Shown one piece after another: positions 1 to 64,000 of a DNA stretch of 64,000 nt. Both the position numbers and the translations under genes were made by a program. The DNA comes from Cinnamomum chago. Lineage: Eukaryota > Streptophyta > Magnoliopsida > Laurales > Lauraceae. Every line of letters starts with the position of its first letter. Position 1 is the first letter of the stretch. The stretch spans positions 16,396,501 through 16,460,500 of the forward strand of contig CP142456.1 of the NCBI GenBank assembly GCA_038049695.1, written 5' to 3'. Below the pieces are notes generated by a model. That model saw only the letters and a list, made by a program, of their open reading frames with translations. It ran no database searches and was not told where the DNA came from.

Positions 1-125
1 AAAAATCTATCTCAATATCTTCCATGCCCATCAAGATTCTATCCGGGAAAAAAAAAACCAAAAAATGCAAAGAATAAAAATTGTGATCCCCAATTTATGT
101 TGTTGATCATGTGAGCCCCACTTCC

Positions 126-126
<1 letters not shown>

Positions 127-170
<44 letters not shown>
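127..170. repeat. (TTA)n microsatellite
   Basis: About 44 bases of uninterrupted TTA/ATT trinucleotide repeat. Confidence 0.95.
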
Positions 171-171
<1 letters not shown>

Positions 172-2184
172 TGGGTTAGAGCACTATATCATTATGGGCC
201 CAGCTTATCAATCCAAATCTTTCATCTTTCCCTTACTCCTTCCCTCATCTTGCTTTCTATACAAATCTTTTTTATTTATATTTTAATATTTTCTATTTAT
301 GTTTTCTTTGATATGCACAAATATTGCTTTTATATTAAAATATACGGTTTTTTTTCTTTTTACACGGGCCACTTACACTAGTTTATATTATATAGGGATT
401 CCAATGATTCTGGATGCGGATAGAAAAGTTGATCAAGACTTATGACTTGGTTTTATTCTTAATGTATTTTCTTAGCTTCATGGATTTCTCTTTAGATTTG
501 TCTATTGTATTATATTTTTATGACTTTTTTGTTATAATTAAGTTTCAATAATAATATTTTGGCTTTCTTTTATGTAATATACAAGGTACCAATCTAGAAT
601 ATCTTCTATTGACGTCACACAAACATATTTTTAGTATTTAGGTTTTTAAGCATTCATTTATTTTGAATTGAGGAACTTATCCGAAAAATCATGTTAGATG
701 TCCCCAATACAAAAAAGGCCCTAATAGTTTTCTTGTGATAGAAGTGGACCCCTGGGCCACTTTCATTTTTTATATAAAAGTGCAGTGGAGTGTCAATAAT
801 GTCGCTCCACGTCTACACATTACTTAAACTTGAAACTCAATTTCTCCTTTTCTTATTCCCTAACCCTTCTCTATGGCAATCACATCGCTTCTTCTTCTCC
901 ACGGCTAACCCCACAATGGTCTCAACGGTCATTTTCTACATATTCCTTCCATTCAATCATCAAATAGCGTTCGATTGAAGCTTTTTAAAGGTATTTTTTC
1001 ATCATCTTCTTCTTGCTTTTCCCCCACACTATGATTGTCTCTCATTTTTTGTCTTCTTTCAATTCAACAAACCTTTTTCTGATATTGTATCGTAGAGTAC
1101 TTCAAAATCATACGCATCAGTCGAATTTTGCATTTAATTGATTGTTTTCACTATGGCTCACTTCCCCTTTTTCTCTTAGGGTTCAAATTGGGGCTCACAA
1201 GTTGAAATCTTCATGAGATCCATATACATGCTCTTCTTCTCTTTTTTAGGATTGTGAGATGCTTTAATTTTCAAACTTCTTTCTGATGGATCTAATATGG
1301 AGACTCCAACACGCGGCTGGAGATCTATGCGCATTCCAATGATTGGAAAGCTCCGCGGATCTCTTCGCATATGCCTAACCTATGGGAATGGAGAGTATCC
1401 AACCGTAGGGCTCCCTTATCTTATATAGACAAGACCCAAAGAGTCGCACTTACTGGACACTTCTTTGCCAAGAAACCGACATCTACTGATCCTATTGGGA
1501 GTCTTATTTGTGGGGACAGATAAAGTCTTACCATAAGTGGGATTCTATTCTTTGTTGGCCTATGCTCTGCTTGTTCTGACGTGGAACCCGTGGCATGCAG
1601 GCCATACAATTTCTTACACTTTCACTACTACTGTCTCTTATAGTGTTGTAATGAAGCATAGAGCTTAGGTTTGTTTTGGAATGCATGTGTTCTTTGTTTA
1701 GTAATCTTTCATCTGTTGGAAATAAGTGGGCCTCGTGGATATGTTTTTAAAACTTTAAACCTACTTGATGCAGGGACCAAATACCCATAAGGCCAGAAAC
1801 CCAATCCCAAGATCTAAAGCCCCCTTCTCATCTAATAAGATCAAAGATAGATTATTTAGAATATTGGAAAAACAACAACAACATGCATCCAAAAAACTAC
1901 AAGGAGAGACGATATAGATCTATACCTTAAGAGCCCGATTGTGCTCAAATTGAGGAGTTTATAACTTTTGGTTGTCGTGAAACACTTTCGCAAGAACAAT
2001 CAAGATCTCCTACACCTCGTCTTCTTCCACACTATGACCCTCTTGCAGATAACTTGTCAAAGAAAATGCTAGGATCTCTAAGGAGAAAAAAACCCTAGGC
2101 TCTCTAGAATGAAAGCAGAGGAGAGAGGCTTTGGACATCCACCTTGGGTGTGTGGACTACATGGGACATCCAAGGCCCTCTCCT

Positions 2185-2212
2185 CATATATATATATATA
2201 TATATATATATA
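2185..2212. repeat. (AT)n microsatellite
   Basis: About 28 bases of alternating AT. Confidence 0.95.
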
Positions 2213-3870
2213 GGTTTTGGTAAACCTCCTCTTGGTCCATAATTAGAAGTCTTACTTCCATTGTTAGTATATGTCCTACTTCTGCTTCCTTAAAAGTTAC
2301 AATTGGATTAGTAACATTTTCTTCTTAGGGCTAGAATGGGGACCAGTAGGGATTCCTTAGAAACTGGCTTCAACTGGAAATCTGGACCCCACATCTCATG
2401 TGAACTCCATACTCACAGTTAATTACAAATAACTCCACTATATAAATGCAATTGCACTCAGTCTTAGGAATATTTATAAGAAGACCCTAATCTTCTCAAT
2501 TGTTGCAAGTAGGCCCCTCCATCAATGATATCTATGGATTAATTGGATTAAATTTATCCAACCAAATTAGATCCACATCTTATTATCCTTGTGACCAATT
2601 AATCACAGTGATCATCAACCCATCTGATTAACTCTTAATCAATATGGGTGTGCACTTACCAATGATAAAATCCATCAATTAACACAAGGGGATATTATTC
2701 TCTTCGATGATAGATTCCATCTTGAGAACGATATGTTCCCATATTCCCACTACCCTAAACCTAAGACACCGACGTAGTGACCTATAGTTGGCCTCACTCA
2801 TTGGTGACTTAAAGTAAATGTATAGTAGAAACTTGAGTCCATTAATATCTCAAGATTAAGAGTTTATTGCTTGAGAATTATGAGAGCAGTCCTTAATCAA
2901 AGACAGATTTGTATAAGGTGCTACTCATGGTCCTTCGGTACATCCAATGTACTAGCACAACAATCCAGAGTCTTATTCTCTGATGGTTGAGACAGACCAT
3001 ACTATCTCTTAGTGACTGAGGTGTTGGCACACAAAAAATCCATTTATCCATGCATAACAGTTCCCGAGACAAAACACTCATTTTTATAAAAGAGGGCATT
3101 TTTCTGATCCCTGAAGTTTGGCCGACCATAATGAAGGTGTGCTAGCGGCTACTGTCTGCAAAGCTCTCCGACAGCTACACTCTTCAATGCATTAGCTGCT
3201 CAGCGTAATGATACAGCCGCTAATCTTCATTCAAAATATGACTGCTAGACGCTACAACTCTTCAAGCATTGGCCGCTAAGCCTCTTCTTTCCCGGCTGCC
3301 TGTCGCCCACGATCTCCCACGATAGGGAACATTTACACTTCCCATTAATGGCAATTTCAAAACCACCTCCACTCCCCCATGATTTTCGACTGTTATGGCT
3401 CCCCAAAGGCTATAAAATGAAGACTTGGGAGGGCAGCAAAGCATCTTCGATCCAGCGCAAAAAAGGCTCAGAAACTCTGCAATTTTCAAGACTCTCTCTT
3501 TCTTCCATCGGCAAGGTGAGAGTTAGGTAGCAACAAACACTTCTCTATGGATTTGGGCGATAGCTTCTAAAAATTAATCCTTGTTCCTCTCACCATGAAA
3601 GAAGGACAAAGATTGCTTCTACTGTTTTGAAGCAGACTATTTTGCTAATCCTTCTTGCTAATAATGGTGATGAATTACAAAAATTGATGAAGGAAATTGC
3701 GTTGCAGACTTCTCCAGTTTTATCTCCAGCAAACTCCAGAAGGCAGCAGTCCCTTCAGTCTTTTCTTTTAGTCTGTATTTCCCTTGCATTTGATCTCCTA
3801 AGCCTGGTGAGGGGGTTGTATGAAAATTTGTAAACAACCTGTGCTCAAAATGTGAAGCAGAGAGAGCCTT

Positions 3871-5758
3871 GTTAGGGATTTTGTGTATTGCAATTTGATG
3901 GATGCATTATCACTCTAGCATCATTTGATTTACACACATATGCATTGATTTAGAAAATCTTGAAATCTTGATTTATACATGCATTGTTTTTAAGACTTGT
4001 AAAAATGTTGATTTATGCATGTTTTGTTTTTTTAACTTGGATGCATTTTAATTTGAAAATAAGTTTTATGAATCAAGCAAGCCTATGAGTTTTAAATCTT
4101 TCAAATCAATTTAGGCTTTTTATGTTTGAATGGTTTTAATCCTCTTAGTTTGATTTAAACCATGTTTCCAAGCTTGATTCAGTGGCCCAAAAGTCCCCAC
4201 ATGAAAATACTTTGAAAAATGCAATTTTAGGGAATTTTGGTCCCAAGGCCGGGTCGACCCGCAGTGTGGCCGGTCGACCGGCCATACTGCGTAGTCGACC
4301 TGGAAAGAGCCGTTGGCTCCTTTTTCAAACGGTCAGTTTTTTTACCGTTGAAGGCCAGGTCGACCCAGGGGGTCATGGGGTCGACCGGGGAAGAGCTGTT
4401 GGACACTTTTTTGCTATAAATAGTGGTTCATTCCTTTGAAAAATCAGAGGATCAAGAGGCCCTCCTTGAGATGTTTTGAGGCCAATCAAAGGGGAATGAG
4501 CTAAGGGATGAAAGGGATCATTTGGAAAGTTAAAGCTTTGTTTCATTGAGTTAAATCACTAAGTAAGCTTTACTTTTCTTAATCATATGTTTTCATGCTT
4601 TGCTTAATTATTGATAAATCTTTTCTAGCATGATAAACTATGATTTGTTGTGTCCTTAACATGTATATGTTTTGAATTGATTTATTGTTTTGGATGCATC
4701 ACCTTGATTCAATTCTAGTAGTACTTAAATTGGTATATCTAAGTAAATCATATTAATGAAAACATCTTTGAAATTATATGTAACATGATTCCTATACTTG
4801 GTTGAATCTATGGTTGTTGTTTTTCATCATAAGAAAATCTCTTTCAAATCTATCTTATGTTTTGGTTTCAACAACTTCACAAATCATATGTACTTTTGTT
4901 TTAAAGTTTCGCAACTTGCCTTGCTTTGATAGGTATATCATTTTCAAGTTGAATTTATAATTACATATGATTTGTCCCCTAACTTCAATCAAATCTATTT
5001 TTATGTTTTATACTTCTAGCATACACATATTGAGCTACATTGTTAATTTGATTGACATCCATATGCATCACATGTTTTGTTCTTACAATTTCACAACTTG
5101 TTTAGAATACATATTTATATCTTTTACAAGTTATTTTTAACATGTGATTTGCATTCTTTCCTCAATCATAAATGTTTTTATGAGGTAAAACTTTCAAAAG
5201 CCTTAGGCATACATTTATGAGCTTTCATTTTCAAATTGATTGAGGACATCATACATACATATTGTGCATTCATCTTTGCATTCATAGTATGTGTGTGTGA
5301 ATTAGATTTACACTTTCATATCCTCCTAATTAAGAGGCATTGTAATGAGCTATAAATTGTATCTTCATCAAGTGTATTCTAGACACTACTTAGAGAGATA
5401 ACCAACCTTTGGTTGAAGAGGTTATTGCTTAGCCTAAGAAAAGCATAATGTAGAGGTTATTGCTTAGCCTTGAAAAGCATATTGTAAAAGTTATTGCTTA
5501 GCCTATTGAAAAGTATAAATAGTGGAAATCCGGTGGGGTGTTGGATCACAAGCTGGTAGTGGATGTAGGCATTGAGGCCGAACCACTATAAATCCTTGTG
5601 TGATATTACATGCTTTGTGGTGATTGTTTTTGTAAGCTTCCGCATTTATTTACTTAATCACCACTTGTGACTAGTTTAATTTAAAGAAGTTAAAATTGGT
5701 CATAATTGAAGCTCACCCTATTCACCCCCCCTCTAGGGTTCGGATCCCAGGACTTTCA
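3871..5758 (+). mobile_element. Solo LTR, family S1 (left copy)
   Basis: This 1888-bp unit starts TGTTAGGG and ends GGACTTTCA. It is flanked by AGCCT and AGCCC, a near-match 5-bp target duplication. It carries an internal TATA box (4415-4422) and, near its 3' end, the CACCCTATTCACCCCCC-type motif common at the ends of plant LTRs. No internal coding region accompanies it, so it is a solo LTR. It lies in the LTR of the decayed Gypsy element. The unit at 10697-12501 is a diverged copy in the opposite orientation. Confidence 0.75.
4249..4422 (+). promoter_or_regulatory. LTR promoter: GTCGAC palindrome cluster and TATA box
   Basis: Five GTCGAC-centred palindromes, several extended (for example GGCCGGTCGACCGGCC), lie in two groups between 4249 and 4391. 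A TATA box (TATAAATA, 4415-4422) follows about 24 bp downstream. The arrangement looks like an upstream enhancer and core promoter in the U3 part of the LTR. The role is inferred. Confidence 0.5.
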
Positions 5759-8700
5759 AGCCCATGTAAATAAAAGTGGAGATCACTCTTCCTACGACCA
5801 AGTACATGTGCAAGTCATTTTCACATCTTTTTGTAATGTTCAAAGGATACATAAAAGGCTTCTTCAACAGATTTTCATCTCTCTTTTTTAGCGAAACAGA
5901 AGATTGGTGTCGTCTGTGGGAATACGACATATTATCAGTGGTGCTTTGATGGTCAAATACTTGGGAAATGTTACAAGAGAAAAACGAGCCCTTGGTTTCT
6001 ATTGTTGTTCTAAAAACCAAAAGAAGAAGAGAGAAAAAACAGATCAGGAGACAGCTAACGAAGACGAAGTGGAGAAGATGCACGACGCCTAGCGGTCAAT
6101 GCAAAAAGGATACGGCGGTCATAAAAAATGGTGTTGGCCGGTCATCTAAGTCCTACTACGTGCGTCCAACAGCCGTTGTAGTGAATATTTTATTCAAAAT
6201 GGCCAATGTCTTTAAAGTTAGCGTGTCCCGAAGAGGCCACGGCGATTGATAAAGTGTCGTGGCCAGTGGGCTGTGCACTTAAGACGCTCAGTACTTGGCG
6301 GCCATGATGTGTAACAGTGCAACTAGCTTGGAGTGCTTAACACTCAGCGGCTAATGCGAGCAACCTTCATCAGCTAGTACCAGCAACCTTCATTGGCCAA
6401 TCCATAAGAAACGTGGCCGTTGGGAATACATTTTTTTTTTCTTTCCGCTGGGAATACATTCTTTTTTTTCTTTCTTTCTGAGATGTCCTGTTACGAGATT
6501 CTAAGCATGTGTGCTGACTGGATTTATCTTACAAAACCTAGAAATCTCCTAAACATGGCTCAAAGGAGAATTGAAAAAAAAAAGTGACAGAAATAAAAAT
6601 ATGTCACAAAATAATATGGTCAATTGACTTCTTTCTTTTATAAAGTTGTCTCAATTTATAAGTCCATATTAATCAGAGTATTTTAACATATACAAAGTCT
6701 GTTTTCCTTGGTCGGTAGCGAGCATTTACTGCCCTGCTGATGACCTACGAAACTTGATGAGATCCTAGTTAATCAGTTCGTTGGTGTACTCGGTCAAAAG
6801 CCAAATATGTTACAATGAATATGACTAGATCACAAATCATTTTCTCACCCATTTTGGGTAATGCTTACTATACCAAAGTGCCGCATGTTTACCAACAACA
6901 TGTACGCAAAAGCATTGAGATGGAAAAACAAAATAGACTAATATAGGATTGAGCAAATAAATATGCTCTCCTATTACTCATTAATGTTGTTCTTTTATTC
7001 CTTTGCAGATAAAAAATGAATTCTCTTCTTATCACCTACAACGAAAGCAAGAAACGCCTGTACAAGGTGTCCATTCAAGAAAGCAAGAGCTCCTGAGGCC
7101 AGAAAAGAGCCCAAACTGAAAATGAACTCCCAGTTCGAGTGTCTGTTTTCCAATGGATGACTCCTGCTGCCCCTACCACCAGAGTTCCTCCAGCTGTGGT
7201 GAAGCCCTTCAAAAAGGCTACGTCACAAGAGCCTTGGATGTCAAAGTACGCCCGAAATCCTTTTGGTGTTCATATCAAAGAATTTCGAGACTCAAAGAAG
7301 ACTGCACCAACTCGCCTCCGCATCACTAAGGAAGTGCAGGGGCAAAGAGGGTGCAAACAGTTGGTGATACTCCCCACTTTCAAATAGCAAATGGGAAAGT
7401 CAAAACCTACAAAGGCAAAGACTTACGCCAAGTGCTTGAAAAGAAGAAGTTGTAGCAGAAGGAAGCAATTCCCGGTTACACAACGTGGTCTCCGAAGCCA
7501 CGAAAATTCAAGAAAAAAACTTGCCAGGATACAACCTTGGCATTACTTGAAGAAACACCTTTTATCCTCTTACTTAGAAAGACAGAAGGAGGTGTGGAAG
7601 GTGACGCCTCGCTTCGGTCATAGTAGGGCCCACACTATGTTGTCCAAAGGTGCATACAAAGCGCCCGAAGAAGAAACAACACCATTTCTCTATCAATAAT
7701 GCTGCAGAATTGCACAGTTCAAAGACCTTCTAAAAAAGAATGAGAGAAATGAGGTAAACATCCTCACACTGCCGGTTCACCAGCCAAAACAGGTGGACCC
7801 CATCCCCAATCATTCTATACCTATGGTAGTAAGGAGGAATGATAAAATGCTGACCTCCAATCAGGATAAAAAGAAGATTTTGACTCCTCATCAAGCTCAA
7901 GGCCAAAGAAGAATTACTTAGCAATGGGTAACGAAGGAAGATGATTATGATATTGCTATGGCTTGCAGGACCAGGACTTGACGCGGTAGACGTTATGCCA
8001 AAATCACTGCCCGAAGTTCAAACCCTGTGGAAGGCAAAGAATCAGACAACGCCTCTGAGGGACATGAAACTCTGGTTACCGATGAGGAAACACCTTTAAT
8101 GGGTAAAAACACTGGGGGCATGGATTCCCTTGTACTTTGGGGCATCGATGATGACGTTTCGTTAGCCACTCAAAGTCTCGGAAGCAGCCTCTCACCTCAT
8201 GCAGGACCAGGCAAATACTCCGTCTTCATGGCTGCACTAGTGCTCCGGCAAATGTTGAAGAACAAGTTGAGAATGAAAATCTAGTTGAGAATGTGCAAGA
8301 TTTGGTTAAATAGTAAAATGATAGAATTAACCAAATCGCCAATCAGCTGTAATTCCCGATGGAATGGGTGACTGGTCCAAACGATCATCCGCCAACAACT
8401 CCATCTTCTTCGAATAGGATAGATCCACATACATCTGGTCAAAACAACTACAACAACTTTCACAAAGGCTTTCCAAGCAAAGTGGCCAATTCTCAGAGAG
8501 CGGTCATCAAACAGATCTGGATAAACCTATGACCTACAAAGATGTGGCAGATAAGATAACTAAAACTAGGGACGAGGGAAGACATAGGAAAAAGGGAATC
8601 ATGCCAAAATATCCACTTGAAATGGATTTAGCCTTATCCTCCTAAGTATAAACCTCCGACTTTCCAATCCAATATGGGCAAAAGTTTTGCTTATCAGCAT

Positions 8701-9330
8701 GTAGTCCATTGTAAGTCCCAGCTTGGGGGCATGCCTGATATAGATGCCTTAAAGATCAGATCGTTCATAGGCATCCTGAAGGGAACGACCTTTAATTGGT
8801 ACAAACAGTTGCTAGAGAATTCCCTCATTTCGTGGGCAGTTCTGGAAGAAAAGTTTTTATTGCACTTCCAAGAAGAAGATCAGCCAGTCAGCTTGAACTC
8901 ACTCACTCAATCCAAGCAAGGAGAAAATCAGTCTGTTCAGGGCTTCATAAACAAATGGAGGGCACTGGCATACAAATGCAAGAAACACATCTCTCAGAAA
9001 TCAGCGGTAGATATGTGCAAGTCCAATCTCAAACTTGAGATTAAGTAGATGGTAATAGCGTTAAGACTAAATCTATGTCTAAACTACTGGAAGCAGCCAT
9101 CGATGCAGAAGACTGTCATAAGGAACTTGATCAAAAAAACAAATCCAAAAGAATTCAAGCTTCCACACCTTCTATATCCAAAGGAAAGAAGAAAGAATAT
9201 GTCTTCAATCTTCAAACTTCAAAGAGTCCCGGGAGATTTACAACACTCGAGCATATATATTTTTCTTAGTGTCGGGACAAATAACCTCGAACTCTTTGGG
9301 CACAAGAGGACCGGCCTGTCTTCTTAAGTT

Positions 9331-10053
9331 ATTCAGGGAATTCAAAGCTTACGCCTAGGGTCCTACTTGTCTTGCCAATTTGTATAGGATGTTGGTAAAG
9401 GCTATAAAGTGGGCAAGGGAGAGGGATGGGGAAAGAGGAGAAGAGGGAGATGATGGTGGTAAGAAGAAAACTAAGCTCGGGCCAAAGATGTTTAAACCTT
9501 TTATCGACCCTCTAGAACTTCTCTAGGTGATTTATTTACTATGAAGTCGTTTGTACTGTTGCTATAATGTTACGAGCCTATCATATGATATTGATATTTG
9601 TGTGCAGATATAAGATTATTCATGAATGTCGGTTGGGCGTTGCTCAAAACCAAATGAAAGCTGGAAACATGAAATTCATGGGCTGAAAACCAAATGCAAG
9701 TAAGACCAATGTTGCTTTCCAATTGCATTAACATAGTTGTACGCTCCTTGGTCTACAACAAGGATTTAGTCTCTCAACACTTTCTAGCCTCTCAAAGCAT
9801 ATAACTCTATCACTCTCTCTAAGAAGTTTTTTCTTTAGGGGGGAGGGGGGGCAAAGATCTAGTCATCAAGAGACAAGATTAAAGGGGCCTTAAAAAATCT
9901 TGAGGTATTTATATCGTTTAAATTTGAGATTCCATATATATATAGTCTATAATATATTATATTAACTCTCATATTCTCCCCTTTCTTATATATCACAAAA
10001 ATCTCTATTTCTATTATTATTATTTTTTTCTTTCAAATTTCATTTTTTAGAAT
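9331..10053. other. No recognisable gene
   Basis: AT-rich sequence between the gag remnant and the hAT transposase remnant. It contains a G-rich tract near 9836-9852, and no supported coding region was seen. The left end of the hAT element should lie here but was not located. Confidence 0.4.
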
Positions 10054-10696
10054 ATGGTTGGACGATCTTCTAGAGGAATTCCCACACATCTTCTTCCGTT
10101 AATTTAAGGGAAGAAAATGATTTTGTCAAAATAGAAGAGGAAGAAGTCGGGGAACAAGTCCCAGTACAACCTACTAGTTCCTGTAGAACAACTAAGAGAG
10201 CTAGAACTTCTGTTGTTTGGCAAGCATATGAAATTATTAAGGTTATTAAAGATAAAAAGGAGGACCCTAAGGCTGAATGTAAATATTGTGGTAAGATTTA
10301 CGTTGCCGAATCAGTTAGGGTACCATCCATTTGATAAGGCATAGGAAAAAATGTGAACTCAGACATATTGCGGGAACTCAAGGGAAAGGGGCCGGGGTCA
10401 AGGACATAGACCCGAACTTAGACCTGAACTTCTACTACGTGGTAGTAGTTTGGGGCTTTTTCTTTTAATGTTGTTACTGCTACACAATCACTTGTTAAAA
10501 TAATTGTCTTAGCTAAATTACCATTTGTTTTTGCAGAAATTGAGTTTTTTTAAGAATTTGTCCGAGCTTCTATTTGCCCACAATTTAGAAAGATTGTTAG
10601 AAATACTGTGAAAAATGATGCTATTGGACTTTGGCAAAGTGAAAAGGAAAATTTTAAAAATTACTTTGTATATATTCCTGTTAAAATAGGTATAAC

Positions 10697-12501
10697 TGAA
10701 AGTCCCAGAAACCAAACCCTAGAGGGGGAGTGATAGGGTGAGCTTAATTTTATGTCAATCATGCCAACTTTTAACTTTATAAAGCAAATTGGGTACAGGT
10801 GATGATTAATAAACCAATGTGCATAAGCTATTAAGATAAATCAATACAAAGCAATTACCACAACACAACGATATATAGTGGTTCGGCCAATTGTCTACAT
10901 CCACTCCCGGCTTGTGTTCCTACACCCCACCGACATTCCAATATCAATTTATGCTTTTCAATAGGCTAAACAATAACCTTTACACTACGCTTTCAATAGG
11001 CTAAGTAGTAACCTCTACAATATGCTTTTAAAATGCTAAGCAATAACCTTACAATATGCTTTTCTAAGTTAAGTAATAACCTTTACATCTCTAAAGATTT
11101 TCTTTCTAAAATGTGTCTAAAATACACAAGAAGAGATACAATTTTAAGCTCAATAAAATGCCTCTAGAATAGGTAGATATGAAATTGAAAGAACAACTCA
11201 AACATACACTCTATGAATGCAAAGATGTATGATTAATGAGTTGTATGATGAACTCAATCAAAATATAAAAATATAGCTAAAAACTGTAAGCTTTTTGAAA
11301 GTTTAAATCATAGAAAAGATATGAATGAAGTAAATGATGCTAATCACATGTAGTTCAAAAACAACTTGATAATAATATGACTAATCAAATGCTCACAAGT
11401 TGTATGAAACTCCAAGGCAAAAATATGTGATGCATGAACTTGTTGTTTCCAAAAATAAAATGGTTTAACTATAGGTTCAAGTGATGGACAACAAGAAGCT
11501 AGAGATTCAATCAAGTGTTAGAAACATACTACAAATGATTTCAAAGATGTTTGCTAACCATGATATAAAAATGTTAGTCTAACTTGGTTTGAATCAAGGT
11601 GAAGAACCCAAAACAACAAATCAATTAAAAGTGAAATACATGTAATGGATTCAACAAATCATAGTTATCATGTTTAAATTGATTTACCAATAATTTAAAC
11701 AAAGCATTAAAAACATATGATGAGGAAAACAAATCTTATTTAGAGAGATTTAATTTAATGAATCAAAGCTTTAGCTTTTTAAATGACCTCTAGCCTTCCT
11801 TAGCTCATTCCCCTTACTTTGGCATCAAAACCCTTCAAAAAGTCCCTCAAAGTCTTATCCTTTGGCCTTGGAATGAGCTGATATTTATAGAAAACCCCTT
11901 TTAATGGCTAGTTTACGATTAGCCTTGACATTTCTACGGCTAGCCGTAACTCCAATTGTCAAATAGTAACGGCTAGTTTATGTATAAAGGTTTGCTGAAA
12001 TATATTCTACGGTTAGCCATAAGATATTCTACGGTTAGCCGTGATTTAACCTAAGGTCACTGAAATGCAAAAAATGAAAATTTCACACCCAGTTATTACA
12101 ACCAAGAGGTGACCGACATGAAGGTCGGTTAACCGAAGATTCCCAGGGTCTTTTACTTGAAAATGATTTTCTAAGAGGGATTTTTTTGCCATGAAAGTCA
12201 TGCTTGGTTTCATGTTTAAATCATCCAAAAGGTGTTTTCAAAACATGAACCTATCAATGCCTAAGATGATTTTGAAATTCTAAGACCATAGGCATGCATG
12301 ACTAAACTAATTTTTCAATAACTTATGCTTCCAAGATTAAAACTCCAAATCATGCATGAAAAATAAGTTTTAAAAGTTATCAAACTATACATGAGTAAAT
12401 TCAAGATTTTAGTTTTTTCAAAATCAATGCATGTGTGAAAATTCAAATGATTCTAAAACGAACATGTATCCATCAAATTGCAACACACAAAATCCCTAAT
12501 A
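10697..12501 (-). mobile_element. Solo LTR, family S1 (right copy, inverted)
   Basis: This 1805-bp unit has perfect 5-bp ATAAC target duplications at 10692-10696 and 12502-12506. Read on the minus strand it begins with the TTAGGGATTTTGTG block and ends GGGACTTTCA. It is collinear over its length with the solo LTR at 3871-5758, but diverged. It interrupts the hAT transposase reading, so it is younger than that transposon's arrival. No internal region or second LTR is present. Confidence 0.85.
11881..12043 (-). promoter_or_regulatory. LTR promoter: GGCTAGCC palindrome cluster and TATA box
   Basis: Read on the minus strand, repeated ACGGCTAACCGTA and ACGGCTAGCCGTA motifs (the second a perfect 14-bp palindrome at 11935-11948) precede a TATA box (TCTATAAATAT, 11891-11881). 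The position relative to TATA equals that of the GTCGAC cluster in the sister LTR, but the core sequence is different. Confidence 0.5.
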
Positions 12502-14221
12502 ATAACTATAGATATATGGAAATCTAACAGTGGTGATAGTTTTCTTCGTATTACTACCGATAACATAGATGCAAAATGAGTTCTTAATAAACGAATAATT
12601 AGTTTTTCTAAACTTGATTGGCCACACACTAGCCAAAGAATAGGGTCCCTTATTTTGGAAAAACTAGAAGAATATAATATTAGGGATGAAGTTATAGATG
12701 TAACTTTAGATAATGCAATAAATAATATAGTGGCTATTGAACTAATGAGATTACATATGCTACTTGCAAATTTGGTAGAGGATTCCATTTTCCAAAATAG
12801 ATGTGTATGTCACATTTTAAATCTGATTGTACAAGTTGGTTTAAAGTATATTGCAGTGGCCACAGAAAAAATTAAAATTTTTTTATTTTATGTTCAGCAA
12901 AAAGAAGACAATTATATTCCACAATATGCGCAGGCATAATGTATCAGTTTTAAAAATAAATTCAAATGTTGAACATAGATGAAATTATATGTATGATTTG
13001 TTAAATAAGGCTATTGATAGACAAAAAATTTAATGAATATTGTGCTTTTCATGCACAAGAATTGTTGATGACCGAGGCACATTGGGAGTTATGCGCCCAA
13101 ATAAGAGATTTATTACAAGTTTTTTATACTCCAACATTATTTTTCTCTGGGGTGTATTATCCAACCTCTAATGGTACTCTACATTGTCGTTTTGAAATTA
13201 ATTTATAATTTAAAAAATATAAAGATCATGATTTACTTAAGGACATTTTAAAAAAATAATAGAAAATCTTAATAAAAATTGGAAAGATGCTCCAATGACA
13301 TTTTGTTTGGCTATTGCACTAGATTCTAGGTTAAAATCACCTGGTGCACAACTTTTTCTTGAAGAAATAAATAATAATATGGAAGGCAAATATTTAGATA
13401 CCTTTTCAAATTTAAGGACAAAATTACAAAAACTTTTTCAGATTTATTGTGACCAAATGTGTATAAAAGGGGCTAGTATGGCCCCTCAACAAGCCCAACA
13501 ATCAGGCGAAATTGACTGGGATCTATTTTATAGTAGACTGGGTAGAGCCTCTAGCTTGAGTAAAGTTGAGACGGAGTTATCCTCGTATCTCGACTCCAGT
13601 GTATTAGCTAGAGAAGTATGATGCATCTAGTTTGGACATTTTAGCCTAGTGGAAAGCATACGAAAAAAGGTTTCCGGTGTTAGCCACCATGGCTCATGAT
13701 CTTCTGACTATTCTACTGTCTTCTATAGCATCATAACTGACATTTTGTGCAGATCGACATGTGATGGATGGCAGAATGACAAATTTAGCTGAAAAATAGT
13801 GGAGTGTTGTGTTTGCCTACGAAACTAGTATTTAGTTGACAAGAGAAAGCAGGAGTTGGCATAAACTGAAAATTATGATCTAGCCGTATACATTAGCGAA
13901 CTAAAAGTCTAATTTTTTTCCTTTTCTTGATTGTAATTTGTAAATATAAAAATCTTTTATTTTTTTATATTTTTATTCTCCAAAACGATTATAAAGGTTT
14001 TGAAGATAATCCTATTGAAAAACCTTCAAGTAGAAAAGATCCAAATGGTTCTCTTCTCAGTGGAGCAAGTCGAGTTTACCGAACCACTTAAATCTGTGTG
14101 CCATACTCTTCTCAGTGTGTGTGTTTTAGTGTAAGACCAAACGAACCACCTAAGAGCATTTTTTGTTTTTTAGTTTAAGACCTAACGAGGCAGCAAGCAA
14201 GGCACGACCCATTTGACATCT

Positions 14222-15589
14222 CTACTCATAGGGTATATATGCCTTGACAGCTCGCCAAAATTTTATAACAATGGCACGATCATTAAAAGCTGCTTTAGTG
14301 TTTTCGGTAATGTGGTGACAATAGTAGCAGTGCCTCGCGCTTGGGATAATGTTGGTTAAAGCTGGGATAAAGCCTTTTTGATGGTCAAACACAATGGTCA
14401 AATTCATAGGACTTTCCAATGTCAGGAATAGATTAGCAAGGAACCACTCCCAACTATCACGGTGCTTAGCTTTGGCGAAGGCATATACTATAGAAAACAA
14501 CCTATGATGGTAATCATAGGTGACAACTAGTAGCAACACATCTGGATACTTGCCCCGAAGGTATGACCCATCAATAGTAATCATTGGCCTCATTGATGAT
14601 AAGAAAGATCATATGCAAGGACCGTAAGTCCATAAGAATCTTCTAAACTTGCCTCCATCTATTGTGGCTATATTAATTACTGTACCTAAATTAGTCATGT
14701 ATAATTCAATGTAGCAAAGGGGAAGGATCTTAAATGACTCCTCCTATGATCCCTTTACCATACGCTTTGCCATCTCTTTTGCTATGTGTGCATTCCTGTA
14801 AGTAATACGAGTACTAAACTCCTTTTGGTATCCATTCATGATCTCTTTCGGCTTCAAGTGGTTATTGAACCGAACTCCGCCCTCAATGAACTCTTCAATA
14901 ATCTTCGAAGACGCCTAAGGATGTGCCATTCCCATCATTAGTTTTGAGCAACAATGCCTTGGGTTATACGTCCATAATTTAAATTCTAGGCTTGAATTCA
15001 TAATAGGAGCATGTATATGCCAAGGATAATTTTCAACTTTGCAATGTGCTATAATTTTGATCATGTTAGTCCTCAAGTGCTTTAGAGTAAAATCATTATA
15101 AATTGAAAACTTCGCTAGAGCTCTTCTGAAATTTTCACAATCAGGAAACAAACGCCCTATCCACTTCTCCCCGTGTTGAGTCCGAACCGATTTTAGTTGT
15201 CAAATCTTCAAGGACCATTGTGTCCTAAAAATTGACATCTAGCATAGCATTTGGATGATTTACTATGTTAAATGGTGTAGCTTCATGTTCATTACCGACC
15301 ATCAAACCAATTGATCCATACACCTGCGTCAAATCCACATTAGCATGGATAGTATCACTTGGCCCTTCTGCCTTTCAACGTCATAATGAGCTCTTGGAGT
15401 ACAATCAGTTGAATGAACATTGTGTGTAGAATAGAAATGGATATCATTATCTTTGAAAAGATCCACAACATGATATTCTCTCACAGGCGTGGGATTTAGA
15501 ATCTCCTTCCCTTCGTGATTTTTTCTCGACCCACTTGAACTGTCTCGACTTTCTCTGTGCATATTCATCCTCTTAACCCTTGAATACAT
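14222..15589 (-). pseudogene. Decayed MuDR-type (MULE) transposase
   Basis: Minus-strand fragments run in the expected order. 15589-15329 is an N-terminal low-complexity region. 15151-14915 matches the MuDR N-terminal DNA-binding region (F.NFRRALAKFSI... then a C....PWHIHA block). 14593-14222 covers the start of the DDE transposase core (MITIDGSYLRGKY and a following LTIVFDHQKGF region). The fragments lie in different frames with unassigned sequence between them. The end of the catalytic domain and the SWIM zinc finger are missing, so the copy is truncated and dead. Terminal repeats were not identified. It is separate from the intact-looking MULE at 18532. Confidence 0.7.
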
Positions 15590-16082
15590 TCATAAAAGTA
15601 AAAAAAAAAAGAAGTAAGGAACTATAATCTCCCTTGTACAAATATAAAAAAAATACAATATAAGCACTTACTAAGAATGTTCTTCACTTTGATTGTTTGC
15701 AACGTCCAGACTCCTATTAAAATATTAGCCCATTTTGATCATTTTCTAATGCCTTCAACATTCCCTTAATATCATTATCATCTTCCAAAGTAACTAATGA
15801 AAACACACGACCATTATGAAGAAGGTATTTCATGCTTACATCCTGAATCTTGATTCAAAACCTCATTGTCAAACATTCTACTGATACAAATAAACATTAG
15901 ATCAATTAGGTAGTATTAGCAACGATAATAAATACGTTTAAACAATGACCGTATAGTTTATACACACTATAAAACAATGCAAACATAGAAATGCTTGTAT
16001 GTATTCTAATGTCTACTTCTATATTTATTTAAAAGGATATACTCAACAAAGAATTAACTTAATCCCATATGATTTCCTCTAG

Positions 16083-16488
16083 GGCACATTTGTGTAGAGG
16101 CAACTTCCATGGAAAGATGAGACTGCCACATCAGCAAATTCCTTGGTTTTTAAATACCTCGGAAAAGGTTTCCTAAGGAAGTTAGAAATTTATGTTTGGT
16201 GCAAAAAGTTTTTCCTCGATGAATTGGTGCTAATGTTGTTTAGTGTGGCTGTAGATTTCTTTAGTGAAAACTACTGGCTGGGTGGGTGGCTGGGTGGGGG
16301 GGTCCGTTTTATGTGGAAATGGACTTTCCATTTCCCCCATAGGAAGTCTATTTACAAGTCTAGGAAGGAAAAAACCAATGTGGCGAAAAAGCAATTCCAT
16401 GAAAAACTACCGCACCAAACACATGAAAAGGAGTTTTCCGCAGAAAACCACCTCCTTTTCTGCGGAAATGGGCTACACAAACGTGCGC
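16083..16488. mobile_element. MITE-like element with inverted ends
   Basis: This 406-bp segment breaks the tandem repeat and is flanked by CTAG on both sides. Its ends are inverted relatives: GGCACATTTGTGTAG at the left, and GCGCACGTTTGTGTAG read inward from the right. No coding capacity is evident. It could be a hAT- or Harbinger-related MITE. The superfamily is not settled because the target duplication length is ambiguous. Confidence 0.55.
16435..16468. repeat. Perfect 13-bp-arm hairpin
   Basis: TTTCCGCAGAAAA and its exact reverse complement are separated by 8 bases inside the MITE-like element. A second palindrome (GGAAATGGA / TCCATTTCC, 3-base loop) lies nearby at about 16314-16334. Confidence 0.8.
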
Positions 16489-17010
16489 CTAGGGTTTGAG
16501 ACAATAGAAAATGAAAATGAATCCACATGTTACGTGTATGCTTTAACCTTCATAGAACAATTCATAAAACAAAGATAATGAACCAAATCTAGGGCATACG
16601 ACAAAAGAAATGAAAATGTCTCCAAGTGGGAGATGTAACTCAAGGTCTTGGGTAAATAATATACCTTGGAACATTGCTAACATATAAATGCTTGTATTGA
16701 TTAATATATGTTTGTGTATTCGACTGCCCAACTTTATATTACTTAAAAAGGATATACTCAAAAAAGGATATACTCAATAAAGAACTTAGCACCATATGAT
16801 TTCTACTAGGTTTGTGACAATAGACTAATGAAAATGGCTCCACATGTTATGCGGATGCTTTAACCTTCATAAAATAATCATAAAACAAACATAATGAAAA
16901 AAAATCAAGGATATAGGACAGATAGAAACAAAAATATCTCAAAATGGAGCATGGGACTGAAGCTCTAGAGTAAATATAATATATGAAAAAATGGTAATGT
17001 GTGCTATGCC

Positions 17011-18531
17011 TACCTCTTTAATAGAGTTCAACTGCCTTTAGAAGAGTATTCAATGTTGGAGAATGAATTTCATTAAAAATGTGCTGGAACGCAACAAATC
17101 ATAAAGGAAAATGGTCGAAGAAAAAGCAGATTCGTCGGGAGTATATAGAGATAAGAGCGACAATATATATCATAGCTTGTAGAAAAAAGGAAAAAAATAG
17201 CTGAAAGATTAGTTCTATTTCATAAAAACTATAGGGGCTTTTTTGGTGCATCGGACATCTGATGTGACTTTTTTTAGTAATTTCCACTTTTCAATTCTAT
17301 TACATGTATTTTTATTTTACTTTCATATAATTGGGAACCATACATTATTTTCAAATCTTTCTCCCATTTGTTTTTTATTATTGGCACATATTAATTATCG
17401 GTAATTTGCAACTTAAATTTGCATTAACTTCTTACTTATATAAAAAATTATATTATTTTATTACTTTTGATCTTCTATTTCTAAACATTGATGCCATCAA
17501 AACTTCAATCACGATCAATTTCATTTTTAGAATACTGACCTCTATCAATTCCATAATGACAAATTCTTATTTCTCAAATTCTGATATATAAAACTAATTC
17601 AAGTGAAGCACCCTTTTAGAAAATCTATAACTGAAAGACTTTTTAAGAGTTCATGTTATATTTTAAAGTGTTTCATAATATTTATAATTAAAATTCTGAT
17701 TGAATTGAAATTTGAGGAAAATCCTCTAAACTTTTTGAGAAGAACTTCCATAGTTCTCTAGCAAAAGAAAAATTTAGAACATAAATTTTTTTATAAGAAT
17801 TTACAAGATAATGGTTAGGCCAAAAAACAATATCACATAGGAATAGCAAGTGTAGCACCCCCACGCCCCCACGCCCTCTTCTTTTTTTTTTTGGAGAGGG
17901 GGGGGGGCGCAAATGCAGCAAGTGTAGGCAACCCCAAGGGAGCAAACGAAGGTTGAGAGCCATCAAGTGCTTGAGTAATATATGCACAAAATTGATGTAG
18001 CAGAGATAAAAATACAAAGGTAGATGTGCTGTAAAATCAAGAAATAAAAATAGAAACAAGCGCTTTAAAAATCATTTAATAGTAATATAGTAGGTGATAA
18101 AATTATAAAAATCCATTTAAATGATTTGGGCGGTTATGCATCGACCATGGTGTTGAAAAAAAATAAAAAAGAAAGAAAAGTTTGGACATTTAGATTGATG
18201 GTCCACATGGAAAAGGGGTATACTGCCTAAGAGGATGTGTGTGTAGATAATAAAAATTTATCTTTGAGTCATGCATCCTATCTTAGAATTTAGCTCAAGA
18301 TGAAGGGAATGGAGATTAAGAATTAATGTAGTAAATCCAAACATAGCTAAACATATCTGGGACTGGGACTGGTCTTGATGATGATGAGGATGATGGTGAT
18401 TAATGTTTTGCATCAACTCCACTGTTAAAAACTCATGTGAACTCATATTTCTTACGTTTTCTTCTCCTTCTACGTCACTCCCATTCACACATACTTACTT
18501 AAACATACACGAAGGCGGTTCAAAAGAAAGA
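17011..18531. other. No recognisable gene; likely displaced upstream region of XPB
   Basis: AT-rich sequence with homopolymer runs and a G-rich tract near 17893-17907. It ends at the target site of the 7-kb MULE. Before that insertion this sequence was continuous with the XPB 5' leader, so native XPB promoter elements may lie here. That is inferred from geometry. No clear TATA box or exon was recognised. Confidence 0.4.
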
Positions 18532-18575
18532 GAGAAATTCTATATGCACCCACTAAGACTCCTGAATACACCCAC
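18532..18575 (+). repeat. MULE left terminal inverted repeat
   Basis: Starts GAGAAATTCTAT. Its inner part TGAATACACCCAC is identical to that of the right end. Confidence 0.85.
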
Positions 18576-19024
18576 TTGCTGAACTCACCACAACCATTCT
18601 AATTTTGGCTTGATTTTACTGAGCTCACCCACCATAATCCCCAAACTGCCCATCCAAGCTCACCATTCGTTCCATTGCCTGAATACATTCCCTCGTTCAG
18701 AGTTTTCAAATTTCTGGCCATTTCGGAGTCGTCGACCTTCTCCACTTCAGATCTCTCACACCCTCGTGGACGGTTGGTGAGCTGCGTTCCTTCTTCTTCG
18801 TCTTCTTCATCAGCAGGGACACTCAAACAGGTGAGAGCCCTTCTTCTTCTTCTTCTTCATAGGTTTATCATTTTCACAAATTTGTTTAGGTTGTAATTTA
18901 TGCATTAGAGAGTATAGTTGTGAGACCTCTGCAACAAATAGGGAAGAAGTCCGTAATGAAAACATGAATAGTTTCGAACTCCAATGTTTTCCATTTTTGA
19001 AAACATGGATAGTTGTTCGCGATC

Positions 19025-19246
19025 TGCTCGGCAGTCCAGAAACGTGCAGGGATTTTATGCACGGTAAGTGTAAACCGTGCAGAACACATATGCACGGTTT
19101 CATATTACAGTGCAAACAGATTTTGCACGGTACCATTTCGCCGTGAAAAAAGAATTTGCACGGTACCATTTCGCCGTGCAAAAAGAATTTGCACGGTACC
19201 ATTTCGCCGTGCAGAACAATGTTGCACTGTCTATTTAAACCGAGCA
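19025..19246. repeat. Palindrome array A: 7 units, 33-bp period
   Basis: Units start at 19025, 19058, 19091, 19124, 19157, 19190 and 19223, an exact 33-bp step. Each unit is 24 bp: a TGCACGG arm, a 10-base loop, a CCGTGCA arm, then a 9-base spacer. Three central units share the loop TACCATTTCG. The outermost arms are the variants TGCTCGG (first) and CCGAGCA (last), reverse complements of each other. The array lies in the presumed first intron (18830-19294) of the PMD gene. Confidence 0.95.
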
Positions 19247-19304
19247 GTACAACAAAATATGATAATCTCTTTTATTGGTTTTCATTTTTAACAGATTGGA
19301 TGAA

Positions 19305-21642
19305 ATGCCGAGAAAACCAGCTCGCCGTATTGGTGCCAGCTCACAGATGACAGGGGGACGGGCCAGTTCTTCTCGCGAGCCATCGAGAGTTCGGACGAAG
19401 ATTGGTGTCTCAAGACCGCGTTCCCGAGGTGCGCGTTCCCGAGGTGTGCATGCGAGTTCTTCGACCGCCGGCCGTCAACGGCCAACTGCGTCTGAACGAA
19501 GACGAAAAGTGCAACAGGATCCACTCCCGGAGCAGGTTGAGGAGCATCTTGACAGTTCATCAGAGGATGATTCCTCAGAGGAGGAGGCACAGCCGTCCAG
19601 TCCCCGTGCATCGGCACCAGGAGAAGAGCATGGTGACAGTTCTTCAGAGGATGATTCCTCTGAGGAGGAGGCACAGCCGTCCAGTCTCCCTGCAGGGGAA
19701 CCAGGGGAGGATGATTCCCATTTCGAGGAGGGACAGCCATCCAGTCCTCCTGCTGCGGCGGCAAGGGAGGGTCCTATCCCCGGCGGTCCGGCCGACCTAT
19801 CTGTCCTTATGAGTTTTAGGACACACGTAGCCTTGTCCATATGGGACGGGGAGGTACAATTGCCTTTTTTAATGTTTTAATTAATCGTTTTTCAAATAAG
19901 ATGTGTTGAAGTCTATAATAACAGATATTAATGAAGATTTATACTTGTAATGTGCAGGAACGTGAGGCACTCAAATGTATCAATCATTGGCGAGGGCTGA
20001 AGGATTGGTACATACCTCAGCCCGGGGATGGGGCCGATATCCATGTTCCTCGGTTTCATGCTATTATAGAAGAGTCTGGATTGGCAGATTTGAAGCGTTT
20101 ATCTTATCGATATATCTCCAGCCCTCTGGTATCCAGTTTTGTAGAGAGGTGGCAGCCCGAGACAAATACCTTCCACATGCTATTTGGTGAGATGACGATC
20201 ACCTTAGATGATGTGGGTACTCTCCTCGGCATCCCAGTAACGGGATTGCCTGTCCACGCATCGACTAGTATGGGATTTACTGATCAAGTAGATTTACTTG
20301 AGCGTGGATTGGGCGTGGATAGGGCATCTGCGTCAGCTGAGTTGAGAGTAGCTCGTGGTGGGGTAGTGAGGATGGCTTGGATCAAACGGGTGTGCGGCGA
20401 GGTGAGTCCTGCATCGTCTGTTGAGCAGGTAGAGTGTGCAGCTAGAGGCTATCTTCTGTATTTGTTAGGCTGCACACTCTTCGCCGATAAGTCAACCACT
20501 CGAGTCCCCATTGCCTACCTACATTTACTGATGGACTTGCCACGGGTCCGTCGTTATGCATGGGGGGCTGCCGCACTTGCATATCTTTATCGCCAATTGG
20601 GGACCGCCACGAGGGCAGACGTGCGACAGATTGCTGGATATCTGGCATTGCTCACGGTAATACATATACATATACATGTTCCATCATAATTGATCCTTTA
20701 AATTGTATAATTAATAATTGGTATCTTTTGCAGTCTTGGGTGTACGAGCACTTCCCATTTACCCGTCCTCCTGCGCAGTGGGGATATACCGCTGGTATGC
20801 CTCAAGCGAGCCGCTGGAATCCTGGACAGGATTCTGGGATTGCGAGGGAGAACATAAAACTGTTGCGTGGGAGGCTGGATGACCTACATCCGAGTCAGGT
20901 GAGCACCCATATGGGGTCCTTGGTATCATGTTGCACTTATTTTTCAATGGACAAATTTTTATTATAATAGTGAGTTCTTTCATTTACTTGCCACAGGTCT
21001 AGTGGGATCCGTATACTGGTGTCAGGGCTCATCATCCATTCCATCAGATATCTTTCTTCTGTGGTTGCTTGAGAGCGCTAGATGTCATTGAACCCTACCA
21101 TCCACATAGGGTTCTCCGACAGTTTGGATATGTACAGACCATCCCACCTGCACCGCTCGCCCCCATTCGTGCGTCTCGGGGATCTACTGCTGGACAATAC
21201 AGGGTCTCTTACGCGTTTCTAGACCAGTACTGGGTTACTTGGGAGGATCATGTATTGTCCTTAGCGCACCGCGGCCATCGAGCGCAACATGCATGGGAGT
21301 GCTCACCCGACTACCTAGTGTGGTTTTTTAGGATTTCACACCCTCGAGTACAGAACCCCCAACGTCATTCCCACTATCACCCTAATGAGGGTGTAGATGA
21401 CCCGACTCCAAGAGTGGTGAGTGTTTGTACTTTATCGAAACATTATGCATCCATTTGTTATACTTATCTTAAGTATTGACACAGTTATTTGTTTCTTACA
21501 GATCACTCGGGCGAGGGACCATCTCCGCGCTACAATTGCACGAACGGAACAGCCTGCAGATTTCTATTACCGGGCACTCCAAACCACCCTCGAGATCCTG
21601 GAGGGCTTGCCAGTGACGTACCGACGACGTACAGATCCATGA
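19305..21642 (+). CDS. Transposon-borne plant mobile domain (PMD) protein
   Basis: Five coding exons: 19305-19853, 19958-20656, 20734-20898, 20997-21416 and 21502-21642. All introns are GT-AG and phase 0, about 657 residues. A non-coding first exon probably ends at 18829 (CAG/GTGAGA), spliced to the acceptor at 19294. The N-terminal 183 residues are basic and then acidic Ser/Glu-rich, with a 28-residue repeat (SSEDDSSEEEAQPSS twice, plus a third weak copy). Exons 2-4 carry the PMD fold: RLSYRYISSPLVSSF, FVERWQPETNTFHM, FGEMTITLDDVGTLLGIP. This is the domain of Arabidopsis MAIN and MAIL1, also common in plant transposons. Its role in transposition is unknown. The second codon of exon 4 is TAG (V*WDPYT), so this copy is probably truncated after the third exon unless read through. 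The start was chosen as the first ATG after the acceptor. Confidence 0.8.
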
Positions 21643-21918
21643 TGGCATGAGGGTTTTTTTGTTTTTTTGTCTTATTCTTTTGTTAAGTCTGTATGGATGG
21701 GAATTTAAAGCATATACTTTAGAGGATGTATGGATGGGTTTATCCATTTTTTCGATGTAAGGAATTTTTTGGATATGTATGGATGGATGGATCACTGCAC
21801 GGATGTATCCATTTTTTTAATGGATGTTTTGAGGAAACACTTTCTTATGTTTGAACTTGTATGTTTTATATGGATATGTATGTTATGTGCATCTGTCCGA
21901 ATAATTGATAAAATACAC

Positions 21919-22074
21919 TGCACGGCCACCATGTTCCGAGCAAATAGTGTGTGCACGGCACTCTATTAAGGTGCAAATAGTTTATGCACGGCAACTTTTT
22001 GCCGTGCATTATATATTTGCACGGAATATGGTTGCCGTGCAGAACAAATTTGCCCAGCCATATTTAACCGAGCA
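21919..22074. repeat. Palindrome array B: 5 units, 33-bp period
   Basis: Units start at 21919, 21952, 21985, 22018 and 22051. Arms are TGCACGG and CCGTGCA with a few changes, and loops are all different. The last arm is the CCGAGCA variant, as in array A. It lies between the stop codons of the two convergent MULE genes. Confidence 0.95.
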
Positions 22075-22219
22075 GTTGTTAATGAAGTAATACCTTCTGT
22101 GGAATATTATTAATGAATTTATACACAACATAAATACATAAAGACCTCATCGAATCCATTGGCATTTCAATACAAAATATGTAATATGTTTGTTTACATC
22201 AAATGGATAGTACACATAA

Positions 22220-25129
22220 TCAATCGCTGTCAAGATTGACTGACTCCTGCGTTGCGACACTGTTTCCAATCAATTCTCTGAATTGTTCGATGCTCTTTGC
22301 ATATGGGAGCTGCCATCCGTCTGCTTCAGGATGGTGGTGTCTATGCCAATTTGTAGCAATGGGAGGCATGGGTGATTCGGGCTTCATGAAGACCTGAACA
22401 AAATGGTTTCCATTGACGAAACCAACCGCGAGCACTTTGTGAGAACTTGATGGAATCGGGGATGATCTCAAAGGCAGGAAAGTAAGGCACTGCTGCAGTG
22501 AAAGAAGGACCAACACAACGTTATAATATGAAGATATTAAGTGACCCATGTCCGGCATTGTCATCCATCGATCAAATGAAGGATTGCTTTCAAAGTAACA
22601 CAATGCGTAATACAACTCCCCAACCCTATCCTCTCCTCCATAGACCTGTGCATAATAATTTTGATACCTCTGCAATTCATTGCTCAAATCCATTCTAACC
22701 TGCATCCATTTATCCTCGCCCAGGCCTAGGAGACCAGCTATCGCTCTGAATCCACAGTTACCATCAGCTGCAACATCCTTAATAGTGTGGATATAGGGGC
22801 CCAAAGACTGAGGAAGCAAATGCATAAACGTACATGACCGAGTGCGACGGACAGTCATTTTCTCCTTATTCTTCGTTGCAACTATATTGTTTAATCTAGC
22901 TGGAACGCTATCTTTTATCGACAGTGCGTATTCAAAATTAGATGGTTCCCGACGCGTAGATCTATCCAACTTCTTTCTTTTCGATGATGACCGACCGCGG
23001 GTATTCAATTTTACGCCTGGTTCGATAAGAGAAGTAGATGAAGGACAACCGAGTTCTCTAAGTTTTCTTAAAATCTGAATTTTATCTTTCTGATCACTAC
23101 TTTGAAATCTCTTACTGATCAACTCGAACTCTGAAGTTGTGGTCAACTCAAGGGCTTCGTTCACCATAGTGGCTTCTAAATTGAGCTTCCGCCAATAGTG
23201 GTGGACACTACTCAGTGGTATATGAGAACCTTCCCTTATGTACTCGGCAATTTCATGTGCACATGGCAAACCATGAGTCCGTCGGATTACGCACCCACAT
23301 GATGTAGAATCTGGACCAATATCACTAGCCCTTAACGACTCATTTAACACTATATCCAAAGCATTCCTTGATAGAAATCCTCTCAATTCACGAAACAGTG
23401 CCGGTTTGAACTTATGTTGCACGGTGTTCAAACTCTTTTCAAAAGAAGCCTTTATTTCTGTAAAAAGCAACTCTAGCAAGGCATGTATAACCTGCCAGGA
23501 CGAATCAAAGCTACAGCTCGATGTGCCTAGGTGTCTCTTTAATTTTGCATGTGCACTCTCAGCTCTGTTAGTAGTGACGTTCCCAAAGTGCATATGCCGA
23601 TCCGTCCATGCAGCCACAAATTGCTCCTTATGCTTATTCAACCATGAGGTCTTCACATAATCAACAGCATGTGGATACCCGCAGTAATTCCGTTCCAAAG
23701 CACTTAGCATTTGCGTGTAGTCGCTTTCAGTTGGAGAGACAACCAACGTGTTCCAACAAGAGATAAATGCAACCCATTTGTCGTTGGTCTCAAAACACTT
23801 CTTACAATTTGCCAAGATGTTCCTAGAAATATGCCACCTGCATAATAAGTTTGCTGCATTCGGAAAAATAACATTTATTGCATTCATCAGCGCTAACTCT
23901 TTGTCTGTGACAATCACACGGGTCGTGATGCATCCATCCATTAATTCCTTAAGCCTCTCCAAAGCCCATCTATAATTGGCCTCCCTCTCTGCTTCAATGT
24001 ACACAAAAGCAACAGAGAACGTCAATTGTGTAGATGTGACACCAACAATCTCAAGCAAGGGAAGTCGATATCTATTAGTCTTGTATGTGGAATCCATTAT
24101 CAAGACTTCTGGAAATGCACGTAATAACTGAATAGATGATGGATGTGCCCAGAATAGGTTCATGATAACATCTGTAGCATCGTTGCTAGTATGATACTCA
24201 ATGTAGTTGTTCTCTTCCAAATGCCTCATGAGTTGCTATATTTGTGATCGACCGGCCATCTCTGTCACCCTAAACTTCTGGCGAGCATTGTAGATACTCT
24301 TAATTGTAGTGGTGTTGTGCACATCCCTTTCCTGCAATGTTCGAAGGATGTTCCTCGGTTTCACCAAACTCTTAGACATATCAATCAAAACGTTGATTTC
24401 TTCCATAGAAAGCCTCCCAGCAAACGAGTGCCCCTCTAGATGCTGTGCGTTTGGATGATTGTGCACCCCACAAACCACTGTTAACATCCAATCGTCATCA
24501 GTTGCCAACTTTCGACCCTTCAAAGCAAAAGGGCAACTACACTTCTTCGTTCCCGTTGCCCTCTTAGGATTTCTCTTCTCGAATACCTTCGATGGACTCC
24601 TGTAACTACCACTTCTCTCACAAGATAAAACGACTCTCGGCTTCCGTCCATCTCCACCAGCATCCGAAGTCTTGATTACAATTACCAAGCCATGTTTCTT
24701 TCCAACATCCCTTGTCCATTGGATTAGGCCCTCTCGACTTCTGAATATCATGTCAGTGGTGAAGACATTTGTAAAATCCAAAAGACACTCACTGGCACCG
24801 GTTGATTCAACCTCCTGCTTATCACAAATTTTTAGATTAGCTATTTATTAATTTTGCACGGTTTATATAGGCGGTGCAAAATTATTCTGCACGGTTTATA
24901 TAGGCGGTGCAAAATTATATTGCACGGTATATATATGCCGTGCAGAATAATTTTGCACTGTATATATAGGCTTTGCAGAACAATTTTGCACGGTATATAT
25001 AGGCCGTGCAATATAATTTTGCACGTCTTATAGAATGCCGTGCAGGACGGGAGAAAACAAAAAAAAACGAACGAAATGAAGTCAAAATGTATATACCTCA
25101 TTTTCGGAGATCGTCAACTGCTTGTCCAT
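22220..25129 (-). CDS. MULE transposase fused to C-terminal OTU cysteine protease
   Basis: Exon 1 is 25129-25097 (11 codons, MDKQLTISENE). Intron 24815-25096 holds array C. Exon 2 runs 24814-22220, giving about 875 residues. Order of domains: a MuDR/FAR1-type zinc-binding N-terminus (LSCERSG, KKCSCPF, GVHNHPN); the DDE core with Asp in LIMDSTYK, Asp in VIVTDKELA and Glu in TNRAESAHAK; a SWIM zinc finger (CGCVIRRTHGLPCAHE); then an OTU domain with the catalytic DGNCGFR motif (about 22741-22780) and the His of NGNHFVQVF (about 22384-22416). OTU enzymes cleave ubiquitin-like conjugates. Here the activity is inferred only from motif conservation. One in-frame TAG (24238-24236) lies at a position where relatives usually have Gln, between the zinc finger and the DDE core. 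All other key residues are present. Confidence 0.85.
24855..25044. repeat. Palindrome array C: 6 units, 33-bp period
   Basis: Units start at 24855, 24888, 24921, 24954, 24987 and 25020. Arms are again TGCACGG / CCGTGCA, but the loops are AT-rich (TTTATATAGG, TATATATAGG). The last unit has an 11-base loop. The array lies inside the first intron (24815-25096) of the transposase gene. Confidence 0.95.
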
Positions 25130-25467
25130 ATTGCAAATGCCTACTTTAAATACACAATGTGGTGTAGGGATAATTGTACTTCCAAGTTCGTTCAATAAAT
25201 GGAGGAGACTTGATGATATATTAAAAAAAGTTAGAAGAAATGATGATGAAGGAGATGAAAATCAATGAGGAAGAAGGAGTGCAGAGGTGCAGTGAGAAGG
25301 GAATGGATAAAGGGATAGGAGGAGGAGAAGAAGAAGAAGAAGAATGAATGAGGGAGTTTGCTGGAGACTGCTGCTGGTGAACCAAAGGAGGAAGACAGAT
25401 GTTGCTGGTAAGGGCAATTTCGTCCTTTCACCCGAGGGCATTTTAGTAATTAAAAAATATTTAAGTT

Positions 25468-25511
25468 GTGGGTGTATTCATCACTTTCGATGGGTGTGAA
25501 TAGAATTTCCC
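25468..25511 (-). repeat. MULE right terminal inverted repeat
   Basis: Read inward it starts GGGAAATTCTAT. It is followed by the second AAAGAAAGA target duplication at 25512-25520. Confidence 0.85.
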
Positions 25512-25520
25512 AAAGAAAGA

Positions 25521-25617
25521 ACACCAAACAGATTTCTATTCTATATCTTAAAAAAACCTTCTCTACTTCTCCAAATTCCTGAATTCTTTCTTCTCACACC
25601 TTTCCCAAACACGAAAA
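25521..25617 (+). promoter_or_regulatory. XPB 5' leader left downstream of the MULE
   Basis: The 97 bases between the MULE target duplication and the XPB start codon are pyrimidine-rich and have no TATA box, as expected of a 5' untranslated region. Anything further upstream of XPB is now MULE sequence, or lies 7 kb away before 18532. Confidence 0.6.
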
Positions 25618-25630
25618 ATGACCGGACATG

Positions 25631-25685
<55 letters not shown>

Positions 25686-28600
25686 TTGTTCATGTTTTCA
25701 TCAATCACCCATGTCTATTTTCATTGTTTCCAGGTGAAAAATCCCGTCCCAGCAAGAAAATCAAATTCTCCAACAAGGTTTGCATCGACCCCCTCTCAAT
25801 TTCAGAAATTCCTACAATCGATCCTTGTCTCACCAATCCCTCTCTTCCCAGGAAGAACACAGACCCACCCCAGTCGACGCCGAGGAAATCGATTTTGGCG
25901 ATGACCCAGACGAGGATTCACGCTACGATGATCGAATCGTGAAGAAGAGGGATTTCACGAGGCTGGAGCTGAAGCCTGACCACATGAACCGCCCTCTGTG
26001 GGCTTGTGCTGACGGCCGGATCTTCCTGGAGACGTTCTCTGCGCTCTACAAGCAGGCTTATGACTTCCTCATCGCCATCGCCGAGCCCGTCTGCCGGCCG
26101 GAGTCGATGCACGAGTACAATTTGACGCCGCATTCACTCTACGCCGCCGTGTCGGTGGGGCTGGAGACAGAGACCGTCATTACTGTGTTGAATAAGCTCT
26201 CCAAGACCAAGCTGCCCAAGGAGATGATTGATTTCATTCATGCGTCGACGTCGAATTATGGGAAGGTTAAGCTGGTGCTGAAGAAGAATCGGTATTTCGT
26301 GGAGTCTCCATTTCCTGAGGTAACAAATGGGATGTGTTGCCCTTTTTGGATGTACCCCAGATTGCAAATAGGGGTTTGAACACTGCCCAATAATCTTCTT
26401 AAATGGGTGTGTTTGGATGTACCCCAGATTGTAAAGTAGTGGTTTTTTTTTTTTTCACAGATTATCAAAGATCTTGTTTTATGGATATGCCTACTGTAAA
26501 GTAATTTTCAGTCAACCATTGTTCATGAGAAATCCAAATGCAAGATAAATGCAGCGTTTTTTTTTTTTTCTTAATTCTTTTCTAGACGAATTTTTGATGT
26601 CTGCAGGTGCTAAAGAAATTGCTAAAGGATGAAGCTATATCGCGGGCAAGGATCTTCCCTAATGAGGTGGTTTGCTTATTTTTTCTATGCCTTCTTTTTA
26701 TACAATGTCGGCTGGAGATTAGTTTTGGGGAACACGTTTTTGTGATTTTGCACTGAGGGCTTGTGATGGGTGAATATTAGATAATTATACCATAAAAAAT
26801 ATGTGAAATATGAATTGAGTCATGGTTTGATTCCCCTATGGACTTCTTCCTTTAGATAGTAATTGTAAGATTTAGGTTGTCTTTCAAATGCCTAAGGTTG
26901 TTGTGTTGAATGATTTCCTGGCCAAAACTTAAACCTGATCTGGCTAGGGTCAGAAGCATCATGTATTGATTTGGAGTTAAATGGGCAGGATGCTCTTCAG
27001 TGAAAAAAAAAAGGGGACAGGATGTATATTCTGCATTCTGCCTTTCTTTTTAGATGGCAACAGTATATTTACTAACTAAAGAATTATGAGAAATGTACCC
27101 AATAGCAATCACCGAGATATAGTAAAAAATTAGAAAAGCTCAGCATCACCATACCAGACCCCTTGAGAAAAACCAACAAAGTTTTTGTACCATAGCGCAT
27201 GAGGTGACTAATGAATGGCCCCGCTGAGCAATATGAAGCAAAGAAGAAGCCACATTTTGAAAAAAAAATAAAAAAATTGGGGATTTGCTGTTGTTGATTT
27301 GGCATGCATTTACAACTACTCATCATTTTATAAAATATAAAACGAGTCATCATTCCAATAGGTTAAAAGCCACTCAACAAGTTAACTATTAGAAGAAAAA
27401 AGGTAGAATTATGGGATGACCCATTATAGCTAGTCAAGAAAAAGTTTGGTTGTGGTTGATAAAGTTGGGATACTCCCTGCTAAAGCTTGTTGCATTTGGA
27501 TCAAGTTTTGTGTTTTTCAGAGGACTTCTATTGATGCATTCTTCTTTTGCATGTGCTAATGCAACCATCTGTACTTTATGTTTTTGTTTCATAAATTTTC
27601 TTCCGAGATGAACTAGTACGAGATCTTTATTTATTCATATATACTGTTCTCCTCTGTGTCGTTCATTTGATTATGTTTAAGCATATACATTGATAACTTT
27701 ACTTTCGGTGGCTTTATTTTTTCCCCCTTTCTATTTAATTTCACAGCTATAAATGTGAACTGTGAAGGCACCATAAACAACCAAGGAGAGGCCAATTATG
27801 AATTAAGTTTGTTTAGTTTTTTTGTTGCAATTTCAGTACTCGTTTGATGTTGTTATTCATTTCATTAGATTTGAAGAGCTAGGTGTTTCTATACATAAAC
27901 ATATTCTTGTCCTTTATCTAGGGCTCACAAGGAAATGATTCATTTACAATAAGCAAAACAATGGGTGAAATAGAAAGTGGTCATCAGGAGTTACTAAATG
28001 GAGTTGATGTGGCAGCTGCTGCTGAAGAAAAAGAAACACATTCCTTTGAAATAGACCCTGCTCAGGTACGGTACGGTTTGGTTACCACCACAGGATGGGC
28101 CCATTCTTCAATCATCATAAAATAACCCAGTCATATATCACTTGGCCATGATAGGTTGAAAATGTGAAGCAGCGATGTTTGCCAAATGCATTAAATTATC
28201 CTATGCTGGAGGAATATGACTTCAGAAATGATACAGTGAGTTATTTCTTCTCAGAATAAAGTCAGCACTTCTTAGTTCTCTGGTATCATTGTTTAAGTGA
28301 GAACATATATGAAATGATCAGTCCCTTTTTTTAGACGAGGGTTTGCATCTAAATGATGTATGTGCTCCTTTCCATTATGCAGAGTAATCTGTGACATGCC
28401 TTTTGCATCTAGAGATTTGATATGTCAGTTTCATGTTTCATTGCTTAGTTTTATTATTAAAAAGACGCTGTTAAATGCCAGTCATCTAAGTTACGTTTGA
28501 GTTATCAAATTGAGAATTTGAACAGCGATGATTTAATGTTATTATCACAGTTCCAATAATTAAATATTGCAGTTTTGAGAAGGATTTCCCCCCACTTGCT

Positions 28601-31600
28601 ATGGGTATTGATTGTATCCTAGATACATAAACGATGTTCGATGATCTGTTGCTGCCTTCCTGCCTAACACATAGAATCTGTGCTTGGACATGAAATTGCT
28701 TGCTTCTGATTTGTCATGCTATAGAACTCAACTACGATTAGATCTAGATTTCCTCTGAACCTTCTCAGGGGACTCGTTCCTTGCCATTCGCTATTCTGCG
28801 GGTGTAAGGATGAATCATGTGGAGATGTATTATTGCCGTCATGCATTGCACAGGATATAGTATATGCATTCAGTTGGACAAAAATGACTCAATTGATATT
28901 ATACATTGTCCTTCCTTTCAAAAGATATATAGTCCTCAATATTGTATGACTAAATATATATATATATATATATATGGGAGATGTTCTTGTGAGAGTTACT
29001 CTTACGGTACTATGAGAGTAAGGGGTGGGGGCCTTTGAAATGGTTGACTTGTGAATATGAAGATACTCCCACTTAAAATCTCCCAGAATGCTGATGCTTA
29101 CTCAATCTACTGATGCTCACTTAATCCGTGTAACTTAGATTCTTCAAGTGCTTGAGTGCATGTTAAATGCTTGATTGTCTCGTAAATCCTTCTTTCGGGA
29201 TGTCTTCTTTCCATTCTGTGGCTGAAATGGAAGATATTCGTTAGTTGTAACCTCTGACAGCCAAGGATTAAAGAAGTCGTCTCGGACCCGACTCGGTCAG
29301 GTCCGAATCTGAGTCGATTCATGTGACTTGGCCGAGTTGGGTTGAGTTCCAATTTAGGGCTCAGAAATATTTAAAATTGGGCACAGATCTGTGGGGCTGG
29401 GATTAAGGTTGCAAAGGGATATCCAATTATCGGGTTATCCGATGTTTCCAACCCGGAAAATAACAGGTGTGGAACCTCATTTTTGTTCTGATAAAAGAAA
29501 TCGGATCCAGATCCAGAACCTGTTATCGGATCTGGTTCCGGATCCAACCATATGCCAACCTGAGGACCTGGAACTGAGAGCCACCTGTCATCTGTCCTTT
29601 CTCTCTTTGATTTTTAGCTTCTGTACATATCGACACTTGTGAAGGGGCTCTTGCAGTCACTATCGTGTACAGTCCTCTTACATTAAAATATATAAAACAG
29701 GACAAACATTGATGGCAGTCCATCTACTTTCCGATCACTCATCTCTCTCTCTCTCATACTTTTATTCCCCCGTCCCCCAAAAAAAAAAAAAGATTGAATT
29801 TGTGGGAAGGAGTCTGATTCTCTTACTCCCCGACTTAGAGAATTCCTCGGTTTAAAAAGTGGAACCGACATTGGAGCCCACCTACTAAAAGATCCAAGCC
29901 GCTCAAGATGATCGCCCCTATCGTATATGTGACATTCTCTAACTTTACATTTGACTTGAATAGGAGTTAGCCTCACCCTAAGATTGAAATATAATGAATA
30001 ATGTGATTCTTACAATCTTATGCCTTATCAATCACTTCATACATCATATGATCAACCCAGGGTGGGGCCAGCTCCTAGTAGAGTAAAATCTTAGACAATC
30101 CTATACGCTATAGAAGCGTCCATTTTGAGCAGATTGGATTTTTCAGGAGGTCCGTGGGCCAACTATGTGTTCTACCTTTTCAACTCAGGGATTTTTAAGT
30201 GAGACACACAGAGGAGCAGAATTGGTTGAGGCTTTTTATTGAGACCCATTGTATTAGCAGTGGTGCAGGCAGCTAGTGTTCTTTTAGTTTTCTCCATTTC
30301 TTGTGCATGTCCTTAGCACCAAACAGCCAATCAAGCCTTCTCTTCTCCTCCAACCCAACTCCCTGCACATGCGGCTCCAACTGCATCAGAAAATGCACAG
30401 AGAAGGAACAATCTGAGCTTTCTCAGTTGTCGTGTTCATGTCTGAAGCCCTGTTCTACGGTGTGATATAGACATGCATATTCCCAGTTACAAAAGCCATA
30501 ATCTCCCCCAAACCCCATTTCATAATTCCTTCCAAATCTGCTCTCTCTATTCACACATGCAAACCAGAAGCTCTGTATCACTTTCTTGAAACCAATATTA
30601 CAAGATAAAAAGAAAAATCCACCCCCTCTCCTCTCTCTTGCTTCTTCTTTATGGTGAGGATTTCTCTTTGAGCTTGCTCAACTTCTGGAACGGGATCCCG
30701 AGTTCTCTTGTTGGTATGGTTCCGGAACCATGTAACAAGTTTGGGGCCGGAACTGGTTCCATTATTTAGAAGACAGTTCCGGATCCAGTTTCTACATGGT
30801 TCTGGCCCGTCCTTAGGTGTTGCATATTACAAATTCATTGTGATAAATTAAGAGTGACCAAAATAGTGTTGCGAAGTACAGGCGGGTGTTGGTGAAGAGA
30901 ATTGATGGATCATAAGTGGCCCATGAACAAAAGCAAAGAAGAAAAGGCCAATAAAGGTGATCCTTCAAAACCTAAAAAGGCACTGCAAAATTCAGATGGA
31001 GCCACTACAAAGAAGGTTACATTCACTGGAGTCTAGTCGGCTTGGACTCGGCCCATTTTTTTAGTCCTTGCTGATAGCACCTTTCCTTTAACAAACATGT
31101 AACCAGTTGTGGAGACCTGTCTTGTATGATTCAGTGTGCTAAGTTCTCGAGATATTTGGTCTCTGCCCAATCTATGGCACTACTTCCACAACTTTCAAGT
31201 TTGTGATTGAAATTCTAGGAAAAATGTGTGCAAACTAAAAATTTGTTGGGCTTCTGCGGTAATTGTATGCAAATACCCTCTTACTGTATGGAAAAGGAAA
31301 CCCTGTTAAATATATGTAGCACAATATGACTTAGTAGAAGCAGAAACTATGCTAAATTCAGGTTGTCTGATAGTTTATTTATTTATTTAAATTGCTTGAC
31401 CTTTTTGTTAATGGTCTTAGTGCATTTACTGGATTTCATAGTTATGTTTGCATTTTAGTGATGCTCTTTGACTTTGCAGGTAAACCCAGACCTGAACATG
31501 GAATTGAAGCCTCAGGCCCAACCTCGGCCGTACCAGGAAAAGAGTCTCAGTAAAATGTTTGGAAATGGTAAGTCTTATTTGAGGTTAATAAGATGAATAA

Positions 31601-34600
31601 TGTGATAAATCACAAATGAGACTCTTGCTTGTCAAAGTGCAGAGTTTGTTAAGATCAATGTTTTAAATCGTTGAATTGTGAGGGAGGCATTCGCCTGAAG
31701 TCACCCCTTGCCCCCCCGCCCGCCCAATCCCCATTTTCAGTAAATAAATAATTGTATTAAAAAGAATATGTTAATAAAATTAGACTATAGAAAGCAATAG
31801 CAGTTTGGCTATTTTTTAAGCATTCCAATTTCCCAAATGGTGAAGCTTAACCTCATGATCATCTCTTTCAATAAATAAAAAATTAAAATAAAAGAATATG
31901 TTAACAAAAATAGAACAAATGAACAATGGAACAACGGCAGTTGGCTATGTTTAAGCCTTTTAATGAGTTTTTAAGTTAAATCTAGTTGCAGCAGTTTTCA
32001 AGTTAGAACAAGGGATCACAGATTTTCCCTCTGGACAATCCTGATGTTTAGTAGGAGCTGGGTCTAAACTCCAATGCCTTTTCTTTGCCTTCTCAATTCT
32101 TGGGTTATTGCATCATGTTGATCCATAAGCATGTGGAACAACAGAAATATGCTCCAAATATCATACATGCATAATTGTGTCGTTCTGATACTCGAGAAAT
32201 CTGATCCTTGGTCATCTCCCAGCACTGACTTTCAATTACTTAGACACTTGATGCAGAGCTGACTAGCTGTCACAAGGAAGCCCGTGGTCCACACGTGGGA
32301 CCCAAAGGAGTTTAGAAATATTTTATTTCTTATCTTTATTTCCTTATATATTTGTCATTAGATTTCTAATTTTATTTAGAAAGTTGTAAGTAGGATAGTT
32401 TATAATTTGCATTTTTGATCCTCTTTTCCAAGGCATATCCATCAATTCATAATTGGAAGGAAGTGGTCTTTTCCCACCCTACCCAAAATAGAGTTCTACC
32501 AAGATGGTATCCTCCCCCTCCAGGTGCTCTTAAGCTAAATTTTGATGGTAGTGCCGGTGGAAACCCCAGCCCCGCTGGTTTAGGGGGTGTCATTTGAGAT
32601 TCGGAAGGGACCATTCTTCTCTCTTACTCAGGTCCTGTTGGTTTCGGTTCCATCAACAAAGCAAAATTATTGGCACTTAGAACTGGTATCCATGAAGCAT
32701 TAAAACTCACTCCTCAACGGGTACTTATTGAAGGAGACTCATATTGCGTAATTCAGTGGGCAAGTCAATCTTCAAATCCTCCTTGGAACCTTATTCATAT
32801 CATTGAAGAGTTCTCAAAACTGACTTGATTGTTTTCATGTAATTGCTTGTGTTTTAGTTCTTGGGAGGGTGTTCCAGGTTTTGGTTTCGGGTTGTGCCCG
32901 TCTTTTTGGGATTCCTTCTTGTCTCCTTTTTCTCTCTCCTTTGTAGCGGGGTTTTTTGAATCAGTATAATTCTTTTATACTGTACGGTTCTTTGAGCAAT
33001 ACAATACATCGTCATCATTTAAAAAAAAAAAAAGTTTCCTAGTTTGATTAGGTTTCTTAGTCCCTAAGTTTGCTTTACCTATTTATATTGCATTGTAGAG
33101 ATTCAATCTCAGACTTTTGATTAATACAATTGATTGGATTTTTATCCTGAGGTGCGTCCTCGTGTGGTCTGCAGAGGCGTATATTAGAATGTCCATAGGT
33201 ATGATGTCAAGCAATTTATATGTGTGACTTCTCAAGGCTAATTGCTGCCAAGTAATTAGGAATAGCCAATTCCTCATGATTTACATTCAACAGACATGAA
33301 AGCCTCCATTCCCAATTCTAAGATCAGCCAACAACAAGAATTGCATACTGTTATTTGATGCCATGGAACATATAAAAGAAAAACATCTTAAATAAATAAA
33401 AAACATAAACCATGAAATGTCGCTAAATAAAATAAAATAAAACATAAAATGGATGAGCTGGGCCCAATTGACTGGGTCGAGATAGATGGGCTGGCCCACA
33501 AACTGGTTGACCCATGGGTTTGTCCTACATCAAAACTCCCCTTCTTGGAGAGAACTCAACTTCGAGTTCTGTTGACGTCCGCCAGTATCGAAAATCCAAT
33601 GTATGAACTTTCGATTTGCTAGTTATCTTCGTTTTCTTCACATGGCTTGGAGGCTTGACTCGATTTTTCCCTCCATGTAGAAGGAGAGTGGAGGCATTGC
33701 TTCTTCTGATTTCTGAAATCTGATTGGATGTGAGATCTAACCATTAGATGCTTCAAAATTTAATTTCTATTGTCCTTATACTATCTTCAAGTACTAATGG
33801 GCGATCCTCAAAGATGAAATCAATATAGGGAACCTCTATAATTGGATCTTCTTTTGCAATCTCTGGAACAATAGTGTTTTCTTCACGTGATTCAACTTTC
33901 TATTCTGGAAGTGGGTCTATGTTGAGATCCATCGGATGATCAGATTCCTTTTTAACCATGTTCAACTCTTCAATGTTCATGTCTGTTACCTTTGCTGCCT
34001 GTATCTCTTGATCAACACTATCAGTTCCTTTGTCTTCCATTCATCTGAAGTAGAATCCTTTGGAGGAGTTTAGTCTGTCACTTCACCTGAATTTATTGTG
34101 GAATCATCTGTTTCTTATTTTTGTTCCTCAATAACAGCCCCGGCATTCTCCACAATTGGCTCCATAACATAGGCTTTTGTTGTTTGCGAAGATTTTTCTT
34201 CTTGCAACTTATCTTTTCGGAGGTGGTCATGTTTTATCAAGCACTCAACATGGATTACTTCCCAAAATGCATCATACATTCCTTGCAGTCATTCATATTT
34301 TTGTATGCTTGGTCTCAAACCTCTGATAAACTAATTACATGATGTTCATCATCCTCATCTAATCTGCATAATTCTTGCAACCTTGAAAACTCATCGGAGT
34401 ATTTATCAACTGTCAACTTTCCTTGTCACAAATTGATGAATTGTTCAAAGTATAGGCTTTATTATCATCATACCATTGTTCATATTTAAGCCTTGGAAGT
34501 TGATAGTCGAATTTAGAGGCAAAATCTTGCAATTACTTATTGACTTGGAGGTAAGGACTAAAAATTTAATTTTCTTAAAAAAATCAAGCTGAAATGATGT

Positions 34601-37600
34601 ATAGTACTGACCGATTGGAGCTTGCAATTGAAGACAGATCATCGATCAGACTTCAGATGGTGAAGATACCTGCAAAAATAATTTCTAGCTATTGGATTGG
34701 TCAACACTGCACTTTGACCAGCAGTTATTGATGCATGGCAATTGTTGATTGGGCCCTGCTGATGCAGTCATGATGTAAGTTGCTACTCACGCCTGCTCGT
34801 CAGATATAGTGAGACCGGTGCTCTCTGGGATGTGGATTGAGGTTGGACTCAAAACCTGACCTGGGCTCCTACTTGTAAATGGGTCAATCTTGAATAGTGT
34901 CCATCAGATCCAAACTGAAAATGAAATAGGCAGCGAACCATTTCACACTTGCTTCATGTTCACTGAGGAGATCTGTAGTGGCAATTACCACCTCTTAACA
35001 GCAATAGAGGGTCCCGGCTCGACTCAAGCCACTTTTTTTTTTTTTTTTAAACACTTCTGGTGGATTGAACCTTACCTGACTGCAAGCCCACAAACTATGC
35101 TCAACATGGGGTTGTGTTTAGTGATTCTGCTTTCTTTTGTCTCGAGTTCTGTGCACCAAAAGGAAGAAAACAGAAGCTCACTTCTGTATTGGTGGTTCAA
35201 CGAGAGAGGGGGAGGTCGATGTTGGTGCTTGGAGAGTGATGGCCGTTGCTGGTGGTCAACGCGTCGCTACGATTACCGGATGCTTGCTTCAAGCAGAGAA
35301 TAGGGACAGTGAGAGGCGGTGGCTGGTGGAGAGCTCGATGAGCGACATTGACGGTGGCTCCAAAGGGTGACGAGATGGTGGCGGTGGCGGTGCAGCTGCA
35401 AGTAGGACAATGGCAACGCAGGTGACGGTGATGGCGATGCTCGGCGTCGCTGATGGAGATCGGGTACCTTGTTTTTTTTTTGCTCTGCTCCTCTTTTCTC
35501 TCTTTCTTCTCTCTGTTATTTATTTATTTAGTCGAATGGGCTTTTGAAGGGTCGGGTGTGGTCTAGATCGTGGGGTGAATGGATTTGTGCTCTGGAATTG
35601 GAGTTTAGGATTGCTGGGTTTCCGATTGGGTTTTGATGGTGCGTCGGAGATGAGTTTAATCAACTCATACAATCTTTGGGTCACCACTCAGCCAAATCGG
35701 CTGTAATAACCTGACTCAAGGGTGGCCAAGTCACACCACTAGTCCAAGTTTCAGAATCTTGATGGGAAAGCAAACCACCAAGTGGTTCAGCGCTATAGGA
35801 GCATGAAACTTTTGTTATCATTCAAGGAATCTTGTTTAGCAGCTGTGAGATGAATAATGGAAGATAATTTAGGAGTGGTGACAAGTGTTTTCCTGGGCCT
35901 GATCAGTGTGAATTGTACAGTTGCAAAATTCCATGCCTTGATAATTGGACTACACATTCCTTAGGCTAGCTCATTCACTTCATTGCATTCACAGTGATCA
36001 TATGTTCTTTATCTATGACACCCAGGATACCTGTATGTGCCTAAGATTACCCTCATCTGCTGGATATGATAGTGATTCAGCACAGATACTTGGAGGGTAC
36101 AATTTTGGTTTATTTTATTGTACTAAGTCCACTATTTTTCGTATAGTTCTATAGTTCTCTTCTCTCTGTAGGAATCAAAGAAATGAATGTAATTTCATTT
36201 ACAGAGAAATATGTTCTAAAGAAAAAAAGCATTACTTTCTCTAAATATCTGAATATAATGTATGAAACATCATGTAATGGATAGGACACCCATATCCGTA
36301 TCCAGGTTCTAAAATTCAGAAAGAGCAGTGTCATATAGCCCAGCTTCATGCCTGTATATGATTCCTTATGATCATAGTTCTTTTATGGTGTGACTCAGTG
36401 TACGTTTCTTGGGTGGTCCATTAGAATTAAGGATTTTGTAGCGGTAGAGTTTTCATGCTTTGATAATTGAAATACACATTTCTAAGCCAATCTCTTTTCT
36501 TGAACCATTTCATATGTGTCTCCTATGAACTGTATTAAGATGCACTGCCTTACCATTAAATGCAGGGGAGGAACAATCATCCATCTATACCACCCATCAA
36601 TCCAAGTATTTCGTATAGGAAAAACTTACCAAAATCAAATTGATTATATTATGTTAACCATCCAATCAAAAGCCTATAAGAATGGATAGTAAAGACTGAT
36701 TACAACAAAATAAAATTCTATTCATCTCACATGACCTCTCATATGATTGTATCATCTTAGATTTGTTGTCTCTATAGATATTGACAAGTCAAATTTGGAT
36801 GGCTAGGATAATCTGGTCAATGTGATTTTCACATGGTGACCCAAACCTAGACTAATCTCAACTGCCTAAACAATCCTAAGGGCTATGGTTGAGATTAAAA
36901 CATCTCATCTTAAATAAATAAAAAACATGAAGGGGGACTTACCAAAAAAATCCCACTAAAAATGGGAATCACAGCTGAGGACCCCAAATATTTTTAATAT
37001 CAGAAGAGGACCTCCTGCTTAAATCTCCCTTTTTCTTTCCCATTTTGCCCCTTATTCGTTGATGTCAATGAAACCCTTATTTCCCAAATCGATAAAAGAG
37101 AGAAAGAAGAAGGAAAGGAAGAGAAGAAGAAGAAAATGTGCTCGAGCTCATCATTCTTCATCCCACTATCACAACTATCAGATGCATTCAGCGAACCCAC
37201 ACCTCTAATCATCTCCAACCCTAGACAATCTTCTTATCTATTCTCATCTTCTTCAATCATCTCCATCTTTTCATCACTTGAACCCATGCATCTTCCAATT
37301 TTCTTCTCCATTCAAGTCCTTTTCATCAATCTTACCCACACCTCTTTTCATCTCTTTTGACCTTCTCCCTTCATCTTTTCATCTCATGAACTCACTATGT
37401 TTTCTTTTTCTCTCCCTTGTTTACTTTCATCTCCATCTCATCGTCTCTTTTCTTTAGTTCGTAGTCTAAGACAGAGTTTTCGTTGATGTTGACAAATAAT
37501 TCGTTGGTATCAATATAAAATTGTCAATATCGACTAATATGGAGTAACAGCCAAATTTTAGTTCGTAGTGTAAGACAAAGTATTTGTCAACATCGACAAA

Positions 37601-40600
37601 AAACTCATCAATATCAATATATAATTTGTCGATATCAACAAATATGCACTGCTAGCCATTTTTTAGTTCACACTATAAAACACAACATTCGTCGACGTAG
37701 ACAAAAAATTCATCTATATCAACGAATATGGACCGATAGCCAATTTTTAGTTCACAAAGTAAAACACAGTATTTGTCAATGTCGATAAATAATTCGTCGA
37801 TATCAACATATAATTAGTCGATATCCGACGAATATGAACTGATAGCCAATTTTTAGTTGACACATTAAAACACAGTATTCGTCGATATTTACAAATAATT
37901 CATTGACATCAACAAAAATCTCATCGAAATCGACGAATATGTACTCATAACATTCAGTCCTTACTACGCATATTTATTTGGAAAAATTAAACTGTATTGC
38001 ATTGAAGAGGTTTTTTTTGAATAAATATTGAAACATTCATATATAGACCAAAAAAACCACCCACATTTACAATCATCCTCATTAAAACCTGTTTAATTTT
38101 CATGTGAATTATCCATCCACATCAACAATCATTGTAGGACCTGTTCCAAAAACATGCGCACATTGGAAAACTGCATTGAAAATTAAGTTTAACATGAACA
38201 ACATGTTCCATAGCAACGATCTGTTTGTCATAGATATGTAGCATCCACATTTCGAACCTTTTTATCATAACTAACCTAGCATCATCTACAACCTGTTCAT
38301 TATATTAACATCTGTTTCACTTTTAAAATAACAACTAATCATTCACATAAACAAGTCATAAACAAATCTGTCACAAGTTAAGAGACAGACACTTATCCAC
38401 ATTCACCTTCATTGAAAAACCTATTCTACATGAATAACATGTTCCACAGTAACAACCTGTTTCGCAGAGATATGAACCATCCACATTTAGAACCTCTTCA
38501 TCACTGAAAACTTAGCATCATCTACAATCTTTCCCAGTGATACTAGTGACATGTTTAACTTAAAAAAAAAACAACCAACGACATCCATCATCCACATAAA
38601 CAATTCACAACAACTACCATCAATAATAGCAACTTATTCCTCATTCAAAATAAACAACAACATGTTCCACATTAACAACCTGTTTCTCATTTATATGAAC
38701 AATCCATCAACATTTAGAACCTCTTCCTCATTGAAAACTTAGCATCATCTATATGACATCGTCTTCCTCATTCAAATCAACATCCATCCACATTAATAAC
38801 CTCTTTCCTACTCAAATTAACATCCATCCACATTAACAACCTGTTTTACTTTCAAAGCAATAACCAGCCACATCCGCATTCAATGAAAAACCTGTACTAC
38901 AAATAAATCAACCACCAACCACAATTTGAAAATAGACATTAACGAACAACAACCATCCACATCAAAACCTGTTTCCCATTAAAATCAACAACTATACACA
39001 ACAACAACCATCAATAAGAACAACATATTCCACATTCAAAATAAACAACGATCACATTCAAAATTAATCCATCAAAGAGTGTTCCAAACCTATCCAACAT
39101 TCAAAATACAATTAAAATTTAAAGATGCCATCCAAAAAAATCACATCTATAACCACAAATAAATCACATAACCTTTACCATTTTACAAATTATCCATTTC
39201 GAGAGTACAAATTGACCTTTTTAAGTTTATAAAATTACCATTAAGAGGTCCCAAAATGAACAATACAAGATTACAAAATACCCACTTGCCAGATTAGCCA
39301 TGTTCATGTGGCTCCCATTAGTGCTCTTCTTTGTCATCTCTAGATCCTTCATTGCCTTATCAATACTCTACAGAGTTTGCACTTCTATTTTATCTAACAT
39401 AAGGCTGTGGTTCAACTTCAAAAGAAAACTCAACTCATCTTACCCCACTTCAACTTTAGATATCCTTGAAGAAAAAAGGGTACTCCATAGAAAGAAGTTT
39501 AAGAAAATATCACCTAGGCATTTCAACAAGCACATGGAAGGCAACACACCTTCACTTTTCATCATCTCAAGGACATCAGCTCCTTTGTACCTCTTCTCTC
39601 TCAAACCACTAGTATAATATCCTTTTCACCTTTCTTTATTTAAAAAATAGAGAAAAAACCCATAATAAAAAAATAAAAGAGGCAGAGAGACTCATACATC
39701 AACGTTGCAACTAGATGAGTGGTGAGGAATTTATAAAAAATCTACTAGATGGAAGCTATAAAAAAAGATGGAGAAAAAATGATTGTTCTAATGAGTTCCA
39801 GGTTGCAATGGGTGCACAAGTGGTGAGAATAAAAAATGGAAGAAGTGATGGGAACTGAGAGAGATGATGGAAATGGAAGAAGTGATGAGAACTGGGAGGA
39901 TTGCAACATATGGCTACGATAGCTGCAAATGGGAAAACAATATATAAAAAAATAAAAAAGGGAAAAAGTGGAAGGGTAATGAAGAGAAAAGGAGACTTGG
40001 GCGATTGATTTGGGCAGTGGCTACAAATGAAGTGGGGGCATCGCTGTGGAGGTGAAGATGTCGTTGGAGTGGGATGAGGTGGCGATGGACCCGACTCGCA
40101 ACAAAAGGGAAGGTTCCTTGGCTGATCAATTCTCTTCTCTTTCTTCTCTTTCTTCCTTTCTTTTTTAAGTTGATTTGGGAAATGGGTTTGTGGTGTTAGG
40201 TTTTCGTTGATGTCAGCAAATTTAGGGGCAAAACGGGAAATGAAAGTTGAAATTTGGGTGGGTGGTCCTTCACTGATATTAAAGATTTTTTGGGTTCGTA
40301 GCTGTGGATCCCATTTTTAAGGGGATTTTCTGGGTAAATCCTCCAAACATAAACCATAAAACATTGCTAGCCTAAATAAAATAAAATAAAACATAAAATG
40401 TATGGGCTGGTCCCAGTGGACTGGATTGAGATAGATGGGCTAGCCCATAGATTGGTCTACTCACGGGGACCATGGGTTTGTCCTACATCAGGGATATAGG
40501 ACTTTCTATGTACAATCATGTTTTAGGGCATCATTTATGTTAAACACTATACATACACCATTATAAGGGTTGCATGACCAATTTTATGCTTATGGTTTTC

Positions 40601-42499
40601 CCTATGTAAACGTGAGTTTGAAAAATCCTTGGTTATCATCTTCTCACCACCCCCAATTTCTTTGAATATTGGGCATCTTAATCAACTGTTCAAATAAGGC
40701 TATTTCACATTAGTTCTTGTTTTACCTTTTCCGCCTTTTTGTGAAGTTTTGATGCAGGCCCTAGGGTTAGGGCTTGTGTGGAAGTCCGCTGTTTGCAAAT
40801 CTATTGGTTTAACCGACATAAGGAAGGGCTTCCCTTAGGATGCAGAGTGAAACCTCTTTTCAGAGCCTTTGAATAGTTTTCATGGGTTGAAAAGGGGCGG
40901 GACAAGCATATACCAAATGAAACCCTGGGTGATAGACTTTTCTTGTTCTGTGTAGTTGAAGATTTAGTGACTTTGCCAAATGAACCATATCTATACGAAA
41001 ATAATGATATCGATACCACCCGCTTGCCGCTCGTGATTAGCTCCTCGCATATGCTCCCACTATGGAAATGAGTCCTTTGTTGAGCTCTCGTCATTGGTCA
41101 GTTCCCATCACTCAACCCATTCGATCGGCTAAAGTGATTGCATTTGCTTCTATCTTCCTGCATCTTTTGAAAGCTATCCAGCAGGGGCAAAGGCAGCTGA
41201 CAAATGACCATCCATAGAAATTATTGGACCTGCCATCTACATTGCTTTGTCGCACAATAATGCCAATTTGTGAGCCAATCTTCAAACTTATAAGGCGTTA
41301 TCTGAATGGAATGACGGATGCCAAAGAGTCTTAACTCCTGCATTGATCATGGTGTTGTCTTTTTTTCTTGTAGGACACTGAGGGCTAAGCGATCCTGTTA
41401 TATGTATTTTTTTCTTCTTCAAATACTTTCTAGTCATTCTTAATCATAAATGTTTTCTTTTATATTAATTAGAATCATGTGAGAATCTTTTTCTCCTATT
41501 TTGGATGAAATTGTTATTTGTGTAGAAAAGTGTGACTGTGATGTCCTAAGTCCTAACACTGCTTGAGTTGCAGGTAGGGCAAGATCGGGCATTATCGTAC
41601 TTCCTTGTGGTGCTGGGAAGTCTCTAGTTGGTGTCTCTGCAGCCTGCCGAATACGAAAGAGCTGCCTTTGCTTAGCCACAAATGCCGTTTCGGTGGATCA
41701 GTGGGCTTTCCAATTCAAGCTATGGTCCACTATAAGAGATGATCAGATTTGCCGTTTTACATCTGATAGTAAAGAAAGATTTCGTGGCAATGCTGGTGTG
41801 GTTGTGACCACTTACAACATGGTTGCTTTTGGTGGTAAACGATCTGAAGAGTCTGAGAAAATCATTGAAGAAATAAGAAATAGAGAATGGGGATTACTTC
41901 TCATGGATGAGGTCATCTTGATTTCATTTAGACCTTTGTTATGAATAGGAACTATGGATATTCTACGTCATCTGATTCTTCAGGACCGTATAATTTCGCT
42001 CTGCTATAGGCCATTGGATACTCTAAGCTGTCTTTATGATTTTTAACTTTTCTACTTCATTATACATAATGTGCCTTTGTTTCTATAATCATGCACCTGA
42101 TTTCTCTAAAGTTTCTGATACCTGTTTCTTCCTGCTCTGGATTTGCAGGTGCATGTGGTTCCTGCGCATATGTTCCGCAAGGTTATCAGTATTACTAAAT
42201 CTCACTGCAAACTTGGGCTTACTGGTCTGTATTATATTCATGGGCTACTTTGCAATTTGCAAATATTTTTGTCTGCTTATATTTAGACTGGTTTGCATGT
42301 TTCAGCCACACTTGTAAGAGAGGATGAGCGCATCACTGATTTGAACTTCCTCATTGGTCCCAAATTGTACGAAGCAAATTGGTTGGATTTGGTTAAGGGT
42401 GGGTTTATTGCAAATGTCCAATGTGCGGAAGTATGGTGCCCAATGACAAAAGAGTTCTTTGCTGAATACTTGAAGAAAGAAAATAGCAAGAAAAAGCAG
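25618..42499 (+). CDS. XPB: XPB/ERCC3, TFIIH 3'-5' DNA helicase (5' two thirds)
   Basis: XPB is the translocase subunit of TFIIH. It opens promoters for RNA polymerase II and DNA around lesions in nucleotide excision repair, in the nucleus. Ten exons: 25618-25630, 25734-25777, 25852-26319, 26607-26666, 27922-28065, 28155-28235, 31480-31567, 41574-41911, 42149-42224, 42306-42499. All junctions are GT-AG and stay in frame, about 502 residues. Visible parts: acidic N-terminus (about 20-45); the plant XPB N-terminal domain ([37 protein letters not shown]); Walker A LPCGAGKS (K315); Walker B/DEVH at 411-414 across the exon 8/9 junction; TAT at 437-439; and the XPB-specific RED motif at 442-444. 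The last exon ends at KENSKKKQ, where homologues continue into the C-terminal helicase lobe. No later exon is visible before 64000. The start at 25618 gives [16 protein letters not shown], close to other plant XPB N-termini. Confidence 0.93.
25632..25682 (+). repeat. (CT)n microsatellite in XPB intron 1
   Basis: About 50 bases of CT repeat make up half of the 103-bp intron 1 (25631-25733), starting right at the donor site. Confidence 0.95.
26667..27921 (+). other. XPB intron 4, no other feature recognised
   Basis: About 1.25 kb of AT-rich intron between the GT at 26667 and the AG at 27921. It has T-runs and an (A)9 run near 27003. Nothing resembles a gene or a delimited transposon. Confidence 0.6.
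28236..31479 (+). other. XPB intron 6 (3.2 kb), repeat debris
   Basis: It contains an (AT)n run at 28954-28975 and a region around 29260-29560 rich in the short palindromic words GGATCC, CGGATCC and CCGAACC, as seen in decayed hAT-type non-autonomous elements. A similar GGAACC-rich patch lies at about 30690-30810. No coding sequence or matched ends were found. Confidence 0.45.
28954..28975. repeat. (AT)n microsatellite
   Basis: 22 bases of alternating AT in XPB intron 6. Confidence 0.9.
32240..33150 (+). mobile_element. Probable LTR-derived fragment hosting a LINE insertion
   Basis: Sequence on the two sides of the LINE tail reads continuously (AAGTAGGATAGTTT followed by CCTAGTTTGATTAGG). 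The stretch to about 33150 has the character of the 3' part of an LTR: TATA-like words, then a GATTCAATCTC region. No second end was found, so the call is weak and the edges are approximate. Confidence 0.3.
32402..33032 (+). mobile_element. 5'-truncated LINE tail with RNase H domain and poly(A)
   Basis: Reading at 32415-32830 gives the C-terminal RNase H domain of plant L1-type LINEs ([20 protein letters not shown], then [11 protein letters not shown]). It is broken by a TGA where relatives have Trp (GGVI*DSEG). A 3' untranslated region follows and ends in a 12-base poly(A) at 33021-33032. AGTTT flanks both sides (32397-32401, 33033-33037), consistent with target-primed insertion. The bulk of the LINE is absent. 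Confidence 0.8.
33381..33534 (+). repeat. 150-bp dispersed repeat, copy 1
   Basis: Shares the ordered words AAATAAATAAAAAACATAAA, AAATAAAATAAAATAAAACA, GAGATAGATGGGCT and GGGTTTGTCCTACATCA with the second copy that flanks the MULE at 36932-40344. Confidence 0.75.
37454..37950. repeat. About 104-bp tandem repeat, roughly 5 units
   Basis: Units begin at TTTAG words at 37454, 37558, 37662, 37746 and 37852 (steps 104, 104, 84, 106). Each contains several TCGATATCGA-like or TCGAYATC words and ends with a GATAGCCAATTTTTAG block. No coding pattern. Confidence 0.85.
38040..39110. repeat. Degenerate short-repeat region inside the MULE
   Basis: Words such as CATCCACATT, AACAACCTGTT and TAGAACCTCTTC recur many times at irregular spacing, a decayed tandem repeat. 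Confidence 0.6.
40345..40490 (+). repeat. 150-bp dispersed repeat, copy 2 (right part)
   Basis: Continues the repeat that begins at about 36901 and is interrupted by the MULE. Its right end GGGTTTGTCCTACATCA matches 33518-33534. Confidence 0.75.
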
Positions 42500-43029
42500 G
42501 TCAAAATCAGAATTCTTCTCTTTAAAATGCCTATCAATTAGGAATTTTCTTAAATGATAAATTTACCTGATATTCATCCTGTTCATTTTCTTTGTTGCCA
42601 TTGGATCATGTCATCAGTACATGTACCCATCAACCATCATGCACATGTAGTTATTATCAAGTGTGTGCTTTTATATGAAAATTATGAAATGAGAAATGAC
42701 GCTCATAAACTATAAGCAACTCTGCCAGCAGCGTCCTAATCAATTCATAGATGTGTACGGCTGGAAGAGAGATTCTACTGGTATGGTAATTGTTGGTGAA
42801 CATTCTTCTCTGTTTGAAGTTGGTGAACATCTTCACTTTTAGATGGAATGGAATGGGAAAAAAAAGAAAAAGAAGAGAACATGAAATTTTAGTATACTCT
42901 TGAAAGAAAAAATGTCAGTTCATAATTTTCCGAAAGTTCTTCGGTCCATTTACTCCATCTCATATCTTGTACTTGTTTAAGTTGCTATCGTGTACTTTTC
43001 TAATTCTCTAAGCTGGAATATAGCCTTTT
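42500..43029 (+). other. Start of XPB intron 10, no feature recognised
   Basis: AT-rich intron sequence following the GT donor at 42500. Nothing is recognisable before the LTR-element nest begins. Confidence 0.6.
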
Positions 43030-44231
43030 TGTAAGATAAGTATTCAAGGAGTGTCACGCTCCGAGCCCGAGAATACATGACTCCTGAGGTGTTACACGTC
43101 CACATGGGGTTTTGAGTCACTGACTCTTTGTACATTAATCCCCATGAACGGGTTCCTACAGGAATTCACGTGCGAGGTCATACATGCCATCACAAATTGG
43201 TACATTTCAACTTCATGTAAAATCTGTGTAAACACAACCTGTATAATTCACATGTTTGGTATCCAACATACTCCATCCAAAGTATATTTGAACAATAATC
43301 AAGAGCATAAAACAGTCCATGAGATAGCATTAAAAGTTAAAGTTTAAAGTTAGAGAAAAGAGAAAGTAATAGCAGAAGCAAAAGATAACACAGTTAAGGT
43401 TTACAACCCATAAATAAAACAAGTCTCAACAACTAGAATGGCCATCCGGGCCAAGGGTCAAGGGTAAACTGTCGTCCAGCACTTAGTGCATGGATATCTA
43501 GAAGACATCATCTGCAGTCCACTTAGCTAATTGCCGAGGAGCCTCCTGGGCAAGGGCGTCTGGTTCCTCACTTGTAACGCCAAGTATAACATCATTAGAC
43601 ATAAAGTCAAGAAAGATAAACGAATATAAAGCATGGCATGTAAAACAAATGAATAATAAAGACGAGATCATGTGAGGTCAAGAAACGTAAACTAGGCATA
43701 ATTAATGCATGAATAAGCATGAACATTGAGAATCATAAATAACATGGTACATAAAGTCTTAGCAAATTGGCATGTCCACATGACCTATATTCTCCCAAGT
43801 AAAGCATTAAACATGAATTAAATGAGAGCATGAACATAACATGATGGTACCACTAGGAGGCGTAGGGCCCACAAACTCCATCGTGGACCTGGAGCATTGG
43901 TAAGCTCCCATAACCTAGCCTAACTGTAGCTAGTCCATAAAGTGTACTAAATCCACACTCAACTGGGTTCGACTGAGATAGGATAGAAGCTAAGTGGTGC
44001 TGACTCAAGGAATAGAATGTACATGTCAAACGGGCATGGTACATGTACATAGCATGGGCATATCGTGGCATAGACATAATCATAATGTGTAACATGGCGT
44101 AACAGGTGTATACGAGCATAAAGAACATAAGGAGACATGAACATGGCACGTAAGCTAAACAAGATAAATGCAAGAGTATGAAACAAGTCATGCAGGAATA
44201 CCGGAAACGAGAGTCAAATGCATGCATAAAG

Positions 44232-44470
44232 TGACACGAGCTCAAAAGAGAGAAATATTGGATTGTAATTGTCTATCTCTGTATGAGATTTCCATTCATT
44301 ATATTGACATTACATGCCTTGTTTAGGCTATAAATCGGTAATCACAATCTAATTTACACAAGGATATGACCTGTACAATCTTTGACTATATCCTACGTAT
44401 ATTATAGCTGGGCTGGATATAATTGGGCCTGGATTTGTGCAATAAGAGAGCTGAACTGGGCTTCTTGACA
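44232..44470 (-). repeat. Copia B LTR (3' LTR by element orientation)
   Basis: 239 bp. Minus-strand reading starts TGTCAAGAAGCCCAG and ends GAGCTCGTGTCA. Confidence 0.93.
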
Positions 44471-44477
44471 TCCCCCC

Positions 44478-47400
44478 TCAAATTGATGTTGTTGAGTCAA
44501 CAAGCAACAATTTGCCAACCAAGAACTGATGACGTGGTCTTGGTAGGCTCTTGGTAAAAATGTCTGCAACTTGAAGTCTAGATGATATATGTGGAAGGCT
44601 AATGGTGTTATTTTTTAAATTCATCCCGGATATAATGACAATCCACCTCAATATGCTTTGTACGCTCATGAAAAACAGGATTTGAGGTAATCCGAATGGC
44701 ACTAGTATTATCAGCATAAAGGGGTGTTGGAGATGTTTGAGGAAAGCCAAGTTCAGAAAGCAATCCACAAAGCCATACGATTTCTGAAGAGGCGGCAGAC
44801 ATAGCACGATATTCAGCTTCAGTGGAGGATTTGGACACTTTATCCTGTTTTTTACATTTCCAAGAGAGCAATGAGTCCCCTAAAAACATGCACCATCCTG
44901 TCGTTGATCTCCTGGTATCCGAACAACCAGCTCAATCGGCATCAGAGTATGCTGTAAGAGATAGCGTGTTGCCAATGGGAAAGAACAAAGCACGAGTCGG
45001 AGTGCCAAGAATGTAACGAATGATGCGCCGGACAGCAGTTAGATGTAAATGACGTGGTTGCGTCATAAACTGGCTAACAAGGTTGACAGCATATGAGATA
45101 TCAGGCCGGGTAATTGTGAGATATACCAAGCTGCCTACTAATTTGCGATATAAGGTGGCATCCGAAAGAAGATTGCTCGTATCCTGAGACAATTTAACAT
45201 TGACTTCAAGAGGAGTATCAACCGGGGTAGAGTTCTGTAGACCGGCCATTTCAATGAGGTCCAATGCATATTTATGCTGATCAAGAATTATACCTTTTTC
45301 TGAGTGATGAACTTCCATACCCAAGAAATAGGTAAGGGGACCTAAGTCTTTCATATGGAATGCTTCATTAAGTGAGGCTTGAAGTTGGCGAATCATTGAT
45401 GAATCAGTTCCAGATATGATGATATCATCCACATAGACAAGTAATACAGTAATCCCAGCTGATGTGCGATGAAGAAAGAGAGAAGGGTCAGATGGACTCT
45501 GTTGAAAATGAAGGCGAAGAAGGGTATCGCGAAAATTTTCGAACCAAGCTCTAGGTGCTTGTTTGAGACCATAGAGGGATCGACGTAAGTGAGCAACTTC
45601 GTCACTGGTGTGGAAGTTTCATATAGACTTCCTCTTTTAGATCCTGATAAGTGCTTAATTATTTGTAATCTAAGCCCTGATATTCTGTTTATCCTATGCT
45701 AGTTCATGTTTATTTTATTTGATTTGACATAGTTTTTGTTAATTTTTATGCTAAGGTCAAAAGGAGCGAAAAGAGAGTAATTAATGGGCGTGAATCCCAA
45801 AGAAGGACCAAGGTGGGTCCCATTCAAGATGTTTCAGATTCAAAGAAGACTTTCTAATTATTTGGACAACTTACAATTCAAATCAAAGAAGGAAAGAATT
45901 AGAGAAAGAAATTCTAATCAAAGAAGAAGAGCAAAAGAAAGAAAGAAGAAAAGAAAAAAGAAGAAACCCATCCTAGGGTTACACGCCCAAGGGGGGGTCC
46001 ACATCTATTACAATTAGAAGAATATTAGAAATTAGAAGTCTTATTCAAGTTAAAAGAGGAGTTCAAGAATGGAGAAAAACAAGGAGAGAAAGAAGGAAAA
46101 TTTGGAGCAAGAGTTTAAGTCAAGATAGAAGTCCTAAAAGAGGGGTCCCACACTCATGTTACACGCACCAAATAGGGCCCACTTTTATGTCAAAAGTTCA
46201 GATTTAATTCCTTGCAATTAATCTCAGATTTGTGGGTCTATGTGAATAAGTTTCTAGAAGATACAAGTGGGACCAGATTTAGAAAGCTTGCTAATCAAGA
46301 AAAGAAGACTCCTATTCTAATCTAATTAGGAAGCATACTTATAAAGAAAGATGGAGATCTAATCATACAAGGAGAGAAGCCTAAAAAGGAGGAGATTCCT
46401 CATTAAAGAGATGTTTTTGCAAGACCTATAAAAGGCATATGAACAGTGCACGTCCAGCACTCTGCCCAGCCATAAATAAGCCATAAACCATCCATCAAAT
46501 CAGCCACAATCATTCCAAAAAGACAGCAGCCGTACAAGCCACTTGGGAGCCACCTTGGGAGCATCTTTTGAAGAGCTTTCGGAGCGAGGAAAAGGGGAAA
46601 AAACTGCTGGCCATCCACTGCATCTTCATCATCTTCTAGTTTTCTTCTTATGACTCTATTTTATATTTTGTTTTCAATTCCAGACATGAGTAGCTAAGTT
46701 TTTAGGGCTAGGGTGTAATTGAAACCCTAGCCTAGTTCTATGTAGTCTCTTTTGGCGTCTTTTAATTCAGATTTCAGTTTTATTAGTAGAGATTCTAAAC
46801 CATGTTTTTAATTGATGAGTTGTGTATATGCCATGCCAACCATGTGATGTTCAATTAATTTTAAGAGTAGCTAACTTAATTTTGATTGATCTTGATGTTT
46901 AGCATCTAGGGTTTAGAACCATGAATAATCTAAGTATATGCCATGCTTAGACTCATGCATTTATCTTTCCCATTGTTTTTATGCATCATGCATGTATTGA
47001 CTAGGACATATGCCATGCTTAGTTTGTGCAACTTGATGAACAATTCATGGAGTATGCCACTCATGAATTAGGTTTAGGGGAATAGTAATCTAGACGCATA
47101 TGCCATGGTCTAGGTTGATAAATGTCACTAATAAAATCTGATTTTTGATTAAAAGATAATAAGGGACATGCATATGATTGGTTAGGGGAGTAGATGAAAC
47201 CCTAGTTCATTCATTCTCATCGTTTTCAATTCTAATATTAGTTGTGTTTTAGATTAATTTCCATTTAGCTTTTGATAGTTTAATTTACTGTTTTTAGTAG
47301 TTTAATTCAATCTTTCAACATTCAATTGTCTCTGTTAATATTCTGATTTTTAGTTGCTTTTGACATTGTTTTATCACAAGTCTTCGTGGGATCGACCTCG

Positions 47401-50400
47401 TACTTACAATTCACTACACTACATAGTGATCTTGTACGCTTGCGAGTTTTAATTATGTGCATACTAGTAGCTTATTTCTAGGTTGCTTGGTGCATACCAG
47501 ATCCCCATGCAGAAAGGCATTCTTGATGTCGAACTGATAAAGAGGCCATGACTGTGAAGCTGCAATTGCTAACACCATGCGAACTGTGGTCATTTTTGCG
47601 ACCGGAGCAAATGTCTCATCATAGTCAATACCATATTCTTGGCGATTACCAAGTGCAACGAGGCGCGCCTTATGACGATCCAACGAGCCATCAGGTTTAA
47701 GTTTGATGGAAAAAACCCATTTATAGCCAATGGGTTTTACATGAGATGGGCAGGACACAATATCCCATGTGTGATTTGCCCGAAGGCATCTAACTCTTCC
47801 TGCATAGCTATCTTCCAACAATCATGTTTCACTGCCTGCGAATACGAGTTAGGAATAGTAACAGTAGATAAGGCAGCAAGTAAAGAAGTGTGAGTGAAGC
47901 CATATCTATTTGGGGGACGAGTGTGGCGAGTGGATCGCCTAAGTTGAATCGACGGTGGAGCAGGAGCAGAAGAAGGATCGGGTTTTGGTGGCGGATCAGG
48001 CGGTGGGGAATGATCTGCAGGGGATGGTAGCTGTGGAATATCTTTGTGACGACGCCTTTCATAGACGATGAGAGGTGGAGCAACATCCTCAGTAAAATTG
48101 GGTAAGAGGGAGACAGAGGGAAATGAATCTTTGTGATTTGAAAAGAAAAGCTAATTTTCCAAAAAAATGACATTCCGAGAAACTCGGATGCGATGAAGGA
48201 CTGGATCATAACAAAGAAAACCCTTTTGGTGAGAGGCATAGCCCAGAAAAGCGCACTTCGCAGATTGAGCTGTCAGCTTTGTTCGTTCAGTCGGAGGAAG
48301 ATGAACAATGCACACACAACCAAAGGTACGCAAATGAGTGTATGTTGGCCTTGTGTTGAAAAGTCTATAATATGGAGATTGATAAGATAGCATCGGTGAG
48401 GGGAGACAATTGATTAAGTGAACTGCAATAGCTAATGCTTCGGGCCAAAACTTAGCCGGAACCGATGATTCTAAAAGAAGGGAACGAACGGTATCAAGAA
48501 GATGCCTGTTTTTCCGTTCGGCTACTCCATTCTGTTGAGGAGTATATGGACATGATCTCTGTGATAAAATCCCGTTGGTTTGCAAGAAATTTTGAAACCG
48601 TTGGGACATATACTCCCCCCCTGAATCGGAGCGAAGAATCTTGATACTTGTAGAAAACTGATTCTCAACATAAGCAAGGAATTTTTTGAAAACATCAAAG
48701 ACTTCCGATTCGGAATGCAAAAAATACACCCATGTGGACTGACTATGATCATCTATAAATGTGACGAAATATTTGTAGTGAGTATGAGAAATTACGGGAG
48801 TAATGCCCCATACATCACTATAAATAATGTCAAAACATGCAGAAGCCACAAAATGATGCATATGAAAAGGAAGTATCTTACTTTTACCAAGTTTGCAAGC
48901 TTCACAATCAATAGAACGAAAAGAGACTTTATTATTATGAAGGATCCCATTATTCAGCATGAAAGATAACATCTTAGCATGAGGATGGCCTAATCTGTTA
49001 TGCCAGAGCCTCCAAACATCCTGAGAAGATAAACTAGAGAAAGCAAAAACATCTTTATTAGGAGAGGGAGAAGACAGGTGAATAGGAAAAAGACGACCAC
49101 ATTTAGGCCCCTTCGCGATCACTCTCCCCGACGCTTGATCCTGCACAACACAACCAGAGCGAGAAAAATGGACACTACAATCATCATCAACAAGTTGTCC
49201 CACAGAGATAAGATTGGTGGTTAAAGATGGAGAAAGATAAACCTGTTTCAGAGGCATAGAATTTGAAGCATCACCAATAGCAACAATGGGAAGATGTTCA
49301 CCCTCCGCAGTATGAATTTGGAGATCACCGGTATACTTTTGAATATTAGAAAGATGAGCGGGAGATGAAGTCATATGATTGGAAGCACCGGAATCAAAAT
49401 ACCAAGGAGTGGATGCAATTGGATGATTACCTGAAATTCCAAGAGCTGAAAAAGCATTAATGATCATTTGTTGGATAGCCTTAGGAGTGATCGAAGGAGG
49501 GGGGCTAGAAGCAGGTGGGTGGGAAGACATGACTGATGGAGAAGCAGCATCGGAAGAGGCAGTTGCAGTGGTAGTATGGTAGGCTCGAGAAGTGCGATTT
49601 TGTGGCCTCTTTCTGCATTCAGCAATAACATGTCCATTGGCTTTGCAGTAATTGCAAAATTTCTGTTTGCACTGTGATGCATAATGACCAAATGACTTGC
49701 AACTATAGCACTGAACTTTGCTTAAGTCGCCCCTGAGAATTTCCTTTAGCAGCATAGGCCACCTAATCTGAAGAGTCGCTATTAGTAACATAAGCAACCT
49801 CGAGAGGAGTGGAGACATGCTGTTTCAATGCATGTTGAGTTATTTGGCTCTGTTCTTCACGCAGAAGTTCATTAAGACATTCATCTAAGGAAGGAGAAGG
49901 GACCCTGCTCATAAGACTAGAACGGACAGCTTCATATTCCGGTCTTAATTTCATAAGAAACTGGTCACGATGACTGATGTCTTGTAGTTGCTGAATCTCT
50001 AAAAGTGTTGCATCAGACACTTTAGCATAGTTTATTTCATCATATTCAGCCCACAAATTCAGAAAATCAGAGTAATAATCTTGAATGGAAGATGTGCCTT
50101 GAGAATATTGAGCAATCTCAAGCTCAAGTTGATACTGACGGGCAGAGTTCCCCTGATGATAGACTTTCTTCAAGTACTCCCACATGCCCTTGGAAGTTTT
50201 GTACGGTTTGAGATTGAGTATATACTGAGGTTCCACAGATCCAAGAATCCAGGTTTTGATTTTGGCATCTTCAGTATTCCAAGATATAATTTTTTTGTCA
50301 TCATCTTGGGGCTTCGGATCTGTTCCAGATATATGCCCCCACATCTCCTTGCCTTCCAAGTAAACTTGAAATTGGTATGACCATGAGGAATAATTTTTCC

Positions 50401-50437
50401 CATTGAACTTGATTAGTGTAAGTTCAGATTTCTCCAT
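44478..50437 (-). pseudogene. Copia B gag-pol, broken
   Basis: Gag (UBN2 type, from 50437) and zinc knuckles (CYSCKSFGHYASQC, CNYCKANGHVIAEC) are followed by protease (WYFDSGASNHMT) and integrase (HNRLGH, then a DDE core with DVWG and FIDDHS). Reverse transcriptase ([20 protein letters not shown], and YVDDIIISG beyond the nested insert) and RNase H (AEYRAMSAASSEIVWL) complete it. All parts are in the normal Copia order. It is broken in a few places and by the nested LTR. Confidence 0.85.
45645..47499 (+). mobile_element. Solo LTR inserted in Copia B
   Basis: A 1855-bp unit starting TGATAAGTGC and ending GGTGCATACCA, flanked by GATCC at 45640-45644 and 47500-47504. Copia reverse-transcriptase reading stops on one side and resumes on the other. 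Near its 3' end is the GGGATCGACCTCGTACTTAC word seen at the ends of many plant LTRs. No internal region is present. It is the innermost and youngest layer of the nest. Confidence 0.85.
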
Positions 50438-51099
50438 TAGTCTCAATAGATTAAGACAGATCCACAATAAACAATCTAAACAAGGGAAATAAGAGGCTGT
50501 AGATATAAATCTGGCAAGAGAACTATCAGCAGCAGAGCCAAAAAAATCCACAATATAGTTCAGAACAGTGAAGAAGTCGAAGCATGCACAGAACAGTGCA
50601 GAATACCCAAAACGAGCCTCGTCGTCAGTGGAAGAATTTCCACGTGGGCCCCACCAGATGATCTATGGACAGATCAGAGGCTGGAGATGGAAGGGTAGAT
50701 GATTTTCGCAACTACTGGAAGAAGTCCCACTCAAACGGATCAAAATCCACAATTTTGAACGGCTGTGATGAAAATTTTGGGACAAAACTGAAATACCAAA
50801 AAAAATGGTAGATGGCCTACCTCTGATGAGCCAAAATTGCTGGAAAAATCACCATAAATAAGAAGAATACCAGGCAACCCTGATTGGCTTATTCCGCTGG
50901 TGCCGTGAGATCAATCTCAGGTGGGCCACGTTTGACCCAAGATGATCGGAGATGATCAAACTGATGAGAGGTTTCTTCGAAGTCTTCCAGAGATGGAAGA
51001 TAAACTAGGAGGGATCTATGGACCCCTATATCTTGAAGAGAATGAAACACCATACCATACAAGACCATATGATTGTTGTCGAAGATGGCTCTGATACCA

Positions 51100-51338
51100 T
51101 GACACGAGCTCAAAAGAGAGAAATATTGGATTGTAATTGTCTATCTCTGTATGAGATTTCCATTCATTATATTGACATTACATGCCTTGTTTAGGCTATA
51201 AATCAGTAATCACAATCTAATTTACACAAGGATATGACCTGTACAATCTTTGACTATATCCTACGTATATTATAGCTGGGCTGGATATAATTGGGCCTGG
51301 ATTTGTGCAATAAGAGAGCTGAACTGGGCTTCTTGACA
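51100..51338 (-). repeat. Copia B LTR (5' LTR by element orientation)
   Basis: 239 bp, nearly identical to 44232-44470. It adjoins the primer site at 51088-51099. Confidence 0.93.
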
Positions 51339-51676
51339 TAAAGCTCATATGACAAGTCAAGGATTAATGACGAGCAAATCCTAGGGTTCGGGAATGCCCT
51401 TTGGCTTCACCGTCCAACTGTGTAATCCTAGTGCCTTTGATGTCTTCGTGCTACATAACTAATGGCGTTACACTCATTTAGGGATGTCAAATGCCTTAGG
51501 TCAACACCTTTGGCTCGGAGTACACGAATACCAAGATAAGGGCTTCCATGTGGGTGTATGATAGCTCAAACAACGCCCACATAGGTTTAGGGGTCCATTA
51601 TGCATGATTTAAGGTCCATTGGTTCCATTACTAGTGTCCAAGACTAGGTCCAAAACCAACTAAAAATCCTGGGTTT

Positions 51677-51855
51677 TACGGTTACCTCACGGCTAGTTCA
51701 CGGTGAGCTGTAGGCTGACCACAGTGCATTTTTGAGAAAATGTCACATTTTGCATTTCTGACTGCCAAAATTCAATTGGGACTCCACGGTCACCTTACTG
51801 TTGGCTTACGGTTAGCCGTAAGGTGATTTACGGCTAGCCGTAAGCTGACCATAAG
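51677..51855. promoter_or_regulatory. TTACGGCTAGCCGTAA palindrome cluster in the solo LTR
   Basis: A perfect 16-bp palindrome at 51828-51843, with related ACGGTTAGCCGTAA, ACGGCTAGTTCAC and ACGGTTACCTCAC words nearby. It resembles the cluster in the unrelated-looking solo LTR at 10697-12501. Confidence 0.5.
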
Positions 51856-53640
51856 TCCAAATTCTGCAAAATGTTAGGTACTGCCTTTGTGACTTTGGTT
51901 CTTGGCTGTTAACCACCAACCTTCAGAAAATGCACGATTTGAGTCTAAAAACTCTGTTTCAGGTGGGGGAAGTCACCCATCCTTTTCCAGCCTTATCAAG
52001 GCATCATATCCACAAGTAAAGAGCTTCCAAAGCTCATTAAATCTACCAAATCTAAGACATGAAGGATTAAACACATACACTTTTCACAATTGAGCTCAGA
52101 ACATGTATTTGAGCTAAAATTGGGAAATCTAAGCATAAATCATGTTTGGAAATCAAAGAGAGCATTACATGTATAATTTATAGATATTTTACTCTATGAT
52201 GCATGGATACTTCAAAATGGGCAACGTATCATGTCGTATCGTATCCGATACTTCACTTTTTATGTGTAAAATTCGTGTCCCTTCCGTATCTATGACATGT
52301 CCTTGCCGTATCCATGACGTATCTGTGCATCATAGATTTTACTCGCCTTAGTGATGCTTGAAATCAAAACTCACCAAAACCAAGCTCTCCCAACCCAAAC
52401 CAAGCTCTCAAAGCCCATCTTAGCTAACCAAGAGACCCTACAATGGTGAATGGCAAAATGGGCATAGATCAACATGCATGCAATCTTCGTAGCTTCTAAT
52501 GAGCAATTCAAAGCAAGATGGAGGGTTTAGAAAGGATTTGCTTACCAATGGGGCAAGTAGAGAGAAGATGGAGCTGAGTTTGAGGAAGAATGACTTGAAG
52601 AAGATGAAGGGGATGGTAGCCAAGCACCTAGGCTTGGGCCAAACCACATGCAAGAACTCCCCTGGCTGTTTACAAGCAAATGGAAGAAGAAGAGAAAGGA
52701 GATAGGGAAGAAGAACTCCAGCAGAAAAAGGAAATGAGGATCCTCTGATATGGGATGGGTTTTGTTTAAAAATGGGATTTTCTCAGTTTTGCATGCAAGT
52801 CCAACATCAAATGGGTAATGGTATAAAAGGGCTTTTGGGTTGGAATTGGGCCAAGATGGGTCCGGATTGGTCAGGTCAAAACACGAAATTCGAAGTTCAA
52901 GAGATGCTCTACCCAATGCACCCGAGATCTGCATAAAACTGAAAACGCACGTGACGAAACCCATAAACCCAAAATTACAGAAAGGTCCTGAAACTACCTA
53001 TCCAATCACATACACATCCAAAAGAATACATTAGGCATCTAATTAAGGTTAATTAGACACTAAACACAGTTAGGAAGGGTCGGGGTGTTACGAGGAGTGT
53101 GGTGGTAAATGGTATTCCAAGGAGTATGGTACTGCTCAGGTGAATAGTATTAAAATGGTATTCCAAGCAGTATGGTCCTCAAGTGAACACTGAACAGTAT
53201 TATGTTGATATTCCAATGACTATGCCTACCTATATTGATATTACTGTAATATGATTATCTATCCCAAGTGATTTAGGCCAAACAATAGGTTAGCCAACCC
53301 ATTGGGTCCAGTCCATATGCCCAAGGGAACATCCATTTAGTTAGGAAATATTATTTAGTAGTTTGGTTTGTTTATGATTAATATTAGTTAGTTTCCTTTT
53401 ATTTTAGATATGATTGATATATTAGGAAATATAGTTGCTTAGGGATTCAGCCATCTCCTTTATAAAAAGGATGTTAGGCCTCATTGTAAATTTGTAATAG
53501 AGACGCTTATTATGAATTAATCTTTTGAGTTATAAGAGTTTTCTCAGTGGCTTGAATCCATCTTTGGATTTGATCAATTCTTCGGGAGATTGATCTATTG
53601 CTCGATCGCGGATTTTGGCTGCGTCAATTGGTATCAGAGC

Positions 53641-55064
53641 CAAAGAGCGATCGTCGGGGAGACGTCTGTCCTTCCCGGAATTCCCTCTCGTCCCCCCTCT
53701 ACATCCTCCATCTATCATCATCCTGTCCACCAAACCCACCATCCCTATTCCCGTCACCAACTTCATGTAACCAAATCCCACGCCAACGAGAGACCTCTGC
53801 AGCCCCTACCCAACTACTGAGCCGCTTCTAGAAACCAACTCCTGTTCCCAGCCCCCACACTTCGTCAAAACACCCAACGGCAGAACCCCAACCCCATCCC
53901 TAATCCACCTATCGAAACTCTAAGGCTCAAATCCCCAAACCTGACAGAACCTAACTTCCCTACACTCAACAGCCACCCACTGTCCTTGACAGAACCCCGA
54001 CCAGATCAAGCCCATCCCTTTTTCCAAAATTTCGAAAACCCTAACCCCTCCCCCATCTCCCCTCTCCCGTCTCAAACCCCAAACCCAAACCGCCCCACCC
54101 TCTGCCTTCACACACCCAACAAACACTTCCAATTCCCATACCCAAGAAAAAAAAGAAAAAAAGAAGAAAGAACACAGAGAGCAGAAGGAAAGAAGAAAGA
54201 AAGCAGCAAAAAAAAGAAAAAAAAAAAAGAACAGAAAGAGAAGAAAAGGACCAGCATAGAACTTAAAAAAAAAAAAAAGCCAGGGAGCAGAAGAAGAGAG
54301 AGAAACCAGCATAGAAAAAAAAGTAGTAGCAGAAAGAAAGAAAGCAGTAGAAAAAAAAAGCAATAAGCAGAAAGGAGAAGAAACAGAGAGAAGAAAGAAA
54401 GAAAAAGAAGAAGAAAAGAAGCAGCAGCAGAAGAAGAGAAAGTGAGTTTAGTTAAGAAGAGTACCTGGCACCATTTGACCGTCCAGTAACTCCATCACCG
54501 CCAGCACCATCACTGCGCCACCATCCAGCATCCATCTCACTCCTCGAGCAGCCGCACCTTCGTCGTTCTCCTCCCTCTTCCTTCACTTTGTTGCATATTA
54601 GGCCCAAGTAAGAAGTTCAACTCCTCAGTTTCCTTTTCTTTGATTCCCTACACGAGACCCGAGAGAGAACAAAACGAAAAGAAGCTTTCTTCCTCCTCCC
54701 ACATGTGTAACACTTGCCTGACTTAGGCAGTTTTGGGCCTAACCAGAGTTCGGGCCTGATCTGAGCCCGAATCCAAGCCCAGCCCAGCCCAGCCCACTAA
54801 CAAGTGCAGAACTTTCAGTCTATGTCAAGTGGGCCCAATTCCAATCCGACTCATTCATAGTGCCATTAGCCCAAGCAGCAGTATTTGAATCATCCGGATT
54901 CAAAAAAGTGACCCGCGTGTACCTACGATCTCCAAAACTAGGTTTGTCCATTCAAAGAAAACTATCATCTCTTTTCGTGTTTCCTCTTGATTCAAGTCAA
55001 TATGAAAATTTTTGGGAGCTCAATTGCACTTCAAAGGATTTGGTATAAATTTACATATGGAAAT
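53641..55064 (+). other. Gypsy leader region, low complexity
   Basis: Sequence between the Gypsy primer site and gag. It is C-rich to about 54140, then almost purely purine (GAA/AAG-rich) from 54148 to 54440, then mixed. Short GCCCA repeats lie at 54777-54797. The apparent Lys/Glu-rich reading frame here is a by-product of the purine tract. Confidence 0.6.
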
Positions 55065-55610
55065 TGGTATTTTGTGAATGAGTTCTATTTTGAGCAATTT
55101 CTCAATGTGAAGCAAGTACATCTGACCATTGATGAATATACCTGCCAATTTCAGGAGTTGCAAGACATGCGAATTAGAGGAAGATGAGATACATGATTTA
55201 GCCCGTTATGTCCAAGGCTTGAGACCCGATATCTTGGAAAATATGAATTATTGCAAAACATGTCAAGAGGCATACTTAAAAGCCATCCGTGTTGAGCGCA
55301 TGCTTAGAATGTCTCGTAGGCAACAATGTCGACAAAGAGCTCATATTGTGGAAATACTTTTTTCAGGAGAAGACAATCCCACTATTGTCATTTGCCAACT
55401 CCTCAATACAAATTAAAAGGAAGAAGAAGACTGGAGACAGGCTCAGAAATTTCACACACGGGTAAGAGTTGAGGACAAGTTAGCTAATTTGATTATTGAC
55501 AATGGTAGTGCAATGAATTTTGTTGCGCAAGAGGTCATTGACAAACTTCATTGGCCAATTGAGAAGCTTCCTAAGCCCTACCAAGTCACATGGTCTAATG
55601 GTCATGTTAT

Positions 55611-55925
55611 TGTAGAAGATAACAAGGCAGGCCCAAGGCCCAAGGCCCATTACAGCCAAGGCCCAAGGCCCATTCAGCATCCCACTCACGTGGGTTGATT
55701 GTGTCAAAGATCATGTAGATATTGTATTCCTGATTTCTTGCTGATTGTATTTATTGTATAGATTAGGATTGATTCTTTCTATTCCTTTAGATTCTAATTT
55801 GTACACTTGAGAAAATTAGTGCCTTGATTAAGGCCTAACATGATTATAAATAGAGCAGTGGATCATCCAAGGATGCATCACGTTCTCTCCAAAACTTCTT
55901 TCTTCTCATTCTTCTCAATATAACA
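55611..55925 (+). repeat. Copia A 5' LTR
   Basis: 315 bp, starting TGTAGAAGATAACAAGG and ending CAATATAACA, next to the TGGTATCAGAGC primer site. The start carries a short CCAAGGCC tandem repeat. Confidence 0.92.
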
Positions 55926-56591
55926 TGGTATCAGAGCTAAGGTTATGAGGAGATTTTTCCTTCATTCAGTCTGAGAGATTCTCCACAACATCATTGAGTG
56001 CTTCTCCTCCAATCTGATCGTCTCTTCCATTCTCTCTGCTGTCTCTGCCTGGAGTTCCCTGATCAAGGTGGCCCACTTCCGATCAATCACTGGCCATCAG
56101 CAACTCCCATGATCCTGATCGACTAGTCTTCAAGTAATTTTTGAAGATTTTTCTGGATTTTTTACTCATCGATTAAGGTACTTTTTCACCCCTTCTTCAT
56201 CTGACGGTTTTGGGTCCTTTTTCTCAAAAGGATTTCATCATCACCGTCCAGATTTGTGGATCTTCACCCAAATCTCCTCAAACTTGGTCTGGAGGACATA
56301 CTTTTGATCTTTTCTAAGATTATATACTCTGATCTGAGATTGGACACTATTGTGGACCCCACGATCCACTCCTGCCTTGAAAATCCAGTTCGTCTGGCCC
56401 CTGTTTTGGTGTTTTCTGTGAAGTTTTTCTCCTGCTTTCACATATCATCAAATCTGATTGCATCCTTCATGCTTGGTTAGTGAAAATCATAGCATATTAT
56501 TACATTGTGCCTTGCTGTTCACTGTGATCTGCTCCTGTTGTTCTTCTCTGCTACTGCTCACTGCTACTTTTGTGTGGTCTCTGCTGCAACC

Positions 56592-59500
56592 ATGGATAAA
56601 TATGATGTGATTCCAATTAAATTTAATGGGAATAATTATATGGCCTGGTCTTTCCATCTCAAGAATTTTGTGGAAGGCCAAGGACTGTTTGGGTATCTTG
56701 ATGGGTCGATCACTAAACCACAACCTACAAGTACTACTGATTCAAAAAATGTAGCCACCTGGTCCAAAGACAATGCTAAAGTGATCACATGGATCCTTAA
56801 CTCCATTGATCCATCTCTTGCTGTGGCTCTTCAAGCCTACACCACTGCTGCTGATATGTGGGCTCACCTCAAGAAAGTCTATCATCAAACAAATAAGGCC
56901 CGGAAGTTTCACTTGGATAGTGAAATTGCAAAGTATAATCAAGGGGATAAATCTGTGCAGGAATACTTTAATGGTTTCCTCACCTTATGGACTGAAAGAG
57001 ATTCCATGTTGATCCAAACAGTGTCTTCCGGATTTCTATCTGAAGCTCTCAAGTTGCAAGAAGAAACTCATATTAGCCAGTTTCTTATGAATCTACGACC
57101 CGAATTTGAATCTGTCAGGTCGGCCCTCATGAATAGAGAAACTTCTGCGAATCTTGATACATGCTTTCAAGAGGTCCTTCGCGAAGAACTTCGTCTCACC
57201 TCCCAGCGTACCATTCTGGAAGAACCAAAAGCCTTCCTTGCCCCTCTTCCCACTGACTCGGCTCTTCTGGCAACCCCAACTCCGAAGCAGACTCAATGTT
57301 ACGAATGCAAAGGCTTCGGACATACTGCCAAAAATTGCCGCAAGAAATTGGTTTGTAGATATTGCAAACGGACTGGTCACCTTATTGAGGACTGTCGCAG
57401 CCTACAGCGACGGAATGAGACACAGCCTAAGAAGCCTCCCTCTAATATGCCCCGACAGAACATTCCTGCAGCATTTCAGGCTCAAGCACCCTTATCTGAT
57501 ACAGGAAGCACTTCATCCGGGGCTATATCCATGACTCCAGCCCAGATTCAAGAGCTGATCCAAAACACAGTTACTTCTGCTTATGCGTCTATGGGCTTTT
57601 CTGGTGGTCGGTATCAAACTCATTCCTCTATAGCTTTTCCTGCATTCCATTCTTCTGCCTCTTTCTTCTCCTATCACCCCATCCACATGGTTCTTAGATT
57701 CAGGAGCTTCCAATCACATGACATCTGTAGAACATAGCTTTACAGATTCCCACCCTTACTTAGGAAAAGAGAGAATAACCACTGCTAATGGTGATCAACT
57801 ACTCATTTCTGGAGTTGGTACGATTACCTTATCTAGTGTCTCTGGCCAATCCATCACCCTTCCCAATGTTTACTTTGTTCCAAAATTATCAGCCAATTTA
57901 CTTTCTGTAGGACAACTTATTGATGATGGCTATCTTGTTCACTTCTCTTCTTCTGGCTGTGTTATACAGGGGCGACAAACTGGGAAGGTGATCGCGACGG
58001 GGAGTAAACATGGACGCCTGTTCTTGCTGGACATTGGACATCATTCTTTCATTGCTTCCTCTTCTTCTCAAAATTTCATTAAATTGTGGACTGTTTGGCA
58101 TAACCGTCTTGGTCATGTAAACAATGCCCATTTGCTTTCTTTATTTAAGATTGGTTGTTTGGATTCTAAAATTGATAATAAAATGATGTCTTCTTTCTCT
58201 CAATCAAAGTGTGAAACTTGTTGCTTAAGTAAAAGTCACATTTTGCCTTTTCCTGTTCATAATTCTCGTGCATTAGCATCATTTGACATTATTCATTCTG
58301 ATGTTTGGGGTATTGCTCCTACCTTGAGTAGGACGGGATTTCAGTACTATGTGACCTTTATCGATGACCATTCTCGATACACTTGGATTTACTTTATGCG
58401 CTTGAAATCTGAAGTCTTCTCCATTTTTCAAAAAAATTTTAACATGGTCCAAACCCAATTTCAGAGATCTATCAAGATTCTTAGATCAGATTCTGGTGGA
58501 GAATATCTGTCTCATGAATTCTCTGCCTTTCTTTCTGATAAAGGCATTCTTCATCAAAAATCTTGTCCACATACCCCTTAGCAAAATGGAATTGCAGAAA
58601 GGAAGAACCGACATATTCTTGAAACTGTTCGTACTCTTTTAATTGCATCCTTAGTCCCTCCCAAATTTTGGTGTGATGCTGCTCAAACTGCTGTGTATCT
58701 TATTAACCGTCTTCCCAGCACTGTTCTAGGAAAGACTACTCCTTACGGAGTTCTTTTTGGTAGTTTCCCTTCATATTCTCACTTACGTGTTTTTGGTTGC
58801 TTGTGCTTTGTTCATCTTCCTCCTACTGAGCGCTCTAAGTTATCATCACAGGCGGCCAAGTGCGTTTTTCTTGGCTACAGTAATGAGCACAAAGGTTTTA
58901 TGTGTTATGATCCGTTCGAGAACCGCATGCGCATATCTCGCAATGTGATCTTCTTGGAACAGATTCCTTTCTTTTCTTTACGCTTGGATCATCATCCTAT
59001 TGCTGTGTCATATTTACCACAGTTTCAGGAATTGGCTTCTCCATCCTCTGTTCCCAAAGTCTATGTCTTGCGCAACACGGTTCCACCTGTGGTGACTCCC
59101 TCTCCTGATCCTCTCCCAGTGACGCCTTCTGAACCGGCAGGTAATACGGCTACTTTTGACAATCCCATCTCTCTGCGACGCTCTAGTCGTCCTTCTGTTG
59201 CCCCTGACCGTTATGGATTTCCTGCTCTCTTTTCATCTTTAGATAGTGCCCCTATCCCCACTTCATATTCACAGGCCTCCAAAATAGCTTACTGGCAGGA
59301 TGCTATGAATGAGGAATTGCTCGCTCTTGAAGCAAACCAGACATGGGACTTGGTACCGACTCCTGCAAAAGCCTCTGTGATTGGCAGCAAATGGATCTAC
59401 TCTGTAAAAGTTAACTCGGATGGGAGTCTTGATCGCTACAAAGCCAGATTGGTTGCGCAGGGTTACAAGCAGGAGTATGGCATTGACTATGAAGAGACAT

Positions 59501-60804
59501 TTGCACCAGTGGCCAAAATGACCACTGTTCGTACTCTCCTTTGTGTTGCTGCAGCACGCAACTGGCCTCTATGGCAAATGGATGTCAAAAATGCCTTTCT
59601 TCATGGCGAGTTGAAAGAGACTGTCTACTTAAAACCCCCTCCGGGATATGCTTGTCCTCCTCAACATGTTTGCAAATTGAGGAAATCTCTTTATGGCCTC
59701 AAGCAGGCTCCCAGGGCTTGGTTTGATAAATTCCGGGCAGCAATACTGCAAGCCGGCTTTCGTCAGAGTCATTCTGATAGCTCCCTATTTCTTCGATGGA
59801 CACCAAAGGGCTACACATTCCTTTTGGTCTATGTTGATGATATGATCATCAGTGGCAATGATACTACTGGCATTACAGATCTCAAACACCATCTCACTCG
59901 CCACTTCCGGATGAAGGATCTTGGTCCTCTCACCTACTTTTTGGGGCTTGAGGTTTTGCGTAACAAATCAGGCATTCGGGTTCAGCAGCGCAAATATGCT
60001 ACCGATTTGATCACTTCGGCAAGACTTGGCGATGCTCACACTTTTGATACGCCTATGGAACTTAACACCAAACTCAGTATGGATGATGGTCCTCCTCTGG
60101 AAGATCCCTCTGTATTCCGGCGGATAGTTGGGAGTTTGCTCTACTTAACTATGACTCGGCCTGATATTTCTCATGCAGTTCATACGGTTAGCCAGTTTAT
60201 GAGCAATCCTCACAAACCCCACCTTGCTGCTGCTTTGCGAATACTCCGCTATGTTAAAGGCACTCTTCACCATGGTCTCTTTTACCCTTCTAGCTCTTCT
60301 CTGTGCCTCTCGGCTTATGCGGATGCCGACTGGGCTGGTTGCCCTGATTCTCGGCGATCCACCACTGGCTGGTGTATGTTTCTTGGGGATTCTCTGATTT
60401 CGTGGAAGTGCAAGAAGCAAACTACAGTTTCCAAGTCTTCTGCGGAGGCCGAATATCGCGCGATGTCGTCTGCTAGTGCTGAAATCATCTGGCTACGCCG
60501 TCTTCTCTGTGAGTTCGGTGTCCATGTTGGTAGGTCTACACCTCTTCATGGGGACAATACAAGCGCTACCAGGATTGCTAACAATCCAGTCTTTCATGAA
60601 AGAACAAAGCACATTGAGATTGATTGTCACTTCATCCGCCAACATGTTGTTACTGAGAAGATCACCCTGCCTCACGTCTCTACTCTTAACCAGTTGGCAG
60701 ATATCTTCACAAAAGCTCTCCCCAGAACACGTCATCAGGATCTTACTCGCAAATTGATGTTCTCTGTCCTACCACATCAATTTGAGGGGGAGTGTAGAAG
60801 ATAA
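56592..60804 (+). pseudogene. Copia A gag-pol, nearly complete but broken
   Basis: UBN2-type gag from ATG 56592 (MDKYDVIPIKFNGNNYMAW) precedes two zinc knuckles (CYECKGFGHTAKNC, CRYCKRTGHLIEDC). Protease, integrase (HNRLGHVNNAH, DVWG, FIDDHSRYTW), reverse transcriptase (YVDDMIISG at about 59830) and RNase H (SAEAEYRAMSSASAEIIWL) follow. All Copia domains are present in order, with about two breaks. It is a relative of Copia B, but clearly another family. Confidence 0.88.
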
Positions 60805-61077
60805 CAAGGCAGGCCCAAGGCCCATTACAGCCAAGGCCCAAGGCCCATTCAGCATCCCACTCACGTGGGTTGATTGTGTCAAAGATCATGTAGATATTGT
60901 ATTCCTGATTTCTTGCTGATTGTATTTATTGTATAGATTAGGATTGATTCTATCTATTCCTTTAGATTCTAATTTGTACACTTGACAAAATTAGTGCCTT
61001 GATTAAGGCCTAACATGATTATAAATAGAGCAGTGGATCATCCAAGGATGCATCACGTTCTCTCCAAAACTTCTTTC
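60793..61077 (+). repeat. Copia A LTR sequence downstream of pol
   Basis: Starts TGTAGAAGATAACAAGG directly after the polypurine tract. It is nearly identical to the 5' LTR, with about two substitutions seen plus a difference in the short CCAAGGCC repeat. Confidence 0.88.
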
Positions 61078-61571
61078 ATTGCTTCCTCTTCTTCTCAAAA
61101 TTTCAATAAATTGTGGACTGTTTGGCATAACCGTCTTGGTCATGTAAACAATGCCCATTTGCTTTCTTTATTTAAGATTGGTTGTTTGGATTCTAAAATT
61201 GATAATAAAATGATGTCTTCTTTCTCTCAATCAAAGTGTGAAACTTGTTGCTTAAGTAAAAGTCACATTTTGCCTTTTCCTGTTCATAATTCTCGTGCAT
61301 TAGCATCATTTGACATTATTCATTCTGATGTTTGGGGTATTGCTCCTACCTTGAGTAGGACGGGATTTCAGTACTATGTGACCTTTATCGATGACCATTC
61401 TCGATACACTTGGATTTACTTTATGCGCTTGAAATCTGAAGTCTTCTCCATTTTTCAAAAATTTTATAACATGGTCCAAACCCAATTTCAGAGATCTATC
61501 AAGATTCTTAGATCAGATTCTGGTGCAGAATATCTGTCTCATGAATTCTCTGCCTTTCTTTCTGATAAAGG

Positions 61572-63604
61572 CGCAGAAGAATGGAATGCAGGAAAAGCTA
61601 TAGAGGAATGAGTTTGATACCGACCACCAGAAAAGCCCATAGACGCATAAGCAGAAGTAACTGTGTTTTGGATCAGCTCTTGAATCTGGGCTGGAGTCAT
61701 GGATATAGCCCCGGATGAAGTGCTTCCTGTATCAGATAAGGGTGCTTGAGCCTGAAATGCTGCAGGAATGTTCTGTCGGGGCATATTAGAGGGAGGCTTC
61801 TTAGGCTGTGTCTCATTCCGTCGCTGTAGGCTGCGACAGTCCTCAATAAGGTGACCAGTCCGTTTGCAATATCTACAAACCAATTTCTTGCGGCAATTTT
61901 TGGCAGTATGTCCGAAGCCTTTGCATTCGTAACATTGAGTCTGCTTCGGAGTTGGGGTTGCCAGAAGAGCCGAGTCAGTGGGAAGAGGGGCAAGGAAGGC
62001 TTTTGGTTCTTCCAGAATGGTACGCTGGGAGGTGAGACGAAGTTCTTCGCGAAGGACCTCTTGAAAGCATGTATCAAGATTCGCAGAAGTTTCTCTATTC
62101 ATGAGGGCCGACCTGACAGATTCAAATTCGGGTCGTAGATTCATAAGAAACTGGCTAATATGAGTTTCTTCTTGCAACTTGAGAGCTTCAGATAGAAATC
62201 CGGAAGACACTGTTTGGATCAACATGGAATCTCTTTCAGTCCATAAGGTGAGGAAACCATTAAAGTATTCCTGCACAGATTTATCCCCTTGATTATACTT
62301 TGCAATTTCACTATCCAAGTGAAACTTCCGGGCCTTATTTGTTTGATGATAGACTTTCTTGAGGTGAGCCCACATATCAGCAGCAGTGGTGTAGGCTTGA
62401 AGAGCCACAGCAAGAGATGGATCAATGGAGTTAAGGATCCATGTGATCACTTTAGCATTGTCTTTGGACCAGGTGGCTACATTTTTTGAATCAGTAGTAC
62501 TTGTAGGTTGTGGTTTAGTGATCGACCCATCAAGATACCCAAACAGTCCTTGGCCTTCCACAAAATTCTTGAGATGGAAAGACCAGGCCATATAATTATT
62601 CCCATTAAATTTAATTGGAATCACATCATATTTATCCATGGTTGCAGCAGAGACCACACAAAAGTAGCAGTGAGCAGTAGCAGAGAAGAACAACAGGAGC
62701 AGATCACAGTGAACAGCAAGGCACAATGTAATAATATGCTATGATTTTCACTAACCAAGCATGAAGGATGCAATCAGATTTGATGATATGTGAAAGCAGG
62801 AGAAAAACTTCACAGAAAACACCAAAACAGGGGCCAGACGAACTGGATTTTCAAGGCAGGAGTGGATCGTGGGGTCCACAATAGTGTCCAATCTCAGATC
62901 AGAGTATATAATCTTAGAAAAGATCAAAAGTATGTCCTCCAGACCAAGTTTGAGGAGATTTGGGTGAAGATCCACAAATCTGGACGGTGATGATGAAATC
63001 CTTTTGAGAAAAAGGACCCAAAACCGTCAGATGAAGAAGGGGTGAAAAAGTACCTTAATCGATGAGTAAAAAATCCAGAAAAATCTTCAAAAATTACTTG
63101 AAGACTAGTCGATCAGGATCATGGGAGTTGCTGATGGCCAGTGATTGATCGGAAGTGGGCCACCTTGATCAGGGAACTCCAGGCAGAGACAGCAGAGAGA
63201 ATGGAAGAGACGATCAGATTGGAGGAGAAGCACTCAATGATGTTGTGGAGAATCTCTCAGACTGAATGAAGGAAAAATCTCCTCATAACCTTAGCTCTGA
63301 TACCATGTTATATTGAGAAGAATGAGAAGAAAGAAGTTTTGGAGAGAACGTGATGCATCCTTGGATGATCCACTGCTCTATTTATAATCATGTTAGGCCT
63401 TAATCAAGGCACTAATTTTCTCAAGTGTACAAATTAGAATCTAAAGGAATAGAAAGAATCAATCCTAATCTATACAATAAATACAATCAGCAAGAAATCA
63501 GGAATACAATATCTACATGATCTTTGACACAATCAACCCACGTGAGTGGGATGCTGAATGGGCCTTGGGCCTTGGCTGTAATGGGCCTTGGGCCTTGTTA
63601 GAGG
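61572..63604 (-). repeat. Inverted copy of the Copia A LTR-leader-gag region
   Basis: About 2 kb that is the near-exact reverse complement of 55611 to about 57660, including gag with both zinc knuckles, the primer site and LTR sequence. With the upstream copy it forms a large inverted repeat whose arms are separated by about 3.9 kb. Confidence 0.93.
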
Positions 63605-63690
63605 TGTAGAAGATAACAAGGCAGGCCCAAGGATGCATCACGTTCTCTCCAAAACTTCTTTCTTCTCATTCTTCTCAATATAACAGTTAT

Positions 63691-64000
63691 CCCTGTGACT
63701 CATAGATGTTTGGTATCATTCAAAATGGGCCATTATGAAGACAAAATTTGGTGTGATGTGATCCATATGAATATTGCTCATATTATTTTCGGACGTCCAT
63801 GGCTTTTTGATTGAAAAGTGCACCATGATAAAGTGGCGAATACGTATACCATTTTGTGAAATGGAAAATGGGTAATGCTCGTTCCAATGAATTCAACAGC
63901 CCTGTCTTCGTCTACATCATCACCTTCCACAGAAAAGTCACAAAAAGAGCAAACAGTTGAAACTGAAGTCATGACTGCGCCACAAGTGAAGCCAGAAGAC
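63691..64000 (+). pseudogene. Gypsy protease region resumes after Copia A
   Basis: Reads VTHRCLVSFKMGHYEDKIW and HIIFGRPWLFD, the continuation of the aspartic-protease-like region at 55480-55605. The element leaves the window here. It is broken. Confidence 0.7.

Follow-up and report, generated by a model that had tools for sequence, protein, structure and literature searches.

Phased arrays of a palindromic motif in a Mutator-like element of Cinnamomum chago that carries a plant mobile domain gene

INTRODUCTION

VANC is an anti-silencing protein that binds the motif arrays of VANDAL elements. Many copies of a short motif for an element-encoded regulator are also found in En/Spm, in the form of the TNPA sites, and the arrays described here resemble them in this respect. 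However, En/Spm belongs to the CACTA superfamily, and its sites are subterminal and are not known to have a fixed 33-bp dyad phase. In Mutator-like elements (MULEs) the termini are where the transposase should bind.

The VANDAL elements of Arabidopsis are MULEs in which, according to the sections of PMC5735166 considered here, tandem arrays of VANC-binding motifs occur in introns and other non-coding parts. As far as these sections and those of PMC10398659 describe them, VANDAL elements and the locus studied here have in common that one MULE contains several clusters of one short motif in introns or other non-coding DNA, that the clusters grow as tandem repeats and that the element has genes beyond the transposase. 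The VANC21 motif YAGTATTAY is given there in one orientation, whereas our arrays are built from inverted pairs at a strict 33-bp step and thus do not share the uniform orientation; in addition, the second gene here encodes a plant mobile domain (PMD). The arrays seem to resemble those of VANDAL in position and growth, and we do not claim membership. A meeting report of 2026 mentions, in the portion considered, unpublished VANC–DNA structures (PMC12859917), which indicates an active field.

PMD genes captured by MULEs likewise combine a MULE with a plant mobile domain (PMC5418596). The captured domains in that report are transposase fusions, and the part of it considered here mentions no motif arrays, whereas our element has a separate, convergent PMD gene together with arrays. 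In the same part, Ikeda et al. (2017; PMC5418596) speculated that captured PMD proteins act against silencing in MULEs, without settling what the domain does. With regard to the motif, excerpts of PMC6000157 describe FHY3 and FAR1 as proteins with an N-terminal zinc finger of the MULE transposase type, which form dimers and bind a CACG-containing site (FBS, CACGCGC); the array half-site differs from it (TGCACGG), and the FAR1 match of our element lies below the Pfam cut-off. For the yeast proteins Aft1 and Aft2, TGCACCC and ACACCC are given as preferred sites in the text considered (PMC6250833).

A literature search for MULEs with arrays of palindromic or tandemly repeated motifs, which covered titles and the beginnings of abstracts and left most subscription papers and Repbase outside, returned only the VANDAL papers as comparable. 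The original prediction, made from the letters of this locus, held, as far as its author knew, that such a feature had not been described in MULEs. This does not stand: VANDAL MULEs have comparable motif arrays, at least in the sections of PMC5735166 considered, and the kind of feature is therefore not unprecedented. The palindromic form, the rigid phase and the PMD element appear to be new.

RESULTS

The element and its genes

The window, that is the whole 64-kb stretch of C. chago DNA analyzed, contains a MULE whose features are collected in Table 1. Its transposase domain (PF10551), terminal inverted repeats (TIRs) and identical 9-bp flanks place it among the MULEs, and with a PF10536 gene between the TIRs it is a PMD-carrying one. 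The TIRs are imperfect (76% over 42 nt). Two RCACCC boxes lie near either end of the element, 13 and 35 bp from it, so that the two termini mirror each other. Comparing all 9-mers of both flanks, we observed 2 identities in 15004 comparisons; since the 9-bp flank is purine-rich, it is weaker than a random 9-mer and gives modest evidence by itself.

Table 1. Positions of the element, its predicted genes and the motif arrays in the window
Feature	Position	Strand	Remarks
Left target-site duplication	18523..18531		9-bp flank AAAGAAAGA, identical to 25512-25520
Mutator-like element, 6980 bp	18532..25511	none	imperfect TIRs; PMD and MULE transposase domains
Left TIR	18532..18575	+	boxes YRCACCCA at 18545-18552 and 18567-18574
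Predicted 5'-UTR intron of the PMD gene	18831..19294	+	holds array A; GT-AG borders
Array A	19025..19246	none	7 dyad units, 33-bp step
PMD gene, 655 aa	19305..21642	+	five predicted coding exons; splice model from GT-AG borders and frame
PMD exons	19305-19853, 19958-20656, 20734-20898, 21003-21416, 21502-21642	+	splice model
Single half-sites TGCACGG	19604-19610 (-), 23418-23424 (+)		both within coding sequence
Single half-site TGCACGG	21796..21802	+	between PMD stop codon and array B
Array B	21919..22074	none	5 dyad units, 33-bp step
MULE transposase gene, from predicted second exon onward	22220..24814	-	open reading frames and Pfam
Predicted first transposase intron	24815..25096	-	holds array C; GT-AG borders and frame
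Array C	24855..25044	none	6 dyad units, 33-bp step; final loop 11 nt
Predicted first transposase coding exon, 11 codons	25097..25129	-	splice reading
Right TIR	25468..25511	-	boxes YRCACCCA at 25491-25498 and 25469-25476
Right target-site duplication	25512..25520		9-bp flank AAAGAAAGA, identical to left flank

The PMD frame is open over 655 codons in the five-exon splice model, and its protein matches Pfam PF10536 with an E-value of 7.5e-65 from position 7 to 346 of the profile (340 of 347 positions). Its N-terminal part (19542-19770) is acidic and internally repeated; the DNA encoding it contains tandem repeats of 84 bp and 60 bp. The transposase frame is split by an in-frame stop at 24236-24238 into open stretches of 202 and 671 codons, the shorter of which extends back into the intron. 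For the first transposase piece Pfam reported AFT above the cut-off (2.4e-6) and FAR1 below it (8.1e-5), and for the second piece the MULE domain PF10551 (E 7.9e-25). Over the three protein pieces the search returned PMD, AFT/FAR1 and MULE transposase domains only, and a VANC protein was not seen among these pieces. The transposase N-terminus had no match among solved structures up to an E-value of 1, and its AlphaFold model was unusable (mean pLDDT 32.9). An OTU-like protease at the transposase C-terminus (22223-22930, minus strand), considered on account of a DGNC...NHF pattern like that of an OTU cysteine protease, was rejected as Pfam gave only Peptidase_C65 at E 0.2, below the cut-off.

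According to the predicted gene models, arrays A and C are located in two introns and array B is intergenic, between the convergent 3' ends of the PMD and transposase genes. The observed/expected CpG ratio is 0.76 for the whole element (18532-25511) and 0.47 for the flank at 25700-40000, so that the insertion may be fairly young or little methylated. In viral_contigs, an exact pattern of two and a half arms of the array had no match. Searches there for sequences related to the larger transposase piece or to one of the PMD exons gave 3 and 8 stretches, respectively, that matched a pattern, and none was confirmed.

Arrays of a dyad at a 33-bp step

Using the 24-bp pattern TGCACGG-N10-CCGTGCA with at most 3 mismatches, we found 18 matches in the 64-kb window compared to 0.68 expected, a number reached by none of 100 shuffles. 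Array units account for 17 of the 18 matches and the remaining one is a weak match at 23418 in the transposase coding region, while the eighteenth array unit (25020-25044) is missed by the pattern because its loop has 11 nt. The window contains 24 exact copies of TGCACGG, where 2.48 are expected; none lies outside the element, and 21 belong to the arrays. The step is 33 bp in all 15 within-array steps. Facing half-sites are 17 bp apart within a unit and the following unit begins 16 bp on, and each of the three arrays opens with a left arm and closes with a right arm, from which we conclude that the unit is the dyad with its 10-bp gap. When each half was allowed at most one mismatch, inverted pairs within the element had a gap of 10 in 14 cases and of 11, 23 and 26 in one case each, and none was found at any other gap of 0–29.

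These data agree with the original prediction of three arrays (7, 5 and 6 units) of one dyad within a single MULE at an exact 33-bp step. Its 10-base loop holds for 17 of the 18 units, the exception having 11 nt. The likeness of loops within arrays proved narrower than described, as only units 4-6 share a loop in array A. Mirror-image ‘caps’ had also been proposed: TGCTCGG is present in 4 of the 36 half-sites, and 3 of these are among the 6 outermost (P 0.01, post hoc). Terminal units are somewhat more diverged in general (10 of 84 arm letters versus 8 of 168, P 0.07), and the ‘caps’ may therefore be mere degeneration at the array edges.

Other repeats were observed in the window. Positions 3869-12502 comprise two diverged inverted LTR-like copies, 72–89% complementary in their longer pieces, each with a tandem array of about 34–35 bp (5417-5518 and 10950-11087) in opposite orientation. 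This pair of arrays was considered as an analogous element and rejected, since it lies in long inverted repeats that are seemingly of LTR type. Corresponding intervals of the two copies (4252-4386 and 11936-12042) contain different clustered palindromes: one copy has the palindrome GGTCGACC four times exactly within 135 bp, and the other has three ACGGYTAGCCGT-like palindromes (at most 2 mismatches), a motif that appears again twice at 51808-51841, 22 bp apart. Two near-identical ORFs in inverted orientation, about 4 kb apart (56493-57737, plus strand; 61539-62738, minus strand), presumably resemble a Copia-type gag.

Conservation within the unit

In the arms, pairwise comparison gives nearly the same mismatch between arrays (0.131) as within them (0.130). 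In the loops it is 0.48 within arrays and 0.691 between, the latter being close to the value for shuffled loops (0.697), which bears out the earlier claim that arms are kept while loops differ between arrays. Spacers, unlike loops, retain some likeness between arrays (0.535 compared to 0.638 shuffled, P 0.005), which is seen for the pairs A–B and A–C and not for B–C and suggests some common descent or weak constraint there. Equal rates of change in arms and loops had been named as the outcome that would speak against the prediction; instead, 18 of 252 arm letters deviate from the consensus of their own array compared to 96 of 315 letters in the rest of the unit (loops and spacers). None of 20000 uniform-rate simulations was as uneven at any rotation, a search that allows only partly for the arms having been chosen because they are conserved. 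This uneven conservation does not fit simple neutral drift, as had been argued for the arrays from the start.

Among the 36 half-sites the consensus letters are present in 36 (T), 35 (G), 36 (C), 31 (A), 35 (C), 28 (G) and 33 (G) cases. The core TGCAC is the tightest part, with 7 changes in 180 letters versus 11 in 72 for the GG (P 0.005). Conservation is symmetric beyond the arms: pooling the flanks of all 36, we observed T at -3 (23), T at -2 (27), Y at -1 (31) and Y at +8 (34), which gives the half-site TTY-TGCACGG-Y. As to a possible inversion of array C relative to A and B, the loops (17, the 11-nt loop left out) were not significantly more alike than shuffled ones in either orientation (lowest fraction 0.13). 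The observed/expected CpG ratio is 1.33, 0.99 and 1.51 in the three arrays, compared to 0.55 for most of the element's remaining non-coding DNA; this retention would fit hypomethylated arrays and equally plain site conservation.

Pairing of the arms

Over the 18 units there are 126 pair cells, of which 110 are intact and 16 broken, without any compensated or G-U pair. All seven pairs are intact in 7 of the 18 units and at least one is broken in 11. In 17 of the 18 units (15 distinct), pairing was not above that of shuffles (365 of 500 as high), covariation was zero and compensatory changes were again absent. Thus we observed no pairing kept by compensatory change; since changes are few and shuffles average only 0.6 pairs with a double change, the test has little power and the missing compensation is suggestive, not strong. 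The broken pair in 11 of 18 units is the firmer point. Arm changes without compensation indicate that the letters of the half-site seem to be kept rather than a hairpin. The original prediction had left the choice between a two-fold symmetric protein site and a hairpin; the protein site is now best supported, by the absence of compensation and the symmetric flanks, and the hairpin alternative is weakened.

DISCUSSION

Starting from the arrays, their conservation letter by letter, the absence of compensatory change and their positions relative to the predicted genes, we give roughly even chances to the explanation that the arrays are clustered docking sites of a dimeric, element-encoded DNA-binding protein that acts on the element's own genes. 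That a protein binds, which protein it is, that the phase is under selection and that expression or silencing is affected are what we infer here. Each unit would be a two-fold symmetric site with two TTY-TGCACGG-Y half-sites 17 bp apart, units would have multiplied through unequal exchange, and selection would have preserved the half-sites and the 33-bp phase. Occupancy of the arrays in the first intron of either gene and in the region separating the two 3' ends would then control the transcription or chromatin of the element, analogous to VANC at its motif arrays in VANDAL MULEs. The transposase, through its putative N-terminal FAR1/AFT-type zinc finger, would be the first candidate for the reader and the PMD protein the second, the latter by analogy with VANC and in line with the speculation of Ikeda et al. 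(2017). The AFT match, the site preferences of Aft and FAR1 proteins (PMC6250833, PMC6000157) and the terminal RCACCC boxes put the transposase first, with clear gaps. The core TGCAC is found in only one of the four terminal boxes and partially in the others, and the letters after the core are GG in the arrays versus CC in the terminal boxes, GG being the less conserved part of the half-site. With CACCC in the boxes and CACGG in the arrays, it is a guess that one domain reads both arrays and termini. Several points count against an element-encoded dimeric reader: the FAR1 match below the Pfam cut-off, the in-frame stop in the transposase of the present copy, the single orientation of VANC21 motifs, which are not dyads in the sections of PMC5735166 considered, the partly conserved spacers, which are expected from simple common descent, and the fact that arrays B and C fold better than their arms alone predict.

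The reader may instead be the PMD protein, acting as a VANC-like anti-silencing factor that binds the arrays directly or via a partner and keeps the element unsilenced. We regard this as unlikely, even though the element has the PMD gene as its second gene, whose predicted frame is open and spans the PMD profile. The CpG retained in the arrays would fit hypomethylation, but simple site conservation as well. We know of no PMD with DNA-binding activity, the protein here has no other Pfam domain, and MAIN and MAIL1 are themselves transposon silencers. The literature, in the sections considered, speaks on both sides: the capture of PMD-C genes by MULEs led its authors to speculate on an anti-silencing use (PMC5418596) and a similar remark is made in a review (PMC8616336), a set of genes downregulated in main and mail1 mutants has the ‘DOWN’ promoter motif (PMC7156037), and VANC targets also lie in introns and between genes (PMC5735166); yet the same review calls the PMD a domain of unknown function, and the PMDs described in MULEs are transposase fusions (PMC5418596), not a separate gene as here. 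That the PMD protein, alone or with the transposase, is a dimeric factor on the strictly phased palindromic arrays in introns and between the genes, and forms a second, independently evolved anti-silencing system that holds the element's own chromatin open, is in our view unlikely. We judge it rather improbable that the arrays are sites of a host transcription factor which the element uses as intronic enhancers. Two of the three arrays lie in predicted first introns close to both promoters, and dimeric plant factors such as those of the ARF and NAC families bind inverted half-sites, but array B is between two 3' ends and away from both promoters, and to our knowledge no host consensus site matches TTYTGCACGGY well.

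Selection could also act on RNA, if the arrays gave rise to hairpins or to one long foldback RNA that served, for example, as a small-RNA source or processing signal. The array RNA folds far more stably than its dinucleotide-shuffled counterparts (z -8.6 for array A on the plus strand, -8.1 for B plus and -11.3 for C minus), but palindromic RNA necessarily folds well. When arms were fixed and only loops and spacers shuffled, B and C were still stabler on both strands (z -3.7 to -6.4; 0 of 200 shuffles as stable) and array A was not; the self-complementarity of loops and spacers also slightly exceeds that of shuffled sequences, by about 1.9 and 1.8 SD. When whole loops and spacers were reordered, however, the fold was no less stable in 119 of 150 plus-strand trials for A, 27 for B and 135 for C, and in 137, 23 and 140 of 150 on the minus strand. 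From this we conclude that A and C do not maintain specific long-range pairing partners and that B does so weakly at most, its real order folding better than 82–85% of reorderings; the extra fold stability of B and C probably stems from the symmetric flanks of the half-sites. Rfam matches reached an E-value of 1.7e-9 and scored far below the gathering scores (52 bits compared to 114 and 140); mostly to miRNA families, they were rejected as sub-cut-off, mainly structure-based and present on both strands. Together with the absence of compensatory change and the broken pairs described above, this leaves selection on RNA structure quite improbable. Least probable by our estimate, and highly so, are ordinary functionless minisatellites, in which a unit palindromic by chance has spread via unequal exchange. 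Tandem arrays are common in transposons, units A4–A6 and C1–C5 resemble recent duplications, degeneration is greater in the terminal units (P 0.07) and spacers are still alike between arrays. Neutral changes should nevertheless spread over the unit, whereas here they avoid the arms about fourfold; loops are randomized between arrays and arms are not, and the step is kept throughout. The arm-avoiding changes already strain the minisatellite reading.

A PMD gene and conserved, phased, symmetric sites in one element provide concrete DNA targets for the idea of Ikeda et al. (2017). These targets are open to binding and methylation assays. The element would also tell whether VANC-like motif arrays evolved repeatedly among MULEs.
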